DNA of 64,000 bases from Cinnamomum chago (taxonomy: Eukaryota; Streptophyta; Magnoliopsida; Laurales; Lauraceae): assembly GCA_038049695.1 (NCBI GenBank), contig CP142456.1, forward strand, positions 21,858,501 through 21,922,500. Direction: 5' to 3'. A model generated the notes under the pieces. The model made no database searches, was not told where the DNA came from, and saw nothing but the letters and a program-made list of their open reading frames with translations. Positions 1 to 64,000 of this stretch are shown one piece after another; position 1 is the stretch's first letter, and every line of letters begins with the position of its first letter. A program made the position numbers and the translations under genes.

Positions 1-1
1 A

Positions 2-715
2 GATATCGTCATATTGGATGATAATTTTTCGACAGTGGTCACTGTTTTAAGGTGGGGAAGGTGTGTCTACAATAACATTCAGAAATTCATCCAATTTCAG
101 CTCACTGTGAATGTTGCTGCTCTAGTGATAAACTTTATAGCAGCAGTTTCTGCAGGTGAAGTTCCACTTACAGCAGTCCAACTACTGTGGGTGAACTTAA
201 TAATGGACACTCTAGCTGCATTGGCTCTAGCAACAGAGCGCCCCACCAAGGAGTTGATGGACAAAATGCCAGTCGGTCGAATTGAGCCATTGATTACAAA
301 CATCATGTGGAGAAACCTCATTGCTCAAGCTCTTTATCAAATTGCCGTCTTGCTAACACTACAATTCAAAGGTCGATCAATTTTTGGTGTGGATGAGAGG
401 GTCAGGAACACCCTTATTTTCAATACTTTTGTTTTGTGTCAGGTATTCAACGAGTTCAATGCGAGGAAGTTAGAGAAGAGGAATGTGTTTAAGGGAATTC
501 ATAAGAACAGGTTGTTTATAGGGATTGTGGTAATGACCGTCGTCCTTCAAGTGGTGATGGTGGAGTTCCTTAAGAAGTTTGCAGACACAGAGCGCTTAAG
601 TTGGGGACAATGGGGTGCTTGCATTGGAATTGCGGCAGTATCTTGGCCAATTGGTTGGGTCGTCAAGTGCATACCAGTATCTGATAAACCATTTCTCAGC
701 CTGCTCAAGCATTAG
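2..715 (+). CDS. ACA12/13-like: ACA copy A: type IIB Ca2+-ATPase, C-terminal part (runs off left edge)
   Basis: The frame is open from the first bases of the window (DIVILDDNF) to a TAG at 713-715, giving about 237 codons. It aligns nearly residue for residue with the end of copy C at 42.4-43.15 kb. It covers the hinge after the TGDGTNDAP region and the last six membrane segments (TM5-TM10), including NNIQKFIQFQLTVN, VQLLWVNLIMDTL and the conserved tail block FNTFVLCQVFNEFNARKLEK. These pumps export Ca2+ from the cytosol and, in the ACA12/13 branch, act at the plasma membrane. The start lies outside the window; TTG at 14 is an internal leucine codon, not a start. The visible part has no break. 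It may be the intact member of the local array, but the upstream exons cannot be seen. Confidence 0.93.
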   Translation, partial: DIVILDDNFSTVVTVLRWGRCVYNNIQKFIQFQLTVNVAALVINFIAAVSAGEVPLTAVQLLWVNLIMDTLAALALATERPTKELMDKMPVGRIEPLITNIMWRNLIAQALYQIAVLLTLQFKGRSIFGVDERVRNTLIFNTFVLCQVFNEFNARKLEKRNVFKGIHKNRLFIGIVVMTVVLQVVMVEFLKKFADTERLSWGQWGACIGIAAVSWPIGWVVKCIPVSDKPFLSLLKH

Positions 716-1700
716 AGTTTAGAGTTTTTATAGGTACTATCAAAATTTATTCATTATTATTTCTGCATAGGTCCTTTAATAGCCTTCTATTCCTTTGTCA
801 GTCGTTACATTTTATTAGAAATTAGGACACTGATAATCTTTATGTTTCACCTTGTATATGTCCATAAATAATAGAATAGTGAAGTCAATTGATCATTTAC
901 AATTTTACTTTTCTCATTTCAACAAAACAGAAAGCAACATAATATCAACTATTGTTGGTAGGTTCTCAGAGGATCAGCAATATCATGCACAGAGCATCTA
1001 TGATAAGAGGTGGGCCTGTTAGGTAGATTAGTTTTTCGCTTCCTAACAATTTAAGTTTTTAGGATGTATTCGGGAGTCGGATATGACATGGTGTGAGAGC
1101 CAATTCTAGGTCTCAAGTTCAAACTCTGAAGAGGCATTATTACCCTATATCATGTGGGTACTTGTGGCTTGCAGATTCGAATGGCATCCTGTTGAGGTCC
1201 TAACGGCTTCAACTTTTGGGATATACTGGCTAGTCGGAGTTGACAGAGCCGTCATACATCAAAGCCACACCATAAAAAACGAATCACGGTTGATAGCTAG
1301 TTTTTCTAATAGAAATCGTTGCAAGAATATGGGAAAATACAACTCTTTCCTTTTCTTTTCCAAGGAAATTAAAATATCCTAGCATTGTATTCAATGGAAT
1401 GTTATGGACGCATGGATATAAGCAAGCTGGCTATAGAACATTAGATCAAAAGGTACTTACAGAGAGTGTATCCACAAATGCTTGTGCCAATTGCATATGC
1501 AACTAGGTTCCGAGGTCATCATGGGACCAACAATTTGGAAATCGGACCCTGGAGCAACTGGTGGGAGTAGATGATTTCTTCCCACCTGGGTTGACTATCA
1601 AGCCTATCTAAACAGGATGTAGGGAAAACATAATTTTTTAAAATATTTAATGGTGGTTTCTACCAGTTCAAGTGTCAGTTTTGACCGTTTTATCAATTTC
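716..1700 (+). repeat. 3' flank of ACA copy A, shared with copies B and C
   Basis: Immediately after the stop the sequence matches the 3' flank of copy C after 43150, for example the blocks around TAGCCTTCTATTCCTTTG and the stretch ending in AGAAAGCAACA. An AATAA-rich possible polyadenylation area lies near 860-875. From about 1290 to 1620 it also matches the flanks of copy B (16150-16430) and copy C (43500-43790). No gene is visible in this stretch. Confidence 0.75.
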
Positions 1701-1867
1701 TTTACCAATCCTCAAGTTTTGATCTAACCAGATGGGTGAAGGCAACAATTTTGGCTGAACTGGTAAATGGCTAAGGATGGCAATGAAGGTGAATTTTGGG
1801 AAATTCAAGAAGGTGGATTTTGAAATCTTGTAATTTTTCTAACCCTCCTTCTTTTCTTGTCTCTTAG

Positions 1868-2168
1868 TCCATCTCTAAAGGAGTAGCAAATTTGACGCAA
1901 CAAATATGTACTTTACTACCTCAAATACAAATTTGCTACTTTAAAAAAGCTGCACTTCAACTGAAGTAGCAAATTTTATATTTTATTATTTCTTTGACTT
2001 TCATTCCTATAAATCCATGCCATTGCATAATTGTATTCCATGTGTTGCATTATCTTATTCTATTTTATCATTTGCTACTTTGAGTTGTTGCTACACGGCA
2101 AAGTTGAGGTATTTTGGTGAGGTAGTAATTTTGAATCTAAAACTTGCTATTTCGATTGGAGAGTTGAA
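1868..2168. mobile_element. Possible MITE (AT-rich, imperfect inverted ends)
   Basis: An AT-rich block is bounded by a left end reading CATCTCTAAAGGAGTAGCAAATTTG and a right end whose reverse complement reads CTCTCCAATCGAAATAGCAAG, so the ends are imperfect inverted repeats. Inside, short motifs such as TTTGCTACTTT recur. There is no coding capacity. I could not settle a target-site duplication, so the family is not assigned. Confidence 0.3.
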
Positions 2169-2442
2169 CATCCTACGTGGCACTGTAACTTTAAGTTGCT
2201 ACTTCAAATCACTTTACAAGTGAATTACCCAAATAGACTAAGGACCCAACTAAGAAAACTCTTGAGCCTATTTTTCAATTACCGTTGTATGAAACCAAAA
2301 AAAAGAGAAAAAAAGAAAAAGAAAAAAGAAACACATATGAAAAGGGAAACTGAACAGACTACTACTTTTTTCTACTAACATGACCTTATTTTCAGTATTT
2401 AAGACTTTTTAGATGATCTCTATTAAAAAAAAGGTTACTACC

Positions 2443-2612
2443 CCTTAGGGGTAGCTCAGTTAGCCTAGGACCACAATTTGCATCCAGAGGTTGAGGGTTT
2501 GAAACTGCACTATCACACTGGGTCTACAAGAGATTGACCCAGCTCCCTCTGAGCCCGTAGGAATTATTTTGGCCCAAAGGGTTGGGACACCCTTCGTTAT
2601 AAAAAAAAAAAA
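2443..2612 (+). mobile_element. tRNA-derived SINE, copy 1
   Basis: It begins with a tRNA-like A box (GGGTAGCTCAGTTAGCCTAGG) followed by a B box (GAGGGTTTGAAAC). A unique body follows, then a 15-bp A tail at about 2599-2613. The same arrangement and body occur at 39209-39366, so this is a dispersed family and not a tRNA gene. It has no anticodon-stem pairing typical of a working tRNA. Confidence 0.72.
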
Positions 2613-2614
2613 AA

Positions 2615-2865
2615 AGGCTTCTTTGATTTCAACTAATTTGGATTCGAGTTGGGTTTTCTTCTTTTCAAATTAATTGGTGATGGTTCGGTTTCCGTTTCAA
2701 ATGAAAGAAGAATGAAAACCAAAAGAACCATATGAAAGTCTAAGACCATCAAATGACTTTTCTACATGGGCAGTCTTTCTGTATTAAAATCGTGCGTCTA
2801 CTAGCAGGTACACCGGTCTCTATTCCTTCCAAAGTGCCATTCTTAAACATGTAAATGGATCAAGT
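2615..2865 (+). repeat. Duplicated intergenic block X (copy A side)
   Basis: This block matches 23180-23600 downstream of ACA copy B. Shared stretches include TTTCAA-TAATTTGGATT, GGGTTTTCTTCTTTTCAAA, GGCAGTCTTTCT and CTCCTTCCAAAG-GCATTCTTAA. It is part of the tandem unit that carried the ACA copies, with no coding content seen. Confidence 0.65.
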
Positions 2866-2939
2866 CCAGGTTGGGTTCATATATTGGACCTTGAAGGGAT
2901 TGCGTTTAAGCCTTAAAAAAGGCTAAGGTCCCAAATCAG

Positions 2940-3790
2940 AATTCTTTATGGATTCCAATACCAATTGATTAATTTAATAAATATTTAAACAAAATCTAGG
3001 AAATCAATCGACTACAAAAGAAAGGAGGCACACGATTCTTAATGTGGAAAACCCCACTTGAAAAAAATCATGGGTGGTAGAGACCACCGGAAAAACCAAG
3101 TACTATATAAAGAAAGTTACAAGGACTCATAGAACCTTTTACACTTGCAACTCAACCTAAGGATTGCGATGGACTTGCCGACTACCCACTGCTCACCTTC
3201 ACCGTGCTTGAACCAGCCACACTTTGATGCCTCTCAAAGTGATGCAAACTCAACCCACCTTGATGCCTCTCAAGGTGCTTCAATTGGCAATAGAGAAAGA
3301 AGAAATACTCTTCTTGAATAATTAGCCCAAATACCCTTGCTGCAAAACTCTAAAAAATCTCACAAAGGATTCTCAATCTTTTTATGGGTCAGTGGTGAGT
3401 TCTAGGATAGCAATAAGATGAGTATATAGCCCAAGGTTCGTGCATAAAGTTTCCAATTCGATTAGAACTCTAAAACAGGAGTTGGAGCAGAATTAAAAGA
3501 GAGTCTCCGCGCTGGCAGAAAAATCTAGCTCACTATATCAAGCACCTATAACGAGCATGGTGCTCGATATAGCAAGCAGTGTCTCTGCCTCGTGCTTGGG
3601 ATAAGCTCGCCATAGTGAACCTACTCTCTGGTCTTGGCTTCGTTCTAGCTTGAATATGCGGTCTTTGAAGCGTCTAGGACTCTCCAAAACTTGAGTTGAA
3701 GTGCCATCACAGTCCATATCTGAAAAGAACACAAAAAACAACTCAATATGGACTTGAGTTTTGTTCAAACTAGATGAATTAACCAACTAA
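2940..3790. mobile_element. LTR-like remnant
   Basis: It separates blocks X and Y, which lie next to each other downstream of copy B (about 23.6 kb), so it looks inserted. Sequence such as CACACGATTCTTAATGTGGAAAACCCCAC and a nearby TATATAAAG resembles the promoter and leader part of plant retroelement LTRs. A short direct repeat (TTGATGCCTCTCAAxGTG) occurs twice near 3225-3280. No coding region or exact ends were found. Confidence 0.35.
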
Positions 3791-3879
3791 GACTTTACGG
3801 GCCTGGACCTTAACCTAATTAAAGTTACTATATTAAAACCTGAAGAACCCATGTGTATGTTATTTTTAACCATACATCT

Positions 3880-4170
3880 TACTATATACTGCCATAATAT
3901 TATGTGCAACAAGGAATATTACTACCTACTTATATTATATAGTTAAGTATACTCGTATTGGAGTATGATGCAGACCCAATTATTAATTGGGCCTAAAAAG
4001 CTTCCATATCCAGATTTTACTGGTGGGGTTCCTTGGGTAACTGTGTAGTTGGAACCCTATGAACTCCATAGCCAATGACTAGCAGTGCTAATGGGCCAGG
4101 TTAACCCAAGCCCGAGTAGATCCTAGACGCATAGTACTAGATTTGGGCTGTATTGTGAGCCCATGTGTTG
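3880..4170 (+). repeat. Duplicated intergenic block Y (copy A side)
   Basis: This matches 23625-23915. Shared stretches include AAGGAATATTA-TACCTA, GGGCCTAAAA-GTTTCCA-ATCCAGA and TAATGGGCCA-G-TAGCCCAAGCCC. It continues the duplicated ACA unit and shows no coding signal. Confidence 0.65.
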
Positions 4171-7100
4171 CCCAAACACTAAAGGGCACGTTTGGTAGCA
4201 AAATAAGAAAAGATTATCACTTTCCGCACTTGGGAAGAAATTCTACGTTTAGTGGTCATAAATCTCCGAAGACCTTGCCAAGTAAGATCATTGCTTAGTA
4301 AGGATTTTGGCATCCAACCTATCCCCTTCGGATTTACAAGATCCTCATATCAAAAGCGTGCTATGTATAAAAGAGAAAATCCTAATCTAATGATTTACGG
4401 TCTCAAACTCCATTCGGTTTGGGGCAAGCCTAAACAATAGTGGTTTTGTTGGATTTCTAGGGCAATTGGGTTTAATAGCTTTTCGACCCAGTCGGTTTGG
4501 GGCAATCTCGGCCGATTGACTTCCCATCTTCCCCCCTTTCGTCTTATAACCAATTTACATGTTGTTCAAATAAGTTATGATGCACAACACTTGATTAATA
4601 TATACTAGTATAATAACCCTTGCTCAGCAGGGATATGACCAATATTGTAATTGAAATATTCATGCATTAAACAAATCCATAGATTTTAGAAAAATAGAAA
4701 ACAAAAGAAAAAAAAATTGTTATGAGAGTACCTGTTTATATAATCAAAGAGCTAGTGGGTATTGAAAGGAAGGAAGAGAATTAGAGTAGAAATGAAATGA
4801 TAGAGTTTGGATAGAAACTGCTTTTTGCAGAAAAAGAGAAGTGGGGAGTGTTATGAATGGTTTCAATAGTGTAGGTAGTTGCATAATTAGGGAGAGAAGT
4901 TGTAAAAAAAGAATAACTAACAGTCAAAATTCTAACCAACGGTCAAAATTAAAGGCAAAACCCTTCTCTTTAATATAGTATAATAGAGTGCCTGGCCAAG
5001 GGGGTTGGGCTGTTTGGGCCTCTAGGAGACGAGATCTACTTCCTTGAGGTAACCAGGGTTGACCAAGTCATGGTTACTAAGGACTTGTTTGTGCACGCTG
5101 AATACCGCGGAATTGTTCAGGTCCTTCTTTGCGTGGTTGTTTGGTGCAAAGCAACAACATCGAGAATTCCACCCACTTCAAACCATATTTCTATTCAAAT
5201 AGGAGATCCCGGATTCCCACGTCTGGGGCGAGATTTGTATTGCCATGGAAGATGAAAAGTCGATTCCTCTTCTACTGACCGTGTACAATCACACCCTAAG
5301 GTGAGAATTAGATTCCCAACCAAGTGGGCAACCTCTCGTTCTCCCTTTTATAGATACTACTTATTGGTACATGCGTTGCATGTAGTAGTTATTTTATATT
5401 TTACTAAAATGAAAATAATAGTGCATATTCAAATGTGGTTTTTTATTCATCTTTGAAATTTTCGTAAGTTCGCATTTAAGTGATTTACTCATCCAGAAAA
5501 TAAGAATGGTTGTTGATCAAGAATATGTCCTTCTAATGCTCCCTATTATTGAATATGTTGGATTTCAATTGGCACAGTTTCTTGTACGGTTTTCTCTAAT
5601 GCTGACATGGATTTCATTCTTCCTATGAATTGCAAATGTATGATAAAAGTCAGTGCAGAGGCTCTGATCAACCGGCTTTTCTTATGCTAATGGCACTTCA
5701 CAAAAAGAAAAAAACGGTCAAGTCGCTACAAATAATATGAAGTGCCTCAGCAAGGGGAAGACAATTGACTCATATTATAGAATATAAACAACATTCTCCA
5801 ACAATTGTTCTGCTTTTCGCAATTTCATAAATATAGATGAGTTTGTAGGTACTAACCAATATCATTTCAAAAATATGGGAAAAAACATTTTCTAAAAACA
5901 CTTGAATCCCTAAATTACAATGGAAGACATGATAGCTCACTCCACAAGTTCCCATTCCTGTAGAATCATGAAACCCCCCCTCATAAGATTTTGAGAATCC
6001 TCTCTATCAAGGAAAACCAGTTTATTTATTTTTCATTTTCATATGGAAACTTCTCACACCAAGCCCATAAAATATGAGTTGTGTAAAAGAGGAAGTCATT
6101 TTCAGATAGTCTCCAAACAAGATCTATACATCTCATAAACAAAACCCAAAAATAGGAACCCATGGGTAGAAAAGTCTCAGCTGAAACATTATTATCAATT
6201 TTAGAACCAAAAGAAAAATAGAGTTACAATTCTTAAATGAAGTCTCCACCAATTACAGTTCCACATGCATTAAAGGAAATAAGAATTTAATAAAAGTAAA
6301 CTACTGCAATGGCATCAACATAGAGATTAAAATAACACAAAAGCACATAGTCCAACAAATATGCAATGTTTATCTTTAATATGGGAAATCCTTACTTGTA
6401 ATCTCATCAATAATCTCCAAAAATTGCATTGTTCTCATTTGCATTTTTTTCTTGAATGTCATAGAATATTAGAGTTCACCTATTTTCCATGCTTCATGGA
6501 GTAGTAAAGATGAAAGATATTGTATGTAATGATTAGAACTCACATCCAAATTGCACAAAAATAGAAACTGTGTGAATACCTACAATTAAACACCATATAA
6601 TAGAAAATAAGCGTATAAGATGTAATATGAAGCTAACTTATTTAACATAGTCAATGTCGTTTTTCTTAAAGACTACTTAAAACTTGCTTAAGCAAATTAA
6701 TCTCTCCATACCTTTAGAATTCATATAACCGAAAGTCCCATACTGACATAAATGTAATTTAGGAAATGAGAGCTTGTCATTAACAATAAGAATAAATTAG
6801 AACCTAGTACTTGAGTCTCTCTATCAATTAAATTTCTTATAATCTAGACAGCTGAAAATGGAAATTTAGAAAATAAGTGCATTTCATGAACTTAAAAAAG
6901 ATCAATAACAGAACAAAGGCATTTTACACTACAGATGCTCTAGTCACTATACTCTGTTACCATCAAATTTCACATAATCCAAACAACTCAAAACGGGAAA
7001 CTAAAAGAAAACGGGCATTTCATGGGGAAAAACCAAAACAATTACAATCCATATTGGAATTTCCCCAACCATGATAACTTTGTGCCTTTGATGAGGAAGC

Positions 7101-7472
7101 ATGTAAATCATTACCCGAACTTTTGTTCCCCTTTGTATGGGCGTGCTTCTAATAATCCACAAATGTCATATCTTTGGTCCATATGAATAAGTTGTGTGAA
7201 ACCTACATAATATACCATCTAAAAGCAATAAACATTCAATATGGAAAAAACATGTAATTCTAATTCCAAGATCAATCCTTATGCATACAAAAGACACTGG
7301 GAAATATCTTACTGTATACAATCAGAATAAATAGGATTAAACAAAAAAAGAATGAAACTTGAAAGAGAAATCAATATGAAAATATCTACTTCTAATCAAT
7401 TAGAATTATGTTCACTTTATCCAGGCAAAAAAGAAGAAGAAAAGGAACTGAAAGTCCGGGATCTTAACCTGA

Positions 7473-7474
<2 letters not shown>
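4171..7474. other. AT-rich intergenic stretch, no gene recognised
   Basis: Only short scattered open frames occur, without recognisable protein motifs or codon bias. The GGGCACGTTTGGTAGC near 4190 resembles ends of some plant DNA transposons, but I found no partner end. The stretch from 5300 to 7470 is very AT-rich with many poly-A and poly-T runs. Confidence 0.6.

Positions 7475-7504
<30 letters not shown>
7475..7504 (+). repeat. Poly-G tract, 30 G
   Basis: Thirty consecutive G follow GAGA and precede TTTGAATATGG. The tract can form G-quadruplex structures and is prone to length error in sequencing. It sits in otherwise AT-rich sequence. Confidence 0.95.
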
Positions 7505-7506
<2 letters not shown>

Positions 7507-9550
7507 TGAATATGGTGAGTTACAAGTTAATGACCAATTAAGCCAAATTTTAATTTCTTTAAAATTAACTAGCCGCTAGTGATGATTATAAAAAAAATGC
7601 GGAAGCTAACAAAAGCAATCACCACAAGCATACACCATCACACAAAGATTTATAGTGGTTCGGCCTCAATGCCTACATCCACTACCGGCTTGTGAATCAA
7701 CACCCCACGAGATTTTCACTATTTATGCTTTTCAAAAGGCTAAGTAATAACCTTTTACAACGATGTTTTTTTAGGCTAAACAATAACCTATCAACGTGTT
7801 TTTCTAAGCTAAGCAATAACCTTTACAAGATGATTTTCCAAGGCTAAGCAATAACCTCTACAAAGTGCTTTTCTTAGGCTAAGCAATAACCTTTACAATA
7901 GAAAGATTTCTCTCAAAGTAATGTCTACACAAACACTCAAAGAGATACAATTTAAGCTCAATACAATTGTCTCTTAAATAGGCTGATATGAAAGTTTAAA
8001 ACTAGATACAAACATACACAAACAATTAGCTATGGTGTGTACTCAAAGTGTATAGTTTACTTCAATCAATTTCTAAAATGAAGCTCTTAAATGAATGTTT
8101 AATGCATTTGAAAATCTAAGCACAGAAATAGATGATTGAAGTGATAAGCTAATCACATGAAAAGTTCAAATAACTTGGAAAGACATGCTACACAAGTTGT
8201 AAGAAGTTTAAAGACTAAAACACATGTGATTGAGACATGAGTGTTTGCAAAACATTCTAATTTGCCAAAGTGATATGGTGTTTGCAAAACAACTCAACTA
8301 AAGCTAGAAATCATGCAAGTATGAAATTACAAAGAGTTAAACATGCATGGATTTTAAATGGAATGGAAATTAACTTTAACTTGAAAGATATACCTTTAAA
8401 TCTCAAACATTTTGATTTCCAATAGCCCTCTAGCTTTCTCAGTTTATTCATCTTCCTTAGGCTTCAAAATGGTTTCAAAGAGATTCACTCAACAAGCCTC
8501 ATGAAATAAGAAAATGAAATGAACTTATATAGAAAAAACAGTCTAATGACTAGTTGGCCTGGTCAACCCCATGACCCCCGAGTCGACCTAGACAGGGGTC
8601 GGTCGACCAAGTGTACTGGCTAAGATGCCCAATGGCTAGTTTACTCGGTCGACCGGGTGCAGGGGTCGGTCAACCGGGTCAACTGTCCTGGGATGAGTTC
8701 CTGCAGAAATTGCAAATTTCCAAAGATGAAACTTGGAACTCATGGCCAGTGTGATTTAAGCATAATAACAAGATTCTAAAAATGAGGAATGTATGCAAAT
8801 CACAAACCTAGATATCTAACTTGATTTTCCGACATGAGTCTTGAACCAAAAGGCTTACCAAAAGTGTTGAGAAATGAAAAATAGAGTTGTTCTTGACTTG
8901 AGAGTTGAAACCCTTATTGCAGAGAAGAAGGAAGATGCAATAGAGATGGATTTCTTCACATGCAAGTGGTCTCCTTGGCTGGTTGCTTGAAACAAGGAAG
9001 GAGATGAAGTTCACTCAAGATAAAACCATTAAATGGGTATAGGAGGAGTACTTGAAGAAGATGGAGTTGAGGGATGTCACATCCAAGCTCTTGATTTAGT
9101 GGAATTGGAGGGAAGAAGAAGAAGTAGTAGAAAAGGATTTTCTACTGGAATGCTTAAGGAAAGAAGGACCGGTCGATTGAAGGGATTGCTATTCAAATCA
9201 AAACATTTCCTGGGTTTTGCATGCAAACCCAAGTATGTTACAGAGTTTTCAAAAAGGGGCTTTATGTATGAAATGGGCTTAAATGGGCTGGGAATGGGTC
9301 AATTTGGGTTCGAATCAATTAGGTTAAAACATAAGAATTAAAGCCCATGATACACACTATGCAATGCACCCAAAATTCCCAAAAATCAGAAACACACACA
9401 AAACCCAAAACACTCCAAAAAGCCATAATCTACTTAGTCAATGGTCAAACCCAACTAATTCTACCTAATCAAGCCCAAATTCATTAAAAACATCCATTAA
9501 GTAATTAATCTCGATTTATTAACTATTAATTAAAATTAAGGTGGGTCGAT
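7505..9550. mobile_element. LTR-retroelement-like remnant, non-coding
   Basis: The stretch GATTTATAGTGGTTCGGCCTC with TGCCTACATCCACTACCGG near 7650-7690, and the GTCGACC-rich segment near 8580-8690, are typical of plant LTR leader sequences. No matching second LTR, primer site or protein domain is visible. Short open frames (for example 9033-9341) have no recognised motif. The call rests on resemblance only. Confidence 0.35.
7737..7900 (+). repeat. About 35-bp tandem repeat, five copies
   Basis: The motif AGGCTAAGCAATAACCTTTACAA recurs five times with spacers of about 10-15 bases, diverged by point differences. It lies inside the LTR-like remnant. Confidence 0.8.
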
Positions 9551-9559
9551 GTGTCACAC

Positions 9560-9800
9560 ATTTCCTCTCTCCAATTTCACACGGCAATTCTTTCTTATGT
9601 GCCTAAGTTTACCGCATCGGTAACACTTGACACCCTTCTATTTACATCACCCTTACCGAGTGATTCTCCATCACCATACTTAGAATTTCCATGATTCTCA
9701 AACTCCACTAAGGATGGTTGTATAGGCCACCCTTGGATAAATGTATTATAAGGGATGTACTCCCTCTTTAACCCATGAATGATATGTTTGTTATAAATAA
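9560..9800 (-). mobile_element. Outer Ty1/copia fossil: gag zinc-knuckle piece
   Basis: On the minus strand the sequence encodes gag-like text (GLKREYIPYNTFIQGWPIQP) and, near 9590-9640, a CCHC zinc knuckle read as CYRCGKLRHIRKNC. It continues the gag piece at 12573-13060 beyond the inner copia element, so the two are halves of one older element. It is broken at several places. Confidence 0.7.
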
Positions 9801-12136
9801 AGTGAACTCTTTCTCTCTGTGTTTAGAGAGATGCTATATTAAGGTATATATAAGTTTTACAAAAGAGATAAGTAACATGAGTTACAGATCCTAAAAGATA
9901 TGAGCGATTTTAAAAAATCAAACATTTGAATACAATCATAATCTTGGGTCTTTTGAATTCATAGCTTGCTGATCCAATGATGTGAGGCCTCCATCATTTG
10001 TTACGCCAATATGCCCCCTCAAACTGATGGGTCGGGGGCGAACCATCAGCTTGCCTCGAAGTAGGGAAAACCGAGCGGAGGTTAACCCTTTAGTGAAAAT
10101 ATCAGTCAATTGATCAATAGTAGAGACGAACCAGACCACAAGTTGTTTGCGCATCACTTTCTCACGTATATAATGATAATCAACTTCTATGTGTCTTGTC
10201 CGGGCACGAAAAAAGGGATTAGAAGCCAATGAAATCACACCAATGTTGTCACACCATATAATGGGAGTATGAACCATTGGGATATGTAGATCCTTTAAAA
10301 TATATAATATCCATGATAATTCTACTGTAGATTTGGCCAAAGACCGATATTTAGATTCAGTGCTAGATTTTGCAACACTATGTTGCTTCTAAGCACTCCA
10401 CGAAATGAGGTTACTTCCAAGAAAAATACATTGCCCTGAAGTAGATCGACAATCATCTGGATTGCCGACCCAGTTTGCATCGGAGAAACAAGTTAATGTA
10501 AGACTAGATGATTTGGTGAATAGTAACCCGTGGTTAATGGTCCCCTTGATGTATCGGAAGATTCGTTTTACTGTTGTCCAATGATCAGTTCTTGGAGTGT
10601 GCATAAACTGACACACTTGATTTACTGCAATTGCAATATCGGGTCTTGTCCATGTTAGATATTGGAGAGCACCAACTGCACTGCGGTATTCAGATGGATC
10701 ATGAAGGGGGTCTCCATCGAGAATACTTAATTTGCTCCCATTAATTACCGGAGAAGAGTATGGCTTAGCTCCATCCATTTTGAATTTTTGTAACAAGCAT
10801 ACTTGGTCTGGGATAGAAACAAAGAATCATTTGAATGACTTCCTTCAAGTCCCAAAAAATAATGTAACGGACCAAGATCCTTCATTGCAAACGCTGATGC
10901 TAATTGGCGAATAAGAGAGCTTAGAACGATGGAGTTATTTCCTGTAAGAATAATATCATCAACGTAAACCAGCAAAATGATGAAATTATTCGAATAATGC
11001 CATACAAATAGAGAGGGATCTGCCGAAGACGCTTGAAACTCAATGGAACTTAAGTGGGTTGTGAACTTTTCGAACCAGGCCCGGGGAGCCTGTTTGAGAC
11101 CATATAAGGATCTGTATAGCTTACAAACATGATGAGGATATTGTGGGTCCACAAACCCTTGAGGTTGATGCATATAGACCTCCTCCTTAAGTTCTCCATT
11201 TAGAAAGGCATTGTTAACATCGAGCCGTCTAATAGGCCAATGAAAACGAACTGCAAGAGTGAGAACAATGCGAATTGTGGTTGGTTTAGCGACAGGACTA
11301 AATGTGTTTGTAAAATCAATGCCCTCTTATTGGTGAAACCCCTTTGCTACTAAACGTGCTTTGTAACGTTCAATAGATCCATCGGCCTTATGCTTTAATT
11401 TATAAACCCATTTACAGCCAACAATATTCATTTTTGGGTGCGCTGGAACTAAGGACCAAGTCCCATTGTGTTGAAGGGCATCAAACTCAAGAGCCATGGC
11501 AGCTCGCCATTCTGGACTCTTAACTGCAATACTAAAACAACTGGGCTCAACTGCAGATGTAATGGCACTTAGAGCATGAATAGGATGATGTGTGGCAGAA
11601 AATATTTTTGATTTGCACGTGCCATCCTGAGTGCGTGTTATCATGGGATGCTCGCATTCAACAGATGTTGTCAGGGCAGAGTCAGCATCAGAAATAAGAG
11701 AATCTACATGTGGTGCATTTTGCTCAGCGGCAGGGCCAATATGTGGAGCTAGGCCAACAGTGGTAGTGCGATCGACAATGGGGTCAGCAATGTGGACTGG
11801 TACCGGGCCAGAGATGCGCAATGATTCGGGTCCAGTAATTTGCAGGGGAACCAAGTATGTTGGAGTCTGAACACCATGTAAAGAGACTTGTTGTGGCTGC
11901 TGCTTCTTCATTAGAGCCATTTGCGGATCAACAACATCCAGACTCACTGACTGGCCAGGTTGCATCAACACAGCAGGCGGAGGTGATGACATGGAGGACG
12001 ACCCAGTAGCTGGTTGGGCTTGATCTTGCAATGCATCATTTGGCTGGACATCATCTTGTAAAGTGACAGGCGGTTGGCCCATGGTACATGTGTTAGAAGG
12101 GTGGGCACTTGCTTGCAATGTGTTAGAACGATGTAG

Positions 12137-12262
12137 CCCACACTAAAAATGAACCCACACTTAAAATGACCCACCCACACTTAAAATGAAACCCACACTT
12201 AAAATGAACCCACACTTAAAATGAAACCCACACACTTAAAATGTTACCCACACTTAAAATGT
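12137..12262. repeat. Minisatellite of about 17 bp inside the inner copia
   Basis: The unit ACCCACACTTAAAATGA is repeated about seven times with small length changes. It lies between the pol remnant and the right-hand LTR. Confidence 0.85.
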
Positions 12263-12366
12263 TCGTGTGGTTAGGAAGTCCAGTTTTAACCTGGAGGTCC
12301 TACCTTCGAATCCCTGAGGCCTTACCCGATACATATGGCTAGGGGGTGGTTCTATGTATCCGTGGG
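12263..12366 (+). mobile_element. tRNA-derived SINE-like segment
   Basis: GTGTGGTTAGGAAGTCC resembles an A box and CCTTCGAATCCC resembles a B box, spaced as in plant tRNA-derived SINEs. It abuts the inner copia LTR, where a primer-binding site would be expected. No tail or target duplication can be defined. Confidence 0.4.
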
Positions 12367-12572
12367 TGAACTCTTTGTCTCTGTGTTTAGAGAGATGCTA
12401 TATTAAGGTATATATAAGTTTTACAAAAGAGATAAATAACATGAGTTACAGATCCTGAAAGATAGGAGCGATTTTAAAAAACCAAAAATTTGAATACAAT
12501 CATAATCTTAGGTCTTTTGAATTCATAGCTTGCTGATCCAATGATGTGGGGCCTCCATCATTTGTTACGCCA

Positions 12573-13400
12573 ATATAATATGCCTCTTTATTCGTCCTTT
12601 CTGTATGGGTTCTTCAGGATCAAGACAAGAAATTTCTAAACATAAAAATTTAATCTTCAAGAAAAATCAAGAAATAGAAAGATTACCTTAACTAGTATTA
12701 GCAATCTCATTCTCCAATAATTATAATCGAGGCACACTCTTCTTGTTCAGTAACCCATCAAGAGTAGTCTAAATATCGTGTGCCAACTTACAACTCATGA
12801 TGTGATCATATAAGCCATGAGAGAGAAATCGCTTCAAGATAGACTTCACCTTTGGATTAGATATCCACCATTTATTGGAAGAAACAACATTGTCTTGATC
12901 ATTTTGAGGAGCCTCCATGTCATTGCCACCAACAACTTCCTGCAAGTCTCCACCACAATGTGAGACGCCATACATGTCCTCCATATCTTACAATTGGATT
13001 GAGTAAGCAACTCAATGCCAAAAGAATTGTACTTTTCACCAAAATCCATCTATATAAATTGATTGATCTTCTTCACCAAGAGAGTAAAAATAAAATCACC
13101 ATCTCCCTTGAAGCTCTGGTACCATGTGGAGAAAGACGAAATCCAAATATATGGAACTTCACTTCTCAAATAGTGTGTACAACCACACTAGCCCAAGACT
13201 CAACACTGAGAGAAGAAGAACAATCAAAAGACAAAAGTGGGGAAGAGATTAACTTGATTAAAAGATAAACATTATAAGTTTAACTTGAGGCCTCCACTTT
13301 CACAAGATACGGAGTTGTTGATGTAACTTCACACTCCTCTCTATTTACTCGTAGGTGTCATAGACACTAGCAAAATGCTCCCATGCATAGCACGGGCAAT
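12573..13400 (-). mobile_element. Outer Ty1/copia fossil: LTR edge, primer site and gag start
   Basis: On the minus strand, 13110-13124 reads TGGTACCAGAGCTTC, close to the initiator-methionine tRNA primer site. To its right the sequence begins TGTGGAGAAAGACG at 13125, the expected LTR edge. Downstream on the minus strand a UBN2-type gag is readable (MEAPQNDQDNVVSSNKWWIS and ILKRFLSHGLYDHIMSCK). The right-hand limit of the LTR is not resolved. Several breaks are present. Confidence 0.7.
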
Positions 13401-14520
13401 TGATCACCGATAGAGACCGATAGAGATGATGTTATGCCCTGTGTCCCAATCATGTAGCATAGAATAATTAATAGGCTTTCTTAGAAATCACACAATTGAA
13501 AACTTAAATAAATAATTTATTTAAGAATTTTGAAATTTTAGCAGAAACTTGGATTATGATATATTTTTATATATTATATTGAGATGAGATCGAGAAATTT
13601 AGAAGAAATTTAAAATATAATATTTTACAATTAGAAGCGAGTTTTGTAATTGGTTTCAGGGTATGTCGTTATAGGTTTCTGGATTTCGACTCAAGACAGG
13701 CGGTTTTAGTTTGCTTGACTCATCTTTCAATCAATAATATTGATAAAATCATCACCACTTATCTTTATTCATGACAAGCTTTATGCTGAAAAGTTATTAT
13801 ACCAACAGGTCTTAATAAAATAATATAATTAGTTATGTTGGAAAATAAATTAATACATTTATAAGTTTCAAAAAATTTATTTAAGTTGAAAAATATAATA
13901 GATAGATTCAAATTTAAGATTTTTCCATTACTTGGATCTACCTTGGACCTTGGGCATCATAGATCGAATAGCATATTATAATTCATTACAACAATAAATG
14001 TCATTCCATAAATGACATTTTTATTGAATTTAATTAGATTAAAGGAGATTAAAGGAGAATTGTGTATTGGGATTAATGACGGTCCCCCAGTCAAAATCAA
14101 TTGAAGTTGATTTAAAATTAAAATCAGTCCCTTTCATATATAAGAATTAGTTATGAACAAGTCACCCACATGTATATATTTAGGTGCTTGATTTGGGAAA
14201 TTCCTAGCATAATGAGGTGGTTGCATGAGAAAGAAAGATATTAGTGGAAAGCCATGGGAAGTGCTTGAATGGGAGAATGAGATGTATGGAAAGTACAAGA
14301 TTGGAGTATGGAAAAGTGAAGGGAATTCTGATGCATATGGGAAGCATAAGCTTGGTATATAGAGAAGTGGAATTAATGAGATATATGGAAAATGTAATTT
14401 TGGTGTGTAGAGAAATGGAAGTTGATAATGGCTTGGTGAGGAAAATGATCTCAACATGGAAAGATAGTGAGGATAATGATATTGTGGCAATGAGGAAAGA
14501 TAGAAAGGTAGTTGGATGGA
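13401..14520. other. Intergenic, no gene recognised
   Basis: AT-rich sequence with no domain-bearing frame. The left few hundred bases may belong to the outer copia LTR. Confidence 0.5.
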
Positions 14521-14528
14521 GAGAAGTT

Positions 14529-14534
<6 letters not shown>

Positions 14535-14592
<58 letters not shown>
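14535..14592 (+). repeat. Compound microsatellite (GT)n(GA)n
   Basis: A GT run (about 14535-14560) passes directly into a GA run (about 14561-14592). Open frames through it on both strands come from the repeat and are not genes. Confidence 0.97.
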
Positions 14593-14593
<1 letters not shown>

Positions 14594-14599
14594 CAGGTA

Positions 14600-15915
14600 C
14601 CCTCCACACATGTGCAAGTGGGAACCATTTACAAAAGAGCCCTTAACACACAAGAATACATAAAAAAAACTCATTAAAACCCTCAAAATACAAAACTAAA
14701 TAAAAAAAGAAATTAAACTAAGGATGTTCTAGAAAAATCCACTTTAAGATTTAATAATCAGGTCTACTCGTTTTAATAGACCTGCTTAAGAAAAAAATCA
14801 AGGGTCCTTACTAGGCCCGCTTATCAAAAATCTAAAGTCACTCAAAATAAATTTCCAAATTGTTGTATGGGTTGTGGCAAATATCTACTTTAGTAGGATT
14901 TTGACCCCGTCAGATTGATTATTTATAAAACAAAAAATAAAATGTTGAAGAAATTGAAATGTAAGATGGCAGGACCAAATTCAATTATAGTGAAGTTTGA
15001 TCAGAGCTCAAATGTAGGTTTTCACTTATTTTAAGCAGTTCAGATTAATAATAAGTGGGCTAAATTTAGTTGTCAAGCCGTAGAGGATCAGGACTCCAAT
15101 TTATAATGATCAGTCCAAATATTGACTCATGCCTGGATTTTGGGTGTCATCTTCATCTCTATCTAAAAAGATGAAGAAAAAAAAGGAGATATTGAAGAAA
15201 AGACTATGCTAGCTAGATGAATAAGCTATTTCGAATAACTAAGAATAATTATATGGGTAATTATTCTACCTTAAAATAGCATGCCATCTGATCCTTAAAA
15301 AAATATTAATAAAATAGTTAAAATGATGTTATCAACTTCAACGCCCTAACTTTTACCCAAAAAAAACTTCAAAGCCCTAAATTAGATGGATAGAAATGTC
15401 AAATGTAATGGTTTAGGTAATATATATATATATATATATATAGAATAGAATAGAATCAAATAAATCTAGTAATATGACTTTAATATACTTTTTAGTGAGG
15501 CCCATTTATTAAACTTTAAATTGCTCAAAATAAATGCCCTTCTTATGTAACCAAATTTTAGGGCCAAACAAACTAATCGTATGCAAACCACATGAATCAA
15601 GTTCTTCCAGATGGTCGGCTCAGCTCCTACCAGCGGATTGCTTGTTTGTGACAACTTTCATGATCCCCTCATGCTGGCATCACAAAAACTGTGGTTTGAA
15701 AAAGGATAATTGATTCTCCAATTATTTAAAAGGGAAAAAACTCATGCCAACAATAGGGATGCAAACATATATTGAAATGTTTTTTTTTTTTTTTTGAAAG
15801 ATACCGGATTGTCCGATAATTCGAAAGTTCCAACTCATAAAAAAACAAGTTTTGAAATCTGTTTTAGGTTTCAATTTATAAATGGGTTCAGATCCGGAAC
15901 CCAATATAGGTTTCA
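14600..15915. other. Intergenic, no gene recognised
   Basis: AT-rich non-coding sequence with a (TA)n microsatellite at about 15418-15442 and a poly-T run at about 15781-15795. Confidence 0.6.
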
Positions 15916-16127
15916 ATAACTTTTCTTCAATTGTAGATTTTTTAAAGTGGGAGAAGGTGCGTCTACAATAACATTCAGAAATTCATTCAATTTCAGCTCA
16001 CCGTTAATGTTGCGGCTTTAGTGTGATAAGCTTTATCGCCGCTGTTTTTGCAGGTGAAGTCCCACTCACAGCAGTCCAGGTGCTTTGGGTGAACCTAATA
16101 ATGGACACTCTAGGTGCATTGGCTCTT
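15916..16127 (+). pseudogene. ACA copy B: relic of the TM5-TM6 coding region
   Basis: About 210 bp match copy C at 42455-42664, covering TAACATTCAGAAATTCATTC, the CAATTTCAGCTCACxGT block and the GTGAACCTAATAATGGACAC block. Small length changes shift the frame near 15950-15960 and again near 16020, where a TGA appears, so it cannot be translated as a pump. The coding similarity stops at GCATTGGCTCT. The 3' flank follows at about 16140, so the last four membrane segments were deleted. This is a dead fragment of a third ACA gene. Confidence 0.88.
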
Positions 16128-16139
16128 TGAGACGATTAA

Positions 16140-16830
16140 AGAAATTGGTGGTTGAAAACCAGTCTCTTTGAGAAAAAATCGTTCCAAGAAAATATGGGAA
16201 AGTTCTCTTCAGGGAACTCTTTCCTTATTCAACAGGGAAAATCACCTAAAATTTGTATTTTAGCCAACAACTATGGACCCATGGGTAAGCCAGTTGGGTA
16301 TGGAGAATTGTATCCAAAGGCACTTACCTACCCATGTATGCAGAAATGATTGTGCAGGTTCCTTATGTAACTGGGTTACGGGCCTGTGCCAAACGTTTTA
16401 GAAACCGGACCAGGGGGCAAACTAGTGGAGTGGTGGTTTCATCCAACCTGTCCTGTTCTGGCTTCCAACTTAACCCTACTCAACCCCTGTGTAGGAAAAG
16501 TATTTATTTTAAAATAATTAATGGTGGGTCCAACCAATGCAATAGTCGGTTTTGACCCTTTTATCCGTTTTTGAACAATACTCTAGTTTTGATTTAACCG
16601 GACCAGTGAAGGCAATGGTTCTGGTTTAACCCATTCTGCCCAACTAGCTAAAGGTTCCAACTAAGAAAAGGCCCAAATTTTGAGCATGCTTTTTTTTTTT
16701 TTTTTAATAAGCGGTGTAAAAGAAATGTATAAACAGGCATATCGAAAAGGACTCTGAGAAACACAAGATACTCAAGTGAAAAGAGGTGCCAATGTTGGGA
16801 TTTTAGGTTGTTTTAAAATTTCGAAAGATG
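16140..16830 (+). repeat. 3' flank of ACA copy B
   Basis: It matches the flank of copy C at 43500-43930. Shared blocks include TATGGACCCAT-GGTAAGC, GTTGGGTATGGA, CTTACCTA-CCATGTATGCA and, near 16765, GAGAAACACAAGA. It matches copy A at about 1300-1620 more weakly. No gene is seen. Confidence 0.72.
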
Positions 16831-18535
16831 TTTTGGCTTTACTTGAAGAGCACGTTTGTGAAGAGGCAACTTCCATGGAAAGATCAAATTGCCATATCAG
16901 CAGATTCTATGCTTTTTAAATACCTTGGAAAAGGTTTTCTAATGAACTTAGAAATTCATGTTTTGTGCAAAAAGTTTTTTCTCGGTGAATTGGTGCAAAT
17001 GTTGTTTGGTGCAGTTGTGGGTTTCTTTAGTGAAAACTACTGGGTGGGTGGAGGGTCGATGGGTGCGTGGAGTTGGGAGGGGAGGGGAAAGAAATATGTT
17101 GGCTGGGTGAAGTGGGGGTGGGAGTGAGGAAATAGGGAGCCAGCTTTATGTGGAAAAGACTTCCCGTACTACCCCATAGGAAGTCTATTTCCAGGCCTAA
17201 AAAGCAAAAGGCTGATGCGGCGAAAAATCAGTTACGCAGAAAATTGCCGCACCAAACACATGAAAAGGGAGTTTTCCATAGAAAACCACCTCCTTTTATG
17301 TGGAAATGGGCTAGAAAAACATGCCCGGAAAGATGTTTTGTCTCTTTCCTCATTTTGTTTTATAATTGGGCTGTGTAGGACACATGGAATACATGGGATC
17401 CCATGTTGCTCAAGTCCAACATTTTAGAAGGCTTAATAAGCATTTCCATTTTTATGCACTTAAATTGTTTGGACTCTTTTGTCATAAGCCCTATGCGTGT
17501 GCACGAGTCGGACCTAGCTCAGGAGGTTGGATCCGGAAAACGTTTAACCGGGTTTAAATCCATCCTGACCTAGCCTAGGGGACCCATATTCTGATATAGA
17601 ATCAGTCCACTTTTGTAGAAATTCCAAATTCTTTTTTTCTAAAACGTTATAATTAAATAAAATCATTTATGTTAAAAACGTTTTATAAATGGCTGCTTTA
17701 TTGAACAGTTTCAAATGTTCAAATTCAAAGCGCATTTTTAATGGTGATTAACATTGTCGTTTATTGCTGGTTTAAACGCCCAATGATACTATTTTGTATT
17801 ATGAAAGGCTGGGTTGGGTTCTAAAATCAATACAAAGAAATAACTTTGTTTCTTCCCTTTTTCCGTTTTCTCACTGTGAGCATTCTCCGCTTCCTGGAGC
17901 CTGATCTAGACTTAGTGTGCGACCAAGCCAGATCGTACGTGGAGGCCATTGTATCATGGGAGCAGTTCCTGCTGAGATCCTGTTCGCATCTGGATTTGTC
18001 CAGGATGGGCAGAACTTGTCCTAAAAAAAGCGTCGCCAGATGTGCAACGGCCACGAGACCGCTGCAACAGTTGCCTCTAAGCCATAGATTTCTGTTACAA
18101 AACCTAGGACCGGAACAAAGAAGAAGGAGGTTGGGTTCAGTTCCGGGTTTGGGTCAAGTCCAGGTCAACCTGACCAGCACGCCCGAAGCACAGCCCACGG
18201 CCCAAGCCAAGCTAGGTTCAATTTCAGGTTCGATTTGGGTCAGTTCAGCCTGACCCGTGAAGCAGAAAGCCCAGCCACTAACACGCTGACGTCAGCACCA
18301 CGTCGCAAACAATATGGTCAATAGCACTTTTGACCAAATTGACGACTGAGAATTGTTCGTGCTATATCTTGATCATCCGATGTCTGATCAAAGATCTGTT
18401 TGCTCCTACAGACTTGTTGCGAACAAATCTAGGTAACTGTGGAAGAAGATTTGCAGTTTGACGGTCAACAGGAAAGTTTGACTAATCGGAGAGCAGAAAA
18501 CCCTTTTTGCAATATCGGAGCCATCTAGAGTCAAA
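16831..18535. other. Intergenic, no gene recognised
   Basis: Open frames here (for example 17846-18253) show no recognisable motif. The part from about 17830 may be the leader or displaced 5' end of the copia element that follows, but I could not match it to that element's 3' LTR. Confidence 0.5.
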
Positions 18536-18720
18536 TTTCAGATTCGTTTCTTCCAGCGTGCTTGTAGTGATGAGATCTTTAGATTGGTAAGTGATAGTTG
18601 TTTGTTTTATTTGGTTATTCATATTTCAGATTCGTTTCTTCCAGCGTGCTTGTAGTGATGAGATCTTTAGATTGGTAGTGATGAGGTAAGTGATAGTTGT
18701 TTGTTTTATTTGGTTATTCA
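18536..18720 (+). repeat. 88-bp tandem duplication before the copia gag
   Basis: The segment containing GATTCGTTTCTTCCAGCGTG, the AGATCTTTAGATTGGT block and the GATAGTTGTTTGTTTTATTT block occurs twice. The second copy carries an extra short GTAGTGATGAG-type repeat. It precedes the gag start near 18740. Confidence 0.9.
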
Positions 18721-21700
18721 ATTGAGATAGAGAACAACACTATGAACACTACCATGATCAAATTTAACCATACAAATTGGTTACTTTGGAAACCAAAGAT
18801 GGATAATATACTCTATTGCAAAGACCTCTATGATCTCATTGAAGGGGACAAAGCTCGACCAAAAGATATGTCTGATGCAGATTGGAAAAATATGCATAGA
18901 AAGGCCATTGGTCACATTAGACAGTGGGTGGATAACCGCATATTTCACCACGTGTCTAATGAAACCAATGCAAATACCCTTTGGAAGAAGTTAGAAGATA
19001 AATATGAGAAGAAAACTGCAGTGAACAAAACTTTTTTTATTAGAAAGCTTGTGAACATGAAATTCAAGGAAGGTGGTAAAATTTAAGATCATATAAATGA
19101 TTTTCAATGTGTTGTGAATGAGTTAGCTACAATGAAGATGGTCATTGATGATGAGATGGAAGCTTTATTGCTTCTAAGTTCTTTGCCAGATACATGGGAG
19201 ACATTGGTTGTTTTTGTGAGTAACTCTACTCCAAACGGTATGTTATTAATGAGTCAGGTTACTAGCAACTTGTTAAATGAAGAAACAAGAAGGAAAACTG
19301 CAAGGACAAATAATGCACAGGCTTTTGTTGCTGAGAAAAGGGGGAGTAAAAGTAGGGGACCAAAGCGGGGTCTTGGCAAGTCTAGAGGTGGATCACAGAC
19401 TAAGAAAAAGTCTGGAAAATGCTTTCATTGTGGCAAGGAGGCCACATTAAGAAGAATTGCTTTGCCTTAAAGGAATAGAAAGAAGCCAACAATGAGAAGA
19501 AGAATGACACTAACACTACAACTGCTTTGGATACTGAAGTAGGGGTACTAGCTAGTGAAGATGAAGAGTGTTTGAGTGTTGCAGATGATCAGGTTGAGTG
19601 GGTTGTTGACACAACAACATCCTACCATGCTACTCCTTGTAAGGAGATGTTCACAACATACAAAGCAGGGGACTTTGGCACTATGAAGATGGGTAACACA
19701 AGTCATTCGAATATTATTGGGATCGGTGATGTTTGCATTCAAACCGATATTGGTTGCACAATGATGTTGATAGATGTGCGACATATTCTTTATCTGCGGT
19801 TGAATCTGATTTTCGGGACTTCATTTGACCGTGTAGGTTATGAGAGTTACTTCGGAAATGGCAAGTGGAAACTCACTAAAGGGTTTCTTATTTTTTCGAG
19901 AGGGAAGGCCTGTAATACGCTGTATAAGACGCATCTGAAGTTATGCAAAGGTATGTTGAATGCTGTTGAAGACAGATCCTCTCCAAATCTGTGACACACG
20001 AGACTTGGACATATGAGTGAGAAAGGACTGCAGTTGTTGATAAAAAAAGATTTGATTCATTATTCCAAAGGTACAACCTTAACCCTTATGATTATTGCTT
20101 ATTTAGCAACCAACATAGGGTTTCTTTCTCTAAAACATCAACGATAAAATCTAATGTGTTGGATTTGGTATATTCTGATGTTTGTGGTCCCATGAAGTGG
20201 AGTCATTGGGTGGCAATAAGGTTTTTGTCACATTTATTGATGATGCATCCAGGAAAGTATGGGTTTATGCGTTGAAATTGAATGATCAAGTGTTACAGGT
20301 TTTTCAACAGTTTCATGTCATGGTTGTAAAAGAAATAGGAAAGCTCTTGAAATGTGTCCGCACAGATAATGGTGGTGTGTGCACATCCAACCAGTTTAAA
20401 GGCTATTGTTTGAAGCATGGTATTCGACATGAAAGAACAGCTCCCGATACTCCACAGCACAATGGTGTGGTAGAGAGAATGAACCGCACTATTCTTAAAA
20501 GGATAAGATGCATGATTAGAGTGGCACGGCTACCCAAGCCATTTTGGGGTGAAGCTGTTCTGACTGTCGTTTACTTGATTAATAGGTCTCCCTCAGTTCC
20601 TTTGGATTTTGATCTTCCGGAGAGGATATGGACAGGTAAAGATGTTTCTTAGTCTCATTTGAAGGTGTTTGGGTGCAAGGTTTTTGCACATGTACCAAAG
20701 GAGCAGCGTTCAAAGCTGGATGATAAGGCAGTATGTTGCATTTTGCGTGGCTATGGTGGAGCTGAGTTTGGCTACAGATTATGGGATCCAGAGAAGAGAA
20801 AAATTATCAGAAGTAGGGATGTGGTGTTTCATGAAGACCAGTTCTTGTGAGACATTGAGAAGACTGAAATGTCTAAAGAAGTTGTTGATGGAGTGGTTTA
20901 TCTCACACCGACTCCTTCTCCAGTGCAGATTACAGGTGGAGAAGGTGGACAAAACCATTCGGATCGTGATGAGGCACGGGGGTTGCTAGATGAACAGGGT
21001 GTTGAGTAGGGGGAGCAGTCTCCTCAGTTAGAAATCATGGACCTCAGGTTAGGAGGTGTATTCGAGAGCATCAACCATCAACAAGATATCTTACAGCAAA
21101 TTACATTTTGCTTACTGATGAGGGGGAGCCAGAGAGCTACCTAAAAGCAAGAACTCATGAAGATAAAGATGAGTAGATGAAGGCTATGCAGGATGAGATG
21201 AGTTCTTTTAAAAGGAACAATACTTATGAGCTAGTGGAACTTCCAAAAGGCAAGAAAGTTTTGAAGAACAAATGGTGCTCAAGCTGAAGAGAGATGGCAG
21301 TGGAAAACTGATAAAGCACAAAGTATAGTTGTGATTAAAGGCTTTGCGCAAATGAATGGTATTGACTTCAATGAAATCTTCTTTCTAGTTGTGAAGATGA
21401 CTTCTATCAGAGTTGTCTTGGTCTAGTCGCCAGCATGGACCTTGAGCTTGAACAGATGGATGTGAATACTGCATTTCTTCACGGTGATCTAAAAGAAGAG
21501 ATCTACATGACTCAGCCTGAGGGGTTTGAGGTAGAAGGAAAAGAACAGTTGGTTTACAGGTTGAAAGAGTCTCTACGGGCTAAGACAAGCGCCGAGGTAG
21601 TAGTACAAGAAGTTTGATTCATTCATGGTGAGTCATGGGTACCAGAGGACAGCTGCAGATCACTGTGTTTATATTCATAAGTTTGGTAATGGCAAATTTA

Positions 21701-23050
21701 TCATCCTTCTTTTATATGTAGATGATATGTTGATAGTTGGATGGGATAGTAAGATGATTGACAGGTTAAAAAGGGACATGGCAAAGACTTTTGACATGAA
21801 ATACTTGGGTCCCGCACGACAGATATTGGGAATGCAAATACGCCGTGACAGGAATGCCAAGAAGTTGTAGTTGTCACAGGAAAAATATATTGAACGTGTG
21901 CTAGCGAGATTCAACATGAAAGATGCTAAGCCAGTTAGTATGCCTTTAGCCAGTCACTTCAAACTCAATAAGAGATTATACCTCACTACAAATGAAGAAA
22001 AGGAACGGATGATGTCTGTTGCATACTCATCAGTAGTTGGAAGTCTTATGTATGACATGGTGTGTACACGACCAGACATTGCTCATGCAGTGGGTTTAAT
22101 GAGTAGATTTTTTTCTAACCCTAGTAAAAAGCATTGGGAAGCAATGAAGTGAATCTTTAGATATTTGAGAGTTACATCAGATTTGTGCTTGTGTTTCGGA
22201 GGCTTAAAACCAGTACTTGAAGGCTTTACAGATGCTGATTTTGCAGGCGATCTTGATTGTCGGTTGTCTATTTCTGGGTACTTATTTACTTTTACATGGG
22301 GGAGTTATTTCCCGGCAGTCTAAGTTGTAGAAGTATACAGCATTGTCTACAACCAAAGCAGAATACATGGTTGTTAATAAAGCAGAAAAGGAGATGATTT
22401 GGTTGAAGAAATTTTTCGAGAACTGTGTTTGAAGCAAGGAGAGTATGTAGTCTACTGTGATAGTCAAAGTGTTATGGATCTTAGCAAGAACGCTACATAT
22501 CATGCCCGCACGAAGCACGTTGATGTAAGATACCATTGGATTCGTGAAGTCATCAAAAAGAATCTCATGAAGCTAGAAAAGATTCATACTAACAAGAATC
22601 CCTCGGACATAATGACTAAGGTTGTGTCTAAGGGAAAGCTGGAACTGTATTCAGAGTTAGCAGGACTAAACTCCTCCTAAGGGGGTTCAAAGGAGTCTTC
22701 CCCATGGTCTGGAGGGGGAGGTTGTTGGCCCAGTGGGTCCAAACCAAGTGGGTTCATAGTCATTGGTATTTTCTTAATTATACCGGGACTTTTTTATTGA
22801 CTAAGATGGGTTTCTTGGGGGATAAGAAAGAGAACATTATATATTCATGTAATGTGTAGTCCATGAGATGTACTGCATATCATTCAGAGAGTGAACCCAA
22901 CAAAGGAGAGTCGAGTTTCTTTTTCATGGACGTAGGCAAGTTTGCCGAACCACATAATTCTCGTGTCAGATTGCTTGTTCTTGTGTGGTTGATTACTTAT
23001 TCAATCGCATTGATTCACGTTTCCGCATACACACGCACAACAAAGTTGCA
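18721..23050 (+). mobile_element. Ty1/copia fossil
   Basis: Domains appear in copia order on the plus strand. They are gag with a UBN2 region (18697-19086, FNHTNWLLWKPKMDNILYCK), a gag zinc knuckle (around 19420, CFHCGKE), the protease area (19527-19994), an integrase core (20182-20652, with RTDNGGV and HNGVVERMNRT), reverse transcriptase (21435-22152, with YVDDMLIV) and RNase H (22399-22680, ARTKHVDVRYHWIREV). A purine-rich tract ending GGAGGGGGAGG precedes a TGTTGGCCCAGTGGG start at about 22723, taken as the 3' LTR (end near 23050). No matching 5' LTR was found. The coding part is broken at several places, so this is an old copy. Confidence 0.85.
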
Positions 23051-23150
23051 CTTTTTATCAACAACCACCTCTCACATAGCCAATGAAGATCAATCCATGG
23101 GCCGATAGGTTATCTTTACCACTTACATAATCCAGCTAGAAAAAAAAAAT

Positions 23151-23432
23151 GAAAATGACTTACCTCTCTTTCAATGTTTGAGGATTCTTAGATTTCAAGT
23201 AATTTGGATTGGTGTGGGGTTTTCTTCTTTTCAAAGTCTTTGGTAATTGATTCCCGTTAGGAATGAAAGGTGGATTGGAAGCAAAAGAAAAATGAAAATG
23301 ACTTACCTCTCTTTCAATGTTTGAGGATTCTTAGATTTCAAGTAATTTGGATTGGTGTGGGGTTTTCTTCTTTTCAAAGTCTTTGGTAATTGATTCCCGT
23401 TAGGAATGAAAGGTGGATTGGAAGCAAAAGAA
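23151..23432 (+). repeat. 143-bp tandem duplication, two near-identical units
   Basis: The segment from GAAAATGACTTACCTCTC to GCAAAAGAA occurs twice in a row with a period of exactly 143 bp. The near-identity points to a recent duplication within block X. Confidence 0.93.
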
Positions 23433-23915
23433 CGATATAAAAGTTGACTAACAATCATTAAATGACTTCCATGCCTTTACCCAGGCAGTCTTTCTGGCTT
23501 AGATCATCGTCTGCTGGAAGGGCCAGAACATTGGTGTGGGCCACCATGGATCCCACAAGTCAAACTTCCTCTCTGCTCCTTCCAAAGAGGCATTCTTAAT
23601 CTTATATACATACATACATATATATACACTTTTATTACATACATACCGTACTATTGTGCATAAGGAATATTATTACCTATTTTATTTTCTATAGTTATGT
23701 GTATTGGTATTAAGGTATGTCGCAGACCTATTTATCAGTTGGGCCTAAAATGTTTCCACATCCAGAGTTTTGGGGTTAGCTTCGTTGGTAGATGAATCTG
23801 CTGAGATCTCTAGCCCAATTGCTAGCATTGATAATGGGCCAAGCTAGCCCAAGCCCAACTGTGCCTGTACACATTGGACTGGGATTATTTGAGGCCCATG
23901 CATTGGGCACGGGAT
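23180..23915 (+). repeat. Duplicated intergenic blocks X and Y (copy B side)
   Basis: These match 2615-2865 (X) and 3880-4170 (Y). Here X and Y lie next to each other, while on the copy A side they are separated by the LTR-like remnant. This supports duplication of an ACA-plus-flank unit. Confidence 0.65.
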
Positions 23916-24660
23916 AAGCGTTCTTACATGATAGTTGAATTGGACACGCTTCGGCTATGATGGTTACTGAGCAGTGTATTCCAATCAATTTAGCACAAAA
24001 GATGTCCATTTTACAAACGAGTTGGTCATCGGCCCAACAATAACACTTGTGCGCTGGATCTGGGTGTAAACATTAGGCCCAATAAATAGGTGAGGTTTAA
24101 ATTATCTTCAGCTGACCCAACCAAGACCATGGGCACTCCTTAAATTATCTTCAGGCGACCCAATTGAATAATAAATTAAAAAGGCTTTTACAAAAAGGAC
24201 CCTATACTTTCAGACAACCTCAAAAAGGCTTGTACACTTTTTTTTTTCTGATTTTACTAAAACCTCCTTTGATTTGACATTCAAACTATGTAAAAAGTAC
24301 TAGTCCCAATTTTTTAATTTTGTTTTGGCTCTTGACATATTTACTTTTGAGAAAAAACTTAAATGGATAATCCCATACTTTAAAAGATAGAATGAAGTTT
24401 TGCCCATAGGTTATCGAAACATTGCTAGAGCTATTATGCCATTATTTTTACCCAAAGAATAATACATAGTATTGCTTAATTTTTATAGGCCCCACATTTA
24501 TATTTGAGTTTTGCATAGCTTTAATCCAAAAATGGCTAGGGATGACTAATTTGAAATCTCCTAAGGGCAAAACTGTCAAAAGTAAAAGAAATTCAGAGTC
24601 TTAAACGGTTTGACTATCAACAATGTGTGTTTTGTGAAACAGAAAGTACACTTGCACCGA
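23916..24660. other. Intergenic, no gene recognised
   Basis: No domain-bearing frame was found. This is the distal upstream region of ACA copy C. Confidence 0.55.
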
Positions 24661-24668
24661 ACCGCGGC

Positions 24669-24770
24669 GGGGGGGGGGGGGGGGGGGTGTTTTGGGAATT
24701 TTGGCCCGGTCCCTTATGAGGTGGGGTTGGGGGGTGGGTTTTTGGGAATTTTGGGCCGGTCCCTTATGAG
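24669..24770 (+). repeat. Poly-G tract (19 G) with a G-rich tandem duplication
   Basis: A run of 19 G is followed by two copies of GGGAATTTTGG-CCGGTCCCTTATGAG, separated by a G-rich spacer. It lies about 600 bp upstream of the copy C start codon. Open frames here are low-complexity artefacts. Confidence 0.9.
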
Positions 24771-24839
24771 AACCGCTGGATCCCAGCTCTCCCCTGTCGG
24801 TCACATAGCACCGCGGTTTGTGAAAATACAAATATAGGC

Positions 24840-25325
24840 CGTACTCAACCGTGTTTTAAGGTAACGGATGTCGACGAAGCTCCGGCAGCTCTTTCCTTTC
24901 ATATGGAAGCTCATGAATGAGTTCGCATAGCAGAAACTTCTTGCAGATTCACTCGGAAAGAAGCAACATACCAGAAACTTCATTCAGATTCACAGGCGGT
25001 TTACTAGATATATATGAACCAAACTACATCCAGAAATCATCACAATCCTCCAGATTCACGGGCGGTTTACTAGTAGATATATATGAACCAAACTACATCC
25101 AGAAATCATCACAATCCTCTTCCTCAAGTTCAACACAGATATCTAGCCCTCTGTTCTTTGGAAAACCAAGTATTTCTTCCATCACTCTCGATCATTGTTT
25201 TGTCGGTTCTTCCAATCCCAAGTAATCCGTTTCTCTTGTTTTCTTGTTGGGTGGGTTCTTTTAATCCCAACTAGTCTATATCTATTCTGTTTTGTTGGGT
25301 CGAGTCCTTTTGGCCTACCCATTCC
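24840..25325 (+). promoter_or_regulatory. Probable promoter and 5' leader of ACA copy C with a 66/69-bp tandem repeat
   Basis: This non-coding stretch directly precedes the ATG at 25326. It holds two tandem units, 24986-25051 (66 bp) and 25052-25120 (69 bp), that differ mainly by an extra TAG. Each contains ACTAGATATATATGAACC-type sequence. No unambiguous TATA box can be assigned. That it is regulatory is inferred from position only. Confidence 0.45.
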
Positions 25326-25582
25326 ATGGATCTTTCTACTACAAACTATGCAGCAACAATCTTCAAACTTGGTAGAAGTTTAAGTAGTGGGTCATCCAAA
25401 CAACGATCTACCAATAAATGGAAAAAGGCTTTCAATGTCATCTATTCCTGCAGAGTTATGCTCTCTCTTGTCAATAAAGAAATACTCTTCGTCATCTCAC
25501 GTAGTGCCTCATATACCTCCCTTTATGTCCAACCAGAAGATGATGGTCATGATAACACTAACAGTGATGGCAATGAGAGTAG
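25326..25582 (+). CDS. ACA12/13-like: ACA copy C, exon 1 first part: N-terminal regulatory segment (interrupted)
   Basis: The ATG in TTCCATGG opens a frame starting MDLSTTNYAATIF. Residues about 31-50 (NKWKKAFNVIYSCRVMLSL) form the basic amphipathic segment that matches the calmodulin-binding autoinhibitory region of plant ACA pumps, as in Arabidopsis ACA12 RRWRFAYAAIYSMRAMLSL. After GNES the frame runs into the LTR of a Ty3/gypsy element at 25583 and stops within a few codons. The host frame resumes in the same phase at 36880, so both halves belonged to one exon. In this haplotype the gene is disrupted. Known family role: calmodulin-regulated Ca2+ export. Confidence 0.9.
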
Positions 25583-26295
25583 TGTGTGGGGGCCCATTCC
25601 GTGAACCAGTTTCTCTTGGTCTCGGCTAGGGTGTGCTCGGTTAGCTACTGTTTGGGGGACCACGTCCCTTGATCTCGGCTACGATCCGATCTACTTCGGT
25701 CTCGGCACTACGTGCTGGTCTCGGCCAAACAGAATTCAGTTCGGCCGCACATACCGTTCAGTCTCGGCAATGCAAGCTCGGCAATGTAGAATTGCGCTTG
25801 CAGCTAATAGCCACGGCCCTATCGTGGCGAAGCCCAAGGAAGGGATCTGATGGGACTTCAGCCACCACCAGATCAGGGCAGGATCAGGCCCAATGTGACT
25901 GACATTAAATGCATTGTGGGCTGATCGGACCCACATTAAATGCAGTGTGGGCTATGATGGACCTTCATTAATGACTTTGTGGGCTGATGTGACCCAGGTC
26001 ACATCACCAAGCCCACTGGCATTCACCCAAGACTGTCTCATATATAAGGCACGAGCCAAAGGGAGCAGGGGGTAAGCATTCTCACAGAGACACTGAGTCT
26101 TTCTTCTTTCTTCTTCTTCTCCGATCCATTGCTAACTTAAGCATCGGAGAGCCCTGCGCTGCCCATAGCCAGGGTCCTCTGACCTTTGTCTTTCTCCTCT
26201 TTCAGGCTCAGGTCGTCGCAGCTATCTCCTCCATGCATTGAGTAAGTCCTAAGAGGCATCCTGATCTTGTGAGTATTTTTATTTCTGCACTTACA
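25583..26295 (+). repeat. 5' LTR of the Tat element
   Basis: 713 bp, running TG to CA, with a TATA box (CATATATAAGG) near 26038-26048 as the likely promoter core. It is identical to the 3' LTR except at two sites. Confidence 0.97.
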
Positions 26296-26297
26296 AT

Positions 26298-26315
26298 TGG
26301 CGCCGTCTGTGGGAA
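26298..26315 (+). other. Primer-binding site of the Tat element
   Basis: TGGCGCCGTCTGTGGGA begins two bases after the 5' LTR. Its first nine bases match the complement of the 3' end of plant tRNA-Asp, a primer often used by Ty3/gypsy elements. Confidence 0.7.
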
Positions 26316-26355
26316 ACGATTTCTATAATCTTTCCTATTCCTATTCCTAAATACC

Positions 26356-29300
26356 ATGACGAGGAGAACTGCGAAAAGCGGAGAGACTTCCAAGACAAAG
26401 CATGCAGGACCGCCCCCTGACCAGCAGAGGGCTGGGAAGCAAGTAGTCGCAGAGGACGATGCTGAACGCGCTCTCATCCGGATCAACGTCCAGCAGCGTG
26501 ACCTCCGTACAGAGTCCGCTCCCGGGAGGGGAGACGCCCAGCAGCCTGCAGGTCTCCTGACAGGGCGAGACCAGCGGGATAAGTCCCCAGTGGTCGATGG
26601 ACCACGCCCTTCAGGTCAGGAAGGACACGTCGAGGACGTTGAGGATGAAGAGGATGATGACTACAACCCTGGCGACAGCTTGAACTCCACCCTTCGGGAG
26701 ATTAAGGCACAGAACGAGGCCCTCGGGGAAAAGGATGCTCTAATCCGCCAGCTCCAGCAGCAGCTGGAGAAAGCTGCGGGCTCAGCAAGGCAGCAGCAGC
26801 GGACTCATAGGGAGCAGTCCCAGCAGCAACGGTCTCGACAGCAGCAGCGGACTCGTCAGGAGCAGTCCCAGCAGCAGCGGACTCGTCAGGAGCGATCCCA
26901 GCGACAACATGAGGAGAGGGTTACTCGTGTTACGCGCATCTCTTCCTCAAAGGAGGATCTGAGGGACCACTTGAACAGGAAAGGGGACGACCGAACCCGA
27001 GATGAAGGCTCAAGCACCAGCCGTAGCTATTCCAGGAAGGCGTCCGAAACCATTCCGGAGAACATGTACCGAGACCAGGAATGGCTGGACGCACACATAA
27101 GGGAAACGGTCCAGCGCAACCTGGAGGTAGCCGGCTTCGGCCGAGACCAAAAGGATGCTTGCTGTAACCCCGTTGATCTCGGTGCGTCTCCTTTCTCCCA
27201 AGACATCAGGAGGTACCCCTTACCCAAGAAGTTCACCGTACCAAGATTCGTCACCTATGATGGGGTCTCGGATCCAGCTACGCATCTCAGGCACTTCTCC
27301 CAGAGGATGTCTGTCTGGGGAGATGAGGGTCACCTGAACTGTAGAGTTTTTTCTTCCAGTCTGGGTGACCTCCCCCTGAAGTGGTTCTGTGCACTACCGG
27401 AGGGGGCCATTTCGAGCTGGCAGCAGCTCCAGCAGTCCTTCTTGAAGAAGTTCCAGGCCTACAGAGTCCTTCCGAAGACAGATGCAGACATCATGGCCTT
27501 GAAGATGAAGCAAGGAGAGAACGTCACCCAGTTCGCCAAGCGGTTCTGGGCGGTCTACAGTCAGATAGAGAGCTCCAAGGACGAGGTTGCCGTCTTCGCA
27601 TTCCAGAATGCCTTGCTGCCAGACAGCGATCTCCGCAAGGACTTGGCTAGGAACCCGGTGTCTTCCATAGCAGCGCTCATGTCCATCGCCAACCGGTACA
27701 TTGCCCAAGAAGATGACCAGATCCGCGCTCGGGAAAACCATGGAACCGCGCTGAAAGACCGGGGTGGGAGGACATCCAAGCAAGACGGGGGACCGTCTCG
27801 GAGGAGTGAACCTCGGAGAGAGGAGCGGCGGAGAGATGAGCCAAACAGGCGTTGGGCGCCCACCAGCTCGGCAAGGCCCCATGCTTTCGTCTCGGAAAGA
27901 AACAAGCGACCCAGGCTGATAGAGGACGCATTCCAGGCGGTCAACACGGTCTTCAAGATGCCAATCCACAAAATCATGTATAAGATCAAGAGCAGGCCGT
28001 ACTTCAGCTGGCCAGAGCCCATGCAAGGCGACCCTTCTAGACGAGATCAGACGAAGTTCTGTTCCTATCACAAGGAGGGCGGCCATAAGACTGAAGATTG
28101 CAGGATACTGCGGTCGCATTTAGAGAAGCTTGTCCAGGATGGACACCTGCAAGAGTTTGTCAGGAGAGAAACCAGGGCCGACACCCGAGCCCCGCGCCGA
28201 GACGAAGGGGGTCACGACAGCGACGGGACAGAGAAGATAATTGACGTTATCCATCTGGCACCCCCGCCCAAGGGGAGTAACCAAGCACGTGCCGAAGCCA
28301 GGAAAGCCTCTCACGGCAAACATGTCATGGCCGCCGAACTCAGTTCAGCACCGAAAAGGGCTCGGAGGGAGCGTCCCGAGATCAGGTTTACTGATGCAGA
28401 TCTAGAAGGGGTGCAGCTCCCCCACAACGACCCCCTGATCGTGACTCTGAAGTTCGATTGCTCTAAGCAGGGCGTGAAGAATTGCACTGTGAAGAAAGTC
28501 CTTGTTGACCCCGGTAGTTCTTCCGAGGTCCTCTATTTCGACAGCTTTCGAAGGATGGGACTGACGGAGAAAGATCTGCAGGAGGCTCGAATTCCCCTTA
28601 TCGACTTCAGCGCCAAACCAGTCTATCCTAAGGGGAAAGTGACATTCAAGGTCGAGGTCGGTGGCGCGTCTGTCATGGCAACCTTCATGGTGATCGACGC
28701 ACCCTCTCCCTACAATGCTATAATGGGCAGGTCTTGGCTCCACAGCCTGGAAGCAGTCCCTTCCACCCTCCATCAGAAGCTGAAATTTCCATGGGAGGGA
28801 AAGAGCGGCCGAATTGAGATTATCACGGTAAGAGGAGATCAGCAGGCGGCTAAGCTGTGCTTGACAGCTGTGGTACCTGGGGAGCAAGAGCCCAAGGAGG
28901 TCAATGTGGCCGAGATGGAGAAGAACCTGGAGCAGGGGCTGGATAAGCTCGGCCAAGATCCGGGCAGGAAGAGCGTCGAGGAATTGGCCGAAGTCCGGAT
29001 CGACCAGAAGGACCCGGATCGGTTCTTTCTACTCGGCAGCCAGCTTGGAGAGCCGGAAAGGTCCGAACTGGCCCAGTTCCTGATGCAGAACAGAGATGCC
29101 TTCGCCTGGACGCCTCAGGAGATGCCTGGCGTCGACCCCGAGGTAATGTGTCACAAACTAAATGTTGACCCTAACCACAAACCTGTGATGCAGAAGGCAC
29201 GGAGAACTGGGGTCCCGCAGACCGAAGCCGTCGTCGAGGAAGTGGATAAGCTGCTTGAGGCCGGAGCTATCAGGGAGGTTCAATACCCGAAATGGTTAGC

Positions 29301-32283
29301 CAATCCGGTGGTCGTCAGGAAGAAGACTGGCAAGTGGAGGGTGTGCGTCGACTTTACCGACCTCAACAAAGCCTGTCCCAAGGACAGCTTTCCCCTCCCG
29401 AAGATTGACCAGTTGATCGACGCCACGGCCGGGCACGACAGAATGAGCTTCCTCGACGCCTACCGCGGCTATCATCAGATCCCACTATTTGGGCCAGACG
29501 AAGAGAAAACAGCTTTTATCACGCCCAGGGGAACCTACTGTTATAAGGTGATGCCGTTTGGGCTGAAGAATGCAGGGGCCACCTACCAGAGACTTGTCAC
29601 CAATATGTTTCACGATCAGCTCGGCAAAACCGTGGAGGTTTACATCGATGACATGGTGGTCAAGTCCAAGCAGGCGCGGGTGGTCAAGTCCAAGCAGGCG
29701 CGGGATCATCTGTCAGACTTGGCCGAGATCTTCGCCACTCTAAAGAAGTTCCGGCTGAAGCTTAACGCCTCGAAGTGCGCCTTCGGTGTTGGTTCCGGCA
29801 AGTTTTTGGGCAGCTTGGTTACACGCAGAGGCATTGAGGCAGACCCAGATCAGATCTCAGCTATCCTCAGAGTGCAGAGTCCAACTTCGGTCAAGGAGGT
29901 CCAGAAGCTTACAGGAATGGCCGCGGCACTGAATCGCTTCATCAGCAAATCTTCAGATAAGTGCCGACCTTTCTTTCATCTTCTTAGAAAAAATTCTAAA
30001 TTCCAATGGACCCCAGAATGTGACCACGCCTTGCAGCAGCTCAAGGCTTACCTTTCATCACCACCGTTGTTGTCAACCCCGACCCACGAGGAGACCCTGT
30101 ATTTATACTTAGCGGTCTCGGATCATGCGGTCAGCTCGGTCCTCATCCGAGAAGAGGACAAGGTTCAGAAACCGGTATATTATACGAGCAAGACCCTTAT
30201 TGATGCCGAGACCAGGTATCTGCCTCTGGAGAAGCTCGCCTTGGCGCTCGTTAGCGCCTCGCGAAAGCTCTCCCATTACTTTCAAACCCATTCTATTGTG
30301 GTTGTTACGGAGCACCCACTCCAATCTGTTTTCAAGAAGGCTGACTTTTCAGGAAGAATCTCCCGATGGGCTGTCGAACTAGGGCAGTATGAGATTCAGT
30401 ATCAGCCACGGACAGCAATAAAAGCCCAGGTTCTGGCAGATTTCCTCGCCGAGTTTGATTCAAGTTCGGCACCAACCCAGCTCGGCACCGAACTGGGGGG
30501 CGAGGAGCGTGGGGCTCCCACGAGTTCCGAACAATCACCATCTCAAGCCGAGACCCCAGTTTGGAAAATCTTCGTCGACGGATCTTCCACCTCGAGAAGA
30601 GCCGGAGCAGGAGTTGTTCTCCAATCGCCAGAAGGACTGGTCATCGAGCAGGCTCTGACCCTGGACTTCAAGGCGTCAAACAATGAAGCTGAGTACGAAG
30701 CCCTTTTAGCCGGACTTAACAGTGCCAATATCCTCGGAGCTCAACAGCTGGTGGTCTTCAGTGATTCACAGTTGGTGACAAACCAGCTGACTGGGAACTA
30801 CCAGGCTCGCGACGACCGGATGGCCGCGTACTTGGCCCTGGCTAAGAAGCTGCTGGCACAATTTCAGTCGGCCGAAGTCAGGCAGATCGGCAGAGAAGCG
30901 AACTCTCACGCATACGCCTTGGCTAACCTGGCCAGTGCTGTTGAGGCAGGGAAAAAGAGGAGCGTCGAAGTCGGATCGCTAGCTGCGCCCAGCATTGAGC
31001 TCTGTTCACCTCGGGAAGTGTTATGCATCGGTCTCGGTCCGAGCTGGATGGACCCTATTATCACCTACCTGAAGGACGACAGGCTTCCCGAGGACAGTGG
31101 TGAGGCCCACCGGGTCAGACTCAAGGCAGCTCGGTTTTGGCTATCTCCCGAAGTCAAGCTCTACAGGAAATCGTTCTCGGGACCGTACCTCCAGTGCGTC
31201 CATCCAAGTAAGGTCGAGGACCTCCTTTTCGAGATACACGAAGGAATCTGCGGGAGCCATATCGGAGGAAGATCCCTATCTTACCGAGCCATCAGCCAGG
31301 GTTACTGGTGGCCGTATATGCAGAAAGATGCGCAGGTATATGCGAAGAAGTGCGAGAAGTGCCAGAAGTTCTCACACTCTCTCCATCAGCCCGCGCAGGA
31401 TCTCAGCCCGCTCTCTAGCCCGTGGCCATTCGCCCAGTGGGGGCTCGACATAGTGGGCCCGCTCCACCGAACCCCAGGGAACAAGAGATGGCTTATTGTG
31501 GCGACAGATTACTTCACCAAATGGATCGAAGCAGAGCCACTTTCATCCATCACAGAGCGAGACTCCAAGAATTTTGTGTGGAAGAATGTCGTCACAAGGT
31601 TTGGCATTCCCAGAGCGCTGGTTTCGGACAACGGAACTCAGTTCGACTCTAAACTCTTCAAGACCTTCTGCCAGGATCTCGGCATCCGAAACCATTACTC
31701 CACGCCAGCTTACCCACAGAGTAACGGCCAGGCCGAGATCTCCAACAAGGTGATCCTCGATGGGCTCAAGAAGCGGCTGGACCAAGCGAAGGGGAGATGG
31801 GTGGAAGAACTGCCGAGCGTCCTGTGGGCTTACAGGACCACTCCAAGGCGTTCCACTTCGGCTACCCCCTTCTCGCTCGCCTACGGGATGGAAGCGGTCA
31901 TCCCTTTGGAGATCGGCCTCCCCACTCTGAGGTCCGAACTCTTTGACCAAGGACAGAACGAGACTAACTTGGCCAGGGAACTGGATTTGGCAGACGAAAG
32001 AAGAGAAGCGGCGGCAGTCAGACTGGCCGTCTACCAGCAGCGGCTAGCCAGGGGCTATAACCAGAACGTCAGAGAAAGGAAGTTCTGCGTGGGGGAACTG
32101 GTTCTCAAGAAAACGCTCCCAGCCGACAGGGATCCGAATCAAGGGAAGCTAGCGCCGAATTGGCATGGTCCGTTTAAGGTCACTTCCATTGCTGGACGGT
32201 CGGCTTATCGGCTCGAAGACATGGAGGGACGTCCGCTACCGAGACCATGGAACGCCTCACACCTCAAAAAATTCTATTTTTAG
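26356..32283 (+). CDS. Gag-pol polyprotein of the Tat element (1,975 codons)
   Basis: A single frame begins MTRRTAKSGET. A charged, glutamine-rich N-terminal region leads into a retrotransposon gag domain (about residues 290-400, with FTVPRFVTYDGVSDPATHL) and a zinc-finger-like CSYHKEGGHKTEDC near residue 568. Protease follows near 716-722 (VDPGSS, where many families have DTGAS). Reverse transcriptase has YIDDMVV at about 1096. Next come the Ty3-type RNase H, a second archaeal-type RNase H starting near 1405 (IFVDGSSTSRRAGAG), the integrase HHCC finger near 1628-1670 and the integrase core (LDIVGPL, SDNGTQFDS, SNGQAE, about 1695-1795). There is no chromodomain at the end. It looks whole. Confidence 0.95.
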   Translation: MTRRTAKSGETSKTKHAGPPPDQQRAGKQVVAEDDAERALIRINVQQRDLRTESAPGRGDAQQPAGLLTGRDQRDKSPVVDGPRPSGQEGHVEDVEDEEDDDYNPGDSLNSTLREIKAQNEALGEKDALIRQLQQQLEKAAGSARQQQRTHREQSQQQRSRQQQRTRQEQSQQQRTRQERSQRQHEERVTRVTRISSSKEDLRDHLNRKGDDRTRDEGSSTSRSYSRKASETIPENMYRDQEWLDAHIRETVQRNLEVAGFGRDQKDACCNPVDLGASPFSQDIRRYPLPKKFTVPRFVTYDGVSDPATHLRHFSQRMSVWGDEGHLNCRVFSSSLGDLPLKWFCALPEGAISSWQQLQQSFLKKFQAYRVLPKTDADIMALKMKQGENVTQFAKRFWAVYSQIESSKDEVAVFAFQNALLPDSDLRKDLARNPVSSIAALMSIANRYIAQEDDQIRARENHGTALKDRGGRTSKQDGGPSRRSEPRREERRRDEPNRRWAPTSSARPHAFVSERNKRPRLIEDAFQAVNTVFKMPIHKIMYKIKSRPYFSWPEPMQGDPSRRDQTKFCSYHKEGGHKTEDCRILRSHLEKLVQDGHLQEFVRRETRADTRAPRRDEGGHDSDGTEKIIDVIHLAPPPKGSNQARAEARKASHGKHVMAAELSSAPKRARRERPEIRFTDADLEGVQLPHNDPLIVTLKFDCSKQGVKNCTVKKVLVDPGSSSEVLYFDSFRRMGLTEKDLQEARIPLIDFSAKPVYPKGKVTFKVEVGGASVMATFMVIDAPSPYNAIMGRSWLHSLEAVPSTLHQKLKFPWEGKSGRIEIITVRGDQQAAKLCLTAVVPGEQEPKEVNVAEMEKNLEQGLDKLGQDPGRKSVEELAEVRIDQKDPDRFFLLGSQLGEPERSELAQFLMQNRDAFAWTPQEMPGVDPEVMCHKLNVDPNHKPVMQKARRTGVPQTEAVVEEVDKLLEAGAIREVQYPKWLANPVVVRKKTGKWRVCVDFTDLNKACPKDSFPLPKIDQLIDATAGHDRMSFLDAYRGYHQIPLFGPDEEKTAFITPRGTYCYKVMPFGLKNAGATYQRLVTNMFHDQLGKTVEVYIDDMVVKSKQARVVKSKQARDHLSDLAEIFATLKKFRLKLNASKCAFGVGSGKFLGSLVTRRGIEADPDQISAILRVQSPTSVKEVQKLTGMAAALNRFISKSSDKCRPFFHLLRKNSKFQWTPECDHALQQLKAYLSSPPLLSTPTHEETLYLYLAVSDHAVSSVLIREEDKVQKPVYYTSKTLIDAETRYLPLEKLALALVSASRKLSHYFQTHSIVVVTEHPLQSVFKKADFSGRISRWAVELGQYEIQYQPRTAIKAQVLADFLAEFDSSSAPTQLGTELGGEERGAPTSSEQSPSQAETPVWKIFVDGSSTSRRAGAGVVLQSPEGLVIEQALTLDFKASNNEAEYEALLAGLNSANILGAQQLVVFSDSQLVTNQLTGNYQARDDRMAAYLALAKKLLAQFQSAEVRQIGREANSHAYALANLASAVEAGKKRSVEVGSLAAPSIELCSPREVLCIGLGPSWMDPIITYLKDDRLPEDSGEAHRVRLKAARFWLSPEVKLYRKSFSGPYLQCVHPSKVEDLLFEIHEGICGSHIGGRSLSYRAISQGYWWPYMQKDAQVYAKKCEKCQKFSHSLHQPAQDLSPLSSPWPFAQWGLDIVGPLHRTPGNKRWLIVATDYFTKWIEAEPLSSITERDSKNFVWKNVVTRFGIPRALVSDNGTQFDSKLFKTFCQDLGIRNHYSTPAYPQSNGQAEISNKVILDGLKKRLDQAKGRWVEELPSVLWAYRTTPRRSTSATPFSLAYGMEAVIPLEIGLPTLRSELFDQGQNETNLARELDLADERREAAAVRLAVYQQRLARGYNQNVRERKFCVGELVLKKTLPADRDPNQGKLAPNWHGPFKVTSIAGRSAYRLEDMEGRPLPRPWNASHLKKFYF

Positions 32284-32395
32284 TCTCTGTACTTGTACAA
32301 CGCTTCTGGATTCAATGAAACTACAGTTCTCCACAATTTGTAGCAATCTGGCATCCTGACAGTGACAATGGTGCGAAGTTGGAAGACCGTCCAAG

Positions 32396-32980
32396 GCCGG
32401 CACTCAGCCACCTAGACGAGTATCCGCCACGGCCCATATCTAAGGTTGGCACTCAGCCACCTAGATGAGTTGCCGAAACGGCCCATGTCTAAGGTTGGCA
32501 CTCAGCCACCTAGACGAGCTGCCGAAACGGACCATGTCTAAGGCCGGCACTCAGCCACCTAGACGAGTATCCGCCACGGCCCATATCTAAGGTTGGCACT
32601 CAGCCACCTAGATGAGTTGCCGAAACGGCCAATGTCTAAGGTTGGCACTCAGCCACCTAGACGAGCTGCCGAAACGGACCATGTCTAAGGCCGGCACTCA
32701 GCCACCTAGACGAGTATCCGCCACGGCCCATATCTAAGGTTGGCACTCAGCCACCTAGATGAGTTGCCGAAACGGCCCATGTCTAAGGTTGGCACTCAGC
32801 CACCTAGACGAGCTGCCGAAACGGACCATGTCTAAGGTCGGCACTCAGCCACCTAGACGAGTTTCCGAAACAGCCCATGTCTAAGGCTGGTACTCAGCCA
32901 CCTAGACGAGCAGCCGAACGTGTTATGGTTACGGTTGGCACTCAGCCACCTAGACCAGCCGAAACGGCACCAGTCTTCCA
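32396..32980 (+). repeat. Higher-order tandem repeat: 49-bp units in 147-bp triplets
   Basis: Units of exactly 49 bp share GGCACTCAGCCACCTAGA. Three unit types (A with GAGTATCCGCCACGG, B with GAGTTGCCGAAACGG, C with GAGCTGCCGAAACGGACC) repeat in the order ABC three times from 32396 to 32836. They are followed by about three diverged units. It lies between the pol end and the antisense ORF. Tandem repeats in the 3' region of Tat elements are known to seed satellite DNA. Confidence 0.95.
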
Positions 32981-33243
32981 ACACGGAAATCTGGTTTCGC
33001 CGAAATACATGGGGCTTCCAAAGGGTCAGCGCTCGCAGAGAACCCTGATCAGGTCGGTCTACTCTAGTCCGAAGTCACACCCAAATTCACAACACTCACG
33101 GAAAGCGTACAAAGGAAAGCAAGTAAAAGCCACACCACACAGGAGAAAAATATGAGAAAGAGTCTTTCATTGATAGCATTGATTTACATCGAGACAGTTT
33201 GAACCAAAGACTACATTTTATAAAGAAAAGAAAAAAGAGGAAG

Positions 33244-35469
33244 TCAAGTCGATGGCTCTGCTTCTAGGTCCTCGATGACGACCACGGCGGCCTCGGCTTG
33301 AGGAGTTTCTTCAACGGGGTCAGGCGTTGGCTCGGAAGGGACTTCGGCCGGGGTGGCAGGGGTCTCGGCCAGGGCCTCGTCTAGGGGCTCCTCTCCGAGC
33401 TCGGGGAGATTCTGATGTATCGGATCATCTGCAGGAACCCCCATCTTCTTCAACACGGCCTTGCAGCCGAGCCGGTACAGCTTCGGGCTGAGTGCCGTGA
33501 TTTGATCAACGTAAATCTTCGCAGCTTCCTCAGTCCCCTCCAGGAAGGCGGCATCGACCTCAGCTTTTTTCGATGCAAGGAGTTCCTCCTTCGATGCAAG
33601 GAGTTCCTCCTTCGCCTTCCTTTCCAGCTCCAGCTCAGCCTTGAACCCCGCCGAACTCTTCTCCTCTGCCTGGAGCTTCGTTTGCCATTCGAAGCCCTCT
33701 GACCTTGCTTTGCAGAGGTCGCTGGCCATCATATCTGACTGAGCCTTGAGCTCCGCAGTCTTGGCCGCCTCCGCCTTCAGCTCCTCCTTGGCCGCTCGCA
33801 GTTCGGATTCGGCTTTCTGTTTTTCCTTTGCCAGGCGAGCCAACCGACTGTCCTCCTCCGCTATCCTGTCCGCGACTATCTGGAGCCTTTGGACAGCCTG
33901 CAGCGGATCAAACAAAAGAAGCTCAGCACGAAAACAAGAAATATCAAAAGAGAGAAACACCTGTGACCAGGAAAGTCGGGCACTTACAGCGAGGGAGTGC
34001 TGTATGGTCCTCATAATCAGCAGGGGGGAGTCTTCCGACCTGTGCCTCTCCATGTCCCTGGGGAGTGCACAGGCTCGGGTGAGCGCCGCAATGACATCTG
34101 GGCTCCCCACCAGTTTGTCCTCAGCATTTAGTGGCCTCCCCTTCCTCAGCTCCATGTCCGGCCTGAACTCGGCCGGTTCGGCACCCGAGGACGTTGCCGC
34201 CTGGGGCTCGGAGCGACTCTCTACCAGAGGAACTGCCGGAGCGGGCATCACGTCCACCGCCCTCTCCCTCGCAGCTTGGGGTGAATGTCGCCGTGATCGC
34301 TCCTCCTGGTCCGGCCCCTTCCCCTTCGCCTTTTTCCTCGGCCTCTCACTTTCCAAGTCTGGGGGAGGTCGGGCCTCAACTCTGGCAGGGACGATGGTCC
34401 CGAAGGAGGGCGGGGCAGTGCGGGGTGCGGCAGCCTGTCTACCGCTGCCGACGACGGCGTCCGCCAGATTCCGCGGCTGAAACGCGGGCCTACGCCTCTC
34501 CATATTGTCCACTTCGGCCTCGGCTCCGGAAGTATAGTTCTCAACTTCCCTTGTCGGAGAGTCTACCTCGGCTCCGGAGGTATATTCTTCAATTTCCCTT
34601 AGCGGGATGCCCGTGACCACGGCCAACGTTGCGGACGCTTCCGCAACCGTGACGGTCCCGCTGGTTTCTGCTGGATCGGGGGCGAATCTCTCCGGGTTGC
34701 CGGATTTCCGTGTGTAAGACACGTATCTCGGCTCGTACTTCAGAAGAGAGTAGGCAGCTCTTGTGTGGTGGCCGTGGTAGCAGTACACCTTGGTCAGCCA
34801 AGGTGAGTGCCTTCTCCAACCGTTCAGCTGGGCTTCGCGCTTGCGTTCGGAAAGGCCTGCGAAAAACAGCCGAGTTAGGATCTGGCAGCAGAAATCAAAC
34901 ATAAGAAAGAAATCGGAAACCCAGGGGGTTAGGTCTTTACTCGGTGGAGTCCCGAGGCGTCGAGGGACTCGGACCCTCCTAGTTGCTTCGGTCTCGGTCT
35001 CGCCGAACTCCCAGTTTCCCGAGACGAGCAGGCGGTCATCTCCGGCGTATTTATTGGAGTCCTCCAGCGCCGTGACGAGGGGTTGGCACCTCGCCTTGAT
35101 GCGAAGATAATAGGTGCCCACCTCCCTAGACTTGCAGAGGTCATATATATCCTCTATATCATGGACGCCGAGGCTGATGTCTAGAATCCTATTCAGCTCG
35201 GCGATGCCCATGATGATCTTATACCCATTGGGCATTAACTGACAGGGGCTAAGCCTCCAGGTCTCCAAACAAGACCTAAGAAGGGGGGCCAAGGGGAATC
35301 TGACCCCACCCTCGATCACGGCTATCAGGGGAAACGGCATCCAGCCGTTGCGAAATGAGTAGATGGAGGGGTCGGCTGCCATGATCTGGACATCGTCTGG
35401 GATCATGTAGACTCTCCTAAGAGTGGCCAGGCCCGACTGGGAATCTATCCAGTGAGTAAAAATCCCCAT
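33244..35469 (-). CDS. Antisense extra ORF of the Tat element (741 codons), Transposase_28-like N-terminus
   Basis: The minus-strand frame starts MGIFTHWIDSQSG just left of the pol-distal non-coding zone and reads against gag-pol. Its N-terminal part (about residues 45-130, with GGVRFPLAPLLRSCLETWRL and SPCQLMPNGYKI) resembles the plant Pfam family called putative gypsy-type transposon (Transposase_28). The C-terminal half is rich in A, E, K and L (about residues 540-690) and likely coiled coil, ending in an acidic tail. Two internal stretches, near 33890-33990 and 34850-34925, are bounded by splice-like signals and may be small introns that keep the frame open. The function is unknown. Extra ORFs in this position are known for Tat elements such as Grande. 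Confidence 0.8.
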   Translation of the reverse strand: MGIFTHWIDSQSGLATLRRVYMIPDDVQIMAADPSIYSFRNGWMPFPLIAVIEGGVRFPLAPLLRSCLETWRLSPCQLMPNGYKIIMGIAELNRILDISLGVHDIEDIYDLCKSREVGTYYLRIKARCQPLVTALEDSNKYAGDDRLLVSGNWEFGETETEATRRVRVPRRLGTPPSKDLTPWVSDFFLMFDFCCQILTRLFFAGLSERKREAQLNGWRRHSPWLTKVYCYHGHHTRAAYSLLKYEPRYVSYTRKSGNPERFAPDPAETSGTVTVAEASATLAVVTGIPLREIEEYTSGAEVDSPTREVENYTSGAEAEVDNMERRRPAFQPRNLADAVVGSGRQAAAPRTAPPSFGTIVPARVEARPPPDLESERPRKKAKGKGPDQEERSRRHSPQAARERAVDVMPAPAVPLVESRSEPQAATSSGAEPAEFRPDMELRKGRPLNAEDKLVGSPDVIAALTRACALPRDMERHRSEDSPLLIMRTIQHSLAVSARLSWSQVFLSFDISCFRAELLLFDPLQAVQRLQIVADRIAEEDSRLARLAKEKQKAESELRAAKEELKAEAAKTAELKAQSDMMASDLCKARSEGFEWQTKLQAEEKSSAGFKAELELERKAKEELLASKEELLASKKAEVDAAFLEGTEEAAKIYVDQITALSPKLYRLGCKAVLKKMGVPADDPIHQNLPELGEEPLDEALAETPATPAEVPSEPTPDPVEETPQAEAAVVVIEDLEAEPST

Positions 35470-36149
35470 CTCTGGATCTAAGGAACCCTAACGATCCCTA
35501 GAGGTCTAAGCCGTGGAATGTCTGAGAAACGGAGGAGACCTTAGGTGGGGTGAGGACAGAAATACAGAATGAAAAGAGAGAAGGATCGAGGCAGGGAGAC
35601 TCACAGACTCGGGCGAAGTCACAACTCAGGCCGCTGATCCCTCGCTGGTCCTGAAGGGAGTCCTGGGCGAAGCTAGGAGGCGATGGAGGTGGTTCTGGCA
35701 GTGAAGGTTCCGGCGAACAGAGGTTCTAGCAGAGCTTCGACAATGTTCGTTTGCAGAGATGACAAAGGGAGAAGACAGAAGTGAAATATAAAGGGGGGGA
35801 ACGGGCGCCATTCCGGAATTCGAAGCGGGACACGCGTGAGATGTCGCCTCGGCTTGCGTTGCACGCCCCCTCGAAAGGACAAGAGAACCCACCAGGCAAT
35901 AACGCGTGGCGCTGCGGCGATGATGGTCCGCCTTCCCATGCTAATCATAGCCCCGCATTTATTGCCCCCTTTATTATCTCTGGCAGACGAAGCAGCGGCG
36001 GCGTCCGGCGCCGAATAAGTCAGAACCCTTAAACAAAATCGGATGGAAGGCGAGCACTGTCCGTCTCGGGAGATCGGTTCAGTTCTCAACCCTAGTGCGG
36101 GGGATCGGTCCAGCTCTTAACCTTAGTGCCCGAGAGAGCCCTAGAGGTC

Positions 36150-36166
36150 AAGAACTGAGGGGCTAT
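36150..36166 (+). other. Polypurine tract of the Tat element
   Basis: Purine-rich AAGAACTGAGGGG, followed by CTAT, directly precedes the 3' LTR, where plus-strand priming is expected. Confidence 0.7.
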
Positions 36167-36879
36167 TGTGTGGGGGCCCATTCCGTGAACCAGTTTCTCT
36201 TGGTCTCGGCTAGGGTGTGCTCGGTTAGCTACTGTTTGGGGGACCACGTCCCTTGATCTCGGCTACGATCCGATCTACTTCGGTCTCGGCACTACGTGCT
36301 GGTCTCGGCCAAACAGAATTCAGTTCGGCCGCACATACCGTTCAGTCTCGGCAATGCAAGCTCGGCAATGCAGAATTGCGCTTGCAGCTAATAGCCACGG
36401 CCCTATCGTGGCGAAGCCCAAGGAAGGGATCTGATGGGACTTCAGCCACCACCAGATCAGGGCAGGATCAGGCCCAATGTGACTGACATTAAATGCATTG
36501 TGGGCTGATCGGACCCACATTAAATGCAGTGTGGGCTATGATGGACCTTCATTAATGACTTTGTGGGCTGATGTGACCCAGGTCACATCACCAAGCCCAC
36601 TGGCATTCACCCAAGACTGTCCCATATATAAGGCACGAGCCAAAGGGAGCAGGGGGTAAGCATTCTCACAGAGACACTGAGTCTTTCTTCTTTCTTCTTC
36701 TTCTCCGATCCATTGCTAACTTAAGCATCGGAGAGCCCTGCGCTGCCCATAGCCAGGGTCCTCTGACCTTTGTCTTTCTCCTCTTTCAGGCTCAGGTCGT
36801 CGCAGCTATCTCCTCCATGCATTGAGTAAGTCCTAAGAGGCATCCTGATCTTGTGAGTATTTTTATTTCTGCACTTACA
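36167..36879 (+). repeat. 3' LTR of the Tat element
   Basis: 713 bp, with two mismatches to the 5' LTR. Its TATA box lies near 36622-36632 and it reads in the same direction as the host gene, so transcription from it would enter the remaining ACA exons. Confidence 0.97.
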
Positions 36880-37059
36880 AGTAGAAAAAATGGAGGGTTC
36901 TTGCATGTGGACTCAAAAGCACTGGGCAAAATTGTCAGGGACAAGGACATGGAGTCTCTTCATCGACTGGGAGGAATCCAAGGAATTACTGCAGCACTTG
37001 AAACGGATGCTGAGAGAGGAATACATGGGGATACACAGGATTTCAATCGTCGGCAGGAG
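36880..37059 (+). CDS. ACA12/13-like: ACA copy C, exon 1 second part
   Basis: The first five bases (AGTAG) are the second copy of the target duplication. The frame then reads KNGGFLHVDSKALGKIVRDK and GGIQGITAALETDAERGIHG, the cation-ATPase N-terminal domain that precedes TM1 in ACA pumps. It ends DFNRRQE, followed by a GT donor (GAG|GTACTTATT) at 37060. The phase is the same as at the end of the first half. The first in-frame ATG in this half is at 36949 (MESLHRL), before TM1. An out-of-frame ATG at 36890 precedes it. Confidence 0.9.
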
Positions 37060-39208
37060 GTACTTATTCACTTTCTTCTTTTTGCCGGTTAAAGTTGATC
37101 ATGGTTCGGTTAAACAGGGGACCTACTCGAGCGAAACATCGAGGGTCCTTGCTAGTTGGTCCGCCCACTTATTAAAAATTGAGCCTTTTGCATATACCAT
37201 CATGAGGCTTTCAGGATTTATAAATAGCCCGCTATGGTATTAGTATTATTAAATATGCCCATATGTGTTCATTTTAATACCTTTCGTGTTGGCATGTCCC
37301 CAAAATCAGTAGCCTTCCGACTACCAAAAGTTTTTAGAGTGAAATAACAGTTTTACCCATCTTTATATCCCTATATGTATAAATTAACAAACTTGAACTT
37401 ATTTTTCTCTAAAGCTTCTAAAATCAATAATTACATTTAGTTGGAGAGAGTGACCACACGTAAATTTATGACCGCACGTAAATCTATTTTATCAATACAT
37501 GACTTATTTCATTGAATCCAAATCGATCATAATGACAATCAACGCATGTGCTTATAATTGGTTATAATTGATTCAATCCGTGCTTAACCCACCGTTAAAT
37601 TGATGAAAGTCTCAAAATACATGATTAAGCTTCATATGTATTAAAGAGTTATTGAGAGAGATCGTTGGGACTTGGGATAAAATGATGATATTTTTATAAA
37701 TAATAATATGCTGACTTTTGTTTAACCGGTGTAATGGCAAAGCTGTCATTTCATAAAAGCTCAATACAATACTCATGTTGGTTATCCAATTCCATTAGGA
37801 ATAATGATTTTGGAGACATGAAAGGTATTGAAATGAAAAACTAGAGGCCTATTTACAAATTATATAAACCTTAGCAGGGTATATACAAAAAACTCTTAAA
37901 AATTTAAGCTTCCCCAGATAAATTACAACCTTGTTGTATAGGATTGACAATTTATAAGATATTAAAGAGAAGCGATTTGGATTTAATTTTGGCTGTGGTT
38001 ATGATTTTGAAAGTAAGTTATTCTTTTTCTTTTTTTTTTTCATATCTTTTCAATTTTCTCTGCACTTATCTCATGCAAATTATCTACTTTATCTTTTTAT
38101 AGAAACCACTCAGGTCTACTTTCCACTTTTACCTTGTTCATGGGTTGGGCTAGGTTGAGGATTATCTAGGCCCAGCCCGACTTCTGAACTGTTAGACCAA
38201 TCTCGACCGAAGCCCAGATCGGGCCATAACTGACTGGCCCAATCCTAACCCACTCAAAACATATTAAGCCCGAGCCCGGCCTGAGTTAACGTTATAACAG
38301 AAAAAAAAAAAAAAAAAAGGGTCTTTTCCGTTTGTATTGGCCTCTATCTCAACTGGTTTGGGTACTTATGCCTCAATGAGATGTCACTTGTTCAAGTCCT
38401 GCCTCCCGCTCTCTTCCCACAATTACTTCTACACTTAGGGGTAGGCTGGGCTTGGGCTCTCTATCAGTTAATCCAAGCCCGGCCCATTTATTAAAAAGGC
38501 CCAAATAAAATAATCCGAGCCCAGCCTGAGTACTAAAATCTTAAGGTCCGAGCCCAGGCCAAAGGGGGCTGGGCCGGATTCAGGCTCGGACTGGCCAGTC
38601 CATGAACACCCCTACCCACTTTAAAACTTTTTAAAGTAGAGCAATACCTCTCTTTTTATCCAAACTCTACAATTCCCTTTAATTCTTCTCTTTTCTTGCT
38701 ATGTCATTAGCCGTTAGATTACATAAACAAGTACTCCCATTAGTCTCATAACCTTTTATCCTTTAACTGTCTTTCTAAAATCTATGGATATTTTTTTAAT
38801 GCATAAATATTTAAGTTGCAATGTTGGTCGTACATGTGCTGAGCACGGGTTATTATGCTAGTATCTACTTTAATATATAGGATTTGGACCCACCATTGAA
38901 TTGATTTCTTATAAAACAAGAGAATATGAGTTTGGTTTGGGTATTCAAGTCAAGATTTGAATGGACCCAAATTGAAAGATGATGCTCAGGCATATGAAGA
39001 TTTCATAAGGGTATTAAAATCATCCATCCACCTATCAAAAATATAAACCTCTCAAAATAAATTTCACCATTTTTATGGGCTTTGCTGAATTTCACTTAAA
39101 CGTCAAATAAGAATTAGGCCCACTGGCAGATTGGTCATTTTCAAAACATGGGAAGGAATTGTTACAACATTATATCAACATCACCTATGGTGAAATTTGT
39201 CCAAGGTA

Positions 39209-39366
39209 ACCCCAAGGGATAGCTCAGTTGGCCTAGGACCACGGTTTGTACCCGGAGGTTGTAAGTTCGAAACTGTACTACCACACTGGGGAGCTACAGA
39301 GGAGTTTCCCTCTGGGCCCAGAGGGATTAGTCCAACCCAAAGAGTTGGGAATCCACCGATAGCAAA
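39209..39366 (+). mobile_element. tRNA-derived SINE, copy 2
   Basis: The A box GGGATAGCTCAGTTGGCCTAGG and B box GTAAGTTCGAAAC are followed by the same body as copy 1 (ACTACCACACTGGG, CCCTCTGGGCCCAGAGGGATTA and CCAAAGAGTTGGGA). A (TA)n run follows instead of an A tail. It lies in the ACA copy C intron in sense orientation. Confidence 0.72.

Positions 39367-39398
<32 letters not shown>
39367..39398 (+). repeat. (TA)n-type microsatellite
   Basis: An alternating TA run with a few interrupting T bases directly follows the SINE. Confidence 0.9.
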
Positions 39399-40480
39399 CC
39401 AGGGCAGATTGATGAGCTCGATCCAAACCGTGAACCCCCAACAACGTCAACGGTGGGTTCAAAATTGGCATTGTTGAATGGGAACCACAACAAGTCTGGC
39501 TTGTAATCTCTCTCACCAATTCAGATAAGTTTTAAGGTGTTAAACATCTTGAACCCAACTCATTTATAATAGCCCTAAAATGTTAGCACCCTATATCAAA
39601 TGGATATCATTTGCCCCCCAATATAGAGAAAGTGACACATAACACACTTCCTTGGTCTCTGCATATTCTCAATCAATTGATTTTGAATTGAAGCTTTCAA
39701 CAAGTACGATGCCCCTTTGGCACAGATTTTCTTCACTTGCATAATTTTTTTTGACAATCTTCAATTATCATTGAAGAACCAATTAAAGAAGCAACACCCT
39801 ATATTAAAAATTTTAAAACCCTCCTTTGATACCACCTATTACTTTTCTTTCTTGATCAACAACTGACAATGATACGCCATTAAAGAAAATTAACTGCAAA
39901 CAAATTTAGCAATGCATCAAATAGCACAAAATATACTTGCACCTATAGATGAGAGAGAAAAGTAATTAAATCGACTAGTCTTACAACTGATCATCTCAAA
40001 GCATCTTATTTATTGTTTGAATAAGCAAATGAGCCCCCACAGAGACCTCTACCATTATTATAAATTATTTAAAATAAAAAAAATTAAGTTTCAAATTTCA
40101 AATTCAAATTAAAGTTTCATTTCTGTCTTGTGATGTGCCAATGTTGATTCTTAACAGAATTTTTTTTTCTTATTCTATCAGCCTTCTATTGTGCTGGAAG
40201 AGAACCAAAGAAGCACCACCCTATAAATAAAAACGAAAACTCATACCTTTGATAACACCTATTACTCTGTTTTTTAGCTCAAGAACTGATAAAATTATGT
40301 TATTATGGAAAATTGCATGCCTGCAAACTCGTCAATGTATCAAATAGCACAATATATACATGCACTGGCTTTCTGTTTTATTGTTTGAATAAGTAAATGA
40401 AATCCACAAAAGAACTATATCTTTATAGTATAATTTCAAAAGATTCTCTCCAGTAATGTGTCAATGCTGATTGTCAATAG

Positions 40481-43150
40481 GCATTTGGTGCAAACACATA
40501 CAAGAAGCCGCCCGCGAAGAACTTCTTCTACTTCATCTTGGAAGCTTTCAAAGACCGGATAATCCTCATCCTTCTTGTCTGTGCAGCTCTCTCCTTGGGA
40601 TTTGGGATCAAGGAGCATGGCCTCAAGGAAGGGTGGTATGATGGAGGAAGCATATTCATTGCTGTCTTTTTAGTTGTTGCTGTCACTGCTGTCAGTAATT
40701 TTCGTCAATCTAAACAATTTCTGAAGCTATCCGACAAGAGTAATGACATCAAGGTTGATGTGGTGAGAGACAATCGACGCCAACAGGTATCAATCTTCAA
40801 CATTGTTGTAGGTGATGTGGTCTTTCTAAAGATCGGCGATCAAATTCCTGCAGATGGGTTGTTCTTGAGTGGCCACTCCTTACAGGTGGATGAGTCGAGC
40901 ATGACAGGTGAAAGCGACCATGTAAACACCAGTGCTGATAAGAACCCATTTCTAATATCTGGTGCAAAGGCGGTAGATGGGTATGGAACCATGCTTGTGA
41001 CCTCTGTGGGCATGAACACAATGTGGGGCGAAATGATGAGCTCAATAAGTGATGATTCGAACGAGCAAACACCTTTACAAGACCGGCTAAACAAGCTCAC
41101 ATCATACATTGGAAAGGTCGGCCTGTGTGTTGCTTTTCTCCTTCTTGTTGTGCTGTTGGTGCGTTATTTCACAGGCAACACCCAAGATGAGAATGGAAAT
41201 AGAGAGTTCAATGGAAAGAAAACGAAGATTGAAGAGGTGTTCAACTCAGTGGCCACTATGTTTGCCGCTGCTGTTACAATAGTGGTAGTGGCAATTCCTG
41301 AAGGTTTGCCATTGGCGGTCACTCTCACTCTTGCTTACTCGATGAAGAGAATGATGGCTGATCAAGCAATGGTTCGGAATCTTTCAGCTTGTGAAACCAT
41401 GGGCTCGGCCACAACCATCTGCACTGACAAAACAGGTACGTTGACATTGAACAAGATGACAGTCACAAAATTTTGGGTTGGGGAAGAAGAATTTTCTAAA
41501 GACATTTCTACAGTAGCCCCAAAAATTCTCAAATTGCTTTACCAAGGCGTTGGTCTAAACACATCAGGCAACGTTTACCAAGCCAATTCAAGTTCTTCCC
41601 CTGAATTTTCTGGTAGCCCAACCGAAAAAGCAATTCTTTCTTGGGCAGTGATGGAATTGGGCATGAGTATGGAAGAATTAAGGCAAAGCTACACCACTCT
41701 TAATGTTGAAACCTTCAATTCAGAGAAGAAGCGAAGTGGAGTTTCAATAAGAAAGAATAGCGATAAATCAACACATGCCCATTGGAAAGGAGCTGCTGAA
41801 ATGATATTGGCTATGTGTTCCAATTCCTATGAGAGCGATGGGACCATAAAACCCATTAATCGACAAACTAGGATGAAGTTGGAGCAAATAATTGAAGGAA
41901 TGGCAGCGCATAGTCTTCGATGCATTGCTTTTGCCTACAAACAAATAACGGAGGAAGATGCAATCCATGATGATAACGAAGGAAAAGTCGGAGAAATTGC
42001 AGAAGATGGCTTGACACTATTGGGGCTTGTGGGCATCAAGGACCCATGCAGGCCAGGAGTCCAAATGGCTGTGGAAGCTTGTAAAGGCGCTGGTGTCAAC
42101 ATCAAAATGATAACAGGGGACAATATTTTCACTGCAACAGCCATAGCCATCGAATGCGGGATACTTCGGGCTGATCAAGATTTAAAAGAAGCGGTTGTGG
42201 AAGGCAAACAATTTCGTAATTTCTCAAAACAAGAAAGGATGGAAATGGTGGACAGAATATCTGTGATGGCAAGGTCCTCTCCATTAGACAAGCTTCTAAT
42301 GGTTCAATGCCTAAAAGAAAAAGGTCATGTAGTCGCAGTCACTGGCGATGGTACAAATGATGCTCCAGCTTTGAAAGAAGCCAATGTTGGACTTTCAATG
42401 GGAATTCAAGGAACTGAAGTGGCAAAGGAGAGTTCAGACATTGTCACCTTGGACGATAACTTTTCTTCAGTCGTAACTGTTTTAATGTGGGGAAGGGGCG
42501 TCTACAATAACATTCAGAAATTCATTCAATTTCAGCTCACTGTGAATGTTGCTGCCCTAGTGATAAACTTTATCGCAGCAGTTTCTGCGGGTGAAGTTCC
42601 ACTCACAGCAGTCCAGTTGCTATGGGTGAACCTAATAATGGACACTCTAGGTGCATTGGCTCTAGCTACAGAGCGCCCCACCAAGGAGTTAATGGATAAA
42701 AAGCCAGTTGGGCAAACTGAACCACTGATTACAAACATTATGTGGAGAAACCTTGCTGCTCAAGCTCTTTATCAAATTGCCATCTTGCTAACCTTGCAAT
42801 TCAAAGGTCGTTCGATTTTTGGTGTGGATGAGAGCGTCAAGAACACCCTTATTTTCAATACTTTTGTTTTGTGTCAGGTATTCAATGAGTTCAATGCAAG
42901 AAAGTTAGAGAAGAGGAATGTGTTCAAGGGAATTCATAAGAACAGACTGTTTATAGGGATTGTGGCGATGACCATTGTTCTTCAAGTGGTGATGGTGGAG
43001 TTACTTAAGAAGTTTGCGGATACAGAGCGCCTAAGCTGGGGGCAATGGGGTGTGTGCATTGGAATAGCAGCGGTATCATGGCCGATTGGTTGGGTTGTCA
43101 AGTGCATTCCAGTAGCTGATAAACCATTTCTTAGCCTGCTCAAGCGTTAG
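40481..43150 (+). CDS. ACA12/13-like: ACA copy C, exon 2: catalytic body of the type IIB Ca2+-ATPase
   Basis: The exon starts AFGANTYKKPPAKNFF and runs 889 codons to TAG at 43148-43150, without a break. With exon 1 the host coding parts total about 1,033 codons, equal to Arabidopsis ACA12. Numbering on that total, TGES of the actuator domain is at about 286, PEGLPLAV of TM4 at about 417, the phosphorylated aspartate in DKTGTLT at about 460, SEKKRSG and KGAAE of the nucleotide domain follow, and TGDGTNDAP is at about 765. TM5-TM10 end the protein. All catalytic residues expected for a P-type ATPase are present. An AATAAA lies near 43301. Because exon 1 is split, a normal full-length product is not expected from this haplotype. 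Confidence 0.95.
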   Translation, partial: AFGANTYKKPPAKNFFYFILEAFKDRIILILLVCAALSLGFGIKEHGLKEGWYDGGSIFIAVFLVVAVTAVSNFRQSKQFLKLSDKSNDIKVDVVRDNRRQQVSIFNIVVGDVVFLKIGDQIPADGLFLSGHSLQVDESSMTGESDHVNTSADKNPFLISGAKAVDGYGTMLVTSVGMNTMWGEMMSSISDDSNEQTPLQDRLNKLTSYIGKVGLCVAFLLLVVLLVRYFTGNTQDENGNREFNGKKTKIEEVFNSVATMFAAAVTIVVVAIPEGLPLAVTLTLAYSMKRMMADQAMVRNLSACETMGSATTICTDKTGTLTLNKMTVTKFWVGEEEFSKDISTVAPKILKLLYQGVGLNTSGNVYQANSSSSPEFSGSPTEKAILSWAVMELGMSMEELRQSYTTLNVETFNSEKKRSGVSIRKNSDKSTHAHWKGAAEMILAMCSNSYESDGTIKPINRQTRMKLEQIIEGMAAHSLRCIAFAYKQITEEDAIHDDNEGKVGEIAEDGLTLLGLVGIKDPCRPGVQMAVEACKGAGVNIKMITGDNIFTATAIAIECGILRADQDLKEAVVEGKQFRNFSKQERMEMVDRISVMARSSPLDKLLMVQCLKEKGHVVAVTGDGTNDAPALKEANVGLSMGIQGTEVAKESSDIVTLDDNFSSVVTVLMWGRGVYNNIQKFIQFQLTVNVAALVINFIAAVSAGEVPLTAVQLLWVNLIMDTLGALALATERPTKELMDKKPVGQTEPLITNIMWRNLAAQALYQIAILLTLQFKGRSIFGVDESVKNTLIFNTFVLCQVFNEFNARKLEKRNVFKGIHKNRLFIGIVAMTIVLQVVMVELLKKFADTERLSWGQWGVCIGIAAVSWPIGWVVKCIPVADKPFLSLLKR

Positions 43151-43930
43151 AGTTTTGAGTTCTAGTAGGTAATATCAACATTTATTCATCATTCTTTCTG
43201 TATAGTTCTTTTAATAGCCTTCTATTCCTTTGTTGCTCATTCCATTCTATTTGAATTTAGGATACTGATGATGTTTATATTTCATCTTGGATGTGTACAC
43301 CAATAAATTATTAGTGAAGCTCATTGATTGCCCAAACATTTACAATTTTACTTTTCTCATTTCAATAAAATAGAAAGCAACAATAACACTAACATCAAGC
43401 CCAGTTGGAAGGTGCTCAGAACATCATCTTTGATTGGGCATCTAAGGAAGAAGGTGAGCCATTAAACATCAAATCCACTTGAAAAAATAAATAAATAAAG
43501 TGGTGGTTGACAGCTAGTTTCCTTGAAAATTTTCTTTTTGCAAAAATGGAAAAGTTCTCTTTCTTTTATCAAAGGGAAATTACCTAAAATTGTCCTCTAG
43601 TCACTGGTTATGGACCCATAGGTAAGCAAGTAGGGTATGGAACAGTGAACCCTCAGGTACTTACCTATGTATGCACACATGATTCTGCCAGTTCTTATGT
43701 TATGTAACTCGGTTATGAGGCCACTATTGAGACCAACATTTTAGAAATTGAAAAATCGAGTCAGGGCAAGTTGGTGGAGTGGATGGTTATATAGGCCCAA
43801 ATTTCAAGCACGCTTTTCAAATAAGAAGTATTTTAAAAAATGTATAAACATGGAAAATAGGAAAAGATTTTGACTTTCGAGAAACACAAGACATGCCAGT
43901 GGAAAGGGGTGTCTCTTGGCTTCTCAGAGA
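43151..43930 (+). repeat. 3' UTR and flank of ACA copy C
   Basis: It matches the flanks of copy A (716-1620) and copy B (16140-16830), which anchors the local duplication. No further gene is seen. Confidence 0.75.
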
Positions 43931-45938
43931 CCAATCCCTGGGGAGGTAAGTTATACCACAGCTATCCCCGGGCTTCCTGGTAAAAGTGAAAACAAGAAAC
44001 TTATCTTTTAATCTAACAGGAAACAATGCCCGAGAAAAGAGCACTATGCCATACTCACACGAGTACTTTTACATTGCATCTTAAGGATTCTATGACCGAA
44101 CCAATCATATTGCTGCAATCAGCAGAAACCTAGACTGTAGAAAATTTTATTTGGTGTGATCAATATCCCTTCTGCATCGTCAATATCATCAGAAGATCAT
44201 ATCTCAAAACTTTAGTTACCACAAGAATGAAATGAACCATACTAAGAAGTCCAAGGAACTACTGAGGGAAGGGAAGAAATACATAGATTATTGCTATTTA
44301 GAATCTTTACAATTAAACATGTGCAGAAGATTAGAGATAAGAGCAGAAAAAATCGGGAAGCTAAAGTACACCTACTTTGACTCCACCAAACACCATTCCC
44401 TTTTATCACATAACCACCAGTCTAATCTTGTCTGAAAAACACTACTGTTCCTCACTTCTCTCCAGGTGCCCCATATAGCATGCAAAAGGAAGCATGACCT
44501 GCAGCACTTTTCCCCTTCCAGCAGAAAAGACCAGCTCTCCAACAAACTCAACGATTTGGTTTTTAACTAGAAGAATTTGATTCTCTTGGATGCAAGAGGT
44601 AATCATGTTGACTAATCTATAAAACATTTTACTTTCAGTCAATTAGTACCATCCTTTTCCCATGAATTTTCTTAAGTTTCCTTTTTCTTGATTGAAAATA
44701 GATCCAGGGTCTCAGACAAGAAGAGAAAATCCAAACACTGAGGCTTACCAAAACAATGTCACTGAACTAGTCTAGGTTCTCCCTCAAACAATTACCAAGG
44801 CCCCCTTTGTATAATGGCTAATAAGTTCCTATGATTTGTAAGCAATGCTCTTATATTGAATGAGCCAAAAGTAAAAGATCAAAGGCGAATATCCACAAGG
44901 GGGAATCGAGTAAAACTCATACTTGATCAAAAATTACTACCCACAATAACCATAGTAAATTAAATCCTAAAACAATGGACGTCCCTTTTACATCTCCACC
45001 AGACTATTCAGTCCTCACCTCCTTGATACTTGTTTGATTAAACCCCTTCTACTGTGAATTCCTTAGAATTCAAAAACTAAGTAGGTAAATGGGCCCTAAT
45101 GGTACATCTGCTTAGTGTTAGTTGAATACAGATTGGCTAAAAGTGAAGGGTTCCTTTTTATCCCTTTTCTTTCTTTTAATGCCCAAGGAGGACATTCAAG
45201 AATCTCCATTTCGATAGGAAATGATGGGTAATCTCCATCATCCTAGTAAAATAAATCCAAGGAAAGTAAATATGCACCAATGAAACCTTTCCTCCTTGCC
45301 TCTTCGATTCTCCTTCACTCCGAATTCCTAGGAATGCAATACCAAGTAGGCAGAAGCAGATATTCTTAGCACTTAACAAAACAATGTAGATCAGCAGAAG
45401 AAAAAAGAAGGAAAAAAAGAATCATAGTCCTCATCCAAACTATTGATTATTGATTCTTCTTCAAATGCTTCTTATTACCAATTATAGAAGAGTAAAAAGA
45501 AAACCCATCAATAATCCTATCTTGAATCAAACAGTCAAGGTTCTCAAAGAGCAAATTTAACCCAACACTAAGAGCTAGAAAATAAGAGATTGTCCCAAAT
45601 CTAACCAATAAAAATCAACACACTCAGCAATTTCATCACCATTTGCATTCATTTGATCAAAGAAGAGGAAATGCCAAATCCTCATTGGATACTAACGCTA
45701 AACCAAGTTGAATGGAGATGCGGAAGGGGCAGGTTTCCAAGATTATCGACTTCCTAAATAACGGAGCGAAGTGGGTAGAAGTTATGGAAGAAAATGAGAG
45801 ATACCCATGAGAAATTAATAGGGAAATAAAGACTGATCGGTCATCGGTGGAATGCATGAAATGGGTTTGAGTAATTTCAATGGGAATAAGGAAGAAAACC
45901 ATGTATCGATTCTTCTACTCTAAGACAGACGCGGGGAT

Positions 45939-45986
<48 letters not shown>

Positions 45987-46680
45987 GCACCTTGTCCATG
46001 TTGTAGGCAAGTTGTCACACAGAAGGAGCTCTTGGGTGGATTTTCCCGGGCACTGCATAGCAGAAGTAATGATTCTGTGATAACTGATAAGTAAAGTAGA
46101 TTAAGTGCAGTGAGAGAGATTCTTTGAAATTATGTTCCAAACCCATTTTCTTTCCGCTGTCCATTTGCAACCCTACTGATGTACAAATTCCTGTACTTTG
46201 AAAGATCGACGGGGATTTGAGAAGTCAAGCCCATGTTTATATTTCTTGATAAAATCAAGTCAAAGTGTCAAAGTCAAACCCATACAATTTCATCCACTTC
46301 CCATCATGATATATTATTTGATTTAATCGACGTCCTATGATAGTGGGTTTAACGCAGGAGTGGAAGTCCTTGTATTCAACAAGCCCTCAATTATCTGGGT
46401 CCCTTTGATTGGTTCAATGGCCTATTGACCCACCTTGATCGGGCCCAATCAAACATAAGGACTTAAATCAAAATTTTAATGAGCTTAAATTGGGTTTCTA
46501 AATATCTAAATCTAATGAGGACCCAAAGGCCGAGCCCAAATTGGAAATGGAGGGTCGGTCAGCACATGAGGACTTCTCTTTGAGTGGCTCTACAAGCTAA
46601 CAAAGTACTGAAGTAGGACTTATGATCCACCTCTTTTAAGTGGATCTACATGGAGGGTTGGCTTGTGAGGACACCTCCTT
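43931..46680. other. Intergenic, one weak exon-like frame
   Basis: The only stretch with protein-like composition is minus strand 44442-44640. It reads NMITSCIQENQILLVKNQIV and continues through FVGELVFSAGRGKVLQVMLP, flanked by splice-like AG (near 44615) and GT (near 44447) signals. I do not recognise it, and no neighbouring exons were found. A (GA)n microsatellite lies at 45940-45982. The remainder is AT-rich non-coding sequence. Confidence 0.35.
45940..45982 (+). repeat. (GA)n microsatellite
   Basis: About 21 uninterrupted GA units. Confidence 0.97.
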
Positions 46681-46683
46681 TAG

Positions 46684-47640
46684 TGGTTCAGATCTTGATT
46701 AATGGCCCACATAAGTCCAGAAATGTAGATTTAAGGGTCTACAGTTGTCACAAATATCTCAAGATCCATGACAAATCAATGGCTAAAACTTAACTCACAG
46801 GCCCTATTTGATCTTTTGAAGATAGCCAGCAGTCTAGAATCTTGATCATGCTTTTGGGTCCCACAATTAGTAAGGAGAAAAAAAACCCGGATAGGATGGA
46901 ATCGCGTGAGAACCCAACCAGGTTAAACACAAGTGCATCAATAGTAGATGTTTCTTCGTAAATTTATAGAGATCCGCAGGGAATCAAGGGCTAAATTCTA
47001 AACCCGTTGTCATTCTTGGAGTTCTGAAGAGGATCACTGTTCAGATCTTTATCCAAGGGTCCCATGAAGTCCAGAAATCTAGATCTAATAGTTCACATTT
47101 TTCACAAATATATCGAGATTCATGAAAAATCAGCAATTTGATTTTAACATCATAGTTGGGCTTCAAAAGACAACCAATGGTTCGACAGTTCGACTTGACA
47201 TTTAGAGCCTCACAATTGAAAAAAAAAATTTGGACAGGGTGGAATCACATGAAAACCAAGTCAGTTTAAACAGCATTGCATCAACACTCTACAAACCTTT
47301 ATGAATTTCTCCAAATCCATGAGAAGTCAAGAGCTAAGATTTGACCCTCCATAGTTGTTTTTGGTCTTCTAATGAGGATTAATGGTTTGGATCTTGATCT
47401 TAGGGCCCACAAAATGCTGGAACTTAGATCTAAGAGTTCACATTTTTCACAAATATCGAGATATCCATGAAGGATCAGCGGTTCAAATTTGGCATGGTGG
47501 TTGTATTTGAGCTTCTTAAGATATCTAACGGTTCAGTCTCATCTCGATGGTCCACAATTAAAAAAAAAGAAAATAGGGAAAAAACCAAACAGGGTGTCCA
47601 TCCGCATAAAACATTGTAACTCTACCATATCTGTTTGCTT
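46684..47640 (+). repeat. Degenerate tandem repeat of about 350 bp, three copies
   Basis: Related segments start near 46684, 47037 and 47383. Each begins GGTT(C/T)AGATCTT-type sequence and continues through GGGxCCCA...TCCAGAAATxTAGAT, TTCACAxATTT...GAGATxCATGA and a late CCCACAATTxA...A-rich stretch before GGAATC. Periods are 353 and 346 bp. The copies are well diverged, so the array is old. No coding content was found. Confidence 0.7.
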
Positions 47641-47793
47641 TAGGCACAAATGATTGTTTCATACAGGCTCCTTTTTTTTAATCAGTAACAAAAACATTTA
47701 TTAAACAAAGAGATTACAATGAGGGAGGAAGAAAAAGTACAAGAGTATTGTACCCTCACCCACCAAACACATATAAAAGACACCACTCAATAC

Positions 47794-48351
47794 TTACATA
47801 ATCATACCCTCCCCAGGAGAAGAGCTCTTGACCCCCTGCTTAGCTAAAGCACCAGTCATAGATTTAGCTGATTTAGCGAAAGCAATCGCATTGGAAGAGT
47901 CACTTTCGACAATGAGATCACCAAGGATGTTCCTTGAAAAGCACCGAAGAGCCTCTAAAATGGCTAACACCTCAACTTCATTGGAATCGCACACACCCAC
48001 GTGCTTTGAGATTATAAAAAGGACATCACCCTTACTATTACGAAGAATACCTCCAATTCCCGCCGGCCCTAGCTTTCCTCTTGCTGAACCATCGACATTA
48101 AACACTCCAGGGGGAAGAGAAGACCAAGCAATAGAATTCTTTACCTTAATGGGGCCACATCCCATACAAGCATCCCAATTATAAATAATATAATTTAAAC
48201 TATAATTGGAGAACTCTTTTCTAATCAAAGCCCACCTTAATATCCTCATGTTAATTGAATCAATCAAATCCACGAGGGAGGAGGACCCACCTTTGAAAAT
48301 TCTATCATTTCTTTCTCTCCAAATGGACCATAGAATAGCGAAAGGGATCAA
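47794..48351 (-). pseudogene. LINE ORF2 RNase H-like tail
   Basis: The frame holds FNVDGSARGKLGPAGIGGIL, the NEVEVLAILEAL helix and VESDSSNAIAF, the pattern of the RVT_3 RNase H-like domain that ends plant L1 LINEs. The frame is open for 185 codons. Confidence 0.85.
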
Positions 48352-48444
48352 CCTCCAAAGTGTATGACCACATCTAACAAAATGATCACCTATCCAAGAC
48401 TCTACAACCTCCTCAATCTTCCTCGAGAAACACCAAGCAACTCC

Positions 48445-48789
48445 TCATCTACTAATGAAATAACCCCAAACATTGGCCGCAAAGTCACAATGAAGTAAAA
48501 GATAATTAACTGTTTCCGCCTCCTTCTGACACATCACACAAACATCTGAGATGGAAGTCGATAAGAGCCCTATTCTTCTCAAATTGTCTGCAGTAGAGAT
48601 CTTCACCGCAACTGCCAACCAACAAAAAGCCTCCACCCGGGGAGGAGCTTGTCCCATCCGAAGAAGGGAAAAAGGAGCGGTAGTAGGTTGGATCTCCAGC
48701 GAGGCTAAGTAAAAAGCTTCTGGTGAAAAATCCTCGGATATGGAAGGCTTCCAAATCTGAGAACCCTCAGAGTTCCCGTACAAAAACAC
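48445..48789 (-). pseudogene. LINE ORF2 zinc-binding (zf-RVT) region
   Basis: APPRVEAFCWLAVAVKISTA, then CVMCQKEAETVNYLLLHCDF, shows the Cys-Cys-His-Cys zf-RVT pattern that follows reverse transcriptase in plant LINEs. An in-frame stop separates it from the RNase H part. Confidence 0.85.
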
Positions 48790-48910
48790 ATTAGAAAAAA
48801 AACCTCAACAACTCCTCATACTAAACCTCCTCAGACAAACGAAGGCACCTTCTAAAGGACACATCCCATACCATAAAAGCATCTAGCATCTTATAGCAAT
48901 CACTTATAAT

Positions 48911-50110
48911 TAGGGATGAAAGTGGGCCGGGCCGAGCCGGGCTTTGACAGGCCCTAGGCTCGGCCCTAGTATTTTTCAGTAGGCCCTAGCTCGGCCCGAG
49001 CTCGAGAGGGCCTCAAAAACCCAGGCTCGGGCTCGGCTCTTATTAAGTTATGAGGCCCTAGGGCCGGCCCTTTAAGCCCGGCTAATGATATAGCACTAGC
49101 TGAAAGAAAATATTTTCAGGAAAAAAAATCCTATAGGAATTCAAAGAAATCTACATATGCAAATCAGAAACAAAAAAATGGTCAAATGCATGCATTCATC
49201 CCATATTCTCATTCCCATAATTTGGATTGCAACAATAAAATTAACTAAAATAAAAAAGACTCCATAAAAGCAAAGGGAACCCAATTCCAACACTCCATAA
49301 TAGTTCAATGTTAATATAGATGAGCATTATCAAACTCCAACAATAATACAAATCAAATTAAACTCCAATAGCATCATAGAATAAAATAAAGTCTCCAGCA
49401 TCACCAGCATCACCTATAACAACAACAATAGAGCCTTGTTAATAAATAATAATAATAACAAAGGAAAGGTTGTTTCAGAGTTATAAGACTTTAAAAAATG
49501 TCTTCCAAACCATTAATATACATGCATCCTCAAGGTTGTTTAGGGATTATTTATATTGAATTAAAAATAGGGTTAAAGTTTAGTGCTTAGCTTTAGGGTT
49601 TATGGATTATTTAGTGCTTAGGGTTTAGTGTTTAGGGTTTAGGGATTATTTATATTGGATTAAAACAAAGGTTTAGGATTTATGGATTATTTAGTATCAT
49701 AGATTCATATATGTATTATATACTGTATAGTGTACACATATATATAATATATGGATTAATATATGTATGCCATATGGCTTACTGCTTAGGTTTAAGATTT
49801 ATAGATTATTTAGTGTTTAGGGTTTAGAAATTATTTATATTGATTAAAACTAAGGTTTAGGATTTATGGATTATGTTATATCATATATATATATATTATA
49901 TATTGTATAGTGTACATATATATATAATATATGTAGGCCCTAGGGCTTACGAGCCGGGCTTCATCAAGCCCGAGCTCAGCCCGTTTAAGCAAACGGGCCT
50001 CCTACTAGGCCCTAGCTCGGCTCTTTTGTCTTTTGACCCGAGCTCGGGCAGAGCCTATAACGGGCCGTCCGCGGGCGGCCCTAGGACGGCCCGGCCCACT
50101 TTCACCCTTA
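48911..50110. mobile_element. Non-autonomous hAT element, 1,200 bp
   Basis: The left end TAGGGATGAAAGTGGGCCGGGCC and right end GGCCCGGCCCACTTTCACCCTTA are 23-bp near-perfect inverted repeats. A perfect 8-bp target duplication, CTTATAAT (48903-48910 and 50111-50118), marks it as hAT. The ends are GC-rich with repeated CTCGG and GGCCCTAG motifs. The middle is AT-rich and holds about three copies of a TTTAGGGATTATTTATATTG and GGTTTAGGATTTATGGATTA block. There is no transposase. Confidence 0.92.
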
Positions 50111-50512
50111 CTTATAATAGACTCCTTGATAGACACCACCCTAAAGATTTTAGGAAATAACTCACATAGAGGACCCACCCCCACCCAATCATCTAACCAA
50201 AATCTGACATTTCTCCCATCTCTCACCACAAAACCCATCCCTTTGGATAAGACTTCTCCCCTATTAGTTGATACATGCCCAACTGATGCAATAGCACCCC
50301 ACAAACTCGACCTACGGTGCCTTGGACCTGGATTAGGCCACTATCCCCACTTGTCCTCACACTAGGCAGATATGACCCTTCTCGACAAAGCCTCCCTTTC
50401 ATCTCCAAACCTCCACTACCACTTACCCAAAAGAGCCTCATTCATATTCTCCAAACTATCGGACGCGGCACCCTTAACCAGGAGACGTAGCGTGTCAACC
50501 ACGGGCTTCAAA

Positions 50513-50757
50513 TGGTGAGTCTCCGTTATCCCGCATTGGAAATATCCAAGTCCTGACCCTAAGCTTATAAGTCAAATCTTGTATTAACTTAGCATGAGGC
50601 CTTTTAAAATCGTGCAGCTCCGAAAACCATAAGAACTACGAAGTTAAGCGTGCTCGAGCGGGAGCAGTACTCGGATAGGTGACCTCCTGGGAAGTCCTCG
50701 CGCTTGTACGTGAGCCAAAGCGGACAATTTCATGCTGAGTTGGGCGAGGCTGTGACA
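50513..50757 (+). mobile_element. Cassandra-type solo LTR with a 5S rRNA-like segment
   Basis: A 245-bp unit runs from TGGTGAGTCTCCGTTATCCC to GAGGCTGTGACA, with a 4-bp flanking repeat CAAA on both sides. Its middle (about 50611-50710) is clearly 5S rRNA-like (AAGTTAAGCGTGCTCGAGCG and GGTGACCTCCTGGGAAGTCC). Cassandra miniature retroelements are known to carry 5S sequence in their LTRs. Only one LTR remains, so internal recombination is inferred. It sits in the LINE. It is not a 5S gene. Confidence 0.85.
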
Positions 50758-50841
50758 CAAACTACCAAGACCCAAACCACCTCTCCTTTTAGGTTTAATG
50801 ACCTCACACCATTTCAATAAGTGTAGCTTCCTTGTATCGCC

Positions 50842-51640
50842 CTAACCTTCCCATAAAAAATTCATGTGAATACGGTCCAGCCTTTTCACCACAGCCTTAG
50901 GCATCTTGGAGAGAGACATATAATAAATCAAAAAATTTGACAAACAAGATCTTATAAGGTTAATCCTCCTAGCCAGTGATAGGCATTGTCTCTTCCAAGA
51001 AGATGATTTCTTTTCAAAATTGTCAATGATGGGATCCCACAACAACTTAGATCTCAGCTTTGCCCCTATAGGCAGGCCAAGATACAAAATGGAAGCCTTC
51101 CTGATTTACAACGAATCATGGCTGCCAAAGATTGAGTGGTCTCATCAGTGCATCCAACCCCCATCAAAAGACTCCCGGATATGTTAACTTTTAGCCCTGA
51201 AAGCGTCGCAGAATTCTTTTAAGAGCCATAATCCCATCCCTCTTTGTCAAACTGAATAAAATGATATCATCTACAAACTGCAAGTGCAAAATTGTCTCCC
51301 CATTTTGATTGACCTTAAAGCCCTCAATCACTCCCACCTCTCAAGCTCTCACAAGAAGCAAATTCAAGGCCTCCACCACTATCGTAAACAAAAAAGGGGA
51401 GAGAGGATCTCCTTGCCTTAAACCTCTGGAAGCCTTAAATAACTTAGAAGGAGACCCATTCGCCAGAATAGAGAATGATGTAAAAGCAATACACTATTTC
51501 ATCTACCTGCGCCAAATATTCTCAATCCCAAATATGTAAAGCATGTAATCAATGAAGTCTTAATCCACATGGCCATAAGCTTTTTCCAAGTCAGTTTTGA
51601 AGATAACTATCTCAGCTTTAGACTTCTTCCTAGCGTCGAT
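50842..51640 (-). pseudogene. LINE ORF2 reverse transcriptase, C-terminal half
   Basis: The minus strand reads LEKAYGHVD near 51590, then SRGLRQGDPLSPFLF near 51400, LHLQFVDDIILF (the FADD box, here FVDD) near 51247-51297, and YLGLPIGAKLRSKLLWDPII at 50842-51087. Stops and frame changes interrupt it. The N-terminal half continues beyond the hAT insertion at 58460. Confidence 0.85.
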
Positions 51641-52285
51641 GAGTTCATTAGCTAGGGGTGTAAAAAAAAACTAGAAAACCGTCTAACCGAATCGATTCGA
51701 ACCGAACCGCGGTTAATAACGGAATCTCACGGTTCGGTTACGGTTACGGTTAATGAATTTCAAAAACCGCACGGTTCGGTTCGGTTACGGTTTTCCGTAA
51801 TAATTCACGGTAATTAACCGAACCAAACCGTATAATACGGTTCGGTTAACCGTATGCGGTTAACCGTACTGTTTACAAATAAAAGAAAAAAAACAGGGGG
51901 CTGAATGAAATTTCTTATCATATAAGCAACAAACCCCAAAGACCAAATGTCCAAACCCTAGCCACTGCCAGCCCCTTTCGGTCTCTCATCTCCCATTTCT
52001 CTGGTTTCCCATCGAATCTCTCCACCCTCTCCATCTCCTCTTCCGTTCGTCGCGCAACCCATCTCCTCTTCGCATCTCACGCACCAGACAGACCTCCATC
52101 TTCATCTTTCTGCCGGACACGCACGCAGCAACCCCCCGGACACCCGCAGCGCCTTCACATTCCTCCTCTTCCTCACGCAAAGCCTCCCCTGTCACAGGTA
52201 CAATCCCATTGATTTTTTATGCATTCGTTGTAGTGAAAAAACTCGTCATTTGCTTTCACACTCTTCTGAGCCTTCTGAATCTTCC

Positions 52286-52402
52286 ATGGCGTCTCAAAAC
52301 CCTAACGACGATCAGATGATCTCTTGTTCCCCAACTGCCGCCTTCCATGGCGATTCCGTCTTCGCAAACGTAGTTCAAGCTCCAGAAGATCCGATCCTCG
52401 GG
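52286..52402 (+). pseudogene. Captured first exon of a plant aspartate aminotransferase
   Basis: The frame begins MASQNPNDDQMISC and reaches GDSVFANVVQAPEDPILG, then a GT at 52403. This matches the start of plant aspartate aminotransferases (SVFxxVVQAPEDPILGVTVAYN), with an N-terminal extension like that of Arabidopsis ASP3. The exon end falls at the same place before VTVAYN. No second AAT exon was found, so this is a gene fragment carried by the hAT element. It lies on the same strand as the transposase. Confidence 0.8.
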
Positions 52403-53251
52403 GTCTCTTCTTCAACATCTTTCATTGATTTCTTGTTTTTGTGTGTTTGATTGTTATTGAGTAGATCCATCACTGTTTTCCTGATCGGTGCTTGTTTCAA
52501 TAGAAATGTTTGATGTATTGATTTCAAGGTGAATGCATAAATTGGAGATTCTTATTTGATTTAGGAAGAATGTTTTCTGGTAAACAAAGCTGGTCATTTG
52601 CTATGGCTTTCCTAAGGTGGGTGATTCCGGATTTAATTTCAAACTGTATCTGGATCTTGTTTGGAGTCTTGAGACATGGTATAGTAATTTGTGAGTAAGG
52701 TTCCTTGATTTACTCATTTAGGGTTTTTAAGGAGTTGGGTGAGGATTGTTAGGAGGCTTGGAACCATGTGAAAGTTCCTGCATTTTTAATTATTGGCAGG
52801 GGCCAGGGTGCCTCCAGCTTTGTAATGAATCAGTTCATAGAGAACACAGGTAGCATTCTATTCTTGGTTGAAGAAACCGGTTGGATTAATTCTGTTTTTT
52901 CATTGTTTAGATACAATCCTACTCATAAGGTCCACAAGCCCTGTCTTGTTTTGGATTGCATTTGTTTTGGATATATAACATCTCTTAGGCCCATGGGCTA
53001 AGGTGGTGGTTCTTAAGGGGCCACTTCTTTCCCTCATGATGTGCAAATTTTCTTTGTTATTATTATTATTACTTCTTCTCTTTTTTTAAAAAACAATTTA
53101 AACATGGTTTTGATTTTTTTTAGTGTAGTTTGTGGGGGCTACAACCATTACAGAACTGTCAAACAAGGGGTGGAACCAAGTAGGGGCTAAAGGGTGCAAT
53201 GGGCCCCTAATTTTGGAAGAATGCCTATTAAAAAGTTCAAAGTGTTTTACC

Positions 53252-53255
<4 letters not shown>

Positions 53256-53310
<55 letters not shown>
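53256..53310 (+). repeat. Compound microsatellite (CT)n(CA)n
   Basis: A CT run (about 53256-53287) passes into a CA run (about 53287-53310), inside the hAT before the transposase. Confidence 0.97.
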
Positions 53311-53531
53311 AAAAATCTCCATATTCTCTTTAGTCGTAAGCCTCTGAAGTGCTGTAAATCTTGTTGACAATTGAAATTCTATCAGGTCAAAATCATACTC
53401 ACTCTGTACATTGGCAATTTGGCACCATTCAAAATTCCACTTTAATCAAATCTGACCCACTATTAGATTAATCACATTAATCATTTTTTTTATTGTATTA
53501 TTTTTTTGTTCAATTTCATTGTTAGATTTTG

Positions 53532-55650
53532 ATGTCTAGTATGGCCGAGAGTCCACTTCATCAACCTGATGCTCCTCAGTCTGATACTCCTCAGTCTGAT
53601 GCTCCTCAGCCTGTTTCTCCAAAAGAAAAAATAACAAAGAATCAGATATTTGGCAGCATTTTCCTAGACCTGAAAATTATGACCCTGAGATTCAGTATAC
53701 ACTCCATTGTAGCTATTGTGATGCTCAGGTTAAGTGGTTGAGTGCTAATGGAACTAGTGCAATGAGGAATCATTTGAGAATCTGTCTTAAGTTGCCAGAA
53801 AATATAAATGCAAATAGTCAAAGACAAAAGAAAATTACTTCAGTAATGAGATCTGGTAGTGGAGCTGAAAATGTGAATCCTATTGCACTTTGGAAATTTA
53901 GTCAGGATGTTTGTAGAGAGGAACTTGCAAGAATGATCATCTCAGATGAATTGCCTTTCAAATTTGTAGAGAATGAGGGGTTTAGGCGCTTTTGTAGCAT
54001 GATGCAACCCCAATTCAAACTTATTTCACGTGTTACGATTGCTAATGATTGTATGGCTTTGTATGTGGCGGAGAGAAAAAAATTGAAGAGTATGTTTTCG
54101 AAAAGTAAACAAAGGATATGTCTTACTACTGATGCATGGACATCAAATCAGAACCTTTCTTATATGTGCCTTACGTCTCATTTTATAGATAAAGACTGGA
54201 ACTTGCAAAAAAAAATATTGAACTTTTGTGTGATTTCTAGTCACAAAGGTGAGGCAATAGGTTGAAGGATTGAGGAATGTTTAGTTGATTGGGGAATTCA
54301 GAAACTTTGCACATTAACTGTTGACAACGCTACATCAAATGACACTGCTATTACTTATTTGAAGAGAAAGTTCTTTAAGAGAAATGACAGTTTCATTTTA
54401 AGCGGTCGATATTTTCAAATGAGATGTTGTGCACATGTGTTGAATTTGATTGTGAAAGATGGATTGAATGAGTTGGATGGTGCCATAAATCGAATTAGGG
54501 CTGCTGTGAAATATGCTAGGAGCTCACCACAAAGGGCACAGATGTTTAAGTCTTGTGTGGAGAAGGAGGGAATAGATTGTAATAGGTGTTGTGTTTGGAT
54601 GTTACAACTAGGCGGAATTCTACATTTCTGATGTTGGAAACTGCAGCTAAATTTGAAAAGGCATTTAATCGAATGATTGATGATGATGATAAATTTAAGA
54701 AGGAACTTGAGGATGTAGGTGGACCTCCTACCTTCGAGGATTGGGAAGACTGTAGGCTCTTGACCACTATTTTGCAGAAATTCTATGATGCTACAACTAA
54801 GTTGTCTGGCACTTCATATGTGACTTCTCATTTGTATTTTCCTGTAGTTGTTTCCATTGAGAACAAATTGAGTGCCTTGATGTCTGGTTTTGATCCTTGT
54901 TTGAAAACTATGGCTGTCAAAATGAAATTGAAATTTCAGAAGTATTGGGAACCAATTGAGAAAATGAATATGATGTTGTTGATTGCTATTGTGTTGGATC
55001 CACGTTACAAGTTGGCATATGTGACATGGTGTTATGGATTTTATTTCAAACTTGAATCTTCCAAGGTGGTTGAGCTTACTGAAAAGATAATGGATACACT
55101 TAATACTTTGTATATGGAGTACCAACAACTTGAGTGCTCTAATGCTTCATCTTCGAGTCAAAATTTTGAATTGGGGGTTGACCAACCCATTTTTAATGAA
55201 AATGATGAGTTGGAGGAATATGAAAAGCATATGGCAGAAGTAGAAACTGATGTGGACAAAAATGAAGTTAAACAATACTTGGATTTTCCTCGTGAAAAAG
55301 CTCAAGCCACTTCTAATTTTGATATTTTGGGTTGGTGGAAAGTAAATTCTTCAAGGTATCCAGTTCTTTCTCAAGTTGCACGAGATATTCTAGCTATTCC
55401 TGTTTCTACTGTTGCTTCGGAATATGCCTTTAGTACGGGAGGACGTGTGTTAGATCCATATCGTAGTTCTCTATCTCCCAAAACAGTAGAAGGCCTGATT
55501 TGTGCCCAAGATTGGTTTCGAGGTTCAAATGTAGCAGCTGATTTGGAAGATGTCATGGGGGAATTTCAAGCCTTCGAGGAGTTAGGTAAAACATTCCTTA
55601 ATTCTCTTGAGATTTCATGTAATTTTAAATTTGTTGTGAATTTAAATTAG
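53532..55650 (+). pseudogene. hAT (Ac-like) transposase, decayed
   Basis: The ATG at 53532 opens MSSMAESPLHQPDAPQSDTP, a proline- and glutamine-rich start. A BED zinc finger follows at about 53708-53785 (HCSYCDAQVKW to HLRIC), in a different frame from the start. The catalytic region has CLTTDAWTSNQNLSYMCLTS, TVDNATSND and RCCAHVLNLIVKDGL. The C-terminal hAT dimerisation domain is ILGWWKVNSSRYPVLSQVAR with PVSTVASEYAFSTGGRVLD. I see a frame change near 53620-53680, a TGA at 54263-54265 and a frame change near 54575-54590. From 54586 the frame is open to 55650. Full transposases of this group are about 650-700 residues, so length is nearly complete. These few breaks suggest a fairly recent loss of function. 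Confidence 0.88.
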
Positions 55651-56307
55651 ATCAAATGATTAATAATGTTTTTTTTTTTGTCAGAATTTGATTTTGATGG
55701 GGTTTGAATTGAGGCTCTGTTGAATCGAAGGCAGACGCATGTGCTTCCAAGATTCCAGATATTTGGGGCATCAACAATGATAAACATTCTATATTTGTTA
55801 TGTACTTATAAGTATTCACTTTCAGTTGGTTTGGTCTGTTTGGATATCAATTAACATTATGAACACCCTTGATGGTGATGAATTTACTGGTTTATTTGGT
55901 TTATTTAGAAGTATTTGGGTGTATTTCAGCCTTGATGGTGATGAATTTACTTTGGGTCTGATATTGATCTACTTGAGATAGTTGTTCAATGGTATGCCTT
56001 TCATATGCAAGCTGCACAATTTCTTATGTTTAGAGGACTTGGAGAAGTTATCCACAAAAGCAAATTTGAAAAAAATTACTGCCCAACTACTTGTCAAGTC
56101 ACCTTCTCATTCCTGAATTTCTTTACATGATATTATATGTTGAACCATGACTATCACTTTTGATTGATCATGCTTATCATATATTTCTTCTATTTATTGG
56201 CCTGTTTGCAATCAAAGAATTAAGTTGGCCTTTATGTGTTGAGGTATTATGTAGCCTTATTTCTGGAGGCAACATTCTTAAAGCTAACTACTATTGGCTG
56301 TTGCAAG

Positions 56308-57086
56308 GGATCAAAAGGAATCACAGATCTGAATCCTATAATTCAGGTAAGCATTTGATACTTATTTTATGGTTTGTTTGATATTGGCTACTGGTGTAAT
56401 GAACAATTATTGTTTGCCAGGATATATGTGGTGAATCTCTAGTTGAGAACAAAGATGAATTCCTCAAAACTTTTTCAACAGAAACTCAGTTTTTCAGGTA
56501 TCTACTAATGATTACACTGAAACATTTTCGCTGAAGGTGAAGGGCGACGGTATGTGCTTATAAATGTGGAGGTGAGGCACATTTGTTCAAGATCTGGGAA
56601 GTTCCATCTGAAAGGGCACACCGTGACTGTGTCCTGGCTTGAGTTTGAGTTTTGATCATCAGGTGGGCCACAATTTATAAAAAATGGATAGTTGAGGAGA
56701 GATATCGAATTATCCAAATTCTATTGTACTTCTGTCCCACCTGATGAGAAAACTCCCTTAGTCTTTGAGCCAATAATCTGTGTGTTTTGGTGAAGGGACT
56801 GGATATTGTGGATGTGTGGTTGGCCCATGTCTTGCTAAATAAGTTGGCAATTTGGTCATGTATTGGGGAACTTCAACTCTACCCTTTTTTTAATGTGTAA
56901 TTCAAATTTCAGCCTTTCATTTGTATGTAATTCATATGGCTATCTTTACAGCTTTGTAAATTTTCGTATTGATTTACTGCTCTCAGAAACATCATCTCAA
57001 ATGGAGAAGTCATAGGCTCTGAAGCTTCCAAGGGGCATGATGATGCATCTTATAGCCATTTGGAACCAGAGGCTTCCATCACGGAG
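56308..57086 (+). other. Three exon-like segments, possibly captured from an unknown host gene
   Basis: Three open segments are bounded by AG and GT. They are 56308-56346 (GSKGITDLNPIIQ, donor CAG|GTAAGC), 56421-56497 (DICGESLVENKDEFLKTFST, donor CAG|GTATCT) and 56987-57086 (NIISNGEVIGSEASKGHDDA, donor GAG|GTGCTC). The phases fit: 39 bp in phase 0, then 77 bp leaving two bases, which the third segment completes. I do not recognise the protein. The segments lie in the hAT element after the transposase on the same strand. They may be a captured gene fragment or a second transposon gene. Confidence 0.5.
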
Positions 57087-58459
57087 GTGCTCTCTTAATT
57101 TTACTTTTATTCTCATTTGCATTTTGTAATTTCATGATGCTATCTGGCTTCTATGTCTGGATTTTTCAGTTAAATAAGCATTTACAAAAGTAATGTTCCA
57201 GACTTGACCAGTATCTTTGTGGTTATGATATTTCATCCTGCAGCTGATTGATATGGTGCTCTTTGTACAAGTTCCCTAGCAACCATCCATATTGGTGTTA
57301 AATAGTAAAAAATCAAAATGACCTCAGATAGATCAGATGAGGGACGGCTTAAATTAAACAGCATAATAATTTTTTATCAATTGTGGCCTTAAAAAAATTA
57401 AAAAAAAAAACCCTCATGCACATGTATATATTTTTATCACTTATGACAACAGCCTGTAGTGCAGTTCAAAGGTGCTCACTGTCACAACCATGATTTTGTT
57501 TGTTTGAGCCATGTTGCCTATTAAAAACATATATGTTCTCAATTGCAATACAAAGTTTTAAGTTTCAACTAAACCAATCCAAGAAGAATTAGACACCGGA
57601 ACATGTCTGATGCTTTCATTGCTCATTTCAAAGAATCTGTAGGAAATTGGTATCTTGTTATCTATGATATGACTATAATTTAATCTATTTGATCTTTTAT
57701 ACTGAATTACTGATAAGTGCCTTTTTCATTCAACATTTCAACTGCCTTGAATGATGCTTTTCTCTCCTCAGCACCAGGTTGTTCGCATGAATCTCAGCAA
57801 CGTACCTGACATTGCATATATATGTATATATAAAGCAAAACTCAGCGCGGCTTCATTGAGTTCAGGTTGCATTATATGAAATGCTAAAGATATACCAGTT
57901 CATTGGCAACATATACTATAGGTTTTGGTTTTGCACAGTGACGTAATGGTACCATAATGTTACATTGATTTTTTGTATATAGTATTTAAGGGATATGGAT
58001 GTAATTTTCATACTAAACGGAATGAGTGTAATTGTTCATTTGATATGGAAAAGAAGAAAAGCAACTCTTGTATTCCCACTTATGGTTCTCTCTTCTTGTC
58101 CGTCTTATTAACATCTTGTCTTCATGAACATTGTTTTTCTTCCATGTTGTTGTAATTCTTTTGGTATCAGATTAGGGATTGCCAAGGTGGTCGTGGTCAT
58201 GGTCATTGTAATTGACTATGCTTATCAATTCAAATATATTTGTTGTTACTTTTTGCTGCTTGGCAGTGAATAAATTAATACTTTTTTTCCACGGTTATTA
58301 ACCGTAACCGAACCATCTAAAACGGTTAACCACAATTCGGTTTTCCATGGTTTTTGTGGATACGATTACGGTTACAGTTTTGAAAAATAGAAAACCGCGG
58401 TTACGGTTCGGTTAACGGTTTTCCCAACATGACCGGTTAACCGAACCGTTACACCCCTA

Positions 58460-59517
58460 CATTAGCAATCAACACTCCATCAAGAATTTCTCTTTCCCAC
58501 AAATGCTCCTTAAAAAGGACTAATAATGAGAGGAAGAACACTTTTCAAATGATTCGCTAGAATCTTGCCAACAATTCCCTCCATATGGTTAAGATCCTTA
58601 ATCCTTCAAACTGCATGCTGCCTTACGGCCAACTCTTGGGTCAACTCCCGAGACTCCCCCTTCTTATCAACATCTTCTACCACTTTAGAAAATGCTTCTC
58701 TAGACTCGTCAATGTGACCAAACACTTCTTTGTTCACCTTTTAATATAATATTTAAGAGTATGAAGTTTCTTGTAAAGCTTGTAACCTACAAAACCTTCA
58801 ACTTCATCATGCCTCAATCAAGATCTAGCCAATCCCAAAAAATCTTTATTCTATAACTAGCAATTCTTGAACCGGAGAGGCCTAGGCCCCAAATCAATAG
58901 AGTTAGAACACAACTCGATAAGATAACGATCTGAAATTAACCTCGGTAAAGCAACCTAAATAACACCCACAAAATGGTCTTCCCACTTATTTGATAATAA
59001 AAACATGTCAATCCTACTCATGGCTTATTGCTCTCAATTATTAGACCATGTGTACCTCCTTCCAAGAAGTGGCAAATCAATCAAATCGTTAACATTGATG
59101 AAGTTGGAGAAAAACACCATGGAACGAGAAGTAGAAATCCCTCCTTCCTTCTCATATGGGTACCTAACCATATTAAAATCACCTTCGAAAAATCCACGGA
59201 ACAGGCCAAAGAGATTTAATAGTAGATAGTAAATCCAAAAAATCACCTTTCCGATTGCACATTTGGACCATAAACATTGCCAAAAGCCCAAGCAAATGGA
59301 GATCCCCCCGCAGCCCGAAGCCCCAGTAGATGGACTCCAACTCCAAGGACACCTATCATTGCCCCAAACTTCCCGAACAAACATATGAATATCCGATGCC
59401 ACTTTAGTATCTTACAACATCAAACAATCTACTTTTTGCTTTCTAACCAACTTTCTAATAGCCAACCTTTTCTCAGGCCTACCAAGCCCCCATGCATTTG
59501 AACTAAAAATAATCATA
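58460..59517 (-). pseudogene. LINE ORF2 endonuclease and start of reverse transcriptase
   Basis: From about 59517 leftwards the minus strand reads MIIFSSNAWGLGRPEKRLAI, LVRKQKVDCLML, then GDFNMVRYPYEKEGG and LIDLPLLGRRYTWSNN, the endonuclease/exonuclease/phosphatase pattern of L1. It then reaches FVGKREILDGVLIAN at the hAT junction. There are several frame changes. Confidence 0.85.
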
Positions 59518-59880
59518 ACAAATTGACAAAACCAACCCAAAGCAAGATGAGCTTCAAGACGGAGGAAACTTCCCCTAACTTATGAGATCTCTGACTCAAT
59601 AAGGCTCTGAAAAATATCGGCTTCATCTAACCCACACGAGACCCCCATTTGCCTAAATCGAGAGCTTGAGATGCTTCTTCCTTTGCTACCTCGAAAACAC
59701 CCGCAACCCTGTAAGACACATTCTCTAAATTCCCTCCTTATTCTTCCTTGTTGCCACCGACATAAATGTCTTTCACTCGAATTCAAATAGGCCTGCTACA
59801 TGTGCTTACCAAACAATCTATTAAAAAAAATGTCTATATGAACTCGATTTAAAGATAAACAAACCCAAGAAATAGAGTTG

Positions 59881-60929
59881 CCAAATGAAACCTAAGACTA
59901 TAGAGTTGAAAGCCCTTCGTGTTATCCACTCAAAATCCATTTCATGTATTTAAATAAGAGGGATAATAACACCTAATCTTTTTTTCTGCAAATATCTAAT
60001 CTAAAGTTTTGACAAATGATCTAAGGCCTTTTGTATCTTGTAGGGGCAAGCGAGCACAAAACCGTACCACATGGAAAATGAGACATAATCTTTGTAGCTT
60101 TCTTGGAGATTATTTGGGTTTTTTTTTTTTTAAGAATTCTTGTAAAAAAAAAAAATCTTTAGTACCCAGCTTAGGGGTCTGGGACCTCAACCGTCTGGTG
60201 AGGGAAGTAGACCTCGAGTTAGGTAAAGGAGCACTATAGTAAGGGAAGTAGACATTGGGTTAGCTAAGGAAGTGCTATAATAAGGGAAGTAGACCTCAGA
60301 TGAGGTAGAACAACCTTCGAATGAGAAAGGTGACTGTCCAGGTTCGAACCCTAGGCAACCCGATAAGAACTGGTGTTTGTTACCCCAGTGGTAAGAGGTT
60401 GTTCTTGGCATTCTCATGTATAAAGTTAAATACCCTTCTGAAGGGTTGTAGATGGGTTGGTTGGATGGGAGCCCAACTACACTTAAGCCAGAGTTTTAGG
60501 TTTGCATGAGTTTAGACTTAGAATGAAAGCTTTGAACCCAAAAATAAATATCCATGAAACCTAAATAAGGTATTGACATACCCTATTTATATCATTAACA
60601 AAGTCTATAGAGATTTAAGATGGAAAACCACAAAGTGCACTGAACTACCAACCCACTCATGGTCGAGTGGTGTTGGCACCTTAGTTTATCACACCTTTCT
60701 GAATCCAAACCTTTGGATGAATTCATTGCCTACCAATTGAATATCTTCCTTTAAACAGCTTCATAGGCAATTCCTCTCGGTGATGAATGCTCAGATTTGT
60801 ACTCATCACTGTTTAAAGAGGGAATCCTCTAGTAAAGGGAACAAAACCTTTTAAAAGATTTATATGTTTTAAAATATGGCCCCACTAAATTTGCAAATTT
60901 TATTGCGGCATTAACCGTACAGGTGTCTT
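59881..60929. other. Intergenic, with a short 41-bp tandem repeat
   Basis: A unit starting GGGAAGTAGAC begins at 60202, 60243 and 60284, a period of 41 bp with point differences. Downstream, CCAGGTTCGAACCCTAGG near 60338 resembles a tRNA B box and may mark another SINE fragment. No gene was recognised. Confidence 0.6.
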
Positions 60930-62476
60930 GAGGTTCTAAATTGACTGTGGCCAAAAAGTATTTTCAAATCGAAAAATTGGAGGTGCCTCTCTAATGAGAA
61001 CAGATTAAGTTCAAAGATTTTGAAAGCAATGTATTCTCCCAACAAACCTTTATGGGAGGCAAACTTCAAGAAGGAAGGGATTTTTAAAAGGTACTAATTT
61101 TATCAATAATAGGGTGAGGTGGAACATAGGTAATGGGGATCAAATATCGGTTTGGAAATGCAATTGGATCCCTTCAGAAGGAGGTCTTAGGAAACCAAAG
61201 TCTTGTGTTGTTTACTAAGATCTTGTGGTTAAAGAACTTTGGTATGGGGACAAAACTTGGAATAAACGGCTAATTAGAAATGTTTTTAATAACACCTCTA
61301 ATGTTAAGGATATTCTAAAAATCTATATTCCCTGAACCAATAGTGATGACAAGAAAAATTGACCATTTTCCAAAGGGGGCAATTTATCTTCAATATCGGC
61401 TTACAAAATCATTCATAAAAAAAGTAGGATTACCCACAACTCTCCCTTTAATTGGAAGACATTGTGGTCTCTCCCTTTACCCCCAAAGAGTCATTCTGTT
61501 TGGCTAAAAATGTCTTAATAACGCAGTCAAGGTACACAATTTACTTCACAACAAAAGTATTTCTAATGATGACATTTGTCCTATATGCACAACATCAGAA
61601 GAATCCGTTGAGCATGCTCTATTTCTTTGCGATCATGCAAAAACATCATGGTTTGGCTCTAACATAGGAATGTCATCCAATTCTATTGCTTCTCTGAGGA
61701 TTAGAGATTGGTGAAACTCCTTTATGGATCTTTGTGGCACGAAGAGTACAGCAATTAGTGCTCAAACGAAATCCTGGGTTCTCATTATTTGGTGGGCCTT
61801 GTGCAAAAGTAGGAATGATTTTTATAATTAGGGGCACAAAAATTAAGCCTATTAGCACAATCATATGCGCTAGAAGAATGTTTGTTTCCTCAATGGATAA
61901 TAATGAAAAGGACTTCAAAGGACCTTCATACAATCCCCAGGATTTCAGTTTGAGGAGCGCTAGAGTCAGGGCTCAAGTGTTCTCAGATGCATCTTTTAGA
62001 GCCGTGGACGGAAATGTAGACTTTGAATTTGCTATTTGGTTTGATGGTTCTTAGGTTCATGCAGAATCAATCAATAGATCCAAAGTTTCTTCTTCAAAAG
62101 AAGTCATGGCAAGGGTTGTCTTTTACACAATGAAGGAGTCTAAGTCACGGGGATTTCGCAAGATCCATCTTTTGTTGGACGCCCACGAGGTAATTAGAGC
62201 TATGAACGGGTTGATGGATTGGGCTATCTATCCTACTTTGTGGGGGCATCAATGAGTTGAGTTCCAAGTTTGAAGACATCTCCTTTTTCCATATTCCTAA
62301 AAGGCTATATCAATTTGCTCGTGAAGTTGCCAAAAACTCATAAACGAGGGCTTTGTGTGGGACTGACAACGGATTGATCTCCTGTGCAGTTTTTGAAACC
62401 CTTCTTGGTTTTCTTTTCTTTTCTATTCTCTCTAATAAAATTTATTTTTACCATAGAATAAATTAAAAAAAAAAAA
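60930..62476 (+). mobile_element. Decayed L1-type LINE, 3' part
   Basis: The plus strand shows VRWNIGNGDQISVWKCNWIP near 61110, a zf-RVT region (ISNDDICPICTTSEESVEHA then LFLCDHAKTSWFGS, about 61558-61660), an RNase H-like start (VFSDASFRAVDGN, about 61977) and a terminal A run at about 62463-62476. Several stops and frame changes are present, and the copy is 5'-truncated as is usual for LINEs. It is in the opposite orientation to the LINE at 47.67-59.88 kb and its sequence differs, so it is a separate insertion of a related family. Confidence 0.85.
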
Positions 62477-64000
62477 GTAACTGGTCAAAGGTGAGCTAGG
62501 GTTAGGGTGCAACTCACATTTGATCCACAAAAAAAATTGTATAACATAAATTCTGCACCATATCGCACAACAACTTCTACGCACCACCGACTAGACATGG
62601 ACGGACTCGTGAGGCCTCAAGCAATAATGAACGGGATGACTCCTGCCTCTTGTCCATGTGGGGCCCTTCTGAGATAATCGATCTCACACGTGGCCCTCCA
62701 TGTCTATGTTAATGTTATGGGTCGGTGTTGCCTTAATAGACATTAATGTGGCCAGCTGCACCAAATCACTCTGACCCCACGGTTGTCCCATCACTCTGAT
62801 GTGGTGCTCCGGAGTGGGTTCCTTCGGCATCAAGGATATATAGACCAGATGTTTGACTAATTTTAAGGCAAAAGAGAACAAGTGTTTGACTAATGTTCCT
62901 TCTTGAACCTTGACGTGTCATTTTCATGGAAATTAACTATCCTTGCAGCTCTTTCCTGCAGAAATGGGCCCAAAGAATTCAGATTTTAGTTCAAAATCAA
63001 GTCCTTGAGAATTGAGAAGTCCGAGTCTTCAATGACTCCAAATTTAGAAGTCTGAATCAAGCCAAGGCAAACAAAGGCCCCAAGAGTTCAGATTTGCATC
63101 CCCAGTCCAAAACCTGGTGGCACCAAAATGAAAAAAAGTTGATTGGAAAAATACTAAAATGCCCCTTTTTTTAATATCAACAATGCAATATTTACAGTTT
63201 TGGTTTTCTTAGGGTGTCTAGGGAGAGGATTGAGCTCTCTACATCTTTCTATTTTCATGATAGAGACTTATCCTAAGTTTCTATCCCTCACATGGAAAAT
63301 TGAAATCCCCCTATCGAAAAAAATCAATTTAACTTTTTTTACTTTTATGTAAGAAAAATGCATTGTACCAAATGATTGGAAAAGGGGACACAAGGAAAAT
63401 CAAAATAATTTTCCTCTCTCGTGAATTCTAATAACCGCACAAAAGCACACTTTAAAACTCCGGCCAAACCCTTACAAAGCAAATAATTATAGCAAAACTT
63501 AAGGGCAAAAGTAAAAAAAAAAGACAACTACCCATAGAAAAAATTTTAAAGACATCATCCCATGTGAAATCTTTAAAAAATTGAGGTGCACTGGGCCCTG
63601 AACTTGAAATTAGGGGTTGGAATTTTAGAACATATAGGGTGTGTAGAGGAGCACATGATTGTGATTTGTGAGTTCCTTCCATATGAAGAGAATTAAGACA
63701 TGTTTTGTCCAAATCTACTCTCATTACTACTTCCAGGGAGAAATAAAAGAATGGTACTCTCCCCCATCCATTGACCTTTCTAGGGGTTTTATCACCACCA
63801 TGACAACAATAATAATGATGAAAATAATAGCAGTGGGGGTGGAAATATTGCAAATTAAATCTATGATTTTTTTTCCCAACTTATCAGCCCGTTTTCAATC
63901 ATGTTAGATTGAAAAGTTTGGTTTTTTGCTATGTTCAGGTCCGAGGTAGATTTACCCACTTCCTATGTATCTAATTTCTATATATTTTAATGCAAAGAAA
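62477..64000. other. Intergenic, no gene recognised
   Basis: Short open frames on both strands (for example minus 63452-63853) show no motif. The sequence is AT-rich. Confidence 0.55.

Follow-up and report, generated by a model that had tools for sequence, protein, structure and literature searches.

A plasma-membrane-type Ca2+-ATPase gene divided within its first exon

The window analysed here, a stretch of 64,000 nucleotides from Cinnamomum chago, contains a Ca2+-ATPase gene whose first exon is divided by a complete LTR retrotransposon of 11,297 bp (25583-36879; Table 1). The host ATG lies at 25326, and the frame that it opens runs for 257 nt, that is 85 codons and two further nucleotides, up to the break. 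To the right of the element, with the second copy of AGTAG left out, the phase is kept up to the GT donor at 37060. Joining the two flanks with a single AGTAG yields an exon of 432 nt and 144 codons, which has no stop in the host frame (compared with 1 and 14 stops in the other two frames) and which, when its mononucleotides were shuffled, remained stop-free in that frame in only 1 of 5,000 trials. The complete restored coding sequence specifies 1,033 amino acids and has neither internal stops nor frameshifts.

Table 1. Features of the divided Ca2+-ATPase gene, the inserted element and the related pump copies, in window coordinates
Feature	Position	Strand	Description	Basis or remark
Copy A, related Ca2+-ATPase C-terminus	2-715	+	237 codons + stop, cut by window edge	92.4% amino acid identity
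Third Ca2+-ATPase copy	15916-16404		decayed fragment	stops in all three frames read over 15901-16290
Host exon 1, left part	25326-25582	+	85 codons + 2 nt, ending with left AGTAG	
Left target-site duplication	25578-25582	.	AGTAG	direct sequence comparison
5' LTR	25583-26295	+	713 bp	
gag-pol ORF	26356-32283	+	1975 aa, single frame	
gag	27346-27615	+		Pfam, window coordinates worked out from residue ranges
RT	29314-29811	+		Pfam, window coordinates worked out from residue ranges
RH (RT_RNaseH)	30007-30390	+		Pfam, window coordinates worked out from residue ranges
Second RNase H (RVT_3)	30574-30933	+	in two halves	Pfam, coordinates from residue ranges
Integrase zinc finger	31201-31377	+		Pfam, window coordinates worked out from residue ranges
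Integrase core	31426-31716	+		Pfam, window coordinates worked out from residue ranges
Tandem repeat array	32389-32959	+	49/147-bp	
Antisense ORF	33244-35469	-	741 aa	weak PF04195 match at residues 49-92
3' LTR	36167-36879	+	713 bp; TATATAA at 36625	
Right target-site duplication	36880-36884	.	AGTAG	direct sequence comparison
Host exon 1, right part	36885-37059	+		joined frame, ACA8 alignment
Host intron	37060-40480	+	3,421 bp, phase 0, GT...AG	
Host exon 2	40481-43150	+	2,670 nt, 889 codons + stop	type IIB Ca2+-ATPase core

Exon 2 matches Arabidopsis ACA8 (PDB 8qmp) with 1,117 bits and aligns to ACA8 residues 148-1037, and the type IIB core scores 973.8 bits with the NCBIfam equivalog TIGR01517 for PMCA-type pumps, for which the cut-off is 507.05. 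The joined protein aligns to ACA8 without a gap from residue 100 onward, across the position of the host intron, and the catalytic motifs PEGLPL, DKTGTLT, TGES and TGDGTNDAPAL are all present in the restored coding sequence. The sequence-only reading of this locus had proposed that the host encodes a plasma-membrane-type Ca2+-ATPase, that the element splits its first exon with coding sequence in the same phase on either side, and that the remaining coding parts are undamaged; each of these proposals agrees with the alignments and frames described above. As regards gene structure, the long single exon resembles, by description only, the intron-less genes of Arabidopsis ACA12 and ACA13 as these are characterized in PMC5920303, although the gene here is interrupted by one 3.4-kb intron. 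The one long exon thus suggests that the host gene may be of an ACA12/ACA13-like type.

The piece that now lies to the left of the element behaves differently from the rest of the protein in these comparisons, since exon 2 and exon 1 from residue 100 align to ACA8 whereas the first 85 host residues have no match there. Searches with this 85-residue piece returned no Pfam family at E values up to 0.1 and no PDB sequence at E values up to 10. None of the four Pfam families listed for residues 1-292 falls within residues 1-99, and the first Pfam domain of the joined protein is Cation_ATPase_N at residues 115-182. Because residues 1-99 are without a homologue in the searches run, support for the join at the codon 85/86 break comes from the frame and the duplication and not from homology. 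In ACA8, residues 1-130 have been taken as the regulatory domain (PMC6255812, in its treatment of that protein), and PMC5920303 describes Arabidopsis ACA12 as deregulated and devoid of the N-terminal calmodulin-binding autoinhibitory domain, and ACA13 as probably deregulated. The earlier suggestion that the N-terminal regulatory segment of the pump was left on the far side of the element holds as far as position is concerned, whereas sequence comparison gave its content no confirmation, with no recognisable domain from Pfam or PDB; the 85 residues could, by position only, fit a putative regulatory segment.

Target site, clade and age of the inserted element

The copies of AGTAG at the two ends of the element agree perfectly and abut the LTR ends, and no longer perfect repeat was found at the ends when lengths of 1-14 were tried. 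When aligned, the two LTRs differ at two of their 713 positions (LTR positions 205 and 456), at both of which the 5' LTR has T and the 3' LTR has C. These comparisons, together with the second RNase H discussed below, confirm what had been claimed from the letters of the DNA, namely a perfect target duplication, two 713-bp LTRs with two mismatches and a young Tat element. That the join of element and host was instead produced by an assembly error is barely conceivable, given that a perfect 5-bp duplication sits exactly at both LTR ends and that the host halves join in frame.

A second RNase H (aRH) besides RH is a mark of the Tat clade, and its location between RH and integrase is a mark of Ogre/Retand within Tat, according to the classification given in PMC6317226. 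Both RVT_3 and RT_RNaseH are found in the element, and the order of the Pfam domains places aRH between RH and integrase (Table 1). By its domain content, the element is assigned to the Tat clade of Ty3/gypsy. Retand elements are described as having an antisense ORF between pol and the 3' LTR, and a tandem array (PMC11963269); in the element, the stretch from pol to the 3' LTR measures 3,883 bp and holds both a tandem array and an antisense ORF. Ogre elements are described in PMC6317226 as having two ORFs with a gap averaging about 274 bp, and a placing within Ogre was rejected in view of the single ORF of 1975 aa found here instead of two separated ones.

The dimensions of the element likewise lie within the ranges that PMC11963269 gives for Retand, both in the LTR (713 bp; range 315-1,194) and in the internal region (9,871 bp; 7,380-12,869), as well as in the distance from pol to the 3' LTR (2,933-6,566). 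A single gag-pol ORF, as in the element here, occurs in 37 of the 63 clusters of that study, among which the Retand cluster of Dimocarpus longan also has a mean LTR of 713 bp, with an internal region of 9,540 bp and no tandem array. The element departs from the Retand described there in its TRP28 (PF04195) match in the antisense ORF (E 0.0044), which at 17.7 bits lies below the cut-off of 26.2, and in a reverse transcriptase with an eight-residue tandem duplication. The aspartic protease matches (PF13975, E 0.074; PF13650, E 0.076) are also below their cut-offs, and NCBIfam returned nothing above cut-off for either the antisense ORF or the protease piece. Retand is the placing within Tat that these features fit best, short of proof because the TRP28 and protease matches fall below the cut-offs.

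The duplication in the reverse transcriptase is a perfect in-frame tandem repeat of 24 bp (29655-29704, plus strand), which adds eight residues right after YIDD and appears as an eight-residue gap in an alignment with the Ty3 reverse transcriptase. The gag-pol ORF remains open despite this duplication.

The two differences in 713 bp correspond to an LTR divergence K of 0.0028 (95% 0.0003-0.010). At substitution rates of 1.5e-8 to 2.5e-9 per site and year, the insertion would have an age of the order of 0.1-0.6 My (0.09-0.56), with wide limits of 0.01-2.0 My over the four rates tried, an estimate that depends on two substitutions and on assumed rates. In the time that the LTR divergence implies, the coding sequence would be expected to acquire some 4.4 neutral substitutions and about 0.18 new stops. 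With so few stops expected, the undamaged state of the remaining gene counts as weak evidence; it is compatible with a young insertion and is no demonstration of continued function. Since its LTRs differ, the element would fail the recent-activity filter as set out in PMC11963269.

In a search of the 64-kb window for further copies at the DNA level, the element gave only matches internal to itself, and a 30-nt LTR pattern had no match in viral_contigs. At the protein level, its integrase gave one weak match in the window, at 20212-20487 with 31% identity. That match falls inside 19479-20649, where two plus-strand frames resemble, by eye, pieces of a Copia-type protease and integrase.

Effect of the insertion on the pump gene

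Translation of the occupied gene from its own ATG gives 92 amino acids, from the 85 host codons and seven more, before a stop at 25602. We consider it very probable that a Retand-type element integrated into exon 1 of an ACA Ca2+-ATPase gene from a small local group and broke that copy. On this reading of a Retand-type (Tat, Ty3/gypsy) insertion, the occupied allele would yield at most the 92-aa N-terminal fragment and no pump, and the related copy upstream may compensate for the loss. A null allele would be by far the likeliest outcome, and we infer, as the sequence-only reading had suggested, a loss of the gene and the possible persistence of the insertion as a polymorphism.

A near-normal pump could remain if the element were spliced out within a new intron, and 112 of the 2,940 donor/acceptor pairs tried around it restore the frame. 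However, by score matrices that are rough, with percentiles relative to the sites of the window, the donor reaches at most the 78th percentile in all 112 restoring pairs, while the host donor stands at the 98th and the host acceptor at the 89th. No such pair reaches the 80th percentile at both sites, one exceeds the 70th at both, and four of the five best-scoring pairs among those listed use the acceptor at 37057, leaving an exon of 3 nt. Such a rescue by splicing is extremely improbable.

Alternatively, the occupied allele could be non-null if a promoter in the 3' LTR drove expression from Met108, giving an N-terminally truncated, deregulated or constitutively active pump of 926 aa. The 3' LTR does contain TATATAA, and the host-frame ATG at 36949 (Met108) opens 926 codons if the transcript is spliced at the host intron. 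This start lies just ahead of Cation_ATPase_N and retains the conserved pump domains, and ACA8, ACA9, ACA10 and ACA13 with the N-terminus deleted are recorded as active in yeast in PMC5920303. However, three earlier ATGs (36817, 36890 and 36905) stand in its way, of which that at 36890 starts a frame of 83 codons running across Met108, and profile searches gave no autoinhibitory domain in the removed piece. Young LTRs, moreover, are usually silenced. A truncated pump is for these reasons very improbable, but if it were made, the occupied allele would supply a Ca2+ pump that lacks its N-terminus and is under the control of the element.

The event underlying the favoured null allele is of an ordinary kind, a single recent insertion of an LTR retrotransposon into a coding exon. 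In cucumber, an LTR-element insertion is reportedly the cause of the loss of function of CsGL3 (PMC4696102); that case concerns another gene and a mutant trait is present, whereas the insertion here has no known trait. LTR insertions in Ca2+-ATPase genes were absent from the literature matches listed, which is no proof of their absence from print. The locus offers a clean and datable example of a large Retand-type element disrupting a coding exon, and presence/absence genotyping would be simple because the sequence of the empty site is exactly defined. A single insertion in a single assembly, it leaves general views unchanged.

Related pump copies and other features of the window

Two further Ca2+-ATPase sequences lie in the window (Table 1). 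The synonymous divergence between copy A and the split copy is 0.34-0.46, more than 100 times the divergence of the LTRs, and the duplication that separated them therefore long predates the insertion. The related copy at 2-712 and the decayed fragment at 15916-16404 would suit a history in which the split gene was already losing function or redundant before the insertion, so that little was changed by the element. In the same direction, when ACA8 is used as an outgroup, the 17 aligned differences comprise 7 replacements in the split copy, 3 in copy A and 7 unassigned, a count that omits one further difference in the unaligned last residue. However, the 7-to-3 split is non-significant (P 0.34) and as compatible with some earlier relaxation as with none, the 1,033 codons are without stop or frameshift, and the catalytic motifs looked for are all kept. 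Over the C-terminal 237 codons the two copies have a dN/dS of about 0.08-0.12, which also argues against prior decay, though as a value that cannot be assigned to one copy. On balance, we regard decay or redundancy before the insertion as unlikely.

Several other features of the window were recorded. A stretch of the host intron (39207-39350) is related to one at 2439-2587 (74% alike), and from its motifs we take the intron stretch to have the look of a tRNA-derived SINE; no tRNA genes were found in the window, and Rfam gave no match there at gathering score. A tandem 143-bp unit at 23140-23432 (99% alike) has part similarity to 2615-2681, a run of 30 G occupies 7475-7504 with a comparable G-rich run near 24670, and degenerate repeats of TTTAGGG, the plant telomere unit, lie at 49579-49648. 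Other mobile-element sequence includes a minus-strand Copia remnant at 9802-12576, with RVT_2 at 10748-11326, between 211-bp direct repeats that are 96% alike, and a minus-strand frame at 47797-48444 with an RVT_3 RNase H domain, perhaps LINE-derived. Finally, a hAT transposase in two frames, with zf-BED, RNase-H-like and dimerisation domains, lies at 53600-55647.
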